64,000 nt of DNA from Bradyrhizobium sp. CCBAU 53351 (lineage in GTDB: Bacteria > Pseudomonadota > Alphaproteobacteria > Rhizobiales > Xanthobacteraceae). The notes under the pieces are model-generated. The model saw only the letters and a program-made list of their open reading frames with translations, was not told where the DNA came from and did not search any database. Numbering within the stretch: position 1 is the first letter of the stretch; each line of letters begins with the position of its first letter. The stretch lies in assembly GCF_015291745.1 (NCBI RefSeq), contig NZ_CP030059.1, positions 7,219,501 through 7,283,500 of the forward strand, in the 5' to 3' direction. This document shows positions 1-64,000 of this stretch, in pieces. The translations under genes were made by a program, and so were the position numbers.

Positions 1-2
1 AG

Positions 3-404
3 ACGCTCCATAGCGTCGACCGCACGATCGTCAGCAATGCTCCCGCCATCAAGGAAGGCCTGCGCACGTTCGAGGATTACACCGCCGATCTCCGCAGCAA
101 GGGCAGCGAGATCGATTCCGTCATGGCCAAGGTCGACAGCGCCTTCGCGGGCTTCGACAAGGCGGTCACGAAGATCGAGGGCGTGGTGCCCGGCTTCGTC
201 GACGGCAAGGCCGACGAGCTGTTCGAGAAGATCAAGGGACTGCACGAGCTTGCCAACACCATGAAGAAGAAGTCGGCCGGCTATCTCGAGGACATCCGCC
301 GCTCGCTGCTCGACGTCAGCGAAGCCGCCAACAAGATGAGCGGGATATCGACGCCTGCCGCGGCCCCGCGCCCACCGCGCAAGCCTCCGCAGCCGAAGCG
401 ATAG
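3..404 (+). CDS. MCE/MlaD-family protein, C-terminal fragment
   Basis: The reading frame is open from the window edge, so this is the 3' end of a longer gene. The visible 133 residues are mostly helical, with many Lys/Glu/Ala residues and a hydrophobic periodicity (TFEDYTADL, KVDSAFAGFDKAV), and end in a Pro/Arg-rich tail. This resembles the helical C-terminus of MCE-domain lipid-transport proteins (MlaD type), which act in the periplasm with an ABC transporter. The diagnostic MCE domain is outside the window, so the family call is an inference. The stop lies 4 bases from the convergent autotransporter stop, leaving no room for a separate terminator. Confidence 0.55.
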   Translation, partial: TLHSVDRTIVSNAPAIKEGLRTFEDYTADLRSKGSEIDSVMAKVDSAFAGFDKAVTKIEGVVPGFVDGKADELFEKIKGLHELANTMKKKSAGYLEDIRRSLLDVSEAANKMSGISTPAAAPRPPRKPPQPKR

Positions 405-408
405 ATCC

Positions 409-3400
409 CTACCAAGCGTAGCGGACGACGCCCTTGCCGGCGTAGGAGCGGGAGACGTTCGAGAACTCGCCTTCGAAGGTCGCCGACGCAGACCAGCCGT
501 TCATCCAGTTCATCTGCACCGCCGCCGTGGTCAGCGCGGAATCGCGCGCCTGGGCGGCACCGTTCACGACGAACGCCGATCCCGGCAACGTTTGGAAGAC
601 CGCGCCGACGATGCGATCCGGATCGTAGTCATGCGCCCAGGCGACGCGGCCGCGCAGGGTCATCAGGCCGCCGGCTGCGGCGAATGACTTGTCCGCGCGC
701 AGGCCGAGCTCGGTGCGGGTGCTGGTCACGTCCTTGGCGGCATAGTTCAGCGCGAAGACATTGCTGCCGACCACCGCGAACTCCGAGTAGCTAGGAAGGC
801 TGAACATGGTGGCCTGCACCGCCGCATAGGGCGTGAGGCCGATCCACTGCGAGGCATGGCGATAGCCGCCCTCGATACGGCCCGACAGCGCGTTGGCGTT
901 GAACTGCGCACGCAACTGATCGACGCCGGCAGCGGTGACGATGCGGTTTGTCGTGACGTCCTGCCAGCCGTAGGCCAGCGCGGCCGTCACATAGGCAGGC
1001 CCCGCCGTGTGACGAACGAAGGCGCCGGCCTGGAACAGGTCGGAGCGGCCCCAGCCGAGCCCGTTGACGTTGAAGCCGGTGCCGCCGCCCGCAAGTGCAA
1101 ACCCGGCGATCGTCGACGGCGAGAAGCGGTAATCGAGGCCGACGGCGGTGCCATAGACGCTGCTGCTGGTGGTGTTGGAGCCGAGGCCGGTGTTGCCGTC
1201 GGTGGTCTGCGACCCGCCATAGCCGGCCGCCCACACGTCCCAGCGCTGCTCGAACGTCGCAACCGGTGCTTTGCGGTAGATCGAAGCGAAGGCATCGCGC
1301 GTGGTCTTGTCGCGAGCGTTCCTGCCAGTTGCGGCATAGGCATTCGCGCTCGCGTCGTCCGCATACGGAGTCGCGCCGGGTGCACCGCTGCGCCCCGTGC
1401 CGAACACGTCCGTCAGCAGACTGATGAACAGGTTCATCGCGTTGAAGGTCGTCTGCTGCGAGCCGGTGCCCGATTCGCCGGAAGCCTGTGTGAGGCCGGC
1501 CGGCGAGAGATTGGCGAGCGCCACGGGAAGGCCGCCGGCGCGGTTGAAATAGTCCGTCAGCACATTGGCGACGTTCTGTTGATTGATGTTGAGGCCGCCG
1601 CCATAGCCGAGCGCGAGATCAAGGTCGACATTGTTGAGGCCATAGCTCAGCGTCGCATGCAGGTTCGGCGATAGCCCCGCGACCACGGGATTGAACGCAT
1701 CGGGCAGCGTCCCCGCGCTGAGGATCGTGTAGTGCTTCGCGATCGATCCGGTCGGAACCACGACGACGGTGGCGCCGCCAAGCGTCGCCGTGCCCGCGAC
1801 GACCGCCAGGCCGTTGCTCGCGCCCGAGACCTGCACCATGTAGCTCGACGCGCTCGTGAACGAGAGGTCGCCGGACACGGTGAGCGTCCCGGTCGGATTG
1901 CCTGGCGCCAGTGTGCCGCCATTCACGGTGATCGTGCTGACCGTGCCGACGCCACCGAAGGTACCGCCGGTGGCGACGGACACGGTGCCGTTGATGGTGC
2001 CGGCGAGCATCAGCGTGCCGCCGAGCACGTTCCAGTCCTGATTGCCGGTGCCGGTCACGGTCCAGGTCGAGCTGTCTACCTTGTTGAAGGTCGAGAACCC
2101 GTCGTACTGGAGGCCAACGCCGATCAGGTCGAGATTGAACGTATCCTTGCCGGTGCCGCCGAGCTGGAAGGTGTCGGTTCCGGATGCCAGAACCTGGCCG
2201 TTGATGACGCTACCGGGGCCGAGGGTGAGCGTGTTGCTGCCGCATCCGCAGAAATCGATCGCGATGGCACCGGCCGCGCCGGCATCGATGGTGCCGGAGT
2301 TGAAGACGCTACCGCCGCCACTCAGCATGATACCCGTGCCGTTGGCGCCGACGGTGATGGTGCCGGTGTTGACGATCTGGTTGGTCGTGCTGAAGGAGCT
2401 GACGTCGATACCGACACCGGCGTCGCCGACGGTGATCTTGCCCGTGTTGGTGACGATGTTGGAATCGCCGACAACGAAGATGCCTTCGACAAAGTCGGCG
2501 CCCGTGATCTGCCCGCTGTTGGTTATCGTTGAGGACGAGCCGGTATAGGCGATGGCCACCCCGCCCAGCCCGACATTGATCGCGCCGCTTTGGCTGATCG
2601 TGGCCCGGTCACCCTGCAACGAAATGCCGGCCGTCCCGCTGCCCCCGACCGTGATCGTGCCGCCGTTGGTGACTTTCGAGTCGTCGCCCAGCACGGCGAT
2701 GCCGACGCCAAAATCTCCGGCCGTGATCGTGCCGAGATTGCTGACAGTCTGGAAGTCGCCTTGCAGGAAGATGCCGGCGGCGTTCTGCCCGACCGTGATC
2801 GTGCCGGTGGCGGTGTTGGTGATCGTGTTGTTGTCACTGATCGCCAGAATGCCGCCGGAGAATCCGGCGGAATCGCCGACCGTGATCGCGCCGGCATTGG
2901 TGATGATTGCACTGCCGAACGCAAAAATGCCGCTTGCACCGTCGCCGCCCGTGATCGTGCCGGTCGCAGAGTTGGTGATCGTGTTGTTCTGGCCGGCGAA
3001 GACGCCCGCACCTGACCCGCCGACCGCCAGCGCACCGCCGTTGGTGACGGTGTTGCTGTCACCGACCGAGATCGCAGCGCCGCTGTCGCCCGTCGTGATC
3101 GTTCCGGCATTGGTGATGACGTTGTGATCGATCGCCTGGATGCCGAGTCCGTTGTCGAGCACCGTGATGGTGCTGTTGTTGATCACGGTGTTGGAATTTC
3201 CAACGGCAATGCCGGTGAGGCCCGAGCCTGCCGACACGGTGCCGTTGTTGGTGACGGTGCTGAAATCGTTGACGCCGATCGAGACCGCGCCGTTGTCGTT
3301 CACCGCTGCGCCTGAGAGCACGTTGACATTGAGAGCATCGACGCCGGCCCCGGCCTGAAAGCCGTCGGTATCGGTGCCGCTACAGGTGACGGTCTGGCCG

Positions 3401-3546
3401 CTCGTGGCCGGATCTGGTGTGCAAGTCGCCTTCGCCGGCGATGCGCACAGGCTGAATCCCAAAACGAACGCAGATGCGCCGACGAGCAACGCGGCACCGC
3501 GCCGGCGCAGTCGATCCTGCCGCCTCGATAGCCCCTCGCCCCTCAC
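409..3546 (-). CDS. Autotransporter with beta-helix passenger and outer-membrane beta-barrel
   Basis: A 1045-residue secreted protein. An extended signal peptide (charged residues 1-16, hydrophobic stretch, then SPAKA) is followed by a passenger of roughly 12 imperfect repeats of about 28 residues with Asn/Thr/Gly-rich signatures (NNTITNTATGTITVG, GTITVGDAGVGI), typical of a right-handed beta-helix. From about residue 770 the sequence becomes an autotransporter beta-barrel (WDVWAAGYGG, alternating aromatic strands) and ends in a terminal Trp, as outer-membrane barrels do. The start is GTG, with GAGGG as ribosome site. Family knowledge: type Va secretion, usually an adhesin or surface protein. 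No catalytic motif is seen in the passenger, so the substrate or ligand cannot be assigned. Confidence 0.88.
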   Translation of the reverse strand: MRGEGLSRRQDRLRRRGAALLVGASAFVLGFSLCASPAKATCTPDPATSGQTVTCSGTDTDGFQAGAGVDALNVNVLSGAAVNDNGAVSIGVNDFSTVTNNGTVSAGSGLTGIAVGNSNTVINNSTITVLDNGLGIQAIDHNVITNAGTITTGDSGAAISVGDSNTVTNGGALAVGGSGAGVFAGQNNTITNSATGTITGGDGASGIFAFGSAIITNAGAITVGDSAGFSGGILAISDNNTITNTATGTITVGQNAAGIFLQGDFQTVSNLGTITAGDFGVGIAVLGDDSKVTNGGTITVGGSGTAGISLQGDRATISQSGAINVGLGGVAIAYTGSSSTITNSGQITGADFVEGIFVVGDSNIVTNTGKITVGDAGVGIDVSSFSTTNQIVNTGTITVGANGTGIMLSGGGSVFNSGTIDAGAAGAIAIDFCGCGSNTLTLGPGSVINGQVLASGTDTFQLGGTGKDTFNLDLIGVGLQYDGFSTFNKVDSSTWTVTGTGNQDWNVLGGTLMLAGTINGTVSVATGGTFGGVGTVSTITVNGGTLAPGNPTGTLTVSGDLSFTSASSYMVQVSGASNGLAVVAGTATLGGATVVVVPTGSIAKHYTILSAGTLPDAFNPVVAGLSPNLHATLSYGLNNVDLDLALGYGGGLNINQQNVANVLTDYFNRAGGLPVALANLSPAGLTQASGESGTGSQQTTFNAMNLFISLLTDVFGTGRSGAPGATPYADDASANAYAATGRNARDKTTRDAFASIYRKAPVATFEQRWDVWAAGYGGSQTTDGNTGLGSNTTSSSVYGTAVGLDYRFSPSTIAGFALAGGGTGFNVNGLGWGRSDLFQAGAFVRHTAGPAYVTAALAYGWQDVTTNRIVTAAGVDQLRAQFNANALSGRIEGGYRHASQWIGLTPYAAVQATMFSLPSYSEFAVVGSNVFALNYAAKDVTSTRTELGLRADKSFAAAGGLMTLRGRVAWAHDYDPDRIVGAVFQTLPGSAFVVNGAAQARDSALTTAAVQMNWMNGWSASATFEGEFSNVSRSYAGKGVVRYAW
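2256..3291 (-). repeat. In-frame tandem repeats encoding the autotransporter passenger
   Basis: DNA encoding about 12 imperfect repeats of 84-90 bases within the autotransporter gene. Recurrent motifs on the + strand are gtgatcgtgccg and ttggtgat, which encode TGTIT/GTIT and ITN. Spacing and sequence both drift, so this is a protein repeat, not a CRISPR array or a satellite. Confidence 0.8.
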
Positions 3547-3600
3547 GTTACGCCCTCGCTTCCCCGCCAGTTCCGCGGGAACTTAGGCCATGAGAAGGCT

Positions 3601-3614
3601 CCGTAGAACTACGG
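3601..3614. other. 14-base palindrome upstream of the autotransporter
   Basis: CCGTAG-AA-CTACGG is a perfect inverted repeat lying 55 bases upstream of the autotransporter start and about 120 bases downstream of amiE. It could be an operator for the autotransporter or a weak stem after amiE. There is no T-tract, so a Rho-independent terminator is not well supported. Confidence 0.3.
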
Positions 3615-3716
3615 CGCCATCGGAATGCGTCCGTTTGACCCACAACCGAGGCAGAATCCGGCGGTCATGTTGCAACCGGGACACGGTTTGCAGGGCCAAA
3701 TTCCCATTTGGCGCAT
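3609..3716 (-). CDS. Candidate 35-residue cysteine-rich small protein downstream of amiE
   Basis: A short frame begins with ATG at 3716, only 19 bases after the amiE stop and in the same direction. It encodes 35 residues with five cysteines spaced CxxCxxC-x6-CxxC (Cys 9, 12, 15, 22, 25), which looks like a small zinc or iron-sulfur knuckle. No strong Shine-Dalgarno is visible, so it may be translationally coupled to amiE or may not be translated. Third-position GC is only moderate for this genome. If real, it would be the last gene of the urt-fmd-amiE transcript. The cysteine pattern is seen directly; function is unknown. Confidence 0.35.
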   Translation of the reverse strand: MRQMGIWPCKPCPGCNMTAGFCLGCGSNGRIPMAP

Positions 3717-3735
3717 GAAGCCGGGTCGCAATGGC

Positions 3736-4776
3736 TCAGTAATTGGTGGCCGCCGCTTCATTCGGGATGCCGTCGATCGGGCATTCCGCGGTCCCTGGCG
3801 TCGCGCGGGTCATCGCCTCGACCATGTCCCGCGTGCCTTCGGGATCCTTGATCCAGTTCTTGTAGAAATCATACGGGCATGCCGCAACTCCGCGCGGGCT
3901 GTCGCCGGAATTGATCATGCCGGTGTAGCCGCGGTGGACCAGCTTGTAGAGATGGTTCTGCGACTGGCCGTTGCGGCGCGCGTCGCGGATCAGGTGTTTC
4001 GAGAGCTGCGCGTACTGGATGCCGTAATCCTCCTCGCCGCATTCACCGAGCGTGCGGCCGTCGAAGCCGATGATCGCGGAGTGGCCGAAATAGGAATAGA
4101 CGCCGTCGAAGCCGGCGGCGTTGGCGACCGCGACATAGACGTTATTGGCCCACGCCATAGCCTTGGAAATCATGACCTGCTGCTCCTTGGCCGGATACAT
4201 GTAGCCCTGGCAGCGCACGATCAATTCCGCGCCCTTCATGGCGCAGTCACGCCAGATCTCCGGATAATTGCCGTCGTCGCAGATGATCAGGCTGACCTTG
4301 AGACCTTTCGGGCCTTCGGACACATAGGTGCAATTGCCGGGATACCAGCCTTCGATCGGTACCCATGGCATGATCTTGCGGTACTTCTGCACGATCTCGC
4401 CCTTGTCGTTCATCAGGATCAGGGTGTTGTAAGGGGCCTTGTGCGGATGCTCCTCGTGGCGCTCGCCGGTTAGCGAGAACACGCCCCACACTTTCGCCTT
4501 GCGGCAAGCCTCGGCGAAGATGGCCGTCTCTTCACCTGGCACCGAGCACGCCGTCTCGTACATCTCCTTGGAGTCGTACATGATGCCTTGCGTGGAATAT
4601 TCCGGGAAGATCACGAGGTCCATGCCGGGTAGACCGACCTTCATGCCCACCAGCATGTCTGCAATCTTGCGGGCGTTGTCGAGCACCTCTGCCTTGGTGT
4701 GCAAGCGGGGCATCTTGTAATTGACGACCGCGACGCCGACCGTATCGTTGCTGCTGGAAATGTCGCCGTGAAGCAT
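3736..4776 (-). CDS. amiE: Aliphatic amidase (nitrilase superfamily)
   Basis: Hydrolyses short aliphatic amides to the carboxylic acid and ammonia in the cytoplasm. The 346 residues match the length of Pseudomonas AmiE, and the N-terminus ([18 protein letters not shown]) is characteristic of AmiE. The nitrilase triad is present at the family's positions: Glu59 in FPEY, Lys134 in KYRKI and Cys166 in IICDDGN, plus Glu142. The frame stays open for 129 codons upstream, but that stretch overlaps fmdB; the ATG at 4776 has AGGAG just upstream. It is the last recognised gene of the urtABCDE-fmdA-fmdB-amiE unit, so imported amides can be hydrolysed at once. Formamidase AmiF is the closest alternative. 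Confidence 0.93.
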
Positions 4777-4814
4777 TTTGAGCGCTCCTGTCTTTTGTCT
4801 GTTTGAGGTCTTCG

Positions 4815-5192
4815 CTAGTGGCTGATCATCCAGGGCCGCGCGGTCGGAAAGCCCTTGGCGCCGCTCTTGGTCTTGGTCACCAGCCGTGCCGGTTTCTTGC
4901 TGTCCGCCGAGCCCTTGTCCTTGACTGTCTTTCCCGAGGAGCAACAGCCACAGCCAGGGCCGTGCGAGGCCTTGTATTGCGCCAGGGTCTGCGGCGCATG
5001 CGAGCTGCGCTCGTTGACGGCGTGGGCCTTGCGCCTGTCCGCCGGCATGCAGAAGAAATTCGGCGCGGTCAGGATCACCCGCGGCGCCATGGTCTCGCAA
5101 TGCGGGCAGCTTTGCGGATCGTCGCATTCGGCCATCGGGCGGAGGTCCTTGAACGGACCGCAATCGTCACAGAGATATTCGTAGACCGGCAT
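4815..5192 (-). CDS. fmdB: FmdB-family zinc-ribbon protein
   Basis: A 125-residue protein starting [12 protein letters not shown], the hallmark of the FmdB family. Two CxxC pairs (Cys8/11 and Cys29/32) form the zinc ribbon. A longer, basic C-terminal tail carries a further cysteine cluster, GCGCC, at about 80-84. In Methylophilus, FmdB is a regulator of, or accessory to, the formamidase operon. Here it sits between fmdA and amiE, as expected. The exact molecular role is not established; binding to nucleic acid or a partner protein is inferred from the ribbon. Confidence 0.88.
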
Positions 5193-5247
5193 TGTTGATT
5201 CCTAGGCATTTAGTGACCGCATGTGCGGAGACAGCCCTTCACCCCAA

Positions 5248-5275
5248 CCCTCTCCCCGCAAGAACGGGGAGAGGG
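5248..5275. repeat. GC-rich hairpin between fmdA and fmdB
   Basis: A 10-base perfect inverted repeat (CCCTCTCCCC, 8-base loop, GGGGAGAGGG) in the gap after fmdA. It looks like a short member of the palindromic family also seen at 7265-7421. It may lower read-through or stabilise the upstream mRNA. Confidence 0.6.
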
Positions 5276-5285
5276 AGCACAGGCA

Positions 5286-6515
5286 TCATTTGTCCGGCGA
5301 GATCGGCATCTGGATGTCGCCGGTGATGTGCTTGATGGGCCCGGCCGCCGACGGCATCACGTCGAAGTCGAAGATTTCCGTCGGCAGCCATAGCGTGGCG
5401 CAGGCGTTGGGTACGTCGACCACGCCGGAGATGTGGCCCTGGCACGGCGCGGTGCCGAGGATCGAATAGGCCTGGGCGCCGGAATAGCCGAACTTCTTCA
5501 GATACTCGATCGCGTTGAGGCAGGCCTGACGGTAGGCGATGTGGACGTCGAGATAGTGCTGCTTGCCGGCCTCGTCGACCGAGATGCCTTCGAAGATCAG
5601 ATAGTCCTTGTAGTTCGGCGTGATCGGCGACGGCTTGAAGATCGGGTTCTTGATACCGTATTTCGACATACCGTCCTTGATCACCTCGACCTTCAGGTGC
5701 AGCCAGCCGGCCATCTCGATGGCGCCGCAGAAGGTGATCTCGCCGTCGCCCTGGCTGAAGTGAAGATCGCCCATCGACAGACCGGCGCCGGGCACATAGA
5801 CCGGGAAGTAGATCTTCGAGCCGCGCGAGAGATCCTTGATGTCGCAATTGCCGCCATGCTCGCGCGGCGGCACGGTGCGCGCGCCTTCGGCGCCGATCTT
5901 GGCCTTGACGTCGCCCTTGGCACGGCCGCCATGGGCAGTCGGCGCGAACGGCGGGTTGGCGAGCCCAGGCACACGGGTCGGGTTGGTCGAGATCAATTCG
6001 GCCTCGCGCTTGTTCCAGGTCTCCAGCATCTTGGGATCGGGCAGACAGCCGATCAGTCCGGGATGGATGAGACCCGCGAAGTTCACGCCGGGCACGTGGC
6101 GGGAGGAGGTGTAGAGGCCCTTGATGTCCCAGATCGACTTCTGCGCCAGCGGGAAATGGTCGGTCAGGAAGCCGCCGCCGTTCTGCTTGGAGAAGAAGCC
6201 GTTGAAGCCCCACAGGCTCTCCTTGAGCGGACCGACGTCGAGCAGATCGACCACCAGCAGGTCGCCGGGCTCGGCGCCTTTGACGCCGATCGGACCGGAC
6301 AGGAAGTGGACGATCGACAGGTCGATGTCGCGCACGTCGTCGGCGGAATCGTTGTTCTTGATGAAGCCGCCGGTCCAATCATAGGTCTCGATGATGAAAT
6401 CGTCGCCGGGATTGACCCAGGCCACGATCGGGATGTCGGGGTGCCAGCGGTTATGCACCATGTCGTTTTCATAGGCCGACTTGGTGAGATCGACCTTGAT
6501 CAGTGTCTCTGGCAT
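5286..6515 (-). CDS. fmdA: Formamidase / acetamidase family
   Basis: A 409-residue enzyme that hydrolyses formamide (and possibly acetamide) to the acid and ammonia. The whole sequence reads as an FmdA/AmdA protein: METLIKVDLTKS-like N-terminus, HNRWHPDIP, IHPGLIGCLP, and GDLHFSQGDGEI in the metal-binding core. This fold is unrelated to the nitrilase-type amidase AmiE, so the operon carries two different amide hydrolases. The start at 6515 has GGGGAG at the right distance. Only 28 bases separate it from urtE, so co-transcription with the importer is likely. Confidence 0.93.
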   Translation of the reverse strand: MPETLIKVDLTKSAYENDMVHNRWHPDIPIVAWVNPGDDFIIETYDWTGGFIKNNDSADDVRDIDLSIVHFLSGPIGVKGAEPGDLLVVDLLDVGPLKESLWGFNGFFSKQNGGGFLTDHFPLAQKSIWDIKGLYTSSRHVPGVNFAGLIHPGLIGCLPDPKMLETWNKREAELISTNPTRVPGLANPPFAPTAHGGRAKGDVKAKIGAEGARTVPPREHGGNCDIKDLSRGSKIYFPVYVPGAGLSMGDLHFSQGDGEITFCGAIEMAGWLHLKVEVIKDGMSKYGIKNPIFKPSPITPNYKDYLIFEGISVDEAGKQHYLDVHIAYRQACLNAIEYLKKFGYSGAQAYSILGTAPCQGHISGVVDVPNACATLWLPTEIFDFDVMPSAAGPIKHITGDIQMPISPDK

Positions 6516-6543
6516 CGAGATGCTCCCCTTTGACTACGGTTGG

Positions 6544-7233
6544 TTAGACGGACAGATATTTCGAGACCTGCGCGGCATCGACGGCGTCGCGCGGATCGTC
6601 ACGCACGATCTCGCCGTTCTCGATCACCAGCACACGGTCGGCGATGTCGAGCGCGAAGCTCAGCACCTGCTCGGACACGACGATCGAGAGGCCCTTCTCG
6701 TCACGGATGCGCTTCAGGGTGCGCGCCATCTCCTTGATGATCGACGGCTGGATGCCTTCGGTCGGCTCATCCAGCAGCAGGACTTTCGGCTTGGTCGCGA
6801 GCGCTCGTGCGATGGCGAGCTGCTGCTGCTGGCCGCCGGAAAGATTGCCGCCGCGACGGCCTTTCATTTCCAGCAGCACCGGGAACAATTCGTAGATGTC
6901 GCCCGGCACCTCGGAGCCACCGGAGACGACGAGGCCGGTTTCGATGTTCTCCTTCACCGTCATGGTGGAGAAGATCATGCGGCCTTGCGGGACGTAGGCG
7001 AGGCCCTTGGCGACGCGCTCAAAGCTCTTGAGGCTGCCGAGCTCGGCGCCGTCCATGGTCACCGAGCCGCTTTTGGCGGGCAGGATGCCCATCAACGACT
7101 TCATCAGCGTGGTCTTGCCCATGCCGTTGCGGCCCATGATCGCGACGATCTCGTTCGGCGCGACCTTGACGTTGAGCCCGTGCAGCACCTCGCTCTGGCC
7201 GTAGGCGACGTGCAAATCGGAAATTGCCAGCAT
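6544..7233 (-). CDS. urtE: Urea/short-chain amide ABC transporter, ATPase UrtE
   Basis: A 229-residue ATP-binding subunit of the branched-chain amino acid/urea (HAAT) class. Walker A is GRNGMGKT (34-41), the signature is LSGGQQQQ, and Walker B runs into DEPTEGIQPS, which is typical of LivF/UrtE proteins. The frame extends 31 codons upstream into a palindromic repeat; the ATG at 7233, starting MLAISDLHVAYG, is the family start. It works in the inner membrane with UrtD and the permeases UrtB and UrtC. Substrate (urea or formamide/acetamide) is inferred from fmdA and amiE next door. Confidence 0.93.
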   Translation of the reverse strand: MLAISDLHVAYGQSEVLHGLNVKVAPNEIVAIMGRNGMGKTTLMKSLMGILPAKSGSVTMDGAELGSLKSFERVAKGLAYVPQGRMIFSTMTVKENIETGLVVSGGSEVPGDIYELFPVLLEMKGRRGGNLSGGQQQQLAIARALATKPKVLLLDEPTEGIQPSIIKEMARTLKRIRDEKGLSIVVSEQVLSFALDIADRVLVIENGEIVRDDPRDAVDAAQVSKYLSV

Positions 7234-7264
7234 CGATACGCTCCTAGGCTCGATATGTTTTCTT

Positions 7265-7421
7265 CCTTCTCCCCTTGTGGGAGAAGGTGGCGCGGACGAA
7301 GTCCGCGACGGATGAGGGGTCTTCATCCGCGAATGCGAGGAGCAGTTTCTCTCGCGGAGAGATACCCCTCACCCGGATCGCCTGCGCGATCCGACCTCTC
7401 CCACGAGGGGAGAGGTGCACC
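7265..7421. repeat. Mosaic palindromic repeat between urtD and urtE
   Basis: About 157 bases containing nested inverted repeats: CTTCTCCC...GGGAGAAG at the left, CCTCTCCC...GGGGAGAGG at the right, and smaller stems in between (GCGGACgaaGTCCGC, CGGATCGCctgCGCGATCCG). I recognise this as an intergenic palindromic element of rhizobial genomes. It sits inside the operon and must be transcribed with it. Confidence 0.75.
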
Positions 7422-7456
7422 GGCGTTGCCGCAACAGGCTCGCTCGACGTCATGCC

Positions 7457-8196
<740 letters not shown>

Positions 8197-8212
<16 letters not shown>

Positions 8213-8290
8213 GATCTATCTCCTCACTGCCGGCGTGGCATCGACATCGTGATGACCGATGAGCACGATGTCCTCCTCACTCTGCCGGCG
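8197..8290. repeat. Tandem near-duplicate of the urtC end/urtD start junction
   Basis: Two copies of about 39 bases, at 8197-8235 and 8251-8290, share gatgaccgatgagca, the ribosome site complement and the ccggcg motif with few differences. The left copy carries the real urtD start; the right copy overlaps the urtC stop. It looks like a small tandem duplication of the initiation region. Confidence 0.7.
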
Positions 8291-9419
8291 CGCCGTCGGC
8301 GACCGAATTGTCGTTCCAGCCCGGCTTCGCCTTCCGCGAGGCGAACAGCCGATCGATGCGCGGCTGCACGTAGTCGGCCCAGAGCCCGGACAGACCGTTC
8401 GGGAAGGCGAGCACGACCGCGATGAACAGCGCTCCGAGACCGAACAGCCAGAGTTGCGGGAAGGATTCGGACAGGCTGGTCTTGGCGAAATTCACCAGGA
8501 TGGCCCCCCATATCGCGCCGAAGATCGACATCCGCCCGCCGACCGCGGTGTAGATCACCATCTCGATCGACGGCACGATGCCGACAAAGGACGGCGACAT
8601 GAAACCGACATTGAGTGCGAACATGGCACCGCCGATCGCGGCGAAGACCGAGGCCATGCAGAAGGCAAAGATCTTGAAGTTGGCGACGCTGTAGCCGGAG
8701 AAGCGGACACGGTCCTCCTGTTCGCGCATCGCCACCAGGATGCGGCCGAGCTTGGTCAGCCGGATGAACTGTGCGATGCCGATGCAGGCGAACAGCAGCA
8801 CCACCTCGACGAAGTACAGGATGATCTTGGCGTGGTCGGGCCGGATGTCCCAACCCTTCAGCGTGCGCAGGTCGGTCATGCCGTTGATGCCGCCGGTATA
8901 GCCCTGTTGACCGACGATCAGGATGGTGAGGATGGCGGCCACCGCCTGGGTGATGATCGCGAAATAGGTGCCGCCAACACGACGCTTGAACATCGCTGTC
9001 CCGATGATCAGCGCGAACAGGCCGGGGACCAGGATGATGGCGAGGATGGTGAAGGTCAGGCTGTGGAACGGCTGCCAGAACAGCGGCAGTGACGTGATCT
9101 GATTCCAGTCCATGAAATCGGGGATGCCGGGTGTCGACTGGATCTTGGTGTTCTCGACACTCGATGCCTCGAGCTTGAGGAACATCGCCATGCAATAGCC
9201 GCCCAGACCGAAGAACACGCCCTGCCCCAGGCTCAAGATGCCGCCATAGCCCCAGCACAGCACGAGGCCGAGTGCGACAAAGGCGTAAGTCAGGTACTTC
9301 GCGACCAGATTGAGGCGGAAGACATCGAGCGTCAGCGGCAGGATCACGAACAGCACGGCGGCGAGCGCAATGAAGCCCATGAGTTCGGATCGATTGAAGA
9401 AGCGTGAGTTAATGACCAT
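8277..9419 (-). CDS. urtC: Urea/short-chain amide ABC transporter, permease UrtC
   Basis: A 380-residue LivM/UrtC-type permease with about ten membrane segments. Recognisable stretches are LVLCWGYGGILSLGQGVFFGLGGY and the EAA-like loop (GRILVAMREQEDRVRFSGY). The ORF is open far upstream through urtB in another frame; the ATG at 9419, 17 bases after the urtB stop, gives the expected family start (MVINSRFFNRSE). It forms the inner-membrane channel with UrtB. Confidence 0.94.
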   Translation of the reverse strand: MVINSRFFNRSELMGFIALAAVLFVILPLTLDVFRLNLVAKYLTYAFVALGLVLCWGYGGILSLGQGVFFGLGGYCMAMFLKLEASSVENTKIQSTPGIPDFMDWNQITSLPLFWQPFHSLTFTILAIILVPGLFALIIGTAMFKRRVGGTYFAIITQAVAAILTILIVGQQGYTGGINGMTDLRTLKGWDIRPDHAKIILYFVEVVLLFACIGIAQFIRLTKLGRILVAMREQEDRVRFSGYSVANFKIFAFCMASVFAAIGGAMFALNVGFMSPSFVGIVPSIEMVIYTAVGGRMSIFGAIWGAILVNFAKTSLSESFPQLWLFGLGALFIAVVLAFPNGLSGLWADYVQPRIDRLFASRKAKPGWNDNSVADGAPAE

Positions 9420-9436
9420 GGCTTGCCTGCTTCTCG

Positions 9437-10363
9437 TTATTTGCGAACCTTGAGGGCGAAGAGACCCTGCGGCCGCAGCATCAGGATGCCGACGACGGCG
9501 AGCAGCGTGAGTACCTTGGCCATCGAACCCGACATGAAGAATTCGAGCGTCGATTGCGTCTGCGAGATCGAGAACGCGGAGGCGATGGTACCGAGCAGGC
9601 TGGCGGCGCCGCCGAACACGACGACCAGGAACGTATCGACGATGTAGAGCTGTCCCGAGGTCGGCCCGGTCGAACCGATCATGGTGAAGGCGCTGCCGGC
9701 GATGCCGGCGATGCCGCAACCGAGGCCGAAAGTATAGCGATCGACCTTCTCGGTATTGATGCCGACGGCGCCCGCCATGATACGGTTCTGCACCACGGCA
9801 CGGACCTGGCGGCCCCAGCGCGACAGGTAGAGAACGTAGGCGACAGAGATCGTGATCAGCACGGTGAGGCACATCACGAAGACGCCGTTGATCGGCACTT
9901 CGATACTGTCGCTGACGTGCAGCGAACCGAGCATCCATTGCGGCAGCTCGACGCCGACTTCTCGTGCGCCGAACACGGAGCGATAGGCCTGCTGCAGCAT
10001 CAGGCTGAGGCCCCAGGTGGCCAGCAGCGTATCGAGCGGACGCTTGTACAGATGCCGTATCAGCACCCATTCCACCAGCATGCCCAACGCACCTGACGCG
10101 ACGAAGGCCAGGATCATCGCGAGGAAGAAGTAGCCGCTGAACAGGCTCGGCAAATAGGCCTGGAAGAGATTGGACGTCATCCAGGTGACGTAGGCCCCCA
10201 GGATCATGAACTCGCCATGGGCCATGTTGATGACGCCCATCTGCCCGAAGATGATCGCAAGCCCGAGCGCCATCAGGACGTAGACCGAAAACAGGATCAG
10301 TCCTGCGAAACCCTGCATGACGAAGATCGAGCCGAGATCACCAAGCGAGTAGTCGCCGAACAT
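9437..10363 (-). CDS. urtB: Urea/short-chain amide ABC transporter, permease UrtB
   Basis: A 308-residue LivH/UrtB-type permease with about eight membrane segments. Typical motifs are GLAIIFGQMGVINMAHGEFMILGAY near the N-terminus and the cytoplasmic loop RAVVQNRIMAGAVGINTEK. The ATG at 10363 was chosen because the upstream extension runs into the strong stem-loop at 10390-10420. It follows urtA with a 132-base gap. Confidence 0.94.
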   Translation of the reverse strand: MFGDYSLGDLGSIFVMQGFAGLILFSVYVLMALGLAIIFGQMGVINMAHGEFMILGAYVTWMTSNLFQAYLPSLFSGYFFLAMILAFVASGALGMLVEWVLIRHLYKRPLDTLLATWGLSLMLQQAYRSVFGAREVGVELPQWMLGSLHVSDSIEVPINGVFVMCLTVLITISVAYVLYLSRWGRQVRAVVQNRIMAGAVGINTEKVDRYTFGLGCGIAGIAGSAFTMIGSTGPTSGQLYIVDTFLVVVFGGAASLLGTIASAFSISQTQSTLEFFMSGSMAKVLTLLAVVGILMLRPQGLFALKVRK

Positions 10364-10389
10364 CGATGTCCTCCGTCGGGGATAAGGGT

Positions 10390-10420
10390 CCCGCGTCGCG
10401 ATGCAGAGTCGCGACGCGGG
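10390..10420 (-). terminator. Strong stem-loop between urtA and urtB
   Basis: A perfect 12-base-pair stem (CCCGCGTCGCGA / TCGCGACGCGGG) with a 7-base loop. There is no T-run. In binding-protein operons such a stem usually stabilises the binding-protein mRNA and reduces read-through to the permease genes. That role is inferred. Confidence 0.7.
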
Positions 10421-10495
10421 GTCTTGCGGCGTGGACTTGCGATCCACGCCAGGGAGCGGTTTTGGCTTTTGGGAAACTGCGGCGGAGGCCGCGGC

Positions 10496-11755
10496 TTACT
10501 GATAGCCCTTCGGGAACGGATCCGGCTCGACGAGATCGGCGGTCTCGTAGATCAGCTCGAACTGACCATCGAGCTTGGCGCGGCCTACGCGGGTCTTCGA
10601 CCACAAATGATGATTCTCGTGGATGCGCACGTAGCCTTCCGGAGCCCCCTTGAACTCGACGCCCGGCGAGGCCGCCGCAATCTTGTCGACGTCGAAGGAG
10701 CCGGCCTTCTCGACCGTCAACTTCCAGAGCCACGGGCCGAGATAGGCAGCCTGGGTGACGTCTCCGATGACGGTCTTCTCGCCCCACATCTTCTTGAACG
10801 CCGGCACGAAGGCCTTGTTGTTCGGATTGTCGAGCGACTGGAAGTACTTCATGCAGGCATAGGCGCCCGCGATATTCTCGCCGCCGATGCCGTCGATTTC
10901 GTCTTCGGTCACCGAGATCGTCAGCAGCGCTTGCTTGGAAAGGTCGATGCCGGCGGCCTTGAGCTGCTTGTAGAAGGCGACGTTGGAGCCGCCGACGACG
11001 TCGGTGAAAATGACGTCCGGCTTGGTCAGCTTGATCTTGTTGATGACCGAGTTGAACTGGGTGTTGCCGAGCGGATAATATTCCTCGCCGACGACCTTAC
11101 CCTTCAGCACGTTCTCGACGTGCTTGCGCGCGATCTTGTTCGAGGTGCGGGGCCAGATGTAGTCGGAGCCGATGAAGAAGAACGATTTTGCGCCCTTCTC
11201 CTTGGCGATCCAGTTCAGGCCGGCGAGGATCTGCTGGGTCGCTTCCTGGCCGGTGTAGATGACGTTCTTGGACTGCTCGAGGCCTTCGTAGAAGGTCGGG
11301 TAGTAGAGCATGCCGTTATACTGCTCCATGACCGGGAGCACCGCCTTGCGGGAGGCCGAGGTCCAGCAACCCATGATCGCCGCGACCTTGTCGTTGACGA
11401 GCAGCTTCTTGGCCTTTTCCGCAAAGGTCGGCCAATCGCTTGCGCCGTCTTCCTGGATGAACTTGATCTTGCGCCCGAGAACGCCGCCGGCGGCGTTGAT
11501 CTGCTCGATGGCGAGCTTTTCAGCTTCGATCGAGCCCGTCTCGGAGATCGCCATGGTGCCGGTCGCCGAGTGCAGGATTCCGACCGTCACCTCGGTGTCG
11601 GTGACGGCAAGGCCCGTGGTGTTGACCGCCGAGGTCGCCGGGGCCTGGGCAAAGGACGCCCGCGGCAGCATCGTCATGGCCGGCACGGCGGCCATTCCCA
11701 TCAATAATTTGCGCCGAAGCGGCGATAACAGGCCCTTTTTTCCTTCGTCCGACAT
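10496..11755 (-). CDS. urtA: Urea/short-chain amide ABC transporter, substrate-binding protein UrtA
   Basis: A 419-residue periplasmic binding protein of the UrtA/FmdD class. The N-terminus has twin arginines (LRRKLLMG, 13-20), a hydrophobic stretch and a cleavage site near SFAQA, so export is by Tat or Sec. The body matches the family: TEVTVGILHSATGTMAISE, GCWTSASRKAVLP, GSDYIWPRTSN, GEEYYPLGNT. The ATG at 11755 (MSDEGKKG) was preferred over the ATG at 11851, which would overlap the divergent promoter region. It delivers urea or short amides to UrtBC and is the first gene of the eight-gene unit. Confidence 0.94.
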   Translation of the reverse strand: MSDEGKKGLLSPLRRKLLMGMAAVPAMTMLPRASFAQAPATSAVNTTGLAVTDTEVTVGILHSATGTMAISETGSIEAEKLAIEQINAAGGVLGRKIKFIQEDGASDWPTFAEKAKKLLVNDKVAAIMGCWTSASRKAVLPVMEQYNGMLYYPTFYEGLEQSKNVIYTGQEATQQILAGLNWIAKEKGAKSFFFIGSDYIWPRTSNKIARKHVENVLKGKVVGEEYYPLGNTQFNSVINKIKLTKPDVIFTDVVGGSNVAFYKQLKAAGIDLSKQALLTISVTEDEIDGIGGENIAGAYACMKYFQSLDNPNNKAFVPAFKKMWGEKTVIGDVTQAAYLGPWLWKLTVEKAGSFDVDKIAAASPGVEFKGAPEGYVRIHENHHLWSKTRVGRAKLDGQFELIYETADLVEPDPFPKGYQ

Positions 11756-11826
11756 GAGCACCCCACTTTTGTTCGAGAACACGCGATTGGTGCCGTGAGG
11801 ATGGCTCGGATCTGGGCGGCGGAAGC

Positions 11827-11844
11827 ATACGCAAGATCGCGTAT
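11827..11844. promoter_or_regulatory. Interrupted palindrome in the urtA/sensor intergenic region
   Basis: ATACGC-N6-GCGTAT is a perfect 6+6 inverted repeat 72 bases upstream of urtA and 82 bases upstream of the sensor gene. It is a plausible operator for the LuxR-type response regulator at 15281-16207, acting on urtA. No binding data exist here. Confidence 0.45.
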
Positions 11845-11874
11845 ATTGCACCGCAAAATGCCGACGTAGGCTTT

Positions 11875-11890
11875 TGGTACGGAAATTGCG
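11875..11890 (+). promoter_or_regulatory. Sigma-54-type (-24/-12) promoter for the sensor kinase gene
   Basis: TGGTACGGAAATTGCG matches the consensus TGGYACG-N4-TTGCW at every position but the last, with the required GG-N10-GC spacing. The predicted start site near 11901 would leave a leader of about 25 bases before the GTG at 11926. Sigma-54 control would fit nitrogen-limitation genes. Confidence 0.6.
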
Positions 11891-11925
11891 AGGGCTCCGG
11901 GTCCGTATCGGGAGTGGGGTAGAGC

Positions 11926-14900
11926 GTGGCAGGGCGGCAGCGAATAGACCGCGTCAGGCGCCAGTACAATCAGTGGGTCGCCAACCAGACGTTGGAAGAC
12001 TACGCGCTGCGCTTCACGGCCAAGAGCGCGCGCCGCTGGTCCGCCGCCAGAGTGGCCAACACCGCGCTGGGCGCGATCTCGTTCCTGGCGATGGAAGCGA
12101 TCGGCGGTACCATCACCCTGAACTATGGCGTCACCAATGCGACCGCCGCCATCCTCGTGGTCTCGACGATCATCTTCTGCTGTGGCGTGCCCATCGCCTA
12201 TTACGCCGCCAAGTGCGGCATCGACATCGACCTGCTCACGCGCGGCGCGGGCTTCGGCTACATCGGCTCGACCGTCACCTCGCTGATCTACGCGTCCTTC
12301 ACCTTCATCTTCTTTGCGATCGAAGCCGTGATCCTGGCGTCCGCGCTCGAGATGTGTTTCGGGATTCCGCGGCCAATCGGCTATCTCATCAGCGCCGTCG
12401 TCATCATCCCGCTGGTGGCTTATGGCATCACGCTGATCAGCCGCTTCCAACTATGGACGCAACCGCTGTGGATCGTGCTCCACATCATTCCGTTCGCGGC
12501 GATCGCCTGGCACAACCCGCATTCCTTCACGGAATGGCGCAAATTTGCGGGCGAGCACGGCGACCTCAACGGCCAATTCGATCTGCTGCTGTTCGGCGTT
12601 GCGGCCTCGGTGGTGTTTTCCCTGGTGGCGCAGATCGGCGAGCAGGTCGATTTCCTGCGATTTTTACCGCGCGACCGCCGCGCATCCAGGGCCTCCTGGT
12701 GGGTGGCGCTGATGAGCGCAGGGCCGGGCTGGATCGTGCTCGGCGCGCTAAAACTCCTGGCGGGTTCGTTCCTCGCCTTCTTCGCCCTCAGCCACGGGGT
12801 ACCGCCCGAGGAAGCCGCCGAGCCGGCCCACATGTATCTCGAAGCGTTCCGCTATGTGCTGTCGCAGCCCGATCTTGCGCTGGCCCTGACCGGCACGTTC
12901 GTGATCCTGTCGCAAGTCAAGATCAACGTCACCAATGCCTATGCCGGCTCGATCGCCTGGTCGAACTTCTTCTCGCGGCTGACCCACAGCCATCCCGGCC
13001 GCGTCGTCTGGCTGGTTTTCAATGTCATCGTGGCGCTGCTGTTGATGGAGATCGGCGTCTACAAGGCCCTGGAGCAGACGCTGGCTCTGTATTCGAACGT
13101 TGCGATCGCCTGGGTCGGTGCGCTGGTCGCCGATCTCGTCGTCAACAAGCCGCTTGGCTTGCGGCCGCAGCAGATCGAGTTCAAGCGGGCGCATCTCTAC
13201 GACGTCAATCCGGTCGGCGTGGGCGCCATGACGATCGCGACAATCGTCTCAATCAGCGCCTTTTACGGCCTGTTCGGGCCTAGTGCGAAGGCGCTGTCAG
13301 CCTTCATAGCGCTTGCGGCCGCCTTCATCACCGCACCGCTGATCGCCTGGGCCACAGGCGGCAAGTACTACATCGCACGCAAGCCGAAACGGAGCTGGCA
13401 GAACATCGAGGCGATCCAGTGCTGCATTTGCGAGCACGCGTTCGAGCCGGAGGATATGGCCTCCTGCCCGGCTTACGCCGGGCCGATCTGCTCCTTGTGC
13501 TGTTCGCTCGACGCCCGCTGCCACGATCTCTGCAAGCCGCACGCCCGGATCCAGGCGCAGGTGTCGGAGACGCTGGGCAAGCTGATGCCGCAGCCGATCT
13601 ACGCGCGGATCAACTCGCAGCTCGGCCAGTATATCGGCGTTTTCGTGGTCTCCGCCGGCCTCGTCGCGCTGGTGCTTGGCCTGATCTATCTGCAGACCTC
13701 GGCGAGCGTGCATGGCGAGAACATGCTGGTTTCCGACGTGCTGTGGAAGGTGTTCTTCTCGCTCAGCATCATCATCGGCGTGGTGGCCTGGCTGTTCGTG
13801 CTGGCGCAGCAGAGCCGCCGCGCGGCCGAAGCCGAGACACGGCGGCAGACCACGCTGCTGATCCAGGAGATCGACGCCCACAAGCGCACCGATGCCGAGC
13901 TCCAGCGCGCCAAGGAAGTCGCCGAATCCGCCAACCTCGCCAAGAGCCGCTATGTGGTGGGCCTGAGCCACGAGCTACGCTCGCCGCTGAATGCGATCAG
14001 CGGCTATGCGCAGCTGCTGGAGCAGGACGCGACGCTGAGCACCAAGCCGCGCGACCAGGTCCGCGTCGTCCGCCGCAGCGCCGACCACCTTTCCGGCCTG
14101 ATCGACGGCATTCTGGACATCTCCAAGATCGAGGCGGGGCGGCTGTATCTGTCGCGCGACGAGGTGCGGCTCAGCGAATTCCTCGACCAGCTCGTCGGCA
14201 TGTTCCGCCTGCAGGCCGCCGCCAAGGGCATCGACTTCGTGTTCCGGCGGCCGCCACACCTGCCGCTGGTGGTCTATGCCGACGAGAAGCGGCTGCGCCA
14301 GGTGCTGATCAACCTGCTCTCCAACGCGATCAAGTTCACCCAGACCGGCAGCGTGCAGTTCGTCGTGCATTATCGCAGCCCCGTTGCCGAGTTCGAAGTG
14401 ATCGACACTGGCCCAGGCATCCAGGGCGGCGATCTCGAGCGCATTTTCGCGCCCTTTGAGCGCGGCGCGCTCGGCGTCTCGCAGCCGCAGACCGGCACGG
14501 GACTCGGCCTGACCATCAGCCGCCTGCTGGCCGGGGTCATGGGCGGCGATATCAAGGTGACGAGCACGGTCGGCGCCGGCTCGACGTTCAAGGTCAAGAT
14601 CCTGCTGTCCGAGGTCACAAATCCGCAGCGTATCGCGCCGATTGAGGCCCCGGTCTCCGGGTATCACGGCGCGCGCAAGACCATCCTCATCACCGATGAC
14701 GATCCGGTTCACCGCGACCTCCTGCGCGAGGTGCTGACGCCGCTCGGTTTCATCCTGCTCAGTGCTCCCGACGGTCCCGGCTGCCTCGCGCTGGCGCAGC
14801 ATTGCCGGCCCGATTTGTTCCTGCTCGACATCTCGATGCCGGCCATGGACGGCTGGGCCGTGGCGGAGGCGTTGCGCACGAGCGGCCACCGCCAGGCGCG

Positions 14901-15297
14901 CATCCTGATGGTGTCGGCGAGCGCGCTGGAAGCTCACGGCACGCCGCTGGCGCAGCCCTTCCACGACGGCTACCTGATGAAGCCGATCGACATCCCCCGG
15001 CTCCTGGAGGCAATCCGCCAGCTGCTCAAGATCGAATGGCAATACGGCTCGGACGAGGTCGCGGTGTCGTTCTGGCGCCCCGAAAGCGGGTCGAGGCCGC
15101 CGGCGCGGCATATCGAGGCGCTGATCGGGCTCGGCCAGATCGGCTACGTCAGGGGTATCCAGTTGAAGCTGGACGAGATCGGCAACGAGCATCCGGAGCA
15201 TGCCGACTTCGTCGCGCAGATGCGGTCCCTGGTGGACCGCTTCGATCTCGAGCAGTACATGGCCACATTGAAGACATTGCATGCGCATGAGCATTGA
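11926..15297 (+). CDS. NCS1-type permease fused to a hybrid sensor histidine kinase/receiver
   Basis: A 1123-residue membrane sensor. Residues about 20-480 read as a twelve-segment nucleobase:cation symporter-1 type transporter (RRWSAARVANTALGA; GIDIDLLTRGAGFGYIGS). A cysteine-rich linker follows with nine Cys between 499 and 536 (CCxC, C, CxxCC, C, C). Two more membrane segments (about 565-590 and 610-630) and a coiled linker lead to the kinase: His682 in LSHELRSPLNAI, N-box NLLSNAIKF, G boxes DTGPGI and GTGLGL. The receiver has phospho-acceptor Asp968 in LLDISMP and Lys in MKP. The start is GTG after GGAGTGGGG. It diverges from urtA and overlaps the next gene, so a role as amide/urea-type receptor for that operon is inferred. 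Analogous layouts exist in CbrA-like SLC5 fusions. Confidence 0.9.
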   Translation: MAGRQRIDRVRRQYNQWVANQTLEDYALRFTAKSARRWSAARVANTALGAISFLAMEAIGGTITLNYGVTNATAAILVVSTIIFCCGVPIAYYAAKCGIDIDLLTRGAGFGYIGSTVTSLIYASFTFIFFAIEAVILASALEMCFGIPRPIGYLISAVVIIPLVAYGITLISRFQLWTQPLWIVLHIIPFAAIAWHNPHSFTEWRKFAGEHGDLNGQFDLLLFGVAASVVFSLVAQIGEQVDFLRFLPRDRRASRASWWVALMSAGPGWIVLGALKLLAGSFLAFFALSHGVPPEEAAEPAHMYLEAFRYVLSQPDLALALTGTFVILSQVKINVTNAYAGSIAWSNFFSRLTHSHPGRVVWLVFNVIVALLLMEIGVYKALEQTLALYSNVAIAWVGALVADLVVNKPLGLRPQQIEFKRAHLYDVNPVGVGAMTIATIVSISAFYGLFGPSAKALSAFIALAAAFITAPLIAWATGGKYYIARKPKRSWQNIEAIQCCICEHAFEPEDMASCPAYAGPICSLCCSLDARCHDLCKPHARIQAQVSETLGKLMPQPIYARINSQLGQYIGVFVVSAGLVALVLGLIYLQTSASVHGENMLVSDVLWKVFFSLSIIIGVVAWLFVLAQQSRRAAEAETRRQTTLLIQEIDAHKRTDAELQRAKEVAESANLAKSRYVVGLSHELRSPLNAISGYAQLLEQDATLSTKPRDQVRVVRRSADHLSGLIDGILDISKIEAGRLYLSRDEVRLSEFLDQLVGMFRLQAAAKGIDFVFRRPPHLPLVVYADEKRLRQVLINLLSNAIKFTQTGSVQFVVHYRSPVAEFEVIDTGPGIQGGDLERIFAPFERGALGVSQPQTGTGLGLTISRLLAGVMGGDIKVTSTVGAGSTFKVKILLSEVTNPQRIAPIEAPVSGYHGARKTILITDDDPVHRDLLREVLTPLGFILLSAPDGPGCLALAQHCRPDLFLLDISMPAMDGWAVAEALRTSGHRQARILMVSASALEAHGTPLAQPFHDGYLMKPIDIPRLLEAIRQLLKIEWQYGSDEVAVSFWRPESGSRPPARHIEALIGLGQIGYVRGIQLKLDEIGNEHPEHADFVAQMRSLVDRFDLEQYMATLKTLHAHEH

Positions 15298-16207
15298 ACC
15301 AAAGAAGCGCGACGTCGCGCTGGTTGTCGATGACTCTCCGGAGACGCTGCGGCTACTGACCGACGCGCTTGACGGCGCCGGCATGACGGTGATGGTGGCG
15401 CTCGATGGCGCGGCCGCGATGCGCATCGTCGACCAGATCACGCCGGATATCGTGCTGCTCGATGCCGTGATGCCCGGCATCGATGGCTTCGAGACCTGCC
15501 GCCGGCTGAAGCGCGATGCGGACCTTGCCAATGTCCCGGTCATCTTCATGACGGGCCTTGCCGAAACCGAGCACATCGTGCGCGGGCTCGAGGCCGGCGG
15601 CGTCGACTACGTGACCAAGCCGATCGTGATCGAGGAGATGCTGGCGCGTATTCGCGTCCATCTCGGCAATGCCCGGCTGACGCAGAGCGCGCGCGCCGCG
15701 CTCGACGTCTCCGGCCGCTTCCTGTTCGCAGTGAACCGCCAGGGCAATTTGCTATGGGCGACGCCGCAGGCGCAGAAGCTGATGTCCGATCATCAGGGCG
15801 CACGGGCCGACGACTTCGTCCTGTCGCCGACGCTGCTGCAATGGCTGGAGCAGGCCAAGACCAAGGGTAGTTCGAAATCCCAGGCGACCTCGTTACCAGA
15901 CAATCCGCAACTCCGGCTCTATTATATGGGCGAGACGGCGCCGAACGAGTTTCTGCTGCGGCTCTCCAGGGACTCCGGCACCGCGCTGCCGCCCGAATTC
16001 ACCAGCGAGCTCGGCCTCACCACCCGGGAGGGCGAGGTGCTGGCCTGGCTCAGCAAGGGCAAGACCAACCGCGACATCGCGCAGATCCTGGGCCTCAGCC
16101 CGCGCACGGTCGACAAGCACCTGGAGCAGATCTACGCCAAGCTCGGCGTGGAGAACCGAACGGCAGCCGCCGCGATCGCGGCGAATGCGACGCGAAGGAA
16201 TTCGTGA
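15281..16207 (+). CDS. Response regulator, receiver plus LuxR-type DNA-binding domain
   Basis: A 308-residue regulator. The receiver domain (residues 10-130) has the acidic pair Asp17/Asp18, phospho-acceptor Asp61 in LLDAVMPG, and Lys in TKP. A central 80-residue linker has no recognised motif. A LuxR/FixJ helix-turn-helix closes the protein (LTTREGEVLAWLSKGKTNRDIA, then SPRTVDKHLEQIYAKLGVENRT). It overlaps the sensor gene by 17 bases, so the two are translationally coupled; a second ATG at 15287 is an equally good start. It is the evident partner of the fused sensor and probably binds the urtA promoter region. Confidence 0.9.
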   Translation: MRMSIEPKKRDVALVVDDSPETLRLLTDALDGAGMTVMVALDGAAAMRIVDQITPDIVLLDAVMPGIDGFETCRRLKRDADLANVPVIFMTGLAETEHIVRGLEAGGVDYVTKPIVIEEMLARIRVHLGNARLTQSARAALDVSGRFLFAVNRQGNLLWATPQAQKLMSDHQGARADDFVLSPTLLQWLEQAKTKGSSKSQATSLPDNPQLRLYYMGETAPNEFLLRLSRDSGTALPPEFTSELGLTTREGEVLAWLSKGKTNRDIAQILGLSPRTVDKHLEQIYAKLGVENRTAAAAIAANATRRNS

Positions 16208-16210
16208 GCG

Positions 16211-16234
16211 GGGTGAGGACGATTGTCCTCACCC
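16211..16234. terminator. Bidirectional terminator between the response regulator and monooxygenase genes
   Basis: A perfect 10-base-pair stem (GGGTGAGGAC / GTCCTCACCC) with a GATT loop, plus an outer TTCGTG/CACGAA pair. It overlaps the ends of two convergent genes and can serve both strands. Confidence 0.7.
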
Positions 16235-17731
16235 ATACACGAACGCCTTGTCGTCCAGATCCGTCTTCGGAATCTCGTCCTTCTCGGTCCAGTAATCCTG
16301 GCTGTGCTGCCATTCCGGCTTGTCGCCACGCTTGGGCAACAGGTTCATGTTGCGCATCATGTAGCCAGGATTGAAGTTCTCGGGATCGATCCAGGGCAGG
16401 ATCGGCATGTTGTGGTCTTCGGGGCGAAGTTTCACCTCGACCTTCTTCTTGCCGTTGGCCTTCATATGACCAAGCAGCCGGCAGACGAAATCGGCAACGA
16501 GGTCGACGCGCAGCGTCCAGCTCGCGCGGAAATAGCCGAACACCCAGACCATGTTCGGTACGCCCGTGAACATCATGCCGCGATAGGTGACGGTGTCGCC
16601 GAAGGCGAGCGGCTTGCCGTCGATCTCGAAGGCGATGTCGCCGAGCGCCGCGAGATTGAAGCCCGTTGCCGTGACGATGACGTCGGCTTCCAGCAGCTTG
16701 CCCGATTTGAGCTGGATGCCGTTCTCGACGAAGCACTCGATCTCGTCGGTGACAACCGAGGCCTTGCCGCTGGCGATGCCCTTGAACAAATCGGCATCCG
16801 GCACGAATGCGATGCGCTGCCGCCACGGCCGGTAGGTCGGCGTGAAGTGCGTCTCGACGTCGTAATCGGGACCGAGCACGGCGCTGATCTGGCCGATCAG
16901 CTCCTTCTTCACCTGCTCGGGCTTGGACACGCAGAGCTTCGTGAAGGCATCCTGCTCGAACAGGATCTTGCGGCGGACGATCTCGTGGATCCAGGCCTCG
17001 TCGACCTGGAGCCGGCGCAATTCCTCGGCAATCTCGATGGCGTTGCGCCCCAAGCGGAAATAGGTCGGCGAACGCTGCAACATGGTGACATGCGCGCATT
17101 TGTCCGCAATGTTCGGCACCAGCGTCGCCGCGGTGGCGCCCGAGCCGATCACGACGACCTTCTTGTTTTCGAGATCGATATCCTCGGGCCAGGTCTGGGG
17201 ATGGACGATGCGCCCCTTGAAGCGGTCCATGCCCTTCCATTCCGGCGTGTAGCCTTCCGAATGGCGGTAATAGCCCTGGCACATCCAGAGGAAATTCGCG
17301 GTGAACGTCTTTGCTTCGCCAGTGTCGGTCGTCACCGCCTCGATGGTCCAGAGGTTCCGCTCGCTCGACCAGCTCGCGGAATTGATCTTGTGCTTGTAGC
17401 GAATGTGCTTCGCGATGTCGTTGTCCTCGATCACCTCGTTCATGTAGGTGAGGATTTCCTCGGCGGTCGCGATCGGCGGACCAACCCAGGGCTTGAAGCT
17501 GTAGCCAAACGTATGAAGATCGCTGTCCGAACGAATTCCGGGATAACGGTGCGTGGTCCAGGTTCCGCCGAACGTCGCCTGGGTTTCCAGGATCACGTAG
17601 CTGGTGCCCGGAAGCTGCTTGTCGATGTGATAGGCGCTGCCGATGCCGGAGATGCCGGCGCCGACGATCAGCACGTCGAAATGTTCAGAGGCCTGCTTGG
17701 TCGTGGCGTGGCTGCGAACGGCGACATTCAT
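16229..17731 (-). CDS. Type I Baeyer-Villiger monooxygenase, EthA-like
   Basis: A 500-residue flavoprotein that uses FAD, NADPH and O2 to insert oxygen next to a ketone, or to oxidise sulfides. The FAD site is GAGISG (24-29), the NADPH site is GSGATA (196-201), and between them the family fingerprint FxGxxxHxxxWP is exact (FKGRIVHPQTWP, 171-182). Stretches such as FGGTWTTHRYPGIRSDSDLHTFGY and HVTMLQRSPTYF are close to mycobacterial EthA. The start is uncertain: 17731 gives MNVAVRSHATT, while 17809 adds 26 residues. The substrate cannot be told from context. Confidence 0.88.
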   Translation of the reverse strand: MNVAVRSHATTKQASEHFDVLIVGAGISGIGSAYHIDKQLPGTSYVILETQATFGGTWTTHRYPGIRSDSDLHTFGYSFKPWVGPPIATAEEILTYMNEVIEDNDIAKHIRYKHKINSASWSSERNLWTIEAVTTDTGEAKTFTANFLWMCQGYYRHSEGYTPEWKGMDRFKGRIVHPQTWPEDIDLENKKVVVIGSGATAATLVPNIADKCAHVTMLQRSPTYFRLGRNAIEIAEELRRLQVDEAWIHEIVRRKILFEQDAFTKLCVSKPEQVKKELIGQISAVLGPDYDVETHFTPTYRPWRQRIAFVPDADLFKGIASGKASVVTDEIECFVENGIQLKSGKLLEADVIVTATGFNLAALGDIAFEIDGKPLAFGDTVTYRGMMFTGVPNMVWVFGYFRASWTLRVDLVADFVCRLLGHMKANGKKKVEVKLRPEDHNMPILPWIDPENFNPGYMMRNMNLLPKRGDKPEWQHSQDYWTEKDEIPKTDLDDKAFVYG

Positions 17732-17856
17732 TGTTGCTTCTATGCCTTGCTTGTTTTGGTGGCCGCCCTTGACTGGGCGACGCGTTTCCTCCGCAGCGGG
17801 CATGATCACCCGCCGCGCTTCCGCTTCAAAATGACATAGATCAAGTCGCGGTCAAA

Positions 17857-18615
17857 TCACAGTGCCGCACCCCAGCTCCGCGCGGTCTGCAAGATCCAGT
17901 CGCGGTAGAGCGTGAGCGGTGTGACACCGGTCAAGCCGCCGCAACCGGCAGCGCCGTTCGGCCCCGTAGACCAGCTGACGAGACCGACGAGAACGGCACC
18001 ATTCGGCTTATCCTCGAACACAGGCCCGCCGGAATCGCCTGTGCAGGCGCCGATTCCTTCACGAACACCGTTGGTTACGGGATCGACCAGCCGGATCTGG
18101 AGCGTGCCGGGCTGGCCCGTGGCAACGAGTCCGGCGACACGAATCGTGCCGCCACTCTTGCCTTCCCCGCGCACCGTGACGCCAATGCCGGCGATCGTGA
18201 AGCGGCCGCCCACCCGAATTGGAATCTGCGGCATGCCGACCGTCACCGCGGATTTTCCCTTGAGTGGAATTTCCAGTTGCAGCAATGCCACGTCGGCAGT
18301 GGCACGATGTGATTGCATCGCCTGCATGTTGAAGTTCGGATGGATCGCGACCGTGCGCACGTTCAGCAATTGCGGCGCACCGTCGGTGCCGCGATCGACG
18401 ATCTTGTAGTCAGCGCCGGGCTGGACACAGTGCGCGACCGTCAGGACCACACGTGGCGCAATCAGGCTGCCGGTGCAGAAATTGCCGCGCGAGCCGACGA
18501 TGGTGACGACCGCGCGCGCCACGCCCTCGGCCTGCGGCGTGCCGCCGCCGACGATCGCGTGAGCGGGCGTGGCGAGCAGCAGCGCTGTCGTGACGAACGT
18601 GGCAAGCTTCTTCAT
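17857..18615 (-). CDS. Secreted trypsin-like serine protease
   Basis: A 252-residue S1-family protease. A signal peptide (MKKLATFVTTALLLATPAHA) is followed immediately by IVGGG, the mature trypsin N-terminus. Catalytic His62 is in TVAHC, Asp in TADVALL, and Ser in GDSGGPVF. Cysteines sit at the expected places (FCTGS, AHC, ACTGDSGG, AGCGG). Because no propeptide lies between the signal and Ile, signal cleavage alone should create the active N-terminus. The start at 18615 was chosen for the signal peptide; the longer frame overlaps the divergent HAD gene. Confidence 0.88.
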   Translation of the reverse strand: MKKLATFVTTALLLATPAHAIVGGGTPQAEGVARAVVTIVGSRGNFCTGSLIAPRVVLTVAHCVQPGADYKIVDRGTDGAPQLLNVRTVAIHPNFNMQAMQSHRATADVALLQLEIPLKGKSAVTVGMPQIPIRVGGRFTIAGIGVTVRGEGKSGGTIRVAGLVATGQPGTLQIRLVDPVTNGVREGIGACTGDSGGPVFEDKPNGAVLVGLVSWSTGPNGAAGCGGLTGVTPLTLYRDWILQTARSWGAAL

Positions 18616-18714
18616 GGGAACACGCTTCGGTCTGCGGCGGTGGATTGCTTCGGACTGGCTCTTGCCGATAGCGCATGCTAGCCCTCTTGGAAAGCAATTG
18701 ACGAGGGCAGGATC

Positions 18715-19350
18715 GTGACGATCGAGGCGGTGATCTTTGATTTTGGCGGGGTGCTGACGAGCTCGCCGTTCGAGGCGTTCACGCGGTTCGAGACCGAACG
18801 CGGCCTGCCTGCCGACATCATCCGACGCACCAATGCCGCCAACCATCTGGAAAACGCCTGGGCCAGGTTCGAGCGCGCCGAGGTCGACATCGAGACGTTC
18901 GATCGTCTGTTTGCCGAGGAATCGCTGGCCCTCGGCGCCGAGGTGCGCGGCCGCGAGGTGCTGCCCTTGCTGCAGGGCGACCTCCGCCCCGAGATGGTCG
19001 AAGCCTTGAAGCGCATCAAGGCGGAATTCAAGACCGGCTGCATCACCAACAACCTGCCCGCCAATGCGATTGGCAGCATGACGGGGCGCTCGCTCTACAT
19101 CGCCGAGGTCATGGTGCTGTTCGATCACGTGATCGAATCCGCCAAGATCGGCCTGCGCAAGCCCGATCCGCGCATCTACAGGATGATGGTTGAGACCCTG
19201 AAGGTCGATCCCAAGAGGTGCGTCTACCTCGACGATCTCGGCGTCAACCTCAAGCCGGCGCGCGAGATGGGCATGACCACGATCAAGGTGACGAGCGGCG
19301 CGCAGGCGATCGCCGAACTTGAAGCCGCGACGGCGCTGAAGCTGAGCTAG
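18715..19350 (+). CDS. HAD-family hydrolase, ACAD10/epoxide-hydrolase-N type
   Basis: A 211-residue HAD protein. Motif I is AVIFDFGGVLTS with nucleophile Asp9; the second motif I position is Gly rather than the usual Asp, as in the ACAD10-like subfamily. Motif II is TGCITNN, motif III has Lys in KIGLRKPDPRIY, and motif IV is VYLDDLGVN. It starts at GTG after GAGGGCAGG. The stop codon TAG is shared with an IS630 insertion: TA is target DNA and G is the first base of the element, so the protein is unchanged. Phosphatase activity is uncertain because of the altered motif I. Confidence 0.85.
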   Translation: MTIEAVIFDFGGVLTSSPFEAFTRFETERGLPADIIRRTNAANHLENAWARFERAEVDIETFDRLFAEESLALGAEVRGREVLPLLQGDLRPEMVEALKRIKAEFKTGCITNNLPANAIGSMTGRSLYIAEVMVLFDHVIESAKIGLRKPDPRIYRMMVETLKVDPKRCVYLDDLGVNLKPAREMGMTTIKVTSGAQAIAELEAATALKLS

Positions 19351-20534
19351 TCACGTGAATCTAAAGTTCGCCACATAAAGTCTGCTGGGCTTTGTGGCAG
19401 AAGCGTTTGACGGAAGCCAAAATCTGGTCTGCGGACTTGGTCCATTTGAAGGGCTTGGGATTTTTGTTGTGCAGGTCGATGAAGGTACGGATATCGGCCT
19501 CGAGCTGCCTGACGGAGGTGTGAACACCTCGCTGGATCTGCTTTCTGGTGAGCTCAGCGAACCAGCGTTCGACCTGATTGATCCATGACGCGGAAGTCGG
19601 CGTGAAGTGGACATGATAATGCGGCCGACGGGCGAGCCACGCTTTGATCCTGGGTGTCTTGTGGGTGGCGTAGTTGTCCATGACGATATGGACATCGAGG
19701 CCTTCAGGGACTTGAGCATCGATCTCTTTTAGAAACTTCAAGAACTCGACTGCCCGGTGGCGCTTGTAGCATTTGCCGATGACGAACCCCGAGGCGACAT
19801 CGAGCGCGGCAAACAGCGTGGTCGTACCATGCCGCACATAGCTGTGCGTACGACGCTCCGGTATGCCGGGCATCATCGGCAAGACCGGCTGCTCGCGATC
19901 GAGTGCCTGAATCTGGCTTTTCTCATCGATGCTCAGAACAAGGGCTCGGTTCGGTGGGGACAGGTAAAGGCCGACGATGTCGCGTACCTTGTCGACGAAC
20001 AGCGGATCGCTCGATAGCTTGAATGTCTGGCTACGGTGCGGCTGCAAGCCGAACGCCGCCCACATTCGGCGGATCGTGGTGTGGGAAAAGCCGGTTTCCG
20101 CAGCCATCGAGCGGATCGACCAGTGCGTCGCATCGGCTGGCGTCGTCCGCAACGTCCGCTCGATCACCGCGGCAACCTGATCATCGTTGATGGTTCGAGG
20201 GCGGCCAGGGCGTGCCTCGTCAAGCAGGCCATCACAGCGGTCCTTCAAAAATCGGCGACGCCACTTGCCAACGGTGTGTTCGTGGAGGCCGAGTTCGGCA
20301 GCCACAGACTTGCTAGGCAATCCATCCGCGCATCGCAGGATCGCGCGGCATCGCTCAGATAGCGACCGGGCAACACGATGACGACGAACTTGCCTCTCCA
20401 GGTACGTCCGCTCCTGCTGACTCAGCACCAACGGCGCAATCGGCCGGCCTCGCACACCCGCATTCGCCACGAGCACTCTCCTCTGTAGAGCTTCGAGCTA
20501 TCAACTAATGTGACGAACTTGCGTTCCAGATGAC
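19350..20534 (-). mobile_element. Complete IS630-family insertion sequence
   Basis: A 1185-base element flanked by TA on both sides (19348-19349 and 20535-20536), the target duplication of the IS630/Tc1 group. Imperfect terminal inverted repeats of about 27 bases begin GTCA and share AAGTTCG-CACAT near the inner end. It carries a single full-length transposase on the minus strand and looks intact. Confidence 0.88.
19361..20476 (-). CDS. IS630-family transposase
   Basis: A 371-residue transposase. The N-terminal region has two helix-turn-helix segments ([34 protein letters not shown]). The DDE core has Asp in [10 protein letters not shown], Asp in [10 protein letters not shown], and Glu in [10 protein letters not shown], the last with the STSASW-like block typical of IS630. 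The start is GTG after AGAGGAGA. There is no frameshift or internal stop, so the element may be active. Confidence 0.93.
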
Positions 20535-20573
20535 TAGGGCGTATATTCATTAGTCGGGAACGCCGTCTGACGT

Positions 20574-20594
20574 CTGCTATGCCTCTGATAGCAG
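20574..20594. terminator. Stem-loop downstream of the small membrane protein gene
   Basis: CTGCTAT, a 7-base loop, ATAGCAG: a perfect 7-base-pair stem between the IS right end and the gene at 20666-20890. No T-tract follows, so terminator function is tentative. Confidence 0.35.
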
Positions 20595-20665
20595 TCCGAA
20601 ATCGGAATGTTGCAGGAGGTCCGCGTTGGGCCCAACAGCGGAAATCACCTGCCGGCGATCCCGCT

Positions 20666-20890
20666 CTATCGCCGCCTCACCACCCATCTCATCAGGACGT
20701 ACGGGACAGCGAAACTTAGCACGACCAGAGCCGTTCCGAGGTTTTTCCATTCCCGAGGGCTATAGCCCCAGAGTACATACCCGACGTGAGACGCATAGTA
20801 GACAAGCGGGCATACAACGGCGAAGCCAATTACGCCTGCTAAGACTGCCTCGCGCGGCTCCAATACCTCGTACCACTCTGGCTCTTTCAT
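20666..20890 (-). CDS. Hypothetical small membrane protein
   Basis: A 74-residue protein with two predicted membrane helices (AVLAGVIGFAVVCPLVYY and LGTALVVLSFAVPYVLMRW) and a basic C-terminus, RRR. The ATG at 20890 (MKEPEWYEV) gives a sensible soluble N-terminus; the longer frame from 21007 is unlikely. The DNA here and upstream is AT-richer than its neighbours and lies next to an IS element, so it may be acquired DNA. I do not recognise a family. Confidence 0.5.
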   Translation of the reverse strand: MKEPEWYEVLEPREAVLAGVIGFAVVCPLVYYASHVGYVLWGYSPREWKNLGTALVVLSFAVPYVLMRWVVRRR

Positions 20891-21106
20891 CGCTGGCCTT
20901 GGTAACGAACACTTCTTGTCAATTATGATACGATATCCGAATAAGCGTAGGCTAAATATGCCTACCTTTGATGTTGGCGAACGCTCGATTTTGAATGAAG
21001 CGGCCAAGTCAGCTACGGGTCATAGGCCGTCGATCCCGACCGAGCGAGGCGACTTCCGCTTAACTCTCGAAAGCTGACGTTTATGAGTACGCGTCCTAGT
21101 CCACAA
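20891..21106. other. AT-richer gene-poor stretch next to the IS630 region
   Basis: Between the small membrane protein gene and the repeat before mtnA. Base composition is clearly lower in GC than the rest of the window (for example taaatatgcctacctttgat). No recognisable gene, RNA or hairpin is seen. It probably holds the promoter of the membrane protein gene. Confidence 0.4.
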
Positions 21107-21190
21107 ATGCCGCAGGGTGAGCAAAGCGAAAGCGTGCCACCGCAAGCATGGATGGGCACGGCGCTTCGCGCCTTTGCCCACCCTACGAGA
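21107..21190. repeat. Intergenic palindromic repeat after mtnA
   Basis: About 84 bases with GGGTGAGCAAAGCG at one end and the near-inverse CGCGCCTTTGCCCACCC at the other, around GGGCACGGCGCTTCGCG. It ends 2 bases from the mtnA stop and could form a long hairpin in that transcript. Confidence 0.65.
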
Positions 21191-21191
21191 C

Positions 21192-22298
21192 CTAGTCTGC
21201 CGCGGCGGCGACGCGCTCGGGAAATGCCGCCGCCAGCGCCGCGCGATCCGGCTTCAGCACACCGCGCTCGGTGATGAGGCCCGTCACGAGCCGCGCAGGC
21301 GTCACGTCGAAGGCGTAATTCGCGACCGGCGAGCCCTCGGGCACGATGCGCACCGTCTCCAACCTCCCGTCGGCGGTGCGGCCGGTCATGTCGGTGACCT
21401 CCACGCCGCTGCGCTGTTCGATCGGGATGTCGCGGATGCCGTCATGGACGGCGAAGTCGATCGTCGGCGACGGCAGCGCGACGTAGAACGGCACGCCGTT
21501 GTCATGCGCGGCGAGCGCCTTCAGATAGGTACCGATCTTGTTGCAGACGTCGCCATTGGCAGCAACGCGGTCGGTGCCGACGATGGCGAGATCGACCATG
21601 CCATGCTGCATCAGATGGCCGCCGGTATTGTCGGGAATCACCGTGTGCGGCACGCCGTGATGGCCGAGCTCCCATGCGGTGAGCGAGGCACCCTGGTTGC
21701 GCGGACGCGTCTCGTCGACCCAGACATGGACCTTGATGCCGCGCTCATGCGCAAGATAGATCGGCGCGGTCGCTGTGCCCCAATCGACCGTGGCGAGCCA
21801 GCCGGCGTTGCAATGGGTCAGCACGTTGACCGTCTCGCCCGGCTTCTTCGCTGCGATCGCCTCGATCAGCTTCAGACCATTGCCGGCGATGCCGCGGTTG
21901 ATTTCGACGTCCTGCTCGACGATCTCGTCGGCACGCGCGTAAGCCGCCTCGGCCCTTTCCACCGGATCGATCGGCGCGAGCGCGATGCGCATCTCGTCCA
22001 GCGCCCATTTCAGATTGATCGCCGTCGGCCGCGCCACCACGAGCGTCTCGTAAGCACGCTTCAAGCCGGCGTCGGAGGAATCCTCGCGCATGGCGAGCGC
22101 CATGCCATAGGCCGCGGTCGCGCCGATCAGCGGCGCGCCGCGCACCAGCATGTCGCGGATGGCGACGGCAGCGTCCTCGCACGAGGTCAGCTTCGCGACG
22201 ATGAACTCATGCGGCAGCCGGCGCTGGTCGATCGCGCCGACCGACCACCCATCACGCTCGCGCCAGATGCTGCGGAAATGCTTGCCGTCGACCTTCAT
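21192..22298 (-). CDS. mtnA: S-methyl-5-thioribose-1-phosphate isomerase
   Basis: A 368-residue isomerase that converts 5-methylthioribose-1-phosphate to the ribulose form. Family landmarks are [37 protein letters not shown]-like [18 protein letters not shown] and [11 protein letters not shown]. It lies 30 bases downstream of mtnP, which makes its substrate. No mtnB, mtnC, mtnD or mtnK is in the window, so the later route (methionine salvage, or the shunts described in Rhodospirillum and other proteobacteria) cannot be told. Confidence 0.95.
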
Positions 22299-22328
22299 GG
22301 CATTCTGCCTTTTCGTCTCTCTTGCGTC

Positions 22329-23204
22329 TCACGCACGCAGCACGCGCCCCGCGACTGCGTCGAGTTTCCTGAGGAGCTCCGGATCGCGCGCCTCGGGCGC
22401 CGTGATCAGCGCGGTGTCGAGTGCGCGGTCCGAGCCGATCGGGCACGGTTCGTGCTCGCGCGGAAAATCCTTGGCCAGCCGCGCCACCAGCGCCTTCGCC
22501 TTGTCGGCGTTCGACGTCAATACGCGAATGATGTCCTGCACGGTGACCGCATCGTGGTCGGGATGCCAGCAATCGAAATCCGTCACCATCGCCACCGTGG
22601 CGTAACAGATCTCCGCCTCGCGTGCGAGCTTCGCCTCGGGCATGTTGGTCATGCCGATCACGGAATAACCGAGCGTCTTGTAGGTCATGCTCTCGGCGTA
22701 GGTGGAGAATTGCGGCCCCTCCATGCAGACATAGGTTCCGCCCCGCGCGATCGCGATATTCTCGGCTTCAGCCGCTGCCGCGAGGTGGATGCGCAACCGC
22801 GGCGAGACCGGGTGTGCCATCGACACATGCGCGACGCAGCCCCTGCCGAAGAACGAGCTCTCCCGCTTGTGGGTGCGGTCGACGAACTGGTCGACGAGCA
22901 CGAAGGTGCCGGGGGGCATCTCCTCCTTGAAGGAGCCGCAGGCAGACAGCGAGATCAGGTCCGTGACGCCGGCGCGCTTGAGCACGTCGATATTGGCGCG
23001 ATAATTGATGTCGGAGGGCGACAGGCGGTGCCCCTTGTCGTGCCGCGGCAGGAACACGATCGGCAAGCCGGCGATGGTGCCACGCCTGAGGGGAGCCGAC
23101 GGCTCGCCCCACGGGCTGCTGATCACCTCTTCGCGCGCACCTTCGAGGCCCGGCAGGTCATAGATGCCCGAGCCGCCGATGATGCCCAATACTGCCTGCG
23201 CCAT
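22329..23204 (-). CDS. mtnP: S-methyl-5'-thioadenosine phosphorylase
   Basis: A 291-residue phosphorylase that splits methylthioadenosine into adenine and methylthioribose-1-phosphate. Clear motifs are GIIGGSGIYDLPGL at the N-terminus, FLPRHDKGHRLSPSDINYRAN, SACGSFKEEM, and CMEGPQFSTYAES with GMTNMPEAKLAREAEICYA. It precedes mtnA in the same direction, so the two form an operon. Methylthioadenosine comes from polyamine and homoserine-lactone synthesis. Confidence 0.95.
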   Translation of the reverse strand: MAQAVLGIIGGSGIYDLPGLEGAREEVISSPWGEPSAPLRRGTIAGLPIVFLPRHDKGHRLSPSDINYRANIDVLKRAGVTDLISLSACGSFKEEMPPGTFVLVDQFVDRTHKRESSFFGRGCVAHVSMAHPVSPRLRIHLAAAAEAENIAIARGGTYVCMEGPQFSTYAESMTYKTLGYSVIGMTNMPEAKLAREAEICYATVAMVTDFDCWHPDHDAVTVQDIIRVLTSNADKAKALVARLAKDFPREHEPCPIGSDRALDTALITAPEARDPELLRKLDAVAGRVLRA

Positions 23205-23323
23205 GCCTGCTCCACCATGTTCGTCACATACGACATGGTTAAGCTATGCCAGCTTTGGGGCGGTTTTGGAACGGGGGAGGGGTGATGGCGGTGGTGTGGG
23301 TGGCGCGCGCTCCACACTCGGTG

Positions 23324-23348
23324 TCGTCCCTGCGAACGCAGGGGCGAT
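23324..23348. repeat. Short REP-like hairpin after the carrier protein gene
   Basis: CGTCCCTGC-GAAC-GCAGGGGCG: a 9-base-pair stem with one mismatch, 15 bases beyond the carrier-protein stop. It is a familiar Bradyrhizobium intergenic motif and may end that transcript before mtnP. Confidence 0.55.
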
Positions 23349-23363
23349 AGCCGCAGTTTTGGC

Positions 23364-23636
23364 TTAAGCCGCGGTCGCCAACCGCAGCTGGGCCGCGATC
23401 ATCCGCTCCAGCGTTTCGACGGACTGGAAGTTCTCCGGCGTGATCTCGGACTGTGGGATGGTGAAGTCGAACTCGGCTTCGACGCCGAGCATCAGATTGA
23501 CCATGTCCATCGAGGTCAGGCCGGCATCGACCAGCTTGGCGGACGGCGTGACGTCGGCGCTGAGCGAATTCTGCTCGAGGATGCCCTTCACCAGCTTGAT
23601 GATGCGATTGCGCAATTCGGTATCAAAGGCTTGCAT
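23364..23636 (-). CDS. Aminoacyl carrier protein (ACP-like)
   Basis: A 90-residue acyl-carrier-type protein. The phosphopantetheine-accepting serine is Ser42 in DAGLTSMDMVNLM, a variant of the usual DSL motif. The flanking helices and acidic C-terminal half fit the fold. The true start is the ATG at 23636; the TTG two codons earlier is unlikely. It diverges from the acyl-CoA dehydrogenase and the amino acid:carrier protein ligase. In B. japonicum such a stand-alone carrier accepts the amino acid activated by the ligase, so that role is inferred here. It is not the fatty-acid AcpP, which lacks the TSM motif. Confidence 0.85.
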   Translation of the reverse strand: MQAFDTELRNRIIKLVKGILEQNSLSADVTPSAKLVDAGLTSMDMVNLMLGVEAEFDFTIPQSEITPENFQSVETLERMIAAQLRLATAA

Positions 23637-23994
23637 CGGCAAATTCCCGTCTGTCTGTCGAAGGTCCGGACCGGCTTGCCGCTACGATGGGCGCGGCCCG
23701 CCGGTCCCGCAATGGCCAGCACCAATACTTCGCGTTTCTTAGTAAACGATGACTCAGATTGTCTGGAATTCGCCCTTCTTCCAGAATCCTAACGCGATGC
23801 CGGAAAATCAGGAGATGCAAACAACCCGAACTTAACTGTTCGTTCGGAATTGGGCTTTGTTTACCCTCTATTTCATCGACGAATTTGAATTAAATCCGTA
23901 GCCTCATCTCACAAGCAAAGATGGCCGGAGGATCGCTTACGCGCATCGCGAATGATGCCGGCGATCTCGAACGGCAAACCGGAGGCGGACGAGT
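23637..23994. promoter_or_regulatory. Divergent control region of the aminoacyl-carrier cluster
   Basis: A 358-base gap without a gene, between the carrier protein and the acyl-CoA dehydrogenase. The centre (about 23730-23900) is AT-rich, as expected for back-to-back promoters. It holds the interrupted palindrome TCTGGAA-N10-TTCCAGA at 23762-23785, a possible operator. A GGAGG ribosome site for the dehydrogenase lies at the right edge. Confidence 0.45.
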
Positions 23995-25212
23995 ATGAAC
24001 GTGCGTGAAGCAGTCCTCACTGTCGACGAAACGCAGACAAGCTTCCTGGAGCAGACGCCTTCCCTGATCGAGCGCGCCGCCCGGACCGCTGCTGCTGCTG
24101 CGGCCGACGCCGACGGCGTCGACCGCGACGCCCGTTTCCCGCACAAGGCCTTCGAGGTCGCGCGTGAGCAGAAGCTGCTCGGCGTCATGATCCCGGTCGA
24201 GTTCGGCGGCTTCGGCGCCTCCATCTACGACGTCACCGACATCTGCTACACGCTGGGACGCGCCTGCGCCTCGACCGCGATGATCTACGCGATGCACCAG
24301 ACCAAGGTCGCTTGCGTCGTCAGGCACGGCCACGGCATCCCCTGGATGGAAACCATGATGCGCCGGGTCGCCCGCGACCAGTGGCTGCTCGCCTCCTCCA
24401 CCACCGAAGGCCAGAACGGCGGCAACATCCGCGCCAGCGCCGCGGCCGTCGACCACGCGGGCGATACCGTTTCGCTGGTGCGCGACGCCACCGTGATCTC
24501 CTACGGCGCCGAGGCCGACGGCCTCGTCACCATCGCTCGACGCGCCACCGAGGCCGCAGCCTCCGACCAGGTGCTGCTGGCGCTCGCCAAGGACGATTAC
24601 TCGCTGAAGCGGACGCTGGGCTGGGAAACGCTCGGCATGCGCGGCACCTGCTCGACCGGCTTCGAGCTGAAGGTCGATTGCCCCGCCGACCGCGTCTTCC
24701 CGGAAGCCTATGACAAGATCCATGCCCAGACCATGACGCCGTTCGCACATCTGTGCTGGTCGTCGGCCTGGGCCGGCATCGCCGCCGCAGCCGTGACCCG
24801 CGCGCAGGCCTTCATCCGCAAGGCGGCGCGCTCTTCCGGCGGCCAGATGCCGCCGGCCGCTGCGCATTTCACCGCCGCGAAGATGTCGCTGGCCAAGCTG
24901 CGCGCGCTGATCGCGGCCAACATCGATGCTTTCGCCCACGCCGAACACGACGAGCGCGCCCTCGCCTCGCTCGACTTCCAGTCCTCGATCACGCTTCTCA
25001 AGGTGCAGGCCTCCGAGCTCGCGGTCGAGACCGTGATGCACGCGATGCGCACGGCCGGCCTCTCCGGCTATCGCAACGACGGCGAGTTCACCATGGGCCG
25101 GCATCTCCGCGACGTGCTGTCGTCCCCGATCATGATCAACAACGACCGCATTCTGGCCAACGCCGCAACATCGACGCTGATGAGCGGGGTGCCGACAAGC
25201 CTTCGTGACTAA
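23995..25212 (+). CDS. Acyl-CoA dehydrogenase family flavoprotein
   Basis: A 405-residue protein with the acyl-CoA dehydrogenase layout: helical N-terminus, GVMIPVEFGGFGAS, a beta-domain with SSTTEGQNGGNIRAS, and a C-terminal four-helix part. It starts after GGAGGCGGACGAG. It is followed by the amino acid:carrier protein ligase 54 bases later, so its substrate is more likely an aminoacyl group on the carrier protein than an ordinary acyl-CoA. That is inference; the general catalytic base of classic acyl-CoA dehydrogenases could not be placed with certainty. Confidence 0.85.
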   Translation: MNVREAVLTVDETQTSFLEQTPSLIERAARTAAAAAADADGVDRDARFPHKAFEVAREQKLLGVMIPVEFGGFGASIYDVTDICYTLGRACASTAMIYAMHQTKVACVVRHGHGIPWMETMMRRVARDQWLLASSTTEGQNGGNIRASAAAVDHAGDTVSLVRDATVISYGAEADGLVTIARRATEAAASDQVLLALAKDDYSLKRTLGWETLGMRGTCSTGFELKVDCPADRVFPEAYDKIHAQTMTPFAHLCWSSAWAGIAAAAVTRAQAFIRKAARSSGGQMPPAAAHFTAAKMSLAKLRALIAANIDAFAHAEHDERALASLDFQSSITLLKVQASELAVETVMHAMRTAGLSGYRNDGEFTMGRHLRDVLSSPIMINNDRILANAATSTLMSGVPTSLRD

Positions 25213-25266
25213 GTACCTGGCGACTGAACCAACAAGAACAATTTTGAGATAGCAGGACACCGAACC

Positions 25267-26247
25267 ATGAACATTGCCGTCCTCCCCGATTCGCCCGCCA
25301 CCGCGCCGCAGATGATCGATCCGCTCGATCATCTCGCCGACAAGCTGTTCCATCGCATGGGCGCCGACGGCGTCTATGCCCGCACCGCGCTCTATGAAGG
25401 CGTCGTCGAGAAGCTCGCCGCGCTCATCACCGGCCATCGCGAGGCCGGCACCGAGGTGATGCGCTTCCCGCCGGTGATGAGCCGGGCCCAGCTGGAAAAA
25501 TCCGGCTACCTCAAGAGCTTTCCGAACCTGCTCGGCTGCGTTTGCGGCCTGCACGGCACCGAGCGCGAGATCAACGCCGCGGTGAGCCGCTTCGATGCCG
25601 GCGGCGATTGGACCACCTCGCTCTCGCCCGCCGATCTCGTGCTGTCGCCGGCTGCCTGCTACCCGGTCTATCCGATCGCGGCGAGCCGCGGCCCCTTGCC
25701 GAAGGGCGGCCTGCGCTTCGACGTTGCCGCGGATTGCTTCCGCCGCGAGCCGTCGAAGCACCTCGACCGGCTGCAATCGTTCCGGATGCGCGAATATGTC
25801 TGCATCGGCACGCCCGACGACGTCGCCGACTTCCGCGAGCGCTGGATGGTGCGCGCGCAGAAGATCGCGACGGACCTCGGCCTGACCTTCCGCGTCGACT
25901 ATGCCAGCGACCCCTTCTTCGGCCGCGTCGGACAGATGAAGGCGGTGAGCCAGAAGCAGCAGCAGCTCAAATTCGAGCTCCTCATTCCGCTGCGCTCGGA
26001 AGAGCAGCCGACGGCTTGCATGAGCTTCAACTATCACCGCGAGCATTTCGGCACGACCTGGGGAATCCAGGATGCCAATGGCGAGCCGGCCCACACGGGG
26101 TGCGTCGCCTTCGGCATGGATCGTCTGGCGGTCGCCATGTTCCACACCCACGGCACCGACCTTTCCGCTTGGCCCGCCAAAGTGCGGGAGATCATGGGCA
26201 TGCAGCCGCCGGCGACGGTCGGCGCCCATGGCGAAGGTTGGCGCTAA
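25267..26247 (+). CDS. Amino acid--[acyl-carrier-protein] ligase (seryl-tRNA synthetase homologue)
   Basis: A 326-residue homologue of the catalytic domain of atypical class II seryl-tRNA synthetase without a tRNA-binding domain. It adenylates a small amino acid (glycine or alanine in characterised Bradyrhizobium and Agrobacterium enzymes) and moves it to the phosphopantetheine arm of a carrier protein. The zinc ligands known from the B. japonicum structure are all present at the same numbers: Cys131, Glu176 and Cys279. The class II motif 2 region (FRREPSKHLDRLQSFRMREY) and motif 3 (GMDRLAVAMF) are clear. It is flanked by the dehydrogenase and a GNAT-like gene. Confidence 0.95.
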   Translation: MNIAVLPDSPATAPQMIDPLDHLADKLFHRMGADGVYARTALYEGVVEKLAALITGHREAGTEVMRFPPVMSRAQLEKSGYLKSFPNLLGCVCGLHGTEREINAAVSRFDAGGDWTTSLSPADLVLSPAACYPVYPIAASRGPLPKGGLRFDVAADCFRREPSKHLDRLQSFRMREYVCIGTPDDVADFRERWMVRAQKIATDLGLTFRVDYASDPFFGRVGQMKAVSQKQQQLKFELLIPLRSEEQPTACMSFNYHREHFGTTWGIQDANGEPAHTGCVAFGMDRLAVAMFHTHGTDLSAWPAKVREIMGMQPPATVGAHGEGWR

Positions 26248-26285
26248 AGCGAACGAGGTCTGCCATTTCCACGGGTAAGACGAGC

Positions 26286-27161
26286 GTGATCCACACCAAA
26301 ATCCGATGCCGCGAGATCACCGAGTCCGACGCAGAAGCGGTCGCGGACCTGCTGACGCGTGGCTTCGTGGGCCGCTCGCGTAACTATTGGATCCAGGGCC
26401 TGCGCCGGCAGGCCTTCCGGCCCGTGCCGGAGGGCTATCCGCGCTTCGGCTACATGCTGGACAATGAGGGCACGCCGGTCGGCGTGCTGCTGCTGATCTA
26501 TACGGAACGCAAGAACGGCGAAGAGACCGCCATTCAGTGCAACCTGTCCAGCTGGTATGTCGATCCGGCCTACCGCAACTACGCCCCGCTGCTGACCAAG
26601 ATCGCCCAGCGGCACAAGGACGTGACCTATTTCAACATCAGCCCGGCGCCGTGGACCTGGCCGATCATCGAGACCCAGGGCTTTCGCGCCTATTGCCGCG
26701 GCATATTCTTCTCGGTGCCGGCACTGGCGCGCGTCCCGCGCTGGAGCGAGATCGAGGTCATCTCGCCTCACGCCAAGACGATCGAGGGACTTTCCGAAGC
26801 CGAAACCGAGTTGCTGACGCGGCATGCGCGCTACAATTGCCTCAGCCTCGTCTGCCGCACGCCGAAGGGAACATTTCCGTTCATTCTGCAACCGGTGCGC
26901 ATCCGCCGCGGCTTCATTGCGCCCCCAGCGATGAAGCTGATCTATTGCCGTAGCGCCGCGGAATATTCCGCCTGCGCAGGCCGTATCGGCCGGTTGCTGC
27001 TTCGGCTCGGCAAGATCGCGGTGGCGATCGATTCCAATGGACCGGTTCCCGGCCTTGTCGGTATTTATACCGAGCGGCGCGGCCGCAAATATTTCAAGGG
27101 CCCGCATCGGCCGCAGCTCGGAGATCTCACGGATACGGAACTCGTGTTGTACGGGCCGTAG
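26286..27161 (+). CDS. GNAT-like acyltransferase of the aminoacyl-carrier cluster
   Basis: A 291-residue protein. The N-terminal half reads as an acetyltransferase-type fold (REITESDAEAVADLLTRGF; SSWYVDPAYRNYAPLL). It starts with GTG 38 bases after the ligase, with GGGTAAG upstream, so it is the third gene of the operon. It might transfer the carrier-bound aminoacyl group to an acceptor. I cannot name acceptor or product. Confidence 0.65.
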   Translation: MIHTKIRCREITESDAEAVADLLTRGFVGRSRNYWIQGLRRQAFRPVPEGYPRFGYMLDNEGTPVGVLLLIYTERKNGEETAIQCNLSSWYVDPAYRNYAPLLTKIAQRHKDVTYFNISPAPWTWPIIETQGFRAYCRGIFFSVPALARVPRWSEIEVISPHAKTIEGLSEAETELLTRHARYNCLSLVCRTPKGTFPFILQPVRIRRGFIAPPAMKLIYCRSAAEYSACAGRIGRLLLRLGKIAVAIDSNGPVPGLVGIYTERRGRKYFKGPHRPQLGDLTDTELVLYGP

Positions 27162-27369
27162 CGAAGGCTTTCGGACCCAATCATCTCTGGAATTTGCCGC
27201 GTCCTGGCGGCCAACTCTTGCAGGCGCCTCGGCATTCCGCCCCTCTCTTCATCGCCGGTCACATCCCGTAAACTACTGCGCTTAAGGGAATTTTCCGGCC
27301 TCTTCGTTACCCTCGGTGGCTGAATTAGGTTGCGTTAAGTCTATTGCCCGCCGAGATCCTGCCGATCCC

Positions 27370-30237
27370 ATGATTTCGACCTGCGACAACGAGCTTGGTG
27401 CACGCCGCGAGCAGGGCCCGGAAGCCCTGGTCGCGCTGAGCCAGCTTGCGCTCGACCACATGGAACAGGGCGTCTGCGTCTACGATGCCGACAACCGGAT
27501 CGTGCTGGTCAACCAACGCTACCTGTCCCTGTTCGGCATGTCGGCCGACATCGTGCGGGTGGGGACGAGCTACCGCGAGGTGCTCGCGCACAGCGCCGGC
27601 CGCGGCAACTTTCCGGAAAGCGAGATCGATGCGCTCTATTCGGCGCGGATCGCGGAGATCGCGGGGGGAAAACCGTTCCGGACCGAGCAGCGGCTAGCCA
27701 CCGGCCTCGTCATGTCGCTCGAGCTGAAGCCGCTTCCCGGCGGCGGCTGGATGACGATCTGCGACGATGTCACCCGCCTCGCCCGGCTCGAAGCGGAATT
27801 GCGCGTGCAGACCGAGCGCAGCCAGCACGCGCTCGCCAACATGTCGCACGGCCTCATCATGTACGACGCCGACAGCAGCGTCGTCGTCTGCAACGAGCGC
27901 TTCCTGAACCTCTACAACCTCGATCCCGCAATCGTGAAACCGGGCGTCTCGCATCATGCGGTGCTCGACCATTGGCTGTCGCGCGGCAACATGCCCGGCA
28001 TGCCGGCCGACGAATTCCAGCATTCCAGATTGGAGGACGTGCGCGCCAGGCGGGCCAAGACCATGCTGGTGATGCGCTATGACGGACGCATGGTGCAGAC
28101 GGTCTCCCGTTTCCTGCCCGATGGCGGCTGGGTGACCGTGCACGAGGATGTCACGGAGCGGCTGCAATATGAGGAGACGCTGAGGCAGCAGAACTTCATC
28201 CTCGACGCGGCGCTGGAGAACATGGCGCACGGGCTCGCCTTCTACGACAGCGACATGCGCCTGCGCGTCTGCAACACCACTTATCGCAAGATCTACCTGC
28301 TGTCGCCGGAAGAGACCAGGCCCGGCACGCATCTCGCCGAGCTGATCGAGCGTTCGATAGCGAACGGCGCGTTTGCCTCGGAATACAGCCCGCAGCAGAT
28401 CCTCGAAGCTGCCCGCGCGCGGATCGCGAGCCGCGATTGCTCGCCGATGCGACGGCGCATGTCGAACGACACGGTCATCTCGGTACGCTATTGCGCGCTG
28501 CCCGAGGGTGGCTTCGTCGCCACCTATGAGGATATCACCGAGCGCGAACATGCGATCGGGGAGCTGAGCGAGCAGTACCGCCGCTTCGACGCGGCGCTGA
28601 ACAACATGAGCCAGGGTCTGTGCATGCTCGACTCGAGCCTGCGCGTGATCGTCTGCAATCGCCGCTATATCGAGATGTACGGCCTGTCGCCCGACATCGT
28701 GAAGCCCGGCGTCTCGATGCGCGAGATCATGGAGCATAGCTGCGAGCTCGGCATCCACCCGAACATGACGGGGGCAAGGCTCTATGCCGACTATGTCGAA
28801 CGGCTGCGCGAGGGCGAGCACACGCTGCACCGGCACCTGAACGACGGCCGCATCATCAAGCTCAATCACAAGCGCATGGAGCAAGGCGGCTGGGTCGTCA
28901 CCTATGAGGACGTCACCGAGCGGCACAAGGCCCAGGCCCGGGTGGCGCATATGGCGCGGCACGATTCTCTGACGGATCTGCCCAATCGCACGCTGTTCCG
29001 CGAGAAGATGAGCGAGGGTCTGAACCAGGTCGCGATCGCCGGCGGCGCGATGGCGGTGCTGTGCTTCGACCTCGACAATTTCAAGACGGTCAACGACCGC
29101 CTCGGCCATGCCGCGGGCGACCGCCTGCTGCGCTGGGTCGCGGCGCGCCTGAAGGAGAATGTCGGCGAGCACGACACCGTCGCGCGTCTTGGCGGCGACG
29201 AATTCGCCGTGCTGCAGCGCGGGCCGCAACCACAATCGGCGGAGAAGCTTGCGCGGCGCCTGGTCGAGATCATTGGCCGTCCCCCGCCGCTGGAGAGCCA
29301 GTCCATCCATGTCGGCGCCTCCGTCGGCATCGCCATCGCGCCCGATCACGGGCTCGATGCCGACGAATTGATGAAATGCGCCGACCTCGCGCTGTACCAG
29401 GCCAAGGCCAAGGGGCGCGGGGCCTATCAGCTGTTCGAGCCCGAGATGGAGGAAGAGGCGCGCAGCCGCCACGCGCTCGAGCAGGATCTGCGCGGCGCGC
29501 TGGAGGCACGCGAATTCCACCTGGTGTTCCAGCCGCAGATGCGGCTCGATTCGTCGGAGCTCACCGGCTTCGAGGCCCTGCTGCGCTGGAAACATCCGTC
29601 GCGCGGCTTCATCTCGCCGGCCGAGTTCATTCCGATCGCGGAAGAAAACGGGCTGATCGTGCCGCTCGGCGAATGGGTGCTGCGCAGCGCCTGTGCGACC
29701 GCCGCGTCCTGGCCTGGTGTCGCCGTCGCGGTGAACCTGTCGCCGGTGCAATTCCGCTCGCGCGGATTGGTGGCAATGGTCACGAGCGCGCTCGCCGAAG
29801 CCGGCCTGCCGCCGCAGCGTCTCGAGCTCGAAGTCACCGAGACGGCCCTGCTCGACGACAGTGAAGCGACCATCGAGATCCTGCACCAGCTCCGCGCGCT
29901 GGGCGTCCGCGTCAGCCTCGACGACTTCGGCGTCGGCTATTCCTCGCTGAGTTACCTGCGCAAATTTCCGTTCGACCGCATCAAGATCGACCGTTCCTTC
30001 GTCGGCACGCTCGGCGAAAGCCCCGAGAGCGTTGCCATCGTCCGCACCATCGCCAGCCTCGGTTCCGTGCTCGGCGTCGAGACCACGGCTGAGGGTGTGG
30101 AGACCGAGGAGCAACTCGACTTCGTGCGCGAATGCGGCTGCACGGCCGTGCAGGGCTATTATTTCGGCAAGCCCTGCCCCGCATCGGAAGTCGGCCGCAC
30201 CATCGAGACGCTGAACACGGTCCGGCGCGTGGCGTAA
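27370..30237 (+). CDS. Four-PAS GGDEF/EAL cyclic-di-GMP protein
   Basis: A 955-residue signalling protein. Four consecutive PAS-type sensor domains of about 115-130 residues each repeat the same pattern (MxQGxxxYD, VCNxRYLxxY, PGGGW-x-VTYEDVTER). Then comes a diguanylate cyclase domain with an intact GGDEF motif (608-612) and a phosphodiesterase domain with an intact EAL (735-737) and catalytic-type motifs (NLSPVQF, LEVTETALL, LDDFGVGYSS, KIDRSFV). No membrane segment is visible, so it is cytoplasmic. An upstream GTG at 27316 would add 18 residues. Net direction of c-di-GMP turnover is unknown. Confidence 0.92.
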   Translation: MISTCDNELGARREQGPEALVALSQLALDHMEQGVCVYDADNRIVLVNQRYLSLFGMSADIVRVGTSYREVLAHSAGRGNFPESEIDALYSARIAEIAGGKPFRTEQRLATGLVMSLELKPLPGGGWMTICDDVTRLARLEAELRVQTERSQHALANMSHGLIMYDADSSVVVCNERFLNLYNLDPAIVKPGVSHHAVLDHWLSRGNMPGMPADEFQHSRLEDVRARRAKTMLVMRYDGRMVQTVSRFLPDGGWVTVHEDVTERLQYEETLRQQNFILDAALENMAHGLAFYDSDMRLRVCNTTYRKIYLLSPEETRPGTHLAELIERSIANGAFASEYSPQQILEAARARIASRDCSPMRRRMSNDTVISVRYCALPEGGFVATYEDITEREHAIGELSEQYRRFDAALNNMSQGLCMLDSSLRVIVCNRRYIEMYGLSPDIVKPGVSMREIMEHSCELGIHPNMTGARLYADYVERLREGEHTLHRHLNDGRIIKLNHKRMEQGGWVVTYEDVTERHKAQARVAHMARHDSLTDLPNRTLFREKMSEGLNQVAIAGGAMAVLCFDLDNFKTVNDRLGHAAGDRLLRWVAARLKENVGEHDTVARLGGDEFAVLQRGPQPQSAEKLARRLVEIIGRPPPLESQSIHVGASVGIAIAPDHGLDADELMKCADLALYQAKAKGRGAYQLFEPEMEEEARSRHALEQDLRGALEAREFHLVFQPQMRLDSSELTGFEALLRWKHPSRGFISPAEFIPIAEENGLIVPLGEWVLRSACATAASWPGVAVAVNLSPVQFRSRGLVAMVTSALAEAGLPPQRLELEVTETALLDDSEATIEILHQLRALGVRVSLDDFGVGYSSLSYLRKFPFDRIKIDRSFVGTLGESPESVAIVRTIASLGSVLGVETTAEGVETEEQLDFVRECGCTAVQGYYFGKPCPASEVGRTIETLNTVRRVA

Positions 30238-30299
30238 CGGCTTTCTGCTCGCTCAAGTTCCGCCTCTCGGCACACGGCCAAACGACGAATTGTCGCATG

Positions 30300-30316
30300 T
30301 GCCGGTTTGACCGGCA
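30300..30316 (+). terminator. Small stem-loop after the GGDEF/EAL gene
   Basis: TGCCGG-TTTGA-CCGGCA, a 6-base-pair stem 62 bases beyond the stop and before the tct operon. It is short and without a T-run, so only tentative. Confidence 0.35.
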
Positions 30317-30440
30317 TTGCTGCACCGACCGCCGCGCGCCTATCGCGCAACGCGCTTTTCTTCTCCCGCGATTTCGGGAACAATCCTCTCACAAGAAGGA
30401 AGAACGGCGGCCCCCAAGCGGCCCCGAGGGAGGAATTCCG

Positions 30441-31418
30441 ATGCCGCGATACGGGCTGAAGACGATCGCATTTGCCGCGATGCACGCTGTCCTGGGCACA
30501 TTGCTCTCGACCGCCGCAATGGCGCAGGACTATCCCACCAAACCCATCACGCTGATCGTGCCATGGCCGGCCGGCGGCTCGACCGATATCTCGATGCGCG
30601 CCATCGCCGACAGCGCCTCGAAGGTGCTGGGGCAGCCGATCGTGATCGACAACAAGGCCGGTGGCGGCGGCACTGTGGGGCCCGCGACCATGGCCGCGGC
30701 CGCGAAGCCCGACGGTTACACCATCTCGCAGATTCCGATCACCGTCTTCCGCCTGCCCTTGATGCAGGAGGTATCATGGGATCCGGCCAAGGATTTCACC
30801 TACATCGTCCATCTCACCGGCTACACGTTCGGCGTGACCACAAGCGCAGAGTCGCAGTTCAAGAGCTGGAAGGACGTGGTGGAGTTCGCCAAGGCCAACC
30901 CGGGCAAGGTCACTTATGCCACGCCGGGCGCTGGCACCTCGCTGCATATCGGCATGGAGCAGATCGCCGGAATGTCCGGCATCAAGCTGACGCAAGTCCC
31001 GTTCAAGGGCGGCGCGGAGACCAACGCCGCGGTGCTGGGACAGCACACGATGCTTCAGGCCGATTCCACGGGATGGCGACCGCTGGTCGACGCCGGCAAG
31101 CTGCGCCTGTTGATGGTGTGGACCGGCTCACGCTCGCCGAACTATCCCGATGTGCCGACGCTGAAGGAGCTCGGTTATCCCATGGTCTATGATTCCCCGT
31201 TCGGCATCGCCGGCCCGAAGGGCCTCGATCCAAAGATCGTCGCCAAGCTGCACGATGCTTTCAAGAAGGCGCTCGAGGACCCCGCCGTCGTGGCAACGCT
31301 CGCCAAATACGACATGGTGCCGAACTACAAGAACACCGAGGACTACAAGAAGTTCGTGGTCGAGGTCACGGAGTCCGAGCGCAAGGTGATCGAGACGCTC
31401 GGGCTAGCGAAGAAATAG
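30441..31418 (+). CDS. tctC: Tripartite tricarboxylate transporter, substrate-binding protein (TctC/Bug family)
   Basis: A 325-residue periplasmic binding protein. The signal peptide ends near AAMA/QDYP. The Bug-family N-terminus DYPTKPITLIVPWPAGGSTDISMR is diagnostic, followed by KAGGGGTVGPATMAAAAKPDGYT and the ligand-loop block YATPGAGTSLHIGMEQ. The ATG at 30441 follows GAGGGAGGA; the longer frame is rejected. It works with TctB and TctA downstream. Substrates in this family are mono-, di- and tricarboxylates or aromatic acids; which one here is unknown. Confidence 0.92.
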   Translation: MPRYGLKTIAFAAMHAVLGTLLSTAAMAQDYPTKPITLIVPWPAGGSTDISMRAIADSASKVLGQPIVIDNKAGGGGTVGPATMAAAAKPDGYTISQIPITVFRLPLMQEVSWDPAKDFTYIVHLTGYTFGVTTSAESQFKSWKDVVEFAKANPGKVTYATPGAGTSLHIGMEQIAGMSGIKLTQVPFKGGAETNAAVLGQHTMLQADSTGWRPLVDAGKLRLLMVWTGSRSPNYPDVPTLKELGYPMVYDSPFGIAGPKGLDPKIVAKLHDAFKKALEDPAVVATLAKYDMVPNYKNTEDYKKFVVEVTESERKVIETLGLAKK

Positions 31419-31433
31419 GACTGAGCCACCAGC

Positions 31434-31554
31434 GTGTCCCGGACGCGGTGCAGCGCTTCTTCAGCGGTGCACCGCAGAGCCGGACCCATCCTGCCAAGCA
31501 TCCATGGACCCCGGATCTGCAGCGCGTCACTCGTGCCGCGCAGCGTCCGGGGAA
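31434..31554. repeat. Dispersed palindromic element, copy 1 (tctC-tctB gap)
   Basis: About 121 bases starting GTGTCCCGGACGCGGTGCAG and ending GCGCAGCGTCCGGGG; the two ends are complementary and would form a long hairpin. A diverged second copy is at 54651-54791. It sits inside the tct operon, between the binding protein and the membrane subunits. Confidence 0.75.
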
Positions 31555-31571
31555 CGGCCGAGAGGGTGTCG

Positions 31572-32057
31572 ATGACCAACCAAACCAACGTCAAACTCCG
31601 CCTCGACAATTCCGAGCTCTGGGGCGGGCTGATCGGGCTCGCGCTCGGCGGCTTCGTGATCTGGTCGGGCATGAAGCTCAAGCTCGGCACCATCAACGAT
31701 CCCGGCTCCGGCTACGTGCTGTTCTACACGGGCATCCTGATGTGCCTGTTCGCTGGCGCCATCATCGTCTCGGCGGTCACCGAGGGCGGCCCGACGCTGG
31801 CCTCGCGCTGGGAGAATGTGCGCTGGAGCAAGCCGCTGCTGCTGATCGCATGTCTCGTGGCATTCTCCGTTGCACTGGAGCCGCTCGGCTTTCTGCTGTC
31901 GTCGATCCCGTTGATGCTGCTGCTGCTGCGGCTGATCGATCCGGTGCGCTGGACACTGGCGATTCCGATCGCCGTGCTGGTGCCCATGGGCATGTGGTGG
32001 GTGCTCAAGCGGCTGCTGCTGATCCAGTTGCCCTCGGGCCTGTTCGGGATCGGCTGA
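31572..32057 (+). CDS. tctB: Tripartite tricarboxylate transporter, small membrane subunit (TctB)
   Basis: A 161-residue membrane protein with four predicted helices (WGGLIGLALGGFVIW; GYVLFYTGILMCLFAGAIIV; LLLIACLVAFSVALEPLGFLLSSIPLMLLLLRL; TLAIPIAVLVPMGMWWVL). Size and helix layout fit TctB. The ATG at 31572 follows GAGAGGG; the frame upstream lies in the palindromic element. It ends 3 bases before tctA. Confidence 0.88.
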   Translation: MTNQTNVKLRLDNSELWGGLIGLALGGFVIWSGMKLKLGTINDPGSGYVLFYTGILMCLFAGAIIVSAVTEGGPTLASRWENVRWSKPLLLIACLVAFSVALEPLGFLLSSIPLMLLLLRLIDPVRWTLAIPIAVLVPMGMWWVLKRLLLIQLPSGLFGIG

Positions 32058-32060
32058 CCC

Positions 32061-33569
32061 ATGGATACACTCGTCAACGTCGCGCATGGATTCGGCGTCG
32101 CGCTGCTGCCGGTCAACCTGCTCTATTGCTTCATCGGCGTCTTCATCGGCACGCTGGTCGGCGTGCTGCCGGGCATCGGGCCGATCTCGGCAATGTCGCT
32201 GCTGCTGCCCGTGACGCTGTCGGGCACGCCGGAATCCGGCATCATCATGATGGCCGGCATCTATTACGGCTCGATGTATGGCGGATCGACCACCTCGATC
32301 CTGGTCAATATCCCCGGCGAGGCGGCTTCCGTCGTCACCTGCATCGACGGCCACCAGATGGCGAAGCAGGGCCGCGCCGGCCCTGCGCTCGGCATCTCGG
32401 CCTTCGGCTCCTTCATTGCCGGCACGTTCGCGCTGATCGCCTTGATGCTGGTCGCGCCGAAGCTTGCCAGCGTCGCCATTGCGTTCGGCCCGGCCGAATA
32501 TTTCAGCCTGATGGTGCTCGGCCTCGTCGTGCTCACCTTCCTGACGCAGGGCTCGATGCCGAAGGCGCTGCTGATGGCATGCATCGGCGTCGTGCTCGGA
32601 CTGATCGGGCTCGACAGCATCACGGCGCAGCCGCGCCTGACCTTCGGCCGCATGGAATTGATCGACGGCATCGGGCTCGTGCCCGTCGTGATGGGCCTGT
32701 TCGGCGTCGCCGAGGTGCTGCTCAACACCGAGCAGGCGATCAAGCGCGACGTCATCAACACCAGGATCACGCATCTGCTGCCCACCAGGGAGGACTGGAA
32801 GGCGAGCGCAGGCCCGGTGGGACGCGGCACCATTCTCGGCTTCTTCCTCGGCATCCTGCCGGGCGGCGGCGCGGTGGTGGCGTCCTTTGCGTCCTACGCG
32901 CTGGAGAAGCGGCTGTCGAAGACGCCCGAGCGTTTCGGCCATGGTGCGATCGAAGGGGTCGCGGGGCCGGAATCGGCGAACAACGCGGCGGCAGGCGGCG
33001 CCTTCATTCCGCTGATGACGCTCGGCATTCCGCCGAACGTGGTGATGGCGCTGCTGCTCGGGGCCTTCGTCATTCACGGCCTGCAGCCGGGGCCGCTGCT
33101 GATCACGCAAAACCCCGGCCTGTTCTGGGGCATCGTCGCCAGCATGTATATCGGCAACGTCATGCTGCTGATCCTGAACCTGCCGATGATCGGCATGTGG
33201 GTGCAGCTGCTCAAGCTGCCCTACAACATCTTGTTTCCCCTGATCATCCTGTTCACGATTCTCGGCGTCTACTGCTCCAGCAACAACGTGTTCGACGTCT
33301 ATGTGATGATCGCGTTCGGCATCATCGGCTATTTCATGCGCAAGCTCGGCTACGAGCCGGCGCCGCTGGTGCTGGCCTTCGTGCTGGGACCGATGATGGA
33401 GAATAACTTACGCAAGTCGCTGATCCTGTCGCAGGGCGATCTCTGGACCTTCGTGCAGCGGCCGATCTCGGCGGTGTGCCTCGCATTCGCAATGATGCTG
33501 CTGATCGCACCGCTCCTGCCCGCACTGCGCAAGAAGCGCGAGCTGGTGGCGCTGGACGAGGGGGCGTGA
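32061..33569 (+). CDS. tctA: Tripartite tricarboxylate transporter, large membrane subunit (TctA)
   Basis: A 502-residue permease with about twelve membrane segments. TctA signatures are present: GTLVGVLPGIGPISAMSLLLP, YYGSMYGGSTTSILVNIPGEAASVVTCIDG, and GPESANNAAAGGAFIPLMTLGIPPN. It uses the ion gradient to import the ligand delivered by TctC. Last gene of the tctCBA unit. Confidence 0.95.
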   Translation: MDTLVNVAHGFGVALLPVNLLYCFIGVFIGTLVGVLPGIGPISAMSLLLPVTLSGTPESGIIMMAGIYYGSMYGGSTTSILVNIPGEAASVVTCIDGHQMAKQGRAGPALGISAFGSFIAGTFALIALMLVAPKLASVAIAFGPAEYFSLMVLGLVVLTFLTQGSMPKALLMACIGVVLGLIGLDSITAQPRLTFGRMELIDGIGLVPVVMGLFGVAEVLLNTEQAIKRDVINTRITHLLPTREDWKASAGPVGRGTILGFFLGILPGGGAVVASFASYALEKRLSKTPERFGHGAIEGVAGPESANNAAAGGAFIPLMTLGIPPNVVMALLLGAFVIHGLQPGPLLITQNPGLFWGIVASMYIGNVMLLILNLPMIGMWVQLLKLPYNILFPLIILFTILGVYCSSNNVFDVYVMIAFGIIGYFMRKLGYEPAPLVLAFVLGPMMENNLRKSLILSQGDLWTFVQRPISAVCLAFAMMLLIAPLLPALRKKRELVALDEGA

Positions 33570-33611
33570 CGTTTTGCAGAGGTCGGCTAAGATGCAATTT
33601 CGCGAAAACAA

Positions 33612-33632
33612 CCCCATGCACAGTAGATGGGG
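33612..33632. terminator. Weak stem-loop between convergent tctA and the EAL gene
   Basis: CCCCAT, a 9-base loop, ATGGGG, in the 98-base gap between two convergent genes. Six base pairs only; function is tentative. Confidence 0.35.
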
Positions 33633-33667
33633 GATTGATTTCACAGGGAAAATTCTAGCGTGACACG

Positions 33668-35362
33668 CTACCCCGCCGCCGGCAGCGCGCTATCCGTCGG
33701 CGCGCCCCACGGCCGCTCTGCCGATGCCAAGCCGATCAGGCGGCCCTGGATATAGTCGCAGCCCCAGTCGCGCAGCATGCTTGCTGCCTCTTCGTCCTGC
33801 ACCCATTCAGCCACGGTCTTGATGTCGAGCCGTCGCGCGAGATCGATCAGCGTCTGCACGAAGGCACGGTCGTCCGCGGAATGGGTGATGTTCTGCACGA
33901 AGGCGCCGTCGATCTTGACGATGTCCACGCCGAGCTTGCGCAGGTTTCGGAACGAGGTGTAGCCGGCGCCGAAATCGTCGATGGCGATGCGGCTGCCGAA
34001 ATTCTTCAGCCGCGTGACGAAGCCACGGACGTCGTCGATGTCCTGGATCGCGACCGTCTCGGTGATCTCGACGATCAGCCGCTCGGCAACGCCGGGATGG
34101 GCCAGCATCAGCGATTCGATTCCCGCCCACCAGTCCGGATCCATGGTGGTATCGGGCGAGATGTTGAGGCTGAGGCAGATGTCGGGGGCGGCGGCGAGCT
34201 CGGCGACCACGAGCTCGAGCACGCGGTGATCGACCAGGCGGATCAGGCCGAGCCGTTCGGCGACCGGCACGATGTCGGGCGCGAGCAGCACCTGGCCGCC
34301 GCCCTGGTCCATCCGCACCAGGCATTCGTGGAAGGCACGCTCGCGCGAGGCGGCCGACACCACCGGCTCATAGGCCAGCTTGATGCGGCGCTCGTTCAGC
34401 GCGGTGACGATCTCGTCGGTGACGCGGATATTGACGCGGCGCTGCGCGTCGCGCGCGGCATCCGGACGCCATGCCGCGAAGGAGCCGGCGCGGCGGCGCT
34501 TGGCGGCGTCCAGCGTCTCATGGGCGCGGTTGACGGCCTCGTCGGTGTTGCGGGCGTAGCGCGGCAGGCTGACCGCGCCGATCGAGGCGGTGACCGAGAC
34601 CGGGCCGGATTTGGTGGGCACCACCTCGTCGCGAATGCCGGCGAGGAAACGCTCGGCGGCGACGTTCATGTCGTCGACGGTGCAGTTCTTCAGGATCAGG
34701 CCGAACTTGTTGCCGGAAAAGCGGCCGAGCACGTCGCCGCCACGCAGGCGCGAGCGGATGCGCTTGGCGATGTCGAGGATCACGGCGTCGGCAACGTCGA
34801 AGCCGAAGGCGTCGTTGACGCGGGCGAGATGGTCGATGCCGACCAGCATGAACGCCGCAGTGGAGCGGAAGCGGGTCGTCTCCTCGATCGCCTCGGCCAG
34901 CGCCGCGATCAGGTGCGAGCGGTTGAGCTCGCCGGTCAACGGATCGAGCCGTGCCAGCTTGGTCAGCTCCTCGTCTCGGGCATGGCGCTCGTTGTTGATA
35001 CGGATCGAGCCGATCGCGCGCGTGGGGCGGCCGTCGGGGCCGGCGAACCAGCGGCCGGTCTCCTCGATCCAGATCACGGGATCGGCGGCGCTCATACGGA
35101 CGCCGTACTCGACACGGTAGGGCGTGCCGTCGGCGCCGTGCACGGCGGACGTCTGCGCCAGCGCCGTGGTCCGCAGCGACGGCGCGGGTTCGATCAGTTT
35201 GGCAAATTCGGCGCCGGTCGCGAGGCGCTTGGTGGGAATGCCGGGAAAAATGCTGGCGACCTGGTCACCCCAGACAATGGCATCGCTGGCGACGTCCCAG
35301 GCGAACACGGCCTGGCCGAGCGCGGCCAGAATGTCGGAGGCTTGCGGCAATGCAGGGGTCAA
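33668..35362 (-). CDS. Degenerate-GGDEF/EAL-type cyclic-di-GMP protein
   Basis: A 564-residue cytoplasmic protein. A PAS-like N-terminus (LAALGQAVFAWDVASDAIVWG) is followed by a GGDEF-fold domain in which the motif is SGNKF (216-220), so it cannot be an active cyclase. The C-terminal EAL-type domain has ECL (346-348) instead of EAL but keeps the other expected residues (LNISPDT, VEITETVAI, IDDFGAGYTSF, VKIDGAFV, TVAEWVQDEE). It may therefore be a phosphodiesterase or a c-di-GMP receptor. The TTG start at 35362 has GAGG upstream; TTG at 35440 would add 26 residues. Confidence 0.87.
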   Translation of the reverse strand: MTPALPQASDILAALGQAVFAWDVASDAIVWGDQVASIFPGIPTKRLATGAEFAKLIEPAPSLRTTALAQTSAVHGADGTPYRVEYGVRMSAADPVIWIEETGRWFAGPDGRPTRAIGSIRINNERHARDEELTKLARLDPLTGELNRSHLIAALAEAIEETTRFRSTAAFMLVGIDHLARVNDAFGFDVADAVILDIAKRIRSRLRGGDVLGRFSGNKFGLILKNCTVDDMNVAAERFLAGIRDEVVPTKSGPVSVTASIGAVSLPRYARNTDEAVNRAHETLDAAKRRRAGSFAAWRPDAARDAQRRVNIRVTDEIVTALNERRIKLAYEPVVSAASRERAFHECLVRMDQGGGQVLLAPDIVPVAERLGLIRLVDHRVLELVVAELAAAPDICLSLNISPDTTMDPDWWAGIESLMLAHPGVAERLIVEITETVAIQDIDDVRGFVTRLKNFGSRIAIDDFGAGYTSFRNLRKLGVDIVKIDGAFVQNITHSADDRAFVQTLIDLARRLDIKTVAEWVQDEEAASMLRDWGCDYIQGRLIGLASAERPWGAPTDSALPAAG

Positions 35363-35582
35363 GATCGCCTCGTTTCGGGACAGCGGGTAAGTCCTGGGCC
35401 GGCACAGAATAGGACCAGATTCGCCTTCGACCCTAGGCAAAGTTCATAAACAATTTGGAAACCACGTTTCCGAGCCGCCCAGGAACGATTAAGCTCGGCC
35501 GGCATAGGCCTTGCGAGACCATCACATGCACCGGCGCCGATGTCCGAAAACGCGCCAGCTCAACCTGATGAACGGTGTTGCG

Positions 35583-35843
35583 ATGGCGACGACGGATGGA
35601 ATCGAAGAGATCAAGCGGCAGGGCGGCACGGCCCTGGTCCCGCTGATGCCGACATTACGCTGGGTGCACAAGACGCCGATACTGCGCCCCGATCCGAGCT
35701 TCGTCACCCAGCTCATCGCCAATGCCGAGCAGCTGCCCCAGGCGAGCCGGCTGCGCCGCGGCTCTTTCGAAGACGTGCAGATGGCCTATGGCGGCAAACG
35801 CCCGCTGCAGAGCGTCAGCGCACGGACACGGCAGGTGGCTTGA
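35583..35843 (+). CDS. Conserved-looking small protein of unknown function
   Basis: An 86-residue soluble protein with a Pro-rich centre (ALVPLMPTLRWVHKTPILRPDPSFVTQLIANAEQLPQ is split by prolines) and a basic C-terminus. The ATG at 35583 gives MATTDGIEEIK; an ATG at 35568 would add five residues. No cysteine, membrane helix or known motif is seen. It converges on the gene at 35850 with a 6-base gap. Confidence 0.55.
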   Translation: MATTDGIEEIKRQGGTALVPLMPTLRWVHKTPILRPDPSFVTQLIANAEQLPQASRLRRGSFEDVQMAYGGKRPLQSVSARTRQVA

Positions 35844-35849
35844 GGCCGG

Positions 35850-36503
35850 TCAGCGCGGCGGCGTCTCGGAAGACGGCGGCGTGCCGTTACCCGGCTGAAG
35901 CTGCGGCGAGGGAATTTCCGGCGAAGACGCGCCCTGCACGGGCTTGGGCGCAGGATGATCCATCAGCACGGATTCCGCGACGGACTGCGCCGAGGGTGCG
36001 GGAGGCTCTCCCGGCACCGGCTGCGACGCAATCACCGGCTCGAACTTGCGCTCGGACGCCGCATCCTCCACCGGCGCCTCGGCCTGGCGCTTGGCCTTGC
36101 GCGGCGCCGGCACCGTGGTCTCGGCGACATAGGTGACGCGGCGGCGCGTGCGCTGGGCAATGCCGCCGAGGAAATCCGCCATCGCCAGCAGCACCAGCAG
36201 GAAATAGGTCGAGTTGCCGAATTTGGGCCACATCACGAATTCGGCCGCGGCCGCGCCGAAGATGATCAGCGACAGCAGATGGTCCATCAGGAATTTCGAT
36301 CCGGGCCGCGCGCCCTTGACCACCTCGAGCAACAGCAGCACCACGCCGAGCGCGAGCATGAGATCGGCCAGCGTGACCGGCCAGGCCTCGCCCGTGATCA
36401 TCGGCACCCGAAACAGCACGTCCGAGAAGGACACGCTGGGCATCAGGAAAGCGATGATGTTGTACACCGCGAGCGGGATCAGAAGCAGCGGGAAACCGAC
36501 CAT
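35850..36503 (-). CDS. Hypothetical membrane protein with Pro-rich tail
   Basis: A 217-residue protein with about four membrane helices in the first 115 residues (FPLLLIPLAVYNIIAFLM; VTLADLMLALGVVLLLLEVV; LLSLIIFGAAAAEFVMW; YFLLVLLAMADFLGGIA) and a charged, Pro/Ala-rich cytoplasmic or periplasmic tail of about 90 residues. The ATG at 36503 follows GAAGGC. No family recognised. It lies downstream of rpmF on the same strand. Confidence 0.6.
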   Translation of the reverse strand: MVGFPLLLIPLAVYNIIAFLMPSVSFSDVLFRVPMITGEAWPVTLADLMLALGVVLLLLEVVKGARPGSKFLMDHLLSLIIFGAAAAEFVMWPKFGNSTYFLLVLLAMADFLGGIAQRTRRRVTYVAETTVPAPRKAKRQAEAPVEDAASERKFEPVIASQPVPGEPPAPSAQSVAESVLMDHPAPKPVQGASSPEIPSPQLQPGNGTPPSSETPPR

Positions 36504-36645
36504 CGGCAAAATGCCTTCTCAAGCATGATATCCGGACAGAACAATGCAGCGGCGAAGCATTCGCTCCGCCGCCGTCACCGTCTATCTCATGGGTGGGCCG
36601 AAATCAGGCAGGCGAAATCCTCCTGCCCGGAGAAAGGTCCGGGGA

Positions 36646-36828
36646 TCAGGACTCTTTCTTCTTCAGGACCTGCCGGCCCTTGTACATGCCGGTCTTGAGG
36701 TCGAGATGATGCGGACGACGGAGCTCGCCGGAGTCCTTGTCTTCCACATAGGTCGGCTTCTTGATGGCGTCTGCCGAGCGGCGCATGCCACGGCGCGACG
36801 GCGAGGTTTTTCTTCTCGGAACGGCCAT
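36646..36828 (-). CDS. rpmF: 50S ribosomal protein L32
   Basis: A 60-residue ribosomal protein. The N-terminus [18 protein letters not shown] is the universal L32 signature, followed by [19 protein letters not shown]. This is the cysteine-free L32 form common in alphaproteobacteria, which does not bind zinc. The start has a good ribosome site (AGAGGATAT) upstream. Confidence 0.97.
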
Positions 36829-36987
36829 TTCAATATCCTCTAGGGATTGGTGTCATCAGGGCATCGTCCGCCGGACGGCTCAGCACCCAAACGGGGCGAG
36901 CGAAATGCCGATCAAGGCCGGGCTTATAGAGGAAGGCCGGGCGTAAAGCTAGGCTTTTGGGCCGGAAAATACGCTCCGAATGGGCCC

Positions 36988-37002
36988 AAAATCAGCGATT
37001 TT
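36988..37002. terminator. Small AT-rich stem at the mtgA stop
   Basis: AAAATC-AGC-GATTTT, a perfect 6-base-pair stem overlapping the mtgA stop codon on the minus strand. Short, so only a possible terminator. Confidence 0.3.
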
Positions 37003-37708
37003 CGCGCCAGCAGGTGGCAAGCGAGCTCGCCTGCCCCCGGGCCATATAGGTGGCCGCCAGCCGCCGGACACCCGGGCCGGGGGTTTTGGCGCTGCGTTTG
37101 ACCGGATTCGGCAGGATCGAGGCCAGCAGGGCCGCCTCCCGGGGGGAAAGGTCCTCGGCCGACTTGCCGAAAGCATAGGCGCTGCCGGCCTCGACGCCGA
37201 ACTGGCCCTTGGGGCCGAACTCGGCGATGTTGAGATAGATCTCCAGGATCCGCGGCTTGGGCAGGACGAGATCGATCCAGAGCGCCAGTGGGAATTCGAG
37301 CGCCTTGCGGACGAAATCCCGCCCCTGCCAGAGGAACAGATTTTTCGCGACCTGCTGGGTGATCGTCGATGCGCCCCGGAACGGCGTACCGTCCTCCTGG
37401 GCATCGTCGATCGCCTCGCGCAGCGCGCCCCAATCGATGCCGTGATGCCTGCAGAAATGGGCGTCCTCGGCTGCGATCACCGCTCGCGGCAGATAGGGCG
37501 ACATCGCCGCCAGATCGATCCATTCCCGCTGCATCGGCGCGCCGCGGAGCGAGCGCCACGCCATCAGCGTCGAAACGGGATGGCCGATGCGGTAGAACGG
37601 CGCGATCACATAAGGCGCGAGAATGACGACCGCGAGCGCTACGAGCAGGATTTTGACGATGCGCAAATCGACCTTTCCGGCATGGAACGAGAAGCGGCCA
37701 CGGATCAC
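36992..37708 (-). CDS. mtgA: Monofunctional peptidoglycan glycosyltransferase
   Basis: A 238-residue family GT51 enzyme that polymerises lipid II into glycan strands at the outer face of the inner membrane. One N-terminal membrane anchor ([22 protein letters not shown]) precedes the catalytic motifs: catalytic Glu in [63 protein letters not shown], and [25 protein letters not shown] at 37708 is taken as the start; the frame upstream has no convincing coding sequence. Confidence 0.94.
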
Positions 37709-37827
37709 CCCATTAAGTCTGTGATAATTCGGGCCTTTTCCAGCACTTTTTAGGCCTTCCAAACGATTGACTGGGGCGGGCGCATAAAGGATTGTCCCGC
37801 CGAATTTTAGTTCTGGAGCCTTTCTTG

Positions 37828-38751
37828 ATGACCGGCACGTCCCCGTCCGATTTCGCCAAACGTCTGGACAAGACCGCTGATGACACCGAAGCCCTGCTCG
37901 GGCGCCTGCTGTCGGACGACATCCTGCACGATGAGATCGCCCGGCCCAAGCGACTGATGGACGCAATGCGCTATTCGAGCCTCAACGGCGGCAAGCGCCT
38001 GCGGCCGTTCCTGGTGGTCGAGAGCGCGGCCGTATTCGGCGTATCGCGCGAGGCCGCCCTGCTCGTCGGCGCCGCGCTCGAATGCATCCACTGCTATTCG
38101 CTGATCCACGACGATCTGCCGGCGATGGACAATTCGGACCTGCGTCGCGGCCGTCCCACCCTGCACAAGCAGACCGATGACGCGACCGCGATCCTTGCCG
38201 GCGACGGCCTCCTGACGCTCGCCTTCGACATCGTCACCCGCGACGAGATCCATCGCGACGCCAATGTGCGCCTCCTGCTGACACGCGCGCTGGCGCGCTG
38301 CGCCGGCATCGGCGGCATGGTCGGCGGCCAGATCCTCGATCTCGCCGGCGAAGGCCGCTTCGGCGGCAACGAGCCGATCGATGTCGCCCGCATCCAGCAG
38401 ATGAAGACCGGCGCGCTGCTGCGCTACGGCTGCATCGCCGGTGCGATTCTCGGCCAGGCCTCGCAGAAAGAGTATCAGGCACTCGACGATTACGGCCGCG
38501 CGCTCGGCGAGGCCTTCCAGATCGCCGACGATCTGCTCGACGTCGAAGGTGATGCCGCCGCGCTCGGCAAGCCGGCCGGCGCCGATGCCGCGCTCGGCAA
38601 GACCACGTTCGTCACCCAGCTCGGCATCGAAGGCGCCAAGCAGCGCGTGCGCGACCTGCTCGCCCGGGCCGACAGCGCCGTGTCGATCTTCGGCGACCGC
38701 GCCGCCGTGCTGCAGGCCGCCGCGCGCTTCGTCGCCGAGCGGAAGAACTGA
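37828..38751 (+). CDS. ispA: Polyprenyl diphosphate synthase (farnesyl/geranylgeranyl type)
   Basis: A 307-residue trans-prenyltransferase. The first Asp-rich motif is HDDLPAMD (Asp95, 96, 101) and the second is [18 protein letters not shown] and KTGALLRY are also family marks. The four-residue spacing inside the first motif (DDxxxxD) is that of bacterial farnesyl diphosphate synthases, so ispA is the likely symbol; chain length is not certain. The ATG at 37828 follows TGGAGCC. ispG, from the same isoprenoid pathway, lies 10 kb away. Confidence 0.88.
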
Positions 38752-38760
38752 CGCGCTGCT

Positions 38761-39453
38761 ATGGCGGGCAACGGCAAGGAAGATCCCGCCCTCGCCCGCT
38801 TCCGCAAGATGTCGCGACCGGTGCGGCTGATCTATGCGCGGCCGCGGACCTTCATCGCGGTTGCGGCCGGCATCCTGGTCGGCCTGCTGCTGCCGGGCTC
38901 GTACCGGTTGGTGACCCGCCTGTTGTTCGGCTGGGATGCGCTGATCGCGGTCTATCTCGTGCTGGTCTATGCGATGATGCTGTGCAACGACCACCAGCAC
39001 ATCCGCCGCTCCGCCGCGATGCAGGACGACGGCCGCTTCCTGATCCTGCTGGTGACGGCCACAGGCGCATTCGCCAGCATCGCCGCGATCGTCTCCGAGC
39101 TCGGCACGCCGCATCGCGGCGTGTGGGAGCTCACGATCGCGATTGCCACCATCGCGCTGTCATGGGCCGCCGTGCACACGACGTTCGCGCTGCATTACGC
39201 GCATGATTATTACCGCGGCGCCAAGCCCGGCGGCCTGCAATTCCCGAGCGGCGACAAGGAAGACCACGCCGACTATTGGGACTTCGTCTATTTCTCGTTC
39301 GTGATCGGCATGACCGCGCAGGTCTCCGACGTCGGCATCACCGACAAGACCATCCGCCGCACGGCCACCGCGCATGGGATCGTGTCATTCATCTACAACA
39401 CGGCCCTGCTGGCCCTGACCGTGAATATCGCGGCGAGCGCGATTTCGAACTGA
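38761..39453 (+). CDS. DUF1345 family membrane protein
   Basis: A 230-residue protein with five to six membrane helices. The stretch TTFALHYAHDYY...GGLQFPSGD...YWDFVYFSFVIGMTAQVSDVGI is typical of DUF1345 proteins. It starts 9 bases after the polyprenyl synthase stop and is probably co-transcribed with it. Function is not established for the family. Confidence 0.88.
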   Translation: MAGNGKEDPALARFRKMSRPVRLIYARPRTFIAVAAGILVGLLLPGSYRLVTRLLFGWDALIAVYLVLVYAMMLCNDHQHIRRSAAMQDDGRFLILLVTATGAFASIAAIVSELGTPHRGVWELTIAIATIALSWAAVHTTFALHYAHDYYRGAKPGGLQFPSGDKEDHADYWDFVYFSFVIGMTAQVSDVGITDKTIRRTATAHGIVSFIYNTALLALTVNIAASAISN

Positions 39454-39479
39454 TCGTCCCGGCGTTGCCGGGACGATCA
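39451..39479. terminator. Bidirectional terminator between DUF1345 and caspase-like genes
   Basis: A perfect 13-base-pair stem (TGATCGTCCCGGC / GCCGGGACGATCA) with a 3-base GTT loop, overlapping the DUF1345 stop and 6 bases from the convergent stop. Confidence 0.75.
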
Positions 39480-39485
39480 GAATTG

Positions 39486-41312
39486 TCAGTTGCAGACCTC
39501 GGCATTGGCGTCATTGGAGGGGCCGCCACCGCCGCGATATTCGAGATGGCAGCCGCGGCTGACGGGACGGCAGCCGGTGCTGTTGCAGAACATCTGCCCG
39601 CCGCCCGAGGCACGGCTGGCGCCAGCGGCAGCGGCAATGCCGGCCGCAGCACCATAACCACCCGCGGCCCCGGCCGCCGCACCGCCGGCCTGACGACGCT
39701 GCCGCGCAGGACGCTCATCGCCGTCGTCGCGCTTGGCCGTCGCGGGTTTGGCCGGCTTGGCCGCACGCTGCTTTTCGCACTCATTGTCGTCGTTGACCGC
39801 ATAGCCCTCGCGGCAGACGATCTTGCTGCACTTGTCGCCGTCGGCCTTGAAGCCATGCTCGCAAACCAGCGGACAGACGCGCGACGGCTTGGCCTTGACG
39901 GCGTCGAGCGCGTCGGTGCTCGCAACCTTCACGTCGAGCTTGGTGCCGGCGTAGCGGTTGAACTGCGACAGTGAGCGCTGCGAGGACGTACTCCAGTTGC
40001 CGTCGGCTGCGCCCGAGAAGCAGCCGACGCGGCCGAGCTCGGTCTGCACCGAGCGGCTGAGATCGGCCGGCGCAGTCGCCGGCGTCAGCGACGCGACGTT
40101 GGTGCCGGCGGGGCTCGCCGTGCTGGCCGGCGCCGCGCTCGGGGCCGCAGCGGCGAGATTGACGCGCTGCTGCTCGGCGGCAGCAGCCTGCTGCTGTGCC
40201 TGCTCCTTCGTCTTCTGCGCGGCAAGCTGCGCCTGCTCGGCGGCCTTGGCATCGGCTGCGGCTCTGGCCTGCGCATCCTTCTGGGCGCCGAGGGCGGCGA
40301 GACGATCCCGCTCGGCCTCGGCCTGCTTCGCCTTTGCGATCGCCGCTGCGTGGGCCTGCTCGGCGCCGATCTTTTCGACCTGGAGCTTGGCGAGGTTCGC
40401 ATAGAAACCATCGGGGTGCTGGGCGAGGAAGGCGTCCCATGCCGCCTTGTTGCCGACCTGGAGCGCGAGCTCATAGTCGCGGCGGATATCGGCCTGCGGG
40501 TTCGCCACGGGCGCCACGGGTGCGGCCGCCGCGACCTTGACCGGAACCAGCGGCACGTCGTCGCCGCCGAGCGAGCCGTAGACGAACGGCTCCTGCTTGT
40601 TACCGGTCGACTTGAGCACCTCGTCGCGCACGAAGCCGAAGGCGCGGCGAACGTCGAGGCCCGGCGTCGTCAGATATTTCGACAGTGCAACCGTGAAGGG
40701 GCTGTTGGCACCGTCACCGTCCTGGGCGGTGAAGCCGGCTTTCGCCGAATAGGCGATCAGCGTGTTGGGGCTGGTCGGCTCGACCTGGGCGAGGCCACGG
40801 CCGATGCCGCGCGAGGCCACCGTACGTTTCATCGTCTTGCCGAACGGATTGTCGCGGCAGGCATCCAGGATCACCAGACGAAGCTGTTTTGCCGGTTCGA
40901 CGGCAACCAGCACGCGATCGAGCGAGAGCGCCTCGTCATAGACGTCGGTGTCGCGCTCGAGCTTGGCGTCGACAGGGATCAGGTAATTGGAACCCTCGAC
41001 CTCGATACCGTGACCGGCATAGTAAACCACGGCAATGTCGGCATTGCGGGTCGCGTCGGCGAAATCGCGCAGCACGCGCCGCGTCTCCTGGGCCGACAGA
41101 TCGTGTCGGTAATCGACGGTGTCGAAACCGGCCTCTTTCAGCGTCTTGGCCATCACCGCACCGTCGTTGACGGGGTTGGTGAGCGACGGCGCGTGCCGAT
41201 AAGCCGAGTTGGCAAGCACCAGCGCGACGCGGTTGCCCGCGAACGCGGGCTCTGCGCCGAACAGCAGCGCTGCGGCGAGGAGAAGCGGGCAGAGTCTGAG
41301 CAGATTGCGCAT
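39486..41312 (-). CDS. Exported caspase-like (peptidase C14) protein
   Basis: A 608-residue protein with a signal peptide (ending near EPAFA). Residues 26-260 form a caspase p20-like domain with the catalytic pair His101 (YYAGHGIE) and Cys152 (LDACRDNPF). A long Ala/Gln/Lys-rich coiled segment (about 310-395, AKAKQAEAERDRLAAL) follows, then a peptidoglycan-binding-like piece (LGRVGCFSGAADGNWSTSSQRSLSQFN), a cysteine-rich block (CPLVCEHGFKADGDKCSKIVC) and a Gly/Ala-rich tail with two last Cys pairs. Caspase-like proteins of this type prefer Arg/Lys sites. The substrate is unknown. Confidence 0.87.
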   Translation of the reverse strand: MRNLLRLCPLLLAAALLFGAEPAFAGNRVALVLANSAYRHAPSLTNPVNDGAVMAKTLKEAGFDTVDYRHDLSAQETRRVLRDFADATRNADIAVVYYAGHGIEVEGSNYLIPVDAKLERDTDVYDEALSLDRVLVAVEPAKQLRLVILDACRDNPFGKTMKRTVASRGIGRGLAQVEPTSPNTLIAYSAKAGFTAQDGDGANSPFTVALSKYLTTPGLDVRRAFGFVRDEVLKSTGNKQEPFVYGSLGGDDVPLVPVKVAAAAPVAPVANPQADIRRDYELALQVGNKAAWDAFLAQHPDGFYANLAKLQVEKIGAEQAHAAAIAKAKQAEAERDRLAALGAQKDAQARAAADAKAAEQAQLAAQKTKEQAQQQAAAAEQQRVNLAAAAPSAAPASTASPAGTNVASLTPATAPADLSRSVQTELGRVGCFSGAADGNWSTSSQRSLSQFNRYAGTKLDVKVASTDALDAVKAKPSRVCPLVCEHGFKADGDKCSKIVCREGYAVNDDNECEKQRAAKPAKPATAKRDDGDERPARQRRQAGGAAAGAAGGYGAAAGIAAAAGASRASGGGQMFCNSTGCRPVSRGCHLEYRGGGGPSNDANAEVCN

Positions 41313-41495
41313 GACACAACTTCCGAAGTTCGGGACGTTTCGAGCCCCTTTGGGACCGCTTTAGCAGGATCTGGCGGCGGCGCTTGTGATGGAGGTCACG
41401 AAGACAGCACCGGCGACAGCCCGAAAGTCCCCCTCTGTTTGTCGCGCCAGTCCGGTCGCGGTTCGCGGCCAAGCCGGCGTGCGGACCAAATTCCC

Positions 41496-41924
41496 CTAGC
41501 CATCGCCGATATGCCCCCGATATTGCGGCAGATTGTCCGTAATGTCGTGCCAGGACGCCTTCGAGGCCACGAAAATATGGGCGCTCGGCCGGATCGAGGG
41601 GGTATCGACCAGGGTTCCCATGGCGACATGGACCCATTGTCCATCTCGCACCCGGGAATAAAGCAGCGATCCGCATCGCGCACAATGCGCGTCGTGGGTG
41701 GTGTCGTCGCCGAAAATCAGCCGCTGGTCGTCGCCCCGGACGATGCGGAGCTTGTCCTGCGCGATGCCGGCGAACGGCTTGAAGGCGGAGCCGGTGGTGC
41801 GACGGCAATTCGAACAATGGCAGTTCATCGCATAGGAGAATGCGTCGGCGACCTCGAAGCGCACGGTGCGGCAGCAGCATTCGCCGATCAGGATACGAGC
41901 GTTCGAATTTTCTGATCCGGTCAT
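41496..41924 (-). CDS. GFA family (glutathione-dependent formaldehyde-activating-like) zinc protein
   Basis: A 142-residue protein with the GFA-fold zinc cysteines: GECCC at the N-terminus, CHCSNCRRTTGS, and CARCGSLLYSR. Enzymatic function in the family is mostly unproven, since the original Gfa activity is now doubted; most members are small zinc proteins of unknown role. It diverges from the NTF2-like gene. Confidence 0.88.
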   Translation of the reverse strand: MTGSENSNARILIGECCCRTVRFEVADAFSYAMNCHCSNCRRTTGSAFKPFAGIAQDKLRIVRGDDQRLIFGDDTTHDAHCARCGSLLYSRVRDGQWVHVAMGTLVDTPSIRPSAHIFVASKASWHDITDNLPQYRGHIGDG

Positions 41925-42017
41925 GGCGACGCCTCACGCAAATGGCTGACACACCCATAGCGCATTTTGATGTCTACGACTAAGTTCGCCGCAAGCCATC
42001 ATGCAAAAGGATGACCC

Positions 42018-42392
42018 ATGAACCAGAACCGCTCGAGCGTCGAAGCCGTCGTGCAATGCTATTTTGACGGCCTTTACGAGGGCGACGCCGAAAAGCTCGG
42101 CGCCATCTTCCATCCCTCGGCGGATTTGCGCTGGGTCGAGAAGGGTGAGCTGCAGGTGCTGACCGTGCCCGACTGGCTCGACCGTGTGCGCAAGCGCCCC
42201 TCCGGCAAGGCCGAAGGCAAGCCGCGCGAGGACTTCATCGTCACCATCGACCGTTCCGACGAGAAGACCGCCTTCATCAAGGTCCGGTGCCAATTGCCGC
42301 CGCGCTTCTTCACCGACTATCTGGTGGCGATGAAGCTCGCCGACGGCTGGCAGATCGTATCGAAATCGTATCGCTATGATTTGAGGGAGTGA
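42018..42392 (+). CDS. NTF2-like / SnoaL-type protein
   Basis: A 124-residue protein of the NTF2-like fold: helical start (SSVEAVVQCYFDGLYEGDAEKLGAIFHPSADLRW is the family pattern in short) and C-terminal strands (FIKVRCQLPPRFFTDYLVAMKLADGWQIVSKSY). Such proteins are often annotated as putative lumazine-binding. The start has AAAGGA upstream. No active-site assignment is possible. Confidence 0.8.
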   Translation: MNQNRSSVEAVVQCYFDGLYEGDAEKLGAIFHPSADLRWVEKGELQVLTVPDWLDRVRKRPSGKAEGKPREDFIVTIDRSDEKTAFIKVRCQLPPRFFTDYLVAMKLADGWQIVSKSYRYDLRE

Positions 42393-42467
42393 CGGGGCCT
42401 GATCGTCCGCTGCCCAATATCTGCCGCGCTCACCCTCCAATCTCCGCGACGCGTAAGTCTCTCGCCC

Positions 42468-42554
42468 CGTCATTGCGAGGAGCTCTTGCGACGAAGCAAT
42501 CCGGAATCCCTCCACGGACAGACTCTGGATTGCTTCGCTGCGCTCGCTATGACG
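42468..42554. repeat. REP-type element before the beta-lactamase gene
   Basis: CGTCATTGCGAGGAGC at the left and CGCTCGCTATGACG at the right, with GAAGCAATCC / GGATTGCTTC as the inner pair. This is a classic intergenic palindrome of Bradyrhizobium-like genomes. It lies between two genes on the same strand. Confidence 0.8.
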
Positions 42555-42608
42555 GCGCGGATGAAGCGTGCGCTATTTCTTCCGTCTCCTCTTCCCTGAA
42601 AGCCCCCC

Positions 42609-43466
42609 ATGCATCTCGACCGCCGTTCCCTGCTCGCCTCGCTCGTCTGGATGGCCGCATCGCCCGCATTCGCAGCCGAGGCGCCGCCCGAGCTCGAATC
42701 CTATGAGCGCGAGAGCGGCGGGCGGATCGGGGTCCATGCCGAGAACCTTGCAACCGGCAGGAAGCTCGCCTGGCGCGCTGATGAGCGCTTCGTGATGTGC
42801 TCGACGTTCAAGGCCTCGCTCGCGGCCTGCGTGCTGGCACGGGTCGATCGCGGTGAGGAGCAGCTGGCGGCCATGATACCCTACGGCAAGGCCGATCTGC
42901 TGGACTATGCACCGGTCGCCAAGCAAAATCTCGCGGCCGGCACGATGTCCGTGACCGAGATGTGCAAGGCGATCGTCGAGCTCAGCGACAATACCTGCGC
43001 CAATCTGCTGCTGGCACGGATCGGGGGGCCGGCTGCCCTCACGGCATTCTGGCGTTCGATCGGCGATAGCACCTCGCGGCTCGATCATAATGAGCCCGAG
43101 CTCAACCGCTCACCGCCGGGCAATCCCCAGGACACCACGACGCCGGCAGCGATGGCGGGCAATTTGCGGCGCCTGGTGGTGGGTGAAGCCCTGTCGCCGG
43201 CCTCGCGCGCCCTGCTTACGGATTGGATGGTGAACTGCAAGACCGGCGCGAACCGGCTGCGCGGCGGCCTGCCCGCAAGCTGGACCATCGGCGACAAGAC
43301 CGGCAACAACGGCAAGGATGCATCGGGTGATATCGCGGTCGTCTGGCCCAAACCCGACACGCCGATCCTGATCACGGCCTATACCCAGGGTGGCACGCCG
43401 AATGCGGCGCAGATCGAAGCCGTGTTCGCGCGGATCGGGCGCATGGTGGCCGAGCGGCTGGCGTAA
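42609..43466 (+). CDS. Class A beta-lactamase
   Basis: A 285-residue serine beta-lactamase. The signal peptide has twin arginines (DRRSLLASL), so Tat export to the periplasm is likely. Motifs: Ser65-TFK68 (the Ambler S70xxK), SDN at 126-128, EPELN at 162-166 (E166-N170), and KTG at 230-232. A Cys precedes the catalytic Ser, but the partner Cys after KTG of class A carbapenemases is absent (KTGNNG). No LysR-type regulator is adjacent. Substrate range cannot be told from the sequence. Confidence 0.93.
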   Translation: MHLDRRSLLASLVWMAASPAFAAEAPPELESYERESGGRIGVHAENLATGRKLAWRADERFVMCSTFKASLAACVLARVDRGEEQLAAMIPYGKADLLDYAPVAKQNLAAGTMSVTEMCKAIVELSDNTCANLLLARIGGPAALTAFWRSIGDSTSRLDHNEPELNRSPPGNPQDTTTPAAMAGNLRRLVVGEALSPASRALLTDWMVNCKTGANRLRGGLPASWTIGDKTGNNGKDASGDIAVVWPKPDTPILITAYTQGGTPNAAQIEAVFARIGRMVAERLA

Positions 43467-43512
43467 GCCGCGCATTGACGCAGCAGTCGCTTCCGGGTCA
43501 AGACAGGCCACT

Positions 43513-45120
43513 ATGGAAGCGAAATTTCAGACCTTTCTCATCCTGCTCGCCGTGCTGGCGGGCACCGCACTCGCCGCGCGCCGCTTCAACATCGCGCCCG
43601 CGATCCTGCTGATGCTGGCCGGCGTCGGCCTCGCTTTCGTTCCGGGCATGCCCTCGGTGGAATTGCCGCCGGAGCTGGTGCTGCTGATGGTGCTGCCGCC
43701 GCTGATCTACTCGGCGAGCGTCGCCATGAGCTGGCGCGAGTTCAGGAAGAATTTGCGTCCGATCGTACTGCTCGCGGTCGGCGCGGTGATCTTCACCGCG
43801 GCGATGGTGGCGGCCGCGACCCACTACGTGATCGGCCTGCCCTGGACCATCGGCTTCCTGCTGGGCGCCATCGTCGCGCCGCCCGACGTGGTGGCGCCGC
43901 TCGCGATCGCGCGCCGGCTCAACTTGCCGCGGCGGCTCGTGGTCATCCTCGAAGGCGAAGGGCTCGCCAACGATGCCACGGCGCTGATCCTCTACCGCTT
44001 CGCGCTGGCCGCGATCATGGTCGGGCATTTCTCGCTGCCGCTGGCGGCCGGAGAATTCCTCCTCATCGTCGCCAGCGAGATCGCCTTCGGCATCGGCGTC
44101 GGTTGGCTCTCCCTCCGCTTCCGCAAATGGTCCGGAGATCCGCAGGTCGAGCTGACGCTGTCGCTGATCACGCCCTACGTCTCCTATTGGCTGCCCGAGC
44201 ATGTCGGCGGCTCCGGCGTGATCGCGACGGTCGCCTGCGGTCTCTATGTCAGCTGGAACGGCCCGCTGCTGATCTCGTCGGCGACGCGCCTGCAAGGCAT
44301 CTTCTTCTGGGATCTCGTGATCTACCTGATCGAGGGCGTGCTGTTCCTGCTCACCGGCTTTCAGATGCGCGCGCTCTACGAGAAATCGAAGGCGTTCCCG
44401 CTCGACGACATCCTGATCGCGACCGCCGTGGTGCTGGTGATCGTCGTGACGGCGCGCTTCGCCTGGCTCTATCCTGCAACCTATCTGCCGCGAATGCTCA
44501 GCAAGTCGCTGCGCGAGCGCGATCCGTCGCCGCCATGGCAGTGGCCTTTCGTGCTCGCCTTCACCGGCGTGCGCGGCGCGGTGTCGCTCGCGGCCGCGCT
44601 GGCGCTGCCGTTCACGCTGCCTGGCGGCGAAGCCTTCCCGTATCGCGACCTGATCCTGTTCGTGGCCTTCGGCGTCATCTTCGTCACGCTGATCGGCGTC
44701 GGCCTCACCTTGCCGCCGGTGGTGCGCTGGCTCGGTGTCGCGCAGGCCGGCCGCGACGAGCATGTCGCCGAGCACGAGGCCGAGATCGCGGCACGGCGCC
44801 AGGCGCTCGACGCCGCGCTGAAGTCGCTTGACGCAATGACCGAGGCGAAGGACGTCTCGGACGAGGTCATGCGGCTTCTGCGTGCACGTCACGAGATTCG
44901 CGCCAACCAACTGCCGGAGTCGCTCGATCCCACCCGCCATGACGTTTCCGCCGCCGGCACCGCGCTGACCCGCGACCTGATCGCCGCCGAGCGCAAATTC
45001 ATTCACAACCTGCTGCGCGACGGCCAGATCACCGACGAGACACGGCGACGGATCGAGCGCGACCTGGATCTGGAGGAGGCGGGCCTGGCGAACCGGGAGT
45101 ATCGGGACGTGCCGCTTTAG
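43513..45120 (+). CDS. CPA1-family Na+/H+ antiporter
   Basis: A 535-residue protein with about twelve membrane helices and a 110-residue charged cytoplasmic tail. NhaP/NHE-type motifs are LLGAIVAPPDVVAPLAIARRL, ILEGEGLANDATALILYRFA (ion-binding Asn-Asp) and FTGVRGAVSLAAALALP. The ATG at 43513 gives the family N-terminus; the longer frame overlaps the beta-lactamase gene. Confidence 0.92.
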   Translation: MEAKFQTFLILLAVLAGTALAARRFNIAPAILLMLAGVGLAFVPGMPSVELPPELVLLMVLPPLIYSASVAMSWREFRKNLRPIVLLAVGAVIFTAAMVAAATHYVIGLPWTIGFLLGAIVAPPDVVAPLAIARRLNLPRRLVVILEGEGLANDATALILYRFALAAIMVGHFSLPLAAGEFLLIVASEIAFGIGVGWLSLRFRKWSGDPQVELTLSLITPYVSYWLPEHVGGSGVIATVACGLYVSWNGPLLISSATRLQGIFFWDLVIYLIEGVLFLLTGFQMRALYEKSKAFPLDDILIATAVVLVIVVTARFAWLYPATYLPRMLSKSLRERDPSPPWQWPFVLAFTGVRGAVSLAAALALPFTLPGGEAFPYRDLILFVAFGVIFVTLIGVGLTLPPVVRWLGVAQAGRDEHVAEHEAEIAARRQALDAALKSLDAMTEAKDVSDEVMRLLRARHEIRANQLPESLDPTRHDVSAAGTALTRDLIAAERKFIHNLLRDGQITDETRRRIERDLDLEEAGLANREYRDVPL

Positions 45121-45129
45121 CGTCGTGAG

Positions 45130-45945
45130 CTACCGCCTCTCGCAGAACTCCCTCATCGCAGCCGCAACGGCGCCCGCGACCACCTCATGCCGCTCCGCCG
45201 AGTTCATCGCCATCTCCTCGTCGCGGTTGATGATGGAGCCGGCTTCGAGCAGCACCGCGGCGCTGCTGGTCCGTGAGAGAACGACGAGCCCGTCATAGCG
45301 GTAGACGCCGACATCCTTGTCGAGCAGCTGGCGCCGGTAACGGCCCATCAGCGGCAAGGTATATTGGCTGGCATAATGCAGGCCCTGTTCCTTCAACTGC
45401 CTGCCGATCATCCGGGCCAGTTTCAGGCTGGTGGCGAAATGCGAATTCTGCTGCGACACGAACAGCGAGTGGCCCGAAAAGCGATCGCTGAAATAGCTCT
45501 TCGCGCCGTCGAATTCCCAGGTCTCGAGCAATTTGTCCGGGACCGAATCGTGATGGATCGACAGGAAGAGATCGGCCCGGCCGTCATTTGCGGCACTGAC
45601 CCGCTTGAACAGGCTCGGCCGCGCCTTGCCGTCGGTGACGAGCAGGCGGGTTGCCGCAAAACCCTCAGCCTTCAGCTTCGCCGTGACGAGGCGCGCGAGA
45701 ACGAGGTTGAAGCCGAACTCCGGATCGTTGCGCGCGCTGAGTGCGCCGTAGGAGTCCGGGGTGTGCCCGACATCGACGACGATCCGGAACTTCGGCATCT
45801 CGCATTTGGCCGATGATTGCGGCTGCTTCAGCGTGGCCTTGGCGGCCTTTCGCGCGGCCGCGGCCTCGCTGCGGCCAACAGGCGCAAGCCATGACAACAG
45901 GATCGCGGCGACCAGTCCGGCGATGATGCTGCGCGATTGCCCCAC
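45130..45945 (-). CDS. N-acetylmuramoyl-L-alanine amidase (amidase_3)
   Basis: A 271-residue periplasmic zinc amidase that cleaves between MurNAc and L-Ala in peptidoglycan. The signal segment is residues 1-30. Zinc ligands are His61 (VDVGHTPD), Glu76 (DPEFGFN) and His131 (SIHHD); the catalytic Glu is in LLEAGSI near 242. The start is GTG, 3 bases after the Rieske-oxygenase stop, so the two are probably co-transcribed although functionally unrelated. Confidence 0.9.
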   Translation of the reverse strand: MGQSRSIIAGLVAAILLSWLAPVGRSEAAAARKAAKATLKQPQSSAKCEMPKFRIVVDVGHTPDSYGALSARNDPEFGFNLVLARLVTAKLKAEGFAATRLLVTDGKARPSLFKRVSAANDGRADLFLSIHHDSVPDKLLETWEFDGAKSYFSDRFSGHSLFVSQQNSHFATSLKLARMIGRQLKEQGLHYASQYTLPLMGRYRRQLLDKDVGVYRYDGLVVLSRTSSAAVLLEAGSIINRDEEMAMNSAERHEVVAGAVAAAMREFCERR

Positions 45946-45948
45946 GCG

Positions 45949-47286
45949 TTACTCCGCCGCTGCGGTCCTGGGTCGGCCGACGAAGCCCGCGACATCGCCA
46001 AAACGTTCCAGCATCACGGCGGGCAGATCCTTGGACTTGCTGGTGACGCAGGCCCCGGAGCGCACCGCATAGCGATCCTGATGCGCGGCCTGCGGCGGCG
46101 GCTCACCCTGCTGGAGCGCGCGGGCCAGATCCATCACGACTTTGCGGAAATGCATGATGCCGAGATCGGTCGGTCCGAGATGCTCGCGGGTGCGGTCGGC
46201 GATCGGGCCCTGGCTGTCCTGCACGGCGGCATCCTGCTCGGAGACGCCCTTGATGCCGGTGTAGCTGCGGGTCTTCTGCAGCTTGCGGTCGATCAGGTAG
46301 TCGTTACCCTTGTGGCGCAGCGGCACGTAATTGTCGTCGACCTCCGCGATGACGCCGTTGCCGTGGTCATAGGCGTCGCGCTCGGCTTGCGAGAGCGGTC
46401 GTTCCGGATTCCACACATAGGTGTAGATCCAGCAATTGGTATCGGTGACGGGCACGAAGGTCTGGCCAAAAATATTCTCGCCCGGCATCGCGCTCGGGGC
46501 ATAGGCATGGAACGGCATCAGGAACTGCGCGATGCGCCAGTAGATGTTGTCGCCACCGGTGAGCCGGCCGCCGGCGATCGTCAGCCCGGCCTCGTGCGGA
46601 GCGACCTTGATGACGGGGCGCGGGTCCTCCGCGATCCAGCGCATGTGATCGCTCGACATTCGCGCGATGGGATTCACAAAATGCTTCTTGATGTCCAGGA
46701 TCTCGTTCTCCTGCTTGTCGAAGGAGAGATGGGCGAAGGTGAAATGCGCGGTGTCGATCGAACCCTCCAGCGCCTGCACCCAGTTGCAGTCCTGCCATTT
46801 CTTGCTGACGTAGCGGTGTGATTCCGGCAACAGCGCCATTTCGAGATCAGGCAGCTCAGGCATGGCTTCGAGCGGCCCCATATAGGCCCAGATCATCTCG
46901 CCCCATTCGCGCACCGGGTAGGACTTGATGCGGATCAGGTCCTTGGCATTGAGATCGGGATAGGAGGTCGGCATGTCCACACAGCGCCCGTCGGTGTCGA
47001 ACTTCCAGCCATGATAGACGCAGCGGATGCCGCACTCCTCATTGCGCCCCAGCCAGAGATTGGCGCCGCGATGCGGGCAGTATTGGTCGATGATTCCGAC
47101 GACGCCGCGCGTATCGCGGAAGGCGAGCAGCTCCTCGCCGAGCACGACGATCTTCTTCGGATCGCCGTCGGGCTCGGAAAGTTCTTCCGAGAGCAGGACG
47201 GGAATCCAGAAGCGGCGCAGCAATTCCCCCATGCCGGTTCCGGGGCCGGCCTCGGTCAGGAATTTATTGTCCTCTGCGCGAAGCAT
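45949..47286 (-). CDS. Rieske non-haem iron oxygenase, phthalate/vanillate type
   Basis: A 445-residue oxygenase component. The Rieske [2Fe-2S] ligands are Cys70/His72 (CPHRG) and Cys89/His92 (CVYHGW). The mononuclear iron site is in DTAHFTFAH. Length and the LLRRFWIPVLLSEEL start fit the one-component-alpha phthalate 4,5-dioxygenase group, which needs a separate reductase; none is encoded nearby. The substrate is unknown. A TauD-type dioxygenase lies upstream on the same strand. Confidence 0.9.
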   Translation of the reverse strand: MLRAEDNKFLTEAGPGTGMGELLRRFWIPVLLSEELSEPDGDPKKIVVLGEELLAFRDTRGVVGIIDQYCPHRGANLWLGRNEECGIRCVYHGWKFDTDGRCVDMPTSYPDLNAKDLIRIKSYPVREWGEMIWAYMGPLEAMPELPDLEMALLPESHRYVSKKWQDCNWVQALEGSIDTAHFTFAHLSFDKQENEILDIKKHFVNPIARMSSDHMRWIAEDPRPVIKVAPHEAGLTIAGGRLTGGDNIYWRIAQFLMPFHAYAPSAMPGENIFGQTFVPVTDTNCWIYTYVWNPERPLSQAERDAYDHGNGVIAEVDDNYVPLRHKGNDYLIDRKLQKTRSYTGIKGVSEQDAAVQDSQGPIADRTREHLGPTDLGIMHFRKVVMDLARALQQGEPPPQAAHQDRYAVRSGACVTSKSKDLPAVMLERFGDVAGFVGRPRTAAAE

Positions 47287-47430
47287 GAAGAAGCCTCCCG
47301 ATGTGTTTTTTGGGAAGATTGGCGCGGGAGCAGGAGGACGTCAACGCAAGAACGAAGCACTTGTCCCCCGACGCGGCGCGGCGTGAAATGAGGCTGAAGC
47401 AGCGCTGCGCTGCGTGGGGCACAAGCAGCC

Positions 47431-48327
47431 CTAGACCGGCCGCTCGCCCTTCACCGTCACGCGCGTGCCGGAGCGCGTGTGCGGCCAGTAGTCCCACATC
47501 GCGCGATGCTGGGTGCAGCGGTTGTCCCAGAACGCGATCGCGTTCTCGGTCCAGCGGAAGCGGCACTGGAACAGCGGGTTCTCGGCGTGCTGGTAGAGAT
47601 AAGCCAGCATCGCATCGCTCTCATCGCGCGGGATGCCGTTGATGTGGCGGGTGAAGCCGCGGTTGACGTAGAGCGCCTTCTTGCCCGTGACCGGATGGGT
47701 TCGCACCACGGGATGCTCGGCTTGCGGATAGGAGGGACGATCGGCAACGCCATAATTCGCATAGAGCCCACGGTAGATCGGCTCGCCGTCGTGCAGCGCG
47801 GTGAGGCCGTCGAGATAGGCCTTCATGCGGTCCGACAAGGCTTCGTAAGCCGCATACATGTTGGCGAACAGCGTGTCGCCGCCGCGCGGCGGGCATTGCT
47901 TGATGTAGAGGATCGAGCCCATCGGCGGCTCGAGATCGCAGGACACGTCGGAATGCCAGCCCTCGCCATTGGCGCGCGGCGAGTTCTTGTCGGCGTAGAT
48001 CTTCATCAGGGCGGGGTCTTCGTCCTCATGCGGCGCTGCGGGGTGAAAATGCAGCTCGCCGAATTTGCGGCCGAAGGCGAGGTGCTGCTGCGGCGTGATG
48101 TGCTGGTCGCGGAAGAAGATGACGAGGTTTTCGGCAAGCGCGCGGTGGATCTCGTCCATCTGCCGGTTGGAGCGCGCGTCGCCATCAACCAGCGAGCCGA
48201 TGTCGATCCCGGAGATCTCCGCGCCGATGATGGGCGTGAGCTTTTCGACCGCGATGGTCTCGTAAGGCGCGCCGTCCTCGGCCGTGTGGCGATAGCGCGG
48301 ACCCTGCTTGCCGGCGAGTGAGCTCAT
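47431..48327 (-). CDS. TauD/TfdA-family 2-oxoglutarate-dependent dioxygenase
   Basis: A 298-residue Fe(II)/2-oxoglutarate oxygenase. Iron ligands are His125 and Asp127 (GEGWHSDVS) and the distal His274 (TQHRAMWDYWPHTRSG), with Arg285 for 2-oxoglutarate. TauD-like landmarks are LVIFFRDQHITPQQHLAFGRKFGELH and FTRHINGIPRDES. ATG at 48327 follows GGGAGA. Substrates in the family include taurine, alkylsulfonates and aryloxyacids; no sulfonate transporter is adjacent, so the substrate is open. Confidence 0.9.
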   Translation of the reverse strand: MSSLAGKQGPRYRHTAEDGAPYETIAVEKLTPIIGAEISGIDIGSLVDGDARSNRQMDEIHRALAENLVIFFRDQHITPQQHLAFGRKFGELHFHPAAPHEDEDPALMKIYADKNSPRANGEGWHSDVSCDLEPPMGSILYIKQCPPRGGDTLFANMYAAYEALSDRMKAYLDGLTALHDGEPIYRGLYANYGVADRPSYPQAEHPVVRTHPVTGKKALYVNRGFTRHINGIPRDESDAMLAYLYQHAENPLFQCRFRWTENAIAFWDNRCTQHRAMWDYWPHTRSGTRVTVKGERPV

Positions 48328-48371
48328 GGCGTGTCTCCCGATCATTGTTGATTGGGAGCCATGGTAGCAAC

Positions 48372-48456
48372 GTAGCGCGGGTTCGCGAAGCGTAACCCGC
48401 CACTTCGCGTCCGCAAAAAAAATAAGGCGGGTTACGCTGCGCGAACCCGCCCTACG
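48372..48456. repeat. Palindromic element downstream of ispG
   Basis: GCGGGTTCGCGAAGCGTAACCCGCC on the left, and GGCGGGTTACGCTGCGCGAACCCGCC on the right, in inverse orientation around an A-run. It can fold into a long hairpin after ispG and may act as its terminator. Confidence 0.7.
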
Positions 48457-48476
48457 ATCCAATGTTGAGGAGGCGC

Positions 48477-49760
48477 CTACTCCGCCGCGGTCACCGGCAC
48501 CTTGGCGCCCTGGCCGTAGCGCTGGTCGATATAGTCGATCACCAGCGCCTTGAAGTCGGCGGAGATGGTGGGGCCGCGCAGCGTGCGGAACTTCTTGCCG
48601 TCGACGAACACGGGCGCGGCCGGGGCTTCGCCGGTGCCCGGCAGGGAGATGCCGATATTGGCGTGCTTGGATTCGCCGGGGCCGTTGACGATGCAGCCCA
48701 TCACCGCGACGTTGAGCTCTTCCACGCCGGGATATTTCGTCTTCCACGCCGGCATCTCGTCGCGGATGAAATCCTGGATCGAGCGGGCCAGCTCCTGGAA
48801 CGTGGTCGAGGTGGTGCGGCCGCAGCCGGGGCATGCCGCGACCAGCGGCACGAAGGTGCGGAAGCCCATGGTCTGCAAGAGCTCCTGGCCGACCTGCACT
48901 TCACGGGTGCGGTCGCCGCCGGGCTCCGGCGTCAGCGAGATGCGGATGGTGTCGCCGATGCCCTGCTGCAAGAGGATGCCGAGCGCGGCCGAGGACGCCA
49001 CGATGCCCTTCGAGCCCATGCCGGCTTCGGTGAGGCCGAGATGGATGGCGTAATCGGAACGGCTGGCGAGGTCCTGATAGACCGCGATCAGATCCTGCAC
49101 CGCCGAGACCTTTGCGGAGAGGATGATGCGGTTCTTGGGCATGCCGAGCTCTTCGGCGCGCGCGGCCGAGAGCAGCGCGGACTGCACCATGGCCTCGCGC
49201 GTCACCGCGCGCACGTCGCGCGGATTGGCGGAGGCGGCATTCTCGTCCATCAGCTTGGTCAGGAGCTCCTGGTCGAGCGAGCCCCAATTGGCGCCGATGC
49301 GGACCGGCTTGCCGTTCTTGTTCGCGATCTCGATGATGTCGGCGAACTGGGTGTCGCGCTTGTCCTTGAAGCCGACATTGCCGGGATTGATGCGGTACTT
49401 GGCGAGCGCCTCGGCGCAGGCCGGATAGGCCGCGAGCAGCTTGTGGCCGATATAGTGGAAGTCGCCGATCAGCGGCGTCGTGATCCCGCGCTTGGCGAGG
49501 CCGTCGCGAATGTGCGGAACGGCGGCCGCAGCTTCCTCGCGGTCCACGGTGATGCGGACCATTTCGGAGCCGGCGCGCGCGAGCGCTGCGACCTGGGCAA
49601 TGGTACCGTCGATGTCGGCGGTGTCGGTGTTGGTCATCGACTGCACGACGATCGGCGCACCGCCGCCGACGGCGACGTCGCCGACCTTGACCTGGGTGGT
49701 ACGATGGCGCGGTGCGGGTCCCGCGAGATCGGAATCGATGGTGGTTTCGGGCTTGTTCAT
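48477..49760 (-). CDS. ispG: 4-hydroxy-3-methylbut-2-en-1-yl diphosphate synthase
   Basis: A 427-residue [4Fe-4S] enzyme of the methylerythritol phosphate pathway. It reduces MEcPP to HMBPP. Motifs: [30 protein letters not shown], and the cluster cysteines in CPGCGRTT and [18 protein letters not shown]. The ATG at 49760 (MNKPETT) is chosen over the TTG three codons upstream. It is the third gene of the zur-eamA-ispG unit, 12 bases after eamA. Confidence 0.96.
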
Positions 49761-49772
49761 GGGGTCCAAATA

Positions 49773-50726
49773 TCAGGTTTTGGTGACGTTCAGCAATGCA
49801 TCAGCTGGCGCCGCAGCCGTTTGGCTCGGACGGTTAACCAGAAAAAGCCCAGCAATTACAAGGACAGCAGCCGCCCCGAACGCCAAGCTTAGGGTGTCGT
49901 GCATGATGAAATAGCTACCCACCACGCCAAACAAAGGGGTGATGAAGGTAAAAGCCGACAATTTGCTGGCCGAATAGGCCTTCACCAGAGCGAACCAAAG
50001 CGTGAACGTGGTTCCAACCACCCAGATCGCCTGGAACGCCATCAGGCCGAGCGAGAGCGGCGCCGGGGTGTGGGTGATGGTCTCGCCGAACAGCCAGGCC
50101 GCCAGCCCCAGGATGGGGATCGAGGTGGCGACCTGATAGCCCAGCGCCTTCTCCGGCGCAGCGAACCGCAACCGCGTGCCCTTGGCCACCAGCGTCGTCG
50201 CCGCCCACAGCGCGGCACCACCGACGATCATGAGGTCGCCCAGCAGCACATGTGAATCGACATTGGGCTGCGGCACGCCGATTGCGAGCGCGACGCCGGC
50301 AAAGCTGATGGCAAGGCCCAGCCATTGCGAGGCGCCGAGCCGCTCGCCGAGCACCTGATAGGAGCCGAGCGCGACGAAGAACGGCGCGGTGTAGAGGAAC
50401 ACCACCGCGCGCGAGGCCGAGGTGAGGCGCAGGCCCTGGAAGATCAGCACGAATTCGATGCCGAACATCAGCCCGGCGACCAGGCCCGGCTTCCACGTGC
50501 GGTCGTTCTCGAAGAATTTGACGCCGCGAAGCGTGCCGATGATGAACAGCACCGGCAGCGCGCCCGCCGAGCGGATCGTGGCCTGGAGCATCGGCGGGAT
50601 GTCCGGCAGCACCAGCTTCACCGCGATCTGGTTGAACCCCCAGGTCAGGCACAGCATGAGCATCAGGGCAATGGCGCCGGCACTGAGGGGGCGTGCAGCG
50701 GATAGGTTGGCTTGGGTTGCGGACAT
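49773..50726 (-). CDS. EamA/DMT-family membrane transporter
   Basis: A 317-residue drug/metabolite-type exporter with ten membrane helices and two EamA repeats (MLCLTWGFNQIAVKLVLPDIPPML; GGAALWAATTLVAKGTRLRFA). Substrates of the family range from amino acids to metabolites. It starts 36 bases after zur and ends 12 bases before ispG. Confidence 0.9.
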   Translation of the reverse strand: MSATQANLSAARPLSAGAIALMLMLCLTWGFNQIAVKLVLPDIPPMLQATIRSAGALPVLFIIGTLRGVKFFENDRTWKPGLVAGLMFGIEFVLIFQGLRLTSASRAVVFLYTAPFFVALGSYQVLGERLGASQWLGLAISFAGVALAIGVPQPNVDSHVLLGDLMIVGGAALWAATTLVAKGTRLRFAAPEKALGYQVATSIPILGLAAWLFGETITHTPAPLSLGLMAFQAIWVVGTTFTLWFALVKAYSASKLSAFTFITPLFGVVGSYFIMHDTLSLAFGAAAVLVIAGLFLVNRPSQTAAAPADALLNVTKT

Positions 50727-50762
50727 GTCTTCCTGGAAATCCGGCTTTGCGCCGTTGTTGCT

Positions 50763-51257
50763 TCAAGCAGCTTTCTGACAATGGGTGCAGACGCCCGTGA
50801 TCTCCACCACGGACAATTTGGGAGCAAAGCCCGAGCTGCGCGCCGCGGCATTGAGATCGCCGGCGAAGGACGCCGAGGGAATCTCGCCGACCAGGCCGCA
50901 GCGCTCGCAGATCAGGAACGCCACCGCCGAGGTCGCGTCATGGTCGTGCGCGGCGCAGGCGAGGTAGGCGTTGCGGCTTTCGATGCGGTGCACGAGGCCG
51001 TTGGCCATCAGGAAATCGAGCGCCCGGTAGACCGTGATCGGCGCCGGCCGCGGCATCGACTTGGCCAATTCGTCGATCACCTCATAGGCGCCGAGCGGAC
51101 GGTGGCTGGAGAGCAAGGCGCCCAGCACCTGGCGCCGGATCGGCGTGAATTTCTGCGCGCGCTGCTCGCAGACCTCCTCGGCATGCGCCAGCGCATCCGC
51201 GGTGCAGCGGCCGTGATCGTGGTCTGGCGCGGGAAAGGCCGTCTTCGCGGGGGTCAT
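50763..51257 (-). CDS. zur: Fur-family regulator, Zur type
   Basis: A 164-residue zinc-dependent repressor. The DNA-binding helix region is FTPIRRQVLGALLSSHRPLGAYEVIDEL with PITVYRALDFLMANGLVHRIES. Structural zinc CxxC pairs are CERC and CTHC. The N-terminus carries a His-rich DHDHGRC segment. Length and the lack of Fur-type HHDH favour Zur over Fur. It is the first gene of the unit with eamA and ispG. Confidence 0.85.
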   Translation of the reverse strand: MTPAKTAFPAPDHDHGRCTADALAHAEEVCEQRAQKFTPIRRQVLGALLSSHRPLGAYEVIDELAKSMPRPAPITVYRALDFLMANGLVHRIESRNAYLACAAHDHDATSAVAFLICERCGLVGEIPSASFAGDLNAAARSSGFAPKLSVVEITGVCTHCQKAA

Positions 51258-51370
51258 GCGACACAGCTTCTAGCATTTCGCCGATGGAACCCAAAGCGCG
51301 ACGGGCGCGGCGGCTGTCAGCCATGCTCTCATGGCGGGACAGCCACCCGGTAAGCCACCGTGCAACAATC

Positions 51371-51400
51371 ATAAGCTTGCTTATTATATTCCAAGCTTAT
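51371..51400 (+). promoter_or_regulatory. Operator/promoter of the marR-emrAB operon
   Basis: A perfect 9-base inverted repeat (ATAAGCTTG, 12-base spacer, CAAGCTTAT) in a strikingly AT-rich 40-base stretch directly before marR. The spacer TATTATATT offers a -10 element. This is the expected autoregulatory site of the MarR protein. Confidence 0.75.
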
Positions 51401-51414
51401 TGGAGACCAAGCTC

Positions 51415-51897
51415 ATGAGCCGCGGGTCCGTGGACCAGAATTTCCTGTTTACGCTAGGTGAGCTCTACCGCCTGTTGCGCGTCTATGCCGACAAGGAAGC
51501 CTCGCGCTTCGGCATCACGCGCGCGCAATGGGCCGTGCTGGCCAAGGTCGAGCGCAGCGAAGGCATGAAGCAGTCGGAGCTCGCCGAGCTGCTCGAGATG
51601 CAGCCGATCACGCTGACCCGCCTGATCGACAAGCTCTGCGACAATGACTGGATCGAGCGGCGCAACGATGCCTCGGACCGGCGCGTCAAGCGCCTGCACC
51701 TCAAGAAGGCCGGCCGGCAGCTGCTCGGCCGGATGAGCGGCCTGAAGTCGGAGCTCACCGCGAACGCGCTCGACGGCATCAGCCCGGCCGACGCCCACCG
51801 TCTCCTGACCCAGCTCGAAACCATCAAGGAAAACGTGCGCAACGCGATCCAGACGTCGGGCGCGGAGCAAGCACGTAAGGAGCAGCGCTATGGCTGA
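51415..51897 (+). CDS. MarR-family transcriptional repressor of the emrAB genes
   Basis: A 160-residue winged-helix regulator. The motif block ITRAQWAVLAKVERSEGMKQSELAELLEMQPITLTRLIDKL followed by DASDRRVKRLHL (the wing) is typical of MarR. ATG at 51415 has TGGAGA upstream; the longer frame crosses the operator. It overlaps emrA by 8 bases, so it is translated with the pump it probably represses. Ligand release from the operator by a toxic compound is inferred. Confidence 0.93.
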   Translation: MSRGSVDQNFLFTLGELYRLLRVYADKEASRFGITRAQWAVLAKVERSEGMKQSELAELLEMQPITLTRLIDKLCDNDWIERRNDASDRRVKRLHLKKAGRQLLGRMSGLKSELTANALDGISPADAHRLLTQLETIKENVRNAIQTSGAEQARKEQRYG

Positions 51898-53059
51898 CCA
51901 GGTCCTCAAATTCCAGCCCGAACAGAAGACCGACAGCGGCAAGCCGACCAAGAAGGCCGGCACCGATCCGCGCCGCCGCCTGGTCGCAGGCCTGCGCCGC
52001 TATCGCCGCTTCCTGCTGCTGGTCGTGCTGCCTGTAGCCGCCGCCATCGGCGGCCTCACCTTCTACCTGCATGGCGGCCGCTATGTCGGCACCGATGACG
52101 CCTATGTCGGCGCCCAGAAGGTGCTGGTGACGCCCGATATCTCCGGCAAGATCCTGAAGGTGGTCGTGAAGGAAGGCCAGTCGGTCAAGCACGGCGACGA
52201 GCTGTTCGAGATCGACCCCGTTCCGTTTCGCCACGCGGTGGACGAAGCCAAGGCGCAGCTCGCCCAAGCGCGCACGACCTATGACAACCTCGTCGCCAAC
52301 ATCAAGATCTATGGCGACATGCTGGATCTCGCCCAGCAGGGCATGGATCTGAAGAAGCGCGATGTCGAGCGCAAGCAGGCGCTGGTGAAGAACAATTACG
52401 GCTCGCAGCTCGATCTCGACAACGCCTCGAATGCGCTGGTGACCGCCGGCGCGCAGGCGCAATACATCAAGCAGCAACTCTCCAACGCCAAGACGCAGCT
52501 GCTCGGCGACGCGGAATTGCCGCTGGAGCAATTCCCGCCCTACGCTCAGGCGAAAGCCAAGCTGGACGATGCCCAGCGCAATCTCGACCACACCGTGCTG
52601 CGCGCGCCGATGGACGGCGTGGCGACGCAGGTCGAGCAGATTCAGCTCGGCCGTTTCGTCACCGCGGGCACGCCCGTCTTCTCGATCATCGACGTCGCCC
52701 ATCCCTGGGTCGACGCCAATCCGAAGGAGAGCGACCTCACGCACGTCACCGAGGGACAGCCCGTCACGCTCGAGGTCGACGCGTTCCCGAACCATGTCTT
52801 CAAGGGCAAGATCGGCTCGCTCTCGCCCGGCACCGGCGCGCAATTCGCGATCCTGCCGCCGCAGAACGCCACCGGCAATTTCGTCAAGGTCGTCCAGCGC
52901 GTGCCGATCCGCATCTATTTCGACGAGACCGACAAATACGTGCGGAAGCTGAAGGCCGGCATGAGCGTGTACGCCACCATCGACACCGGCCATCAGCGCT
53001 CGCTCGCGGGCCTGCTCGGCCTGTCGGCGACCGCGAGCCAAGATCAAGATAAAGACTGA
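51890..53059 (+). CDS. emrA: HlyD/EmrA-type membrane fusion protein
   Basis: A 389-residue periplasmic adaptor. One N-terminal membrane helix (FLLLVVLPVAAAIGGLTFYL) is followed by the barrel-sandwich domain (GTDDAYVGAQKVLVTPDISGKIL), a coiled-coil hairpin (about 110-210) and the second half-lipoyl (LDHTVLRAPMDGVATQVEQIQLGRFV). It links the EmrB-type exporter to an outer-membrane channel, which is not encoded here. The start has AAGGAGC. Confidence 0.92.
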   Translation: MADQVLKFQPEQKTDSGKPTKKAGTDPRRRLVAGLRRYRRFLLLVVLPVAAAIGGLTFYLHGGRYVGTDDAYVGAQKVLVTPDISGKILKVVVKEGQSVKHGDELFEIDPVPFRHAVDEAKAQLAQARTTYDNLVANIKIYGDMLDLAQQGMDLKKRDVERKQALVKNNYGSQLDLDNASNALVTAGAQAQYIKQQLSNAKTQLLGDAELPLEQFPPYAQAKAKLDDAQRNLDHTVLRAPMDGVATQVEQIQLGRFVTAGTPVFSIIDVAHPWVDANPKESDLTHVTEGQPVTLEVDAFPNHVFKGKIGSLSPGTGAQFAILPPQNATGNFVKVVQRVPIRIYFDETDKYVRKLKAGMSVYATIDTGHQRSLAGLLGLSATASQDQDKD

Positions 53060-53073
53060 CAAGGACTGATCGG

Positions 53074-54630
53074 ATGTCCGGTCCCAATGCCCATCTGATG
53101 GTCCCCGGCCTGCGCCGGAACATGGTGACGATCTGCGCCATGACCGCGACCATCATGCAGGCGCTGGACACCACCATCGCCAACGTCGCCCTGCCCTACA
53201 TGCAGGGCACGCTGTCGGCCTCGCAGGACCAGATCAACTGGGTGCTGACCTCCTACATCGTCGCCGCCGCGATCATGACGGCGCCGGTGGGCTGGATCGC
53301 CAACCGCTTCGGCCGCAAGCGCATCTTCATCATCTGCTCGGCCGGCTTTACCATGGCCTCGGTGCTGTGCGGCCTCGCGCAGGACATCAACCAGATGGTG
53401 CTGTTCCGCCTGCTGCAGGGCGTGTTCGGCGCGGCGCTGGTGCCGCTGTCGCAATCGGTGATGCTCGACTATTACACGCTTCAGGAGCGCGCCAAGGCGA
53501 TGTCGATCTGGGGCATGGGCGTGATGATGGGTCCGATCATGGGCCCCTCGCTCGGCGCCTGGCTGACCGAGACCTATTCCTGGCACTGGGTGTTCTTCGT
53601 CAATTTGCCGTTCGGCTTCATCACGGTGCTCGGCCTGATCGTGTTCATGGACGAGACCCGGAAGGATTTCAGCCTCAGATTCGACTGGTTCGGCTTCGCC
53701 GCGCTGGCGGTTGCGATCGGCGCGCTGCAGCTCGCGCTCGACCGCGGCGAGCAATTAGGCTGGCTGGAATCCAATGAGATCCTCGCGGAGTTCATCGTCT
53801 CGGCCGTCGCCTTCTACTTCTTCCTGGCGCACTCCTTCACGACCTCGACACCGTTCATCCGCTTCGCGCTGTTCCGGGATCGCAACTTCGTCACCGGCTG
53901 CATGTTCATGGTCGTGATGGGGCTCGTGCTGTTCTCGACCATGGCGCTGGCCTCGCCCTACATGCAGAACGTGATCGGCTATCCCATCATCACCGCCGGC
54001 CTCTTGCTGGCGAGCCGCGGCTTCGGCACCTTCTTCGCCATGATGCTGGTCGGCCGCATGATGCGCTATTTCGAGGCGCGCACGCTGATCATCTCCGGCC
54101 TGACGCTGACCGCGGGCTCGCTGTACCAGATGACGGGCTGGACCGACCTGACCCAGGTGCCGGAGATCGTCACCGTCAGCGTCATCCAGGGTTTTGGCTT
54201 CGGCCTCGTCTTCGTGCCGCTCTCGACCGTGGCGTTCCTGACGCTCTCGAACGAGCTGCGCACCGACGGCACCGCGATGCTGACCCTGATGCGCAACGTC
54301 GCGAGCTCGGTCGGCATCTCCGTCGTCATCGCGCAGCTGACGCAGGGAACGCGGCGGACCTACGCAATCCTGTCGGAGCACATCAACCCGTTCAACCACG
54401 CGCTGCAGATGCCCGACGTCCGTGGCCTGATCAATCTGTCCACCGACGCCGGCCGCGCCATGGCGGACCGGATGGTCAGCGTGCAGGCGCAGATCATCGC
54501 CTTCGCGCATGACTACCAGCTGGTGATGCTTTTCATCCTCTGCACCATCCCGCTCGCTCTGCTGATCGGATCGACCAAGGCCACGCTGCGCAAGCAGGCG
54601 GCCGGGCCGGAACATGCGGTGATAGAGTAG
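53074..54630 (+). CDS. emrB: DHA2-family multidrug exporter (EmrB/QacA)
   Basis: A 518-residue major facilitator with 14 membrane segments. Typical are MQALDTTIANVALPYMQGTL (motif D1), LTSYIVAAAIMTAPVGWIANRFGRKR (motif A) and the motif C region MGVMMGPIMGPSLGAWL. It exports drugs through EmrA using the proton gradient. Last gene of marR-emrA-emrB; AAGGACTG ribosome site. Confidence 0.93.
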   Translation: MSGPNAHLMVPGLRRNMVTICAMTATIMQALDTTIANVALPYMQGTLSASQDQINWVLTSYIVAAAIMTAPVGWIANRFGRKRIFIICSAGFTMASVLCGLAQDINQMVLFRLLQGVFGAALVPLSQSVMLDYYTLQERAKAMSIWGMGVMMGPIMGPSLGAWLTETYSWHWVFFVNLPFGFITVLGLIVFMDETRKDFSLRFDWFGFAALAVAIGALQLALDRGEQLGWLESNEILAEFIVSAVAFYFFLAHSFTTSTPFIRFALFRDRNFVTGCMFMVVMGLVLFSTMALASPYMQNVIGYPIITAGLLLASRGFGTFFAMMLVGRMMRYFEARTLIISGLTLTAGSLYQMTGWTDLTQVPEIVTVSVIQGFGFGLVFVPLSTVAFLTLSNELRTDGTAMLTLMRNVASSVGISVVIAQLTQGTRRTYAILSEHINPFNHALQMPDVRGLINLSTDAGRAMADRMVSVQAQIIAFAHDYQLVMLFILCTIPLALLIGSTKATLRKQAAGPEHAVIE

Positions 54631-54650
54631 GCACAGTTTCACGCGATCTC

Positions 54651-54791
54651 GTGTCCCGGGCGCGGTACAGCGCGGAGCGATGCGCCGCAGAACCGGGACC
54701 ATTCTGCTGTCGGATCTGGGCCCGGCTCAGCAGCGCATCACACCGGACGATGCTTCGCATCGCCGGGAGTGCTGCGCTGCGTCCGGGGCAC
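54651..54791. repeat. Dispersed palindromic element, copy 2 (between emrB and the kinase-like gene)
   Basis: About 141 bases, from GTGTCCCGGGCGCGGTACAG to GCGCTGCGTCCGGGGCAC; the ends pair with each other. It is a diverged relative of the element at 31434-31554. It lies between convergent genes. Confidence 0.75.
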
Positions 54792-54797
54792 GAGAGA

Positions 54798-55862
54798 TCA
54801 CCCTAGCAACTCCTCGCAGCCCAGATCATCCACCGCCGCGAATATCCGCTCCAGATTATTCCACCAGATCACCGGCGGGATGTTGAAGCTCCACTGCCAG
54901 ACCGGCCGCGTGATCTGCCAGAGCACCGCCCAGCGGTAGTCGCGATCGAGCGCGCCGCGCGTGTAGCCCGTGATGCCGCTGTCGATCAGCGTGTCGTGAT
55001 AGAGGTTGAGCAGCGCGCGTTCCAGCGCTTGCCGGCGCTCCGGATACCAATGCATCGCCATCATATAGGCGAGGTCGTGGCTTGGAACGTTGATGCTCCA
55101 CAGGTCGAAATCGAAGATGCGCGCGGTATCGGCAACGCCTGAGCGCGGCAGCAGGAAATTCCAGACATGGGCATCGCCATGGGTGATGCTGAGGTGACGG
55201 CGCGAGTGGTAGCGCTGGGACAGCCGGTCCGACTGATCGATCAGGCGGCGATAGAGGATACGCCGTTCCTCACTGAGGCGGTCACCGAGAGAATCTGCAA
55301 AGCGGTCGTAATGGCCCGCGAAGGTCTCGATGCGCTCCGCACTGTCCTCGGGGCTCGCGAAGGTGCCGACGGTGTCGCCGAGGCCCGGATGGTCCCACCA
55401 GGCTGCATGCCAACGTGCGAGCGTGGTGATGATGGCGATCGTCTGCTCGCGCGATGGCGGCAGCGGCCAGGCCGCCGCGACGTCGTGGCTGTCGGTGAGG
55501 TCCTCGAGCAGAAGATGCCAGGCGAGACTGTCCTCGTCGAAATGTCCGTCGAAGCAGAGTGGCACGAGTCCCGGCGGCATATTCGGCACCAGCTGCGTGT
55601 AGTACTCCACCTCGCGCCGGCCGCCATTGGCAAGCTTCTCGGCGAACGCGGAATTCGCGGTCTTCAGGATCAGCGATTGCGGGGCACCCGTGGATTCGCC
55701 GACATAGCGCAGGCCAAGCCGGACGATATGGGACACGACGGTGTCGCGCTGGTGCAGCACCTTTACCTCGCGCACCGCGCCGGCATCCAGCACGCCGCCC
55801 CGGCGTAGCGCGGCCGTCAGCCGAGCCGGCTCAATGATGTCAGGCAATTGTGGAGGTGTCAT
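54798..55862 (-). CDS. APH-family phosphotransferase (aminoglycoside-kinase-like)
   Basis: A 354-residue kinase-fold protein. The catalytic loop is THGDAHVWNFL (HGDxHxxN) and the metal motif is FDFDLW; ILKTANSAFAEKLANGGRREVEYY supplies the Lys and helix-C Glu. The ATG at 55862 is used; one at 55889 would add nine residues. Proteins of this group often phosphorylate small molecules other than antibiotics, so resistance should not be assumed. Confidence 0.85.
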   Translation of the reverse strand: MTPPQLPDIIEPARLTAALRRGGVLDAGAVREVKVLHQRDTVVSHIVRLGLRYVGESTGAPQSLILKTANSAFAEKLANGGRREVEYYTQLVPNMPPGLVPLCFDGHFDEDSLAWHLLLEDLTDSHDVAAAWPLPPSREQTIAIITTLARWHAAWWDHPGLGDTVGTFASPEDSAERIETFAGHYDRFADSLGDRLSEERRILYRRLIDQSDRLSQRYHSRRHLSITHGDAHVWNFLLPRSGVADTARIFDFDLWSINVPSHDLAYMMAMHWYPERRQALERALLNLYHDTLIDSGITGYTRGALDRDYRWAVLWQITRPVWQWSFNIPPVIWWNNLERIFAAVDDLGCEELLG

Positions 55863-55937
55863 AACCACGATGCCCCCGTGCCGCTCCATACTGCACGATC
55901 ACAACCGCCGGCACCAGCGGCAGGCATCGCGCCCGGC

Positions 55938-57626
55938 TCAAGCCGCGGCGGTCGATTCGCGCACGGTCCTGACCACGACCGACCGGAGCTGTTCGAGATT
56001 GGCCGCCATGCCGGCGATCGCCCGCCTGACCTCCTCGGCGCGCTCGTTCACGGAAGCGGCGTCGCGGCTGACATTTCCGATCTTGGCCGAGACCTCCTTG
56101 GCGGCCGACGCCGATTCGGAAATCGAGCGCGTGATCTCCCGCGTCGCGGCGTCCTGCTCTTCCATCGCGGCGGCAACAGAGGTGGCGACGCCGTCGATCT
56201 CGACGATGTGCCCTCCCATCGTCTCGACGGCATCGACCGCGGCCTGCGTCGAGGCCTGGATCTCGGCAATCAGCCGCGCGATCTCCTCGGTGGATTTGGC
56301 GGTCTGGTCCGACAGGGACTTCACCTCGGCGGCGACCACGGCGAAGCCACGACCGGCCTCGCCGGCGCGCGCCGCCTCGATCGTCGCGTTGAGTGCCAGG
56401 AGGTTGGTCTGGCCCGCGATGCCGCCGATCAGGTCGGAGACCTCGGCGATCTTCTTCACCGATCCGGCCAGCGCCTGGATGGTCGAGCGCGCCTGCTCGC
56501 GGCCGGCGACCGCCGATTTCGTCACCGTGCTGGTCCGCGCGACCTGGCTTGCGATCTCGCGGATCGAGGCGCTGAGCTCTTCGGCCGCGGCCGAGACGGT
56601 CTGCGAGCTGCCGAGGGCCTGGGTGGAGGCCGCCGCGACGGCCTGCGACTGCGCGGAGAGCGAACTTGCGATCTCTGACAGGCTGGACGCAGCCCGCTCC
56701 ACGCCATGGCTCGCCGCGCTCGCGGTGTCGACCGAACGGCCGGTCTCGCGCTCGACGGTCTCCGCCATCTGATGCAGGGCGCCGCGCTTGGCGAGCGCCG
56801 CCTCCTGTTCCTGGCGCAATTGTTCCTCGCGCAGGCGGGAATTCTCGCCCGCCGCCTGCTTGAACACCAGAAGCGCACCCGCCATCGAGCCGACCTCGTC
56901 CTGGCGGTGGGCGAACGGAATGTCGGCGGTGAGATCGCCGGTCGCGAGCTTCTGCATCGTCTCCGTCATGCGCACGATCGGGCGCACCACGCCGACGGCG
57001 ACGCCGAGCAGGCCCGCGGCAACGAAAGCGAGGACGGCGGCGGAGACTCCGAGGAGGATCCAAAGCATCGAGCTGTCGCGCCCCGCGGCCAGCGTTTCCA
57101 TGGCGGAATTCTGCTTGTTGGCGCTCTCGACGATGCTGTCGATGACGGCGCGATGTGCGGTGTAGGCATCCTTGAGCTGCGCGTAGATGCGCTCGGACGC
57201 AGCTGCGTCCTTGGCCTTGAGCGCCGGCAGGAGCTGGTCGGACGCCTTCCAGAATTTCTGCACTTCGGCGTCGGATTTCGACACCAGCGCCGTCTTCAGG
57301 TCGGCCGATAGGCTGGAGGAGACCCAGAATGCCTTGCGCTCGTCATAGTCCTTGCGGAGCTGAACCAGGCGTTCGCCGTGGGCCGCCAGCTGATCCGGCT
57401 CGCGCATGGCGAGGGTCGCCTCGAGATAGGCCTCGATGACATATTCCGGCGGCGGCAGAATGTCCGCGATGAGGTCGTTGCCCAGCTTGATGTCCGAGTA
57501 GAGCGGACCGCCGACCTTGAGCTCTTTCAGGGCGTACAGACTGGTCGAGACCACGGCGGCGAAGCCGATGGCGAGAACGATCCCAAACGCAATGATCGCA
57601 GAGGACAACGACAGACGAAATTTCAT
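55938..57626 (-). CDS. Methyl-accepting chemotaxis protein
   Basis: A 562-residue receptor. Membrane helix 1 is residues 9-30, a 150-residue mostly helical periplasmic sensor domain follows, and helix 2 is near 185-205. A HAMP domain ([26 protein letters not shown]) leads to the signalling domain with the conserved hairpin tip ([37 protein letters not shown]). No CheR/CheB-docking pentapeptide ends the protein. Ligand unknown. The upstream part of the ORF before 57626 is not coding. Confidence 0.93.
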
Positions 57627-57851
57627 GAAAACAATCCGGGGCGGCGTCCAAACTGCAGCCACCCTAACCGGATACGGTAAATACGGGATTGCTTCGCGCG
57701 GGAATTGCATCGCGCGATCCCCGCATAAGTACGGGAATTTGGCGTCAAGCTATCGGTATTTGAGTCAGTAGAGCTGACGCACAGATCCAAAAGACAGTCG
57801 TTCCGGCACGGCGCGACCCGAGGTCGGCTTCGATGCGCTCAATGAGACCTG

Positions 57852-57880
57852 CGTGCCGAGGAGCGCCCCTCCGCGGCACG
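57852..57880 (-). terminator. Terminator-like hairpin after pcaG
   Basis: CGTGCCGAGGAG and CTCCGCGGCACG form a 12-base-pair stem with one mismatch and a 5-base loop, 9 bases beyond the pcaG stop. No T-tract, but the position at the end of the pca unit supports a stop signal. Confidence 0.6.
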
Positions 57881-57888
57881 CCAAGCCT

Positions 57889-58491
57889 TCACACGTCGAA
57901 GAACACCGTCTCGTTGTCGCCCTGCAGCCGCAGATCGAGCCGATACACGGGCTTGCCGGCCTCCCGCACGGCGGTGATCGTGGCGCGCCGATCGGCGGGC
58001 ACCAGCGCCAGCACGGGATCGGCGGCATTGCCGGCCTCGTCGCTGAAATAGATGCGGGTGTAGAGATGCCGCAGCATGCCGCGACCGAACACCGCAAGCA
58101 GAATGTGCGGCGCCTGCGGCTTGCCGTCGGGATTCGGCACCGCGCCCGGCTTGACGGTCTCGAATGCGTAATTGCCGTCCTTGTCGGTGCCGCAACGGGC
58201 AAAGCCGCGGAAGCTCGCATTCGGCAGCGCACGCTTGTCCTGCGGATCGGCAAAGCGGCCCTGCGCGTCCGCCTGCCAGATCTCCAGCATGCAATCCGGC
58301 ACAGCGACGCCATCGCCGTCGAACACCCGGCCTTCGATACGAATGCGATCGCCCGTGACGTCGGGGGTCAGCGTCGAGTTGATGAACGCGTCGTTCCAGG
58401 CGTACTCGCCGGTCGGCGTCAGGCCGTATTTGAAGAACGGGCCGACGGTCTGCGATGGCGTGATCCCATCAGGCTTCCCAGACTCTTGCAC
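57889..58491 (-). CDS. pcaG: Protocatechuate 3,4-dioxygenase alpha subunit
   Basis: A 200-residue intradiol-dioxygenase subunit. ITPSQTVGPFFKYGL at the start, PDCMLEIWQADAQGRF and PHILLAVFGRGMLRHLYTRIYF are family hallmarks. The alpha subunit lacks the iron ligands, which PcaH supplies. The start is GTG, immediately after the pcaH stop codon, so translation is coupled. The enzyme opens the protocatechuate ring to 3-carboxymuconate. Confidence 0.95.
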   Translation of the reverse strand: MQESGKPDGITPSQTVGPFFKYGLTPTGEYAWNDAFINSTLTPDVTGDRIRIEGRVFDGDGVAVPDCMLEIWQADAQGRFADPQDKRALPNASFRGFARCGTDKDGNYAFETVKPGAVPNPDGKPQAPHILLAVFGRGMLRHLYTRIYFSDEAGNAADPVLALVPADRRATITAVREAGKPVYRLDLRLQGDNETVFFDV

Positions 58492-59193
58492 TTAATGGTT
58501 CTCCATGGGGGTGGCGTTCTTGCCGCGCAGCACGATGTCAAAGCGGTAGCACAGCGCCCATTCGGGCTGGGTATTCTCGAGGTCGAAGGACGAGACCATG
58601 CGCGCCCGCGCCTTCTCGTCCGGCACCGAGTTGAAGATCGGGTCGAACGGAAACAGCGGATCGGCCGGGAAGTACATCTGCGTCACCAGGCGCGTGACGA
58701 AGGAATGGCCGAACACCGACAGATGGATGTGCGCGGGACGCCAGGCATTGTGGTGATTGCCCCAGGGATAGGCGCCGGGCTTGATCGTCACGAAACGATA
58801 ATAGCCGGAGGCGTCGCTCACCGTGCGGCCCGCGCCGGTGAAATTCGGATCGAGCGGCGCCGGATGCTGGTCGCGGACATGGACGTAACGCCCGCAGGAA
58901 TTGGCCTGCCAGATCTCGACCAATGAGCTCGGTACCCCGCGGCCGTCCTCGTCGCGCACATGGCCGTGAACGATGATGCGCTCGCCGATCGGCTCACCGG
59001 CATGCTGCGTAGTCAGATCACTGTCGCCCTCGCGCACGGTCTCATGGCCGTAGACCGGTCCGGTCAGCTCCGACAGCGTATGACGCATCGGGATCAAGGG
59101 CTTGTTCGGCGCGCGCTTGATCGAGCTCTTGTAGTCGGGCGACAGCGGCAGCGGATGCGCCTTGTTGCTGTCGGTCGGATAGATGAATGTCAT
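58492..59193 (-). CDS. pcaH: Protocatechuate 3,4-dioxygenase beta subunit
   Basis: A 233-residue catalytic subunit binding Fe(III). The Fe ligands fall in GRYVH (Tyr), GAYPWGNH (Tyr) and RPAHIHLSVFG (two His). Other marks are HTLSELTGPVYGHE and SLVEIWQANSCGRY. It starts with ATG at 59193, and its stop abuts the pcaG start. It follows the hydroxyquinol-type dioxygenase at 59322 with a 128-base gap. Confidence 0.95.
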   Translation of the reverse strand: MTFIYPTDSNKAHPLPLSPDYKSSIKRAPNKPLIPMRHTLSELTGPVYGHETVREGDSDLTTQHAGEPIGERIIVHGHVRDEDGRGVPSSLVEIWQANSCGRYVHVRDQHPAPLDPNFTGAGRTVSDASGYYRFVTIKPGAYPWGNHHNAWRPAHIHLSVFGHSFVTRLVTQMYFPADPLFPFDPIFNSVPDEKARARMVSSFDLENTQPEWALCYRFDIVLRGKNATPMENH

Positions 59194-59321
59194 TGGCGGA
59201 CTCCTCCCCGGCCATTCTCGGTCCGGCCGGTCAACACTTCCGCCAATCATTATATGACATAACTAATTTGGGGAAGCCGGTTTCGCGGCCCGCCCGCGCG
59301 CCGGATTTGGCCTGGGGTGCC

Positions 59322-60215
59322 CTATTTGATCGGCGGCCGCGGCAGCGTGGCCTCGCCGGCTTCGAGCCGATAGGTGTGGTCGAGCGAATACCAGGGCGCG
59401 GCGACATCAGGCACTGCCGGATGCGGCGATTCATGGCGCTGGAACTTGCCGATCAGGGCCCGCGTCACGCCGAACTGCACGTCACTGTCGATATGCGGGT
59501 CGGCGGGGTCGTAGACCTGCGAGATCAGCGTCTTGAATCCGGGCTTGAAGATCAGGGCGTGCAGATGCGCGGGTCGATAGGGATGCCGGCCCTGCGCGGC
59601 CAGCAAGCCGCCGACCACGCCATTGGTCGGGATGGGATAGCCGACCATCATCACCGAGCGGAAGGAGAAGCGCCCGTCCTGGTCGGTCGTGAACTTGCCG
59701 CGCAGGTTCATGTCGGCCTGCTCAGGATCCTGGTTCTCGTAGAGGCCGACGGGCGAGGCGTGCCAGACATCGACCTCGGCACCGGCAAGGGGACGGCCGT
59801 CCTTGTCGACGACACGGCCGTTCACGAACAGCCGCGCGCCGGGGGTCTCGGAGCGCACGATCGATCCGCCGTTCTCGACCCGCGGCGAGTTCAGCCGCCA
59901 GAACGGCCCGAGCAGCGATTGATCGGTTTCCGTGTTGCCCTGATCGCCATTGTTGAGCAGGCACACCAGGGATGAAACGCCGAGCGAGCCTGCCATCAGC
60001 ACGACTTCATTGTGCGTGTCGGTCGAGAGCTTGCCGAGCTCGGCGATAACGGCCGTGGCGTCGCGAAACTCCTTCTCGGTCAGGCGGACGTCGCGGACGA
60101 AGGCATGCAGATGCTTGACCAGAGAGAGCATGATCTGGCGCATACGCGGATCGGAGGTCCGCTCCATCACCGCCAGTGCAGCAGCCGTGACGTCCTGCTC
60201 GCGCTCGATGATCAT
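59322..60215 (-). CDS. Intradiol dioxygenase, hydroxyquinol 1,2-dioxygenase type
   Basis: A 297-residue ring-cleaving dioxygenase. It has the helical N-terminal dimerisation domain of the catechol/hydroxyquinol class, then the catalytic part: LLGPFWRLNSPR, WHASPVGLYENQ (Tyr), GYPIPTNG (Tyr) and RPAHLHALIF (two His) bind Fe(III). Hydroxyquinol dioxygenase gives maleylacetate; catechol 1,2-dioxygenase is the alternative. ATG at 60215 follows GGGAGAG. It is separated from pcaF by a cluster of hairpins. Confidence 0.85.
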   Translation of the reverse strand: MIIEREQDVTAAALAVMERTSDPRMRQIMLSLVKHLHAFVRDVRLTEKEFRDATAVIAELGKLSTDTHNEVVLMAGSLGVSSLVCLLNNGDQGNTETDQSLLGPFWRLNSPRVENGGSIVRSETPGARLFVNGRVVDKDGRPLAGAEVDVWHASPVGLYENQDPEQADMNLRGKFTTDQDGRFSFRSVMMVGYPIPTNGVVGGLLAAQGRHPYRPAHLHALIFKPGFKTLISQVYDPADPHIDSDVQFGVTRALIGKFQRHESPHPAVPDVAAPWYSLDHTYRLEAGEATLPRPPIK

Positions 60216-60240
60216 GGCGCCAATCTCTCCCAGCCATTCC

Positions 60241-60353
60241 GGGGTGGTCCGAAGGACCAAACCCCAGGTGCGCAATTGCGCACCGGGGAATCTCGAGATC
60301 CCGGACTCCGCCTCATCGGGCGGCTCCGGGATGACCGAACGCAAAGCGTTCGG

Positions 60354-60356
<3 letters not shown>
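60241..60356. repeat. Triple-hairpin cluster between pcaF and the hydroxyquinol-type dioxygenase
   Basis: At least four stems in about 115 bases: TGGTCC-GAA-GGACCA; the 18-base palindrome GGTGCGCAATTGCGCACC (60267-60284); ATCCCGGA...TCCGGGAT around 60297-60332; and the 11-base-pair stem TGACCGAACGC-AAA-GCGTTCGGTCA at 60332-60356, which overlaps the pcaF stop. The first parts match a REP-type element; the last could end pcaF transcription. Confidence 0.75.
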
Positions 60357-61562
<1,206 letters not shown>

Positions 61563-61720
61563 CGTTGTTCTCCCTGAATGCCGCGGTTCGGCCCAATTTC
61601 TTCAATGTCGGCGGAGTTTTAGGAGGGTGCCCCCGGCAGGTCAATTGACTGATACACGCGTGTTCCGAGGGGGCTGCACGCCGGCCACGCATGCCGCAAT
61701 GCGGACAACGTGGAAAACCC

Positions 61721-61747
61721 GCTCCTAGCGGCCAAAGCGATAGGAGC
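61721..61747. other. Inverted repeat upstream of mutS
   Basis: GCTCCTA, a 13-base spacer, TAGGAGC: a perfect 7+7 inverted repeat ending 31 bases before the mutS start. It may be an operator or a leader hairpin. The rest of the 216-base pcaF-mutS gap shows nothing else recognisable. Confidence 0.35.
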
Positions 61748-61778
61748 AGGTGCCGAAATTTTGTAGGTTGCGCCGCCC

Positions 61779-64000
61779 ATGACAGTGCAACAGCCGATAC
61801 CCCTCCCGCCCGCCGACGAAGCGCCCGCAGCGCCGGTGGAAGCCGCCGCGCGCGTCACGCCGATGATGGAACAGTACCTGGAGATCAAGGCGGCGCACCA
61901 GGGCCTCTTGCTGTTCTACCGGATGGGCGATTTCTACGAATTGTTCTTCGAAGACGCCGAGATCGCCTCCCGGACGCTCGGCATCGTCTTGACCAAGCGC
62001 GGCAAGCACCAGGGCGCCGACATCCCGATGTGCGGCGTGCCGGTCGAGCGCTCCGAGGATTATCTGCACCGCCTGATCTCGGCCGGCCACCGCGTCGCGG
62101 TCTGCGAGCAGACCGAGGATCCCGCCGCTGCGAAAGCGCGCGGCAACAAGAGCGTGGTTCGCCGCGGCGTGGTCCGGCTGGTCACGCCGGGCACGTTGAC
62201 CGAGGACAATCTGCTCGACGCGCGTGCCAACAATTACCTGCTCGCGATCGCTCGCGCCCGCGCCTCCGGCGGCGGCGATCGCTTCGGCCTTGCCTGGATC
62301 GACATCTCGACCGCCGAATTCATGGTCACGGAATGTTCGGGCGGCGAGCTCGCCGCGACGCTGGCGCGCATCAATCCGAACGAGGCGATCGTCACCGACG
62401 CACTCTATAACGACAGCGAGCTCGGACAGACCCTGCGCGAATTGCCGGCCGTGACGCCGCTGACCCGCGACGTCTTCGACGGCGCCACCGCCGAGAAGCG
62501 CCTGTGCGATTATTTTGCGGTCGCGACCATGGACGGGTTGGCGCAACTGACGCGGCTCGAAGCCACGGCGGCAGCAGCAGCCGTCACCTATGTCGACCGC
62601 ACCCAGGTCGGCAAGCATCCGCCGCTGTCGCCGCCCGCGCGTGAAGCGTCGGGCGCGACCATGGCGATCGATCCCGCCACCCGCGCCAATCTCGAGCTGA
62701 CGCGGACGCTTGCCGGCGAACGCCGCGGCTCGCTGCTCGACGCGATCGACTGCACCGTGACCTCGGCCGGCTCGCGCCTGCTGGCGCAGCGGCTGGCGGC
62801 ACCGCTGACCGACGCGCCCGCGATCGCGCGGCGGTTGGATGCGGTCAGCGCCTTCGTTACAGACCCGGCGGCGCGCGAAGACATCCGCAGCATCTTGCGC
62901 GGCGCGCCCGACATGTCGCGATCGCTGGCCCGTCTCTCGGTCGGCCGCGGCGGACCGCGCGATCTCGCCGGCATCCGCGACGGCATCATCGCCGCGGACC
63001 AGGTGCTGGCGCGGCTCGGTGAGCTCGACCAGCCGCCGCAGGAGATCGCCGCGGTGATGGCGGCGCTGCAAAGACCGTCGCGCGATCTGGCGGCCGAATT
63101 TGCCAGCGCGCTCGACGAGCAGCTACCGCTGATCAAGCGCGACGGCGGCTTCGTCCGACAGGGCTATGAGCCCGCCCTCGACGAGGCACGAAACCTGCGC
63201 GACGCCTCGCGCCTGGTGGTGGCCTCGATGCAGGCCCGCTACGCCGACGCGACCGCCGTCAAAGGCCTCAAGATTCGCCACAACAACGTGCTCGGCTATT
63301 TCGTCGAGGTCACCGCACAGCACGGCGACAAGCTGATGTCGGCGCCGCTGAACGCGACCTTCATCCACCGCCAGACGCTGGCGGGGCAGGTGCGCTTCAC
63401 CACGTCGGAACTAGGGGAGATCGAGGCCAAGATCGCCAATGCCGGCGATCGTGCCCTTGGACTGGAGCTCGAGATTTTCGAGCGCCTGTCCGCGAAGGCC
63501 ATGGCGATCAGCGACGATCTGCGCGCCGCCGCCCATGCGTTCGCCTTGCTCGACGTCGCAACGTCGCTCGCCAAACTCGCGGTCGACGATCACTATGTGC
63601 GACCCGACGTCGACGACTCCCTCGGCTTTGCGATCGAAGCCGGCCGCCACCCCGTGGTCGAGCAAGCCCTGAAACGCAATGGCGAGCCGTTCATCGCCAA
63701 TGCGTGCGATCTGTCACCGGCGCCTGGCCAGAAGTCCGGCCAGCTCTGGCTGCTCACCGGTCCCAACATGGCCGGCAAATCGACGTTCTTGCGCCAGAAT
63801 GCGCTCATTGCCCTTCTTGCTCAAATCGGCAGCTTCGTGCCGGCGGCGCGCGCGCGGATCGGCATCATCGACCGCCTGTTCTCGCGCGTCGGCGCCGCCG
63901 ACGATCTCGCGCGCGGCCGCTCCACCTTCATGGTGGAGATGGTCGAGACCGCGGCGATCCTGAACCAGGCCGGCGAGCGTTCGCTCGTGATCCTCGACGA
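61779..64000 (+). CDS. mutS: DNA mismatch repair protein MutS (3' end outside the window)
   Basis: The first 740 residues of a MutS homologue. The mismatch-reading motif with the stacking Phe is in [17 protein letters not shown]. The core domains follow, then the ATPase with Walker [10 protein letters not shown] and [12 protein letters not shown]; the frame runs off the end in SLVILD just before the Walker B Glu. A Pro/Ala-rich 27-residue N-terminal extension precedes the conserved start. The ATG at 61779 is chosen; no strong ribosome site is visible. Confidence 0.96.

Follow-up and report, generated by a model that had tools for sequence, protein, structure and literature searches.

A predicted urea/short-amide receptor kinase with an NCS1-like permease domain, encoded beside urt-fmd genes in Bradyrhizobium

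Introduction

Histidine kinases with an N-terminal permease are represented by the SLC5/STAC kinases (CbrA/CbrB, CrbS (MxtR)/CrbR and RpuS/RpuR), which govern the use of single nutrients and which, in the available parts of two accounts, combine a 13-helix SLC5 permease with STAC and PAS domains; CrbS and RpuS are also hybrid kinases with a LuxR-type regulator as partner (PMC7918813, PMC9100948). The same excerpts report that the SLC5 domain of CbrA is dispensable for signal perception, and therefore a fused permease need not be the sensor (PMC9100948, PMC7918813). Control of amidase and formamidase genes is described for AmiC/AmiR, in which AmiC, through a sensing domain of the periplasmic-binding type, restrains the RNA-binding antiterminator AmiR (PMC13209695, available part). 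Among permeases of the NCS1 type, the solved examples CodB and Mhp1 bind hydantoins and cytosine, not ammonium, according to the available part of a source that also covers residue Asn318 of Mhp1 (PMC9379551). The literature cited further includes the available parts of PMC13296017 and PMC8905175.

Here we describe a locus of Bradyrhizobium sp. CCBAU 53351, lying in a window of 64,000 nucleotides (the whole stretch of DNA analysed), which encodes a hybrid kinase with an N-terminal permease. This receptor differs from the SLC5/STAC kinases, its nearest known counterparts, by its NCS1-like permease, an eight-Cys module, two additional helices and, as predicted targets, urea/amide genes. As with AmiC/AmiR, amidase/formamidase genes would be controlled, but here through a kinase in the membrane and a regulator that binds DNA. 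It shares profile-level homology with the NCS1 permeases Mhp1 and CodB, but has no PF02133 match and is fused to a kinase.

Results

The receptor gene and its regulator gene are divergent from the cluster urtABCDE-fmdAB-amiE, as had been read from the sequence by the first-pass annotation and as is borne out by the open frames and by the Pfam matches of the neighbours. For genes recognised by Pfam or BLAST matches we use the family names urt, fmd, ami and ure. The genes are as follows.

11926..15297, + strand: receptor kinase gene, an open frame of 1,123 aa, with full-length relatives at most 97% identical within the genus
15287..16207 (alternative start 15281), + strand: LuxR/NarL-type response regulator gene (Response_reg and GerE), overlapping the receptor gene
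10496..11851, true start probably near 11755, - strand: urtA, amide-type binding protein (Peripla_BP_5)
9437..10447, - strand: urtB (BPD_transp_2)
8277..10070, - strand: frame containing urtC, the gene being its later part (homologues in the urtC position)
7457..8212, - strand: urtD (ABC_tran, BCA_ABC_TP_C)
6544..7326, - strand: urtE (ABC_tran)
5286..6515, - strand: fmdA, acetamidase/formamidase (FmdA_AmdA, E 1e-181)
4815..5192, - strand: fmdB-like zinc-ribbon protein (Zn_ribbon_8); FmdB is a zinc-ribbon protein, and the FmdB-like gene lies in the same operon here
3736..4776 (the open frame runs to 5163; likely start near 4776), - strand: amiE-like amidase (CN_hydrolase)

In databases the receptor is labelled 'hybrid sensor histidine kinase', 'ATP-binding protein' or 'purine-cytosine permease-like'. 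The order of its parts proposed at first, from permease through Cys cluster, two helices, histidine kinase and receiver to a coupled LuxR-type regulator, held against open frames, hydropathy and Pfam. The parts lie at the following positions.

11926..13377, + strand: NCS1-like permease domain of about 12 helices, formed by residues 1-484 (hydropathy; hhalign)
13420..13533, + strand: eight-Cys module, residues 499-536, C-x2-C-x11-C-x7-C-x2-C-C-x5-C-x3-C, of invariant spacing
13630..13806, + strand: pair of additional transmembrane helices (residues 569-587 and 609-627 by hydropathy)
13942..14607, + strand: HisKA (His682) and HATPase_c (Pfam)
14683..15018, + strand: receiver domain (Asp968; Pfam)

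Up to residue 474, the hydropathy peaks overlap and combine into about 12 helices. No Pfam model matched the permease part even at E=5, PF02133 stayed below its cut-off in all 28 receptors scanned and had no match in the genome of the window, and neither Pfam nor PDB gave a direct assignment for this domain. The kinship with NCS1 permeases was instead drawn from stand-alone relatives and from profile comparison: hhalign matched the permease part to the stand-alone relatives with E 1e-36 and to PF02133 permeases with E 4e-6 (17% identity to the members), and the profile-level homology spans around 350-440 columns. Two of the three stand-alone relatives scanned match PF02133 (L150 and L041), and L151 does not. 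The helix count and the profile homology agree with the earlier assignment to an NCS1-type permease of about 12 helices, but a direct PF02133 match is missing.

The permease equals the kinase core in conservation (63%, versus 59-66% for the core), with 93 of 484 columns invariant among 65 receptors. In Mhp1, Trp117, Gln121, Ser312 and Thr313 have known roles, Ser312 and Thr313 being sodium ligands. By a distant alignment, receptor Glu133 corresponds to Gln121 and Lys332 to Ser312; Lys332 is present in 65/65 receptors, and Ile333, at the position of Thr313, is invariant in the 28 receptors aligned. Stand-alone relatives also carry Glu133 and either Lys or Arg at 332, and Arg245 and the Asp242 region are common to receptors and stand-alone members. 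Mapped by the same distant alignment, the invariant residues E133, E239, Q240, K332 and N334 are candidates for the ligand pocket.

Cysteines occur at 499, 500, 502, 514, 522, 525, 526, 532 and 536. The nine-Cys cluster noted at first proved conserved in eight positions, C500 being variable. Matches to residues 1-640 were obtained for 162 ORFs, and the 156 of them with both permease and kinase (150 distinct sequences) all have the identical eight-Cys spacing; the six without it are five stand-alone permeases and one kinase without permease (L157). The module is the most conserved of the parts compared (70% mean pairwise identity), while residues 546-640 have 35%. It matched no Pfam family above chance; FYVE was touched by one of 28 receptors, weakly (E 0.86), and the cross-brace of FYVE/RING has eight ligands in two interleaved sites. 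Two structural zinc sites are the most likely reading of the eight cysteines. Amide operons without urease in view have the same module.

About 45 residues separate the last helix from HisKA. Pfam extents in the receptor are 673-738 (HisKA), 786-894 (HATPase_c) and 920-1031 (Response_reg); His682, within SHELR, and Asp968, within LLDISMP, are each present in 65/65 receptors. No PAS or other sensory domain and no SLC5 (SSF) domain was matched by Pfam in the receptor, and at the STAC position (13360-13980 of the window) no Pfam family fell below E 0.1, although Pfam may hold no STAC model; the Cys module and the two helices lie at this place. By its predicted domains the receptor is outside the CbrA class, with another permease family and no PAS found; the kinase core and a LuxR-type partner are features that it has in common with CrbS and RpuS. 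A separate regulator gene adjoins the receptor gene in 77/80 loci; its product consists of a receiver (Response_reg, E 2e-27) and a GerE helix-turn-helix (E 1e-18) of the NarL/FixJ (LuxR) type.

The receptor family was found in 52/398 Proteobacteria genomes. Among the 57 copies in these genomes, 55 have urt, urease or fmdA genes close by and the other two are cut by contig ends. Random neighbours, which would have spoken against the first reading, are thereby ruled out as an explanation; poorly conserved cysteines, a second outcome that would have done so, were not seen either. An upstream, divergent urtA was present in 75 of 80 named loci, the others being cut at a contig end (four) or having amiE (one). 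Furthermore, all 38 genomes with an amide-type urtA carry the receptor, none of 346 receptor-less genomes has this urtA, and five congeners without the receptor also lack the amide-type urtA and a close FmdA. On one tree, the receptor moved from one operon type to the other, amide-type or urea-type, on at least four occasions. Only four receptor columns track operon type, against a control mean of 5.7, and we therefore claim no residue set that separates urea- from amide-linked receptors. Variants comprise L158-L160, which have no receiver and adjoin another kinase, and L157; permease-less copies were rejected as a second family, with only two matches. In two congeners (G005 and G033) the receptor is split into two pieces, so that it is dispensable there or the assemblies are wrong.

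A 16-bp palindrome, TACGTCANNTGACGTA, is the canonical form of the predicted regulator operator. Three elements lie between the divergent genes of the window.

11828..11843, no strand assigned: predicted operator, Bradyrhizobium version TACGCAAGATCGCGTA (TACG-N8-CGTA)
11863..11868, + strand: GACGTA, resembling a second half-site and conserved among the Bradyrhizobium loci
11875-11889: sigma-54 site TGGTACGGAAATTGC

At 12/14 or better, TACGTCANNTGACGTA occurs in 1.08 Mb of fetched loci only before urtA, fmdA, urtC or the receptor gene. Such sites were present in 33/47 intergenic regions and in none of the shuffles, the remaining 14 regions scoring under 12/14; elsewhere in the loci, 19/19 sites lie 28-209 bp before fmdA, urtA, urtC or the receptor gene. 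The exact site was found once each in 7/60 genomes, all receptor-bearing, and in 0/19 controls; it is missing in 34/41 receptor-bearing genomes. With up to two mismatches the operator also occurs away from urea/amide genes and in 5/19 control genomes. Where the genus has a urea-type urtA away from any receptor (seven copies), the operator is absent. The Bradyrhizobium version deviates from the canonical form (10/14); its exact 18-mer is restricted to this locus in six receptor-bearing Bradyrhizobium genomes (G011, with two loci, carries it twice) and is absent from four genomes without receptor. The residue following RTV in the recognition helix of the regulator covaries with the operator (Fisher 1e-6, kinship ignored); among the 54 loci whose helix has Asn, the geometry search found no site in ten. 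In NarL, Lys188 contacts DNA. The sigma-54 site recurs in 18/70 intergenic regions (0.12 expected from shuffles), namely 17 of Bradyrhizobium and L098; being nearly confined to Bradyrhizobium, it was rejected as the main control element.

Discussion

These comparisons strongly link the predicted receptor and regulator to a urea/amide regulon, and we consider it likely that the protein is a permease-derived receptor kinase for urea or short amides whose LuxR-type regulator turns on the genes for uptake and hydrolysis. The earlier proposal of such a receptor is strengthened by the switching of operon type, the joint absence in five congeners and the shared operator; a nucleobase breakdown product, then also suggested, is not needed as ligand. 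We infer the ligand, the permease pocket, the site of sensing, the direction of control, and the metal and function of the Cys module. The NCS1-type permease, kept as ligand-binding domain, would bind urea or a small carboxamide (formamide, for instance), and its switching from outward- to inward-facing and back would be relayed through the rigid cytoplasmic eight-Cys module and the two extra helices to a coiled coil setting the activity of His682. Phosphate would then pass to the co-encoded regulator, the built-in receiver acting as modulator, and the regulator would bind the TACG-N8-CGTA palindrome in front of urtA and fmdA, and in many cases also of the receptor gene, activating uptake and hydrolysis genes.

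The signal might instead enter through the eight-Cys module, as redox state, zinc, nickel or an Fe-S cluster, with the permease as an anchor or an independent transporter. Urease loci need nickel, and no other part compared is as conserved as the module. The CbrA precedent, as reported in the available part of PMC9100948, points the same way. However, the 93 invariant permease columns exceed the need of a mere anchor, and since amide operons without urease in view share the module, nickel does not stand out as a common factor; we regard this entry route as unlikely. It is rather doubtful, too, that the protein is a strict transceptor, whose permease has kept transport activity for urea or amides and whose kinase reads flux or occupancy in the process. 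Histidine is transported by CbrA (PMC7918813, available part), and the sharing of Glu133 and of Lys/Arg at 332 with stand-alone relatives would suit a transporter. Sodium coupling is nevertheless disfavoured by Lys332 and Ile333 at the sodium-ligand positions, although the stand-alone relatives too have Lys/Arg there, and uptake is already served by an ABC system.

Sensing of ammonia or of general nitrogen status by the receptor would accord with NH3 being the sole product common to urease, FmdA and AmiE. This is very improbable: good operator sites lie at urea/amide loci, unlike a general nitrogen regulon, and the solved NCS1 permeases take hydantoins or cytosine, not ammonium, in the available part of PMC9379551.

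The receptor very probably switches on the adjoining urea/amide uptake and breakdown genes in many proteobacteria, a direction of control that we infer. Whether it represents a bacterial urea/amide receptor class, Proteobacteria-wide, plasmid-borne, derived from NCS1 permeases, and marked by a Lys in the sodium site, a two-metal Cys module and a dedicated operator, we judge to be an even call. No published description of this receptor was found in full-text searches of an open-licence library, outside which most subscription papers lie. If the reading is true, bacteria would possess a receptor that recognises urea and formamide, which both serve them as nitrogen sources, and its predicted operator, target genes and key residues would lend themselves to direct tests. 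It would also be a second, independent conversion of a permease into a kinase input, and would bear on whether and how permease domains drive kinases like CbrA.

Organization of the receptor locus

The receptor joins an NCS1-like permease part, a Cys module, two helices and a hybrid histidine kinase in 1,123 residues, its parts being placed by Pfam and hydropathy. The closest protein records are from Bradyrhizobium (97-98% identity). Its residue numbers in the first-pass annotation (cysteines at 499-536, His682, Asp968) were correct on recheck.

Features of the locus
409-3546 (-): autotransporter (PF03797), 1,045 aa, adjoining the amide operon
divergent from the receptor gene: urtABCDE, fmdA, FmdB-like zinc ribbon, AmiE-like amidase
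11828-11843: predicted operator, TACGCAAGATCGCGTA
11875-11889 (+): sigma-54-like TGGTACGGAAATTGC, before the receptor gene; similar forms in most Bradyrhizobium loci
11926-15297 (+): receptor gene; permease-like part (residues 1-484), nine Cys between residues 499 and 536, two further helices between Cys module and kinase, then HisKA with His682, HATPase_c and receiver with Asp968 (Pfam)
to 16207 (+): regulator gene, overlapping the receptor gene; receiver and LuxR-type HTH (Pfam)
16229-17809 (-): flavin monooxygenase-like gene, running towards the regulator gene (convergent); at that place in only some Bradyrhizobium loci

A scan of genome contigs confirmed at least 591 stretches coding for a receptor relative, and 80 loci were retained for neighbourhood work. 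A divergent urtA lies upstream of the receptor gene in 75 of them; four of the remaining five end at contig ends (L099, L119, L123, L128) and L079 has amiE in the urtA place. Of these 75, 63 are amide-type loci, and most of them include fmdA if their contig extends far enough; the other 12 are of urea type, six with ureC in view. The receptor gene is followed by a separate regulator gene in 77/80 loci, the exceptions being two contig-cut loci (L096, L119) and L121 from a Rhodoblastus genome. There, receptor and regulator form one ORF of 1,551 aa (L121:9650-14305) with two receivers and a GerE domain, to be explained by a fusion or by a sequencing error. At another locus, L225, fmdA, amide-type urt genes, urease genes and the receptor gene stand in a single run.

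In a branch of three loci (L158, L159, L160) the receptor has no receiver, and close by lies the gene for another kinase or kinase-like protein that does have one. The receiver is thus dispensable in evolution. L158 and L159 adjoin fmdA. A family kinase without permease (L157:6857-8713) begins with a Cys-rich stretch short of the full pattern; no urt genes were seen near it, and only two relatives were found.

Distribution and co-occurrence with urt genes

A full-length-type receptor match was obtained in 31 of the 35 other genomes of the genus searched, one of which (G011) holds two copies. In two congeners (G005, locus L162, and G033) the receptor appears in two pieces, and a permease-only product of 645 aa (P0046) is recorded for a Bradyrhizobium diazoefficiens; these are either natural losses or sequencing errors. 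In a sample of 398 genomes of the phylum, residues 1-640 as query found matches in 61, 52 of them (57 copies) at receptor level as assigned by reading through the match list. In a draw from the class, 22 of 289 genomes matched, 20 at receptor level. Protein databases label the receptor with kinase names or as purine-cytosine permease-like.

Plasmids also carry the family: 525 of 72,556 PLSDB records matched at E 1e-20 (342 Klebsiella, 78 Sinorhizobium), and 511 cover 80% of the query. The one Klebsiella plasmid read, AP022158.1 (L238; IncFIB/IncFII, typed conjugative), holds a complete receptor-regulator-urt-amiF module near clpK/hsp20. The intergenic region of this module contains an operator scoring 13/14, and its amidase is the nitrilase-family AmiF in place of FmdA.

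Among the 57 copies, 45 have urtA within 10 kb; ten others adjoin urease, urt or fmdA genes and two (G440, G547) end at contig ends. The receptor is present in all 38 genomes whose urtA reaches at least 60% identity. Fourteen receptor genomes have no such urtA, several of these having the urea type next to the receptor. In five receptor-less genomes of the genus, urtA-like proteins reach just 25-38%, and no FmdA was found apart from one 38% match.

A predicted operator

Of 50 urtA-receptor intergenic regions, 40 contain the 7-mer TACGTCA, against 2.1 expected. The full palindrome TACGTCANNTGACGTA scored at least 12/14 in 33 of 47 regions (46 loci from L095 on and the window) and in no shuffles. 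Across loci L095-L149 (1.08 Mb), all 19 further sites lie 28-209 bp before fmdA, urtA, urtC or the receptor gene. Where urtA is separate from the receptor gene (L134, L138, L139, S. meliloti pSymB), a site precedes urtA.

A search of 60 whole genomes gave the exact site in 7 of 41 receptor-bearing ones, as a single copy at receptor/urt-type loci (G468 included), and in none of 19 controls; the reversed pattern occurred in none of the 60. With two mismatches, an 18-mer version gave 42 sites in the receptor genomes (control pattern 11) and seven in the controls (control pattern 3), so that weak matches are partly noise. The window's exact 18-mer was restricted to this locus in six receptor-bearing genomes (two copies in G011) and absent from four without receptor; with two to three mismatches it occurs elsewhere in all or nearly all ten. 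Within the genus, the TACG-N8-CGTA form is present before four amide-type urtA and absent before seven of urea type (best 5/8).

The inner operator base covaries with the regulator helix residue after RTV, a position that corresponds to a DNA-contacting NarL residue. In the window and loci from L092 on, with sites located by outer bases alone, Asn goes with T..A in 38/44 sites, and Asp, Gln, Thr, His or Lys with C or G replacing at least one of these two bases in 9/10. Five of these ten are Asp, four from Bradyrhizobium or near kin, and this kinship reduces the independent cases to about seven, six in agreement. The exception is S. meliloti, with Thr in the helix yet T..A retained. Ten Asn loci gave no site by the outer-base search. 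Two kindred genomes, G701 and G680, have TACGCCANNTGGCGTA at urtA.

The permease part and the Cys module

No Pfam model matched the permease part at E up to 5, and PF02133 matched 0/28 family members; among three stand-alone relatives, at 22-26% identity, it matched L150 and L041 but not L151. Profile comparison gave E 1e-36 with five stand-alone relatives; against six members of PF02133 the value was 4e-6, at a probability of 87%. By approximate mapping on Mhp1, Glu133 (65/65 receptors) aligns with Gln121, Phe129 (Leu in 12/65) with Trp117, and Lys332 (65/65) with the sodium ligand Ser312. Lys332 is not a receptor invention, as Lys or Arg occupies this position in stand-alone relatives too.

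The pattern C-x2-C-x11-C-x7-C-x2-C-C-x5-C-x3-C is exact in 156 (150 distinct sequences) of the 162 ORFs matching residues 1-640; the other six are five stand-alone permeases and the permease-less L157 kinase. Asp510, Ile521, Ser523, Leu524 and Leu528 are likewise invariant across 109 distinct motif strings, in which only non-Cys columns are informative since the Cys pattern selected them. Averaged over pairs of 65 receptors, identity is 70% in the module, 66% in HisKA, 63% in the permease, 59% in HATPase, 42% in the receiver and 35% in the segment holding the two extra helices. The even helix number suggested by hydropathy would place the module, like the kinase, on the cytoplasmic side. Its most ordinary reading is two structural zinc sites, a redox sensor being possible. 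In three loci adjoining ureC (L154, L155 and L156, from G362, G691 and G701), additional residues separate permease and module, and the regulator helix reads SPATV(or A)KKHLE.

Proposed signalling

We found no publications on the receptor in searches of an open-licence library. According to a 2026 genome paper, Ectopseudomonas guguanensis has an additional urtABCDE operon with a neighbouring two-component pair of LuxR type, for which no function is stated in the part consulted (PMC13296017). The urt genes next to fmdA have been proposed as formamide importers (PMC13209695).

A tree of 71 receptors, from one short search with 12/68 inner branches unsupported, requires at least four changes between urea and amide operons. 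Operon types cluster on it (0/500 shuffles as low, either group), for which near-copies alone suffice. No receptor residues tracked the switch above control. Most simply, both operon types would answer to one ligand class, urea and small carboxamides. Apart from the permease, no candidate sensory domain was found with Pfam; the permease likely binds such a ligand, the kinase following its conformation. Against permease-domain sensing counts the precedent of CbrA, whose permease part was reported unnecessary for perception (PMC9100948). Best supported, from sequence comparison, is the output: the regulator would bind the predicted operator and thereby control the urt and fmd genes.
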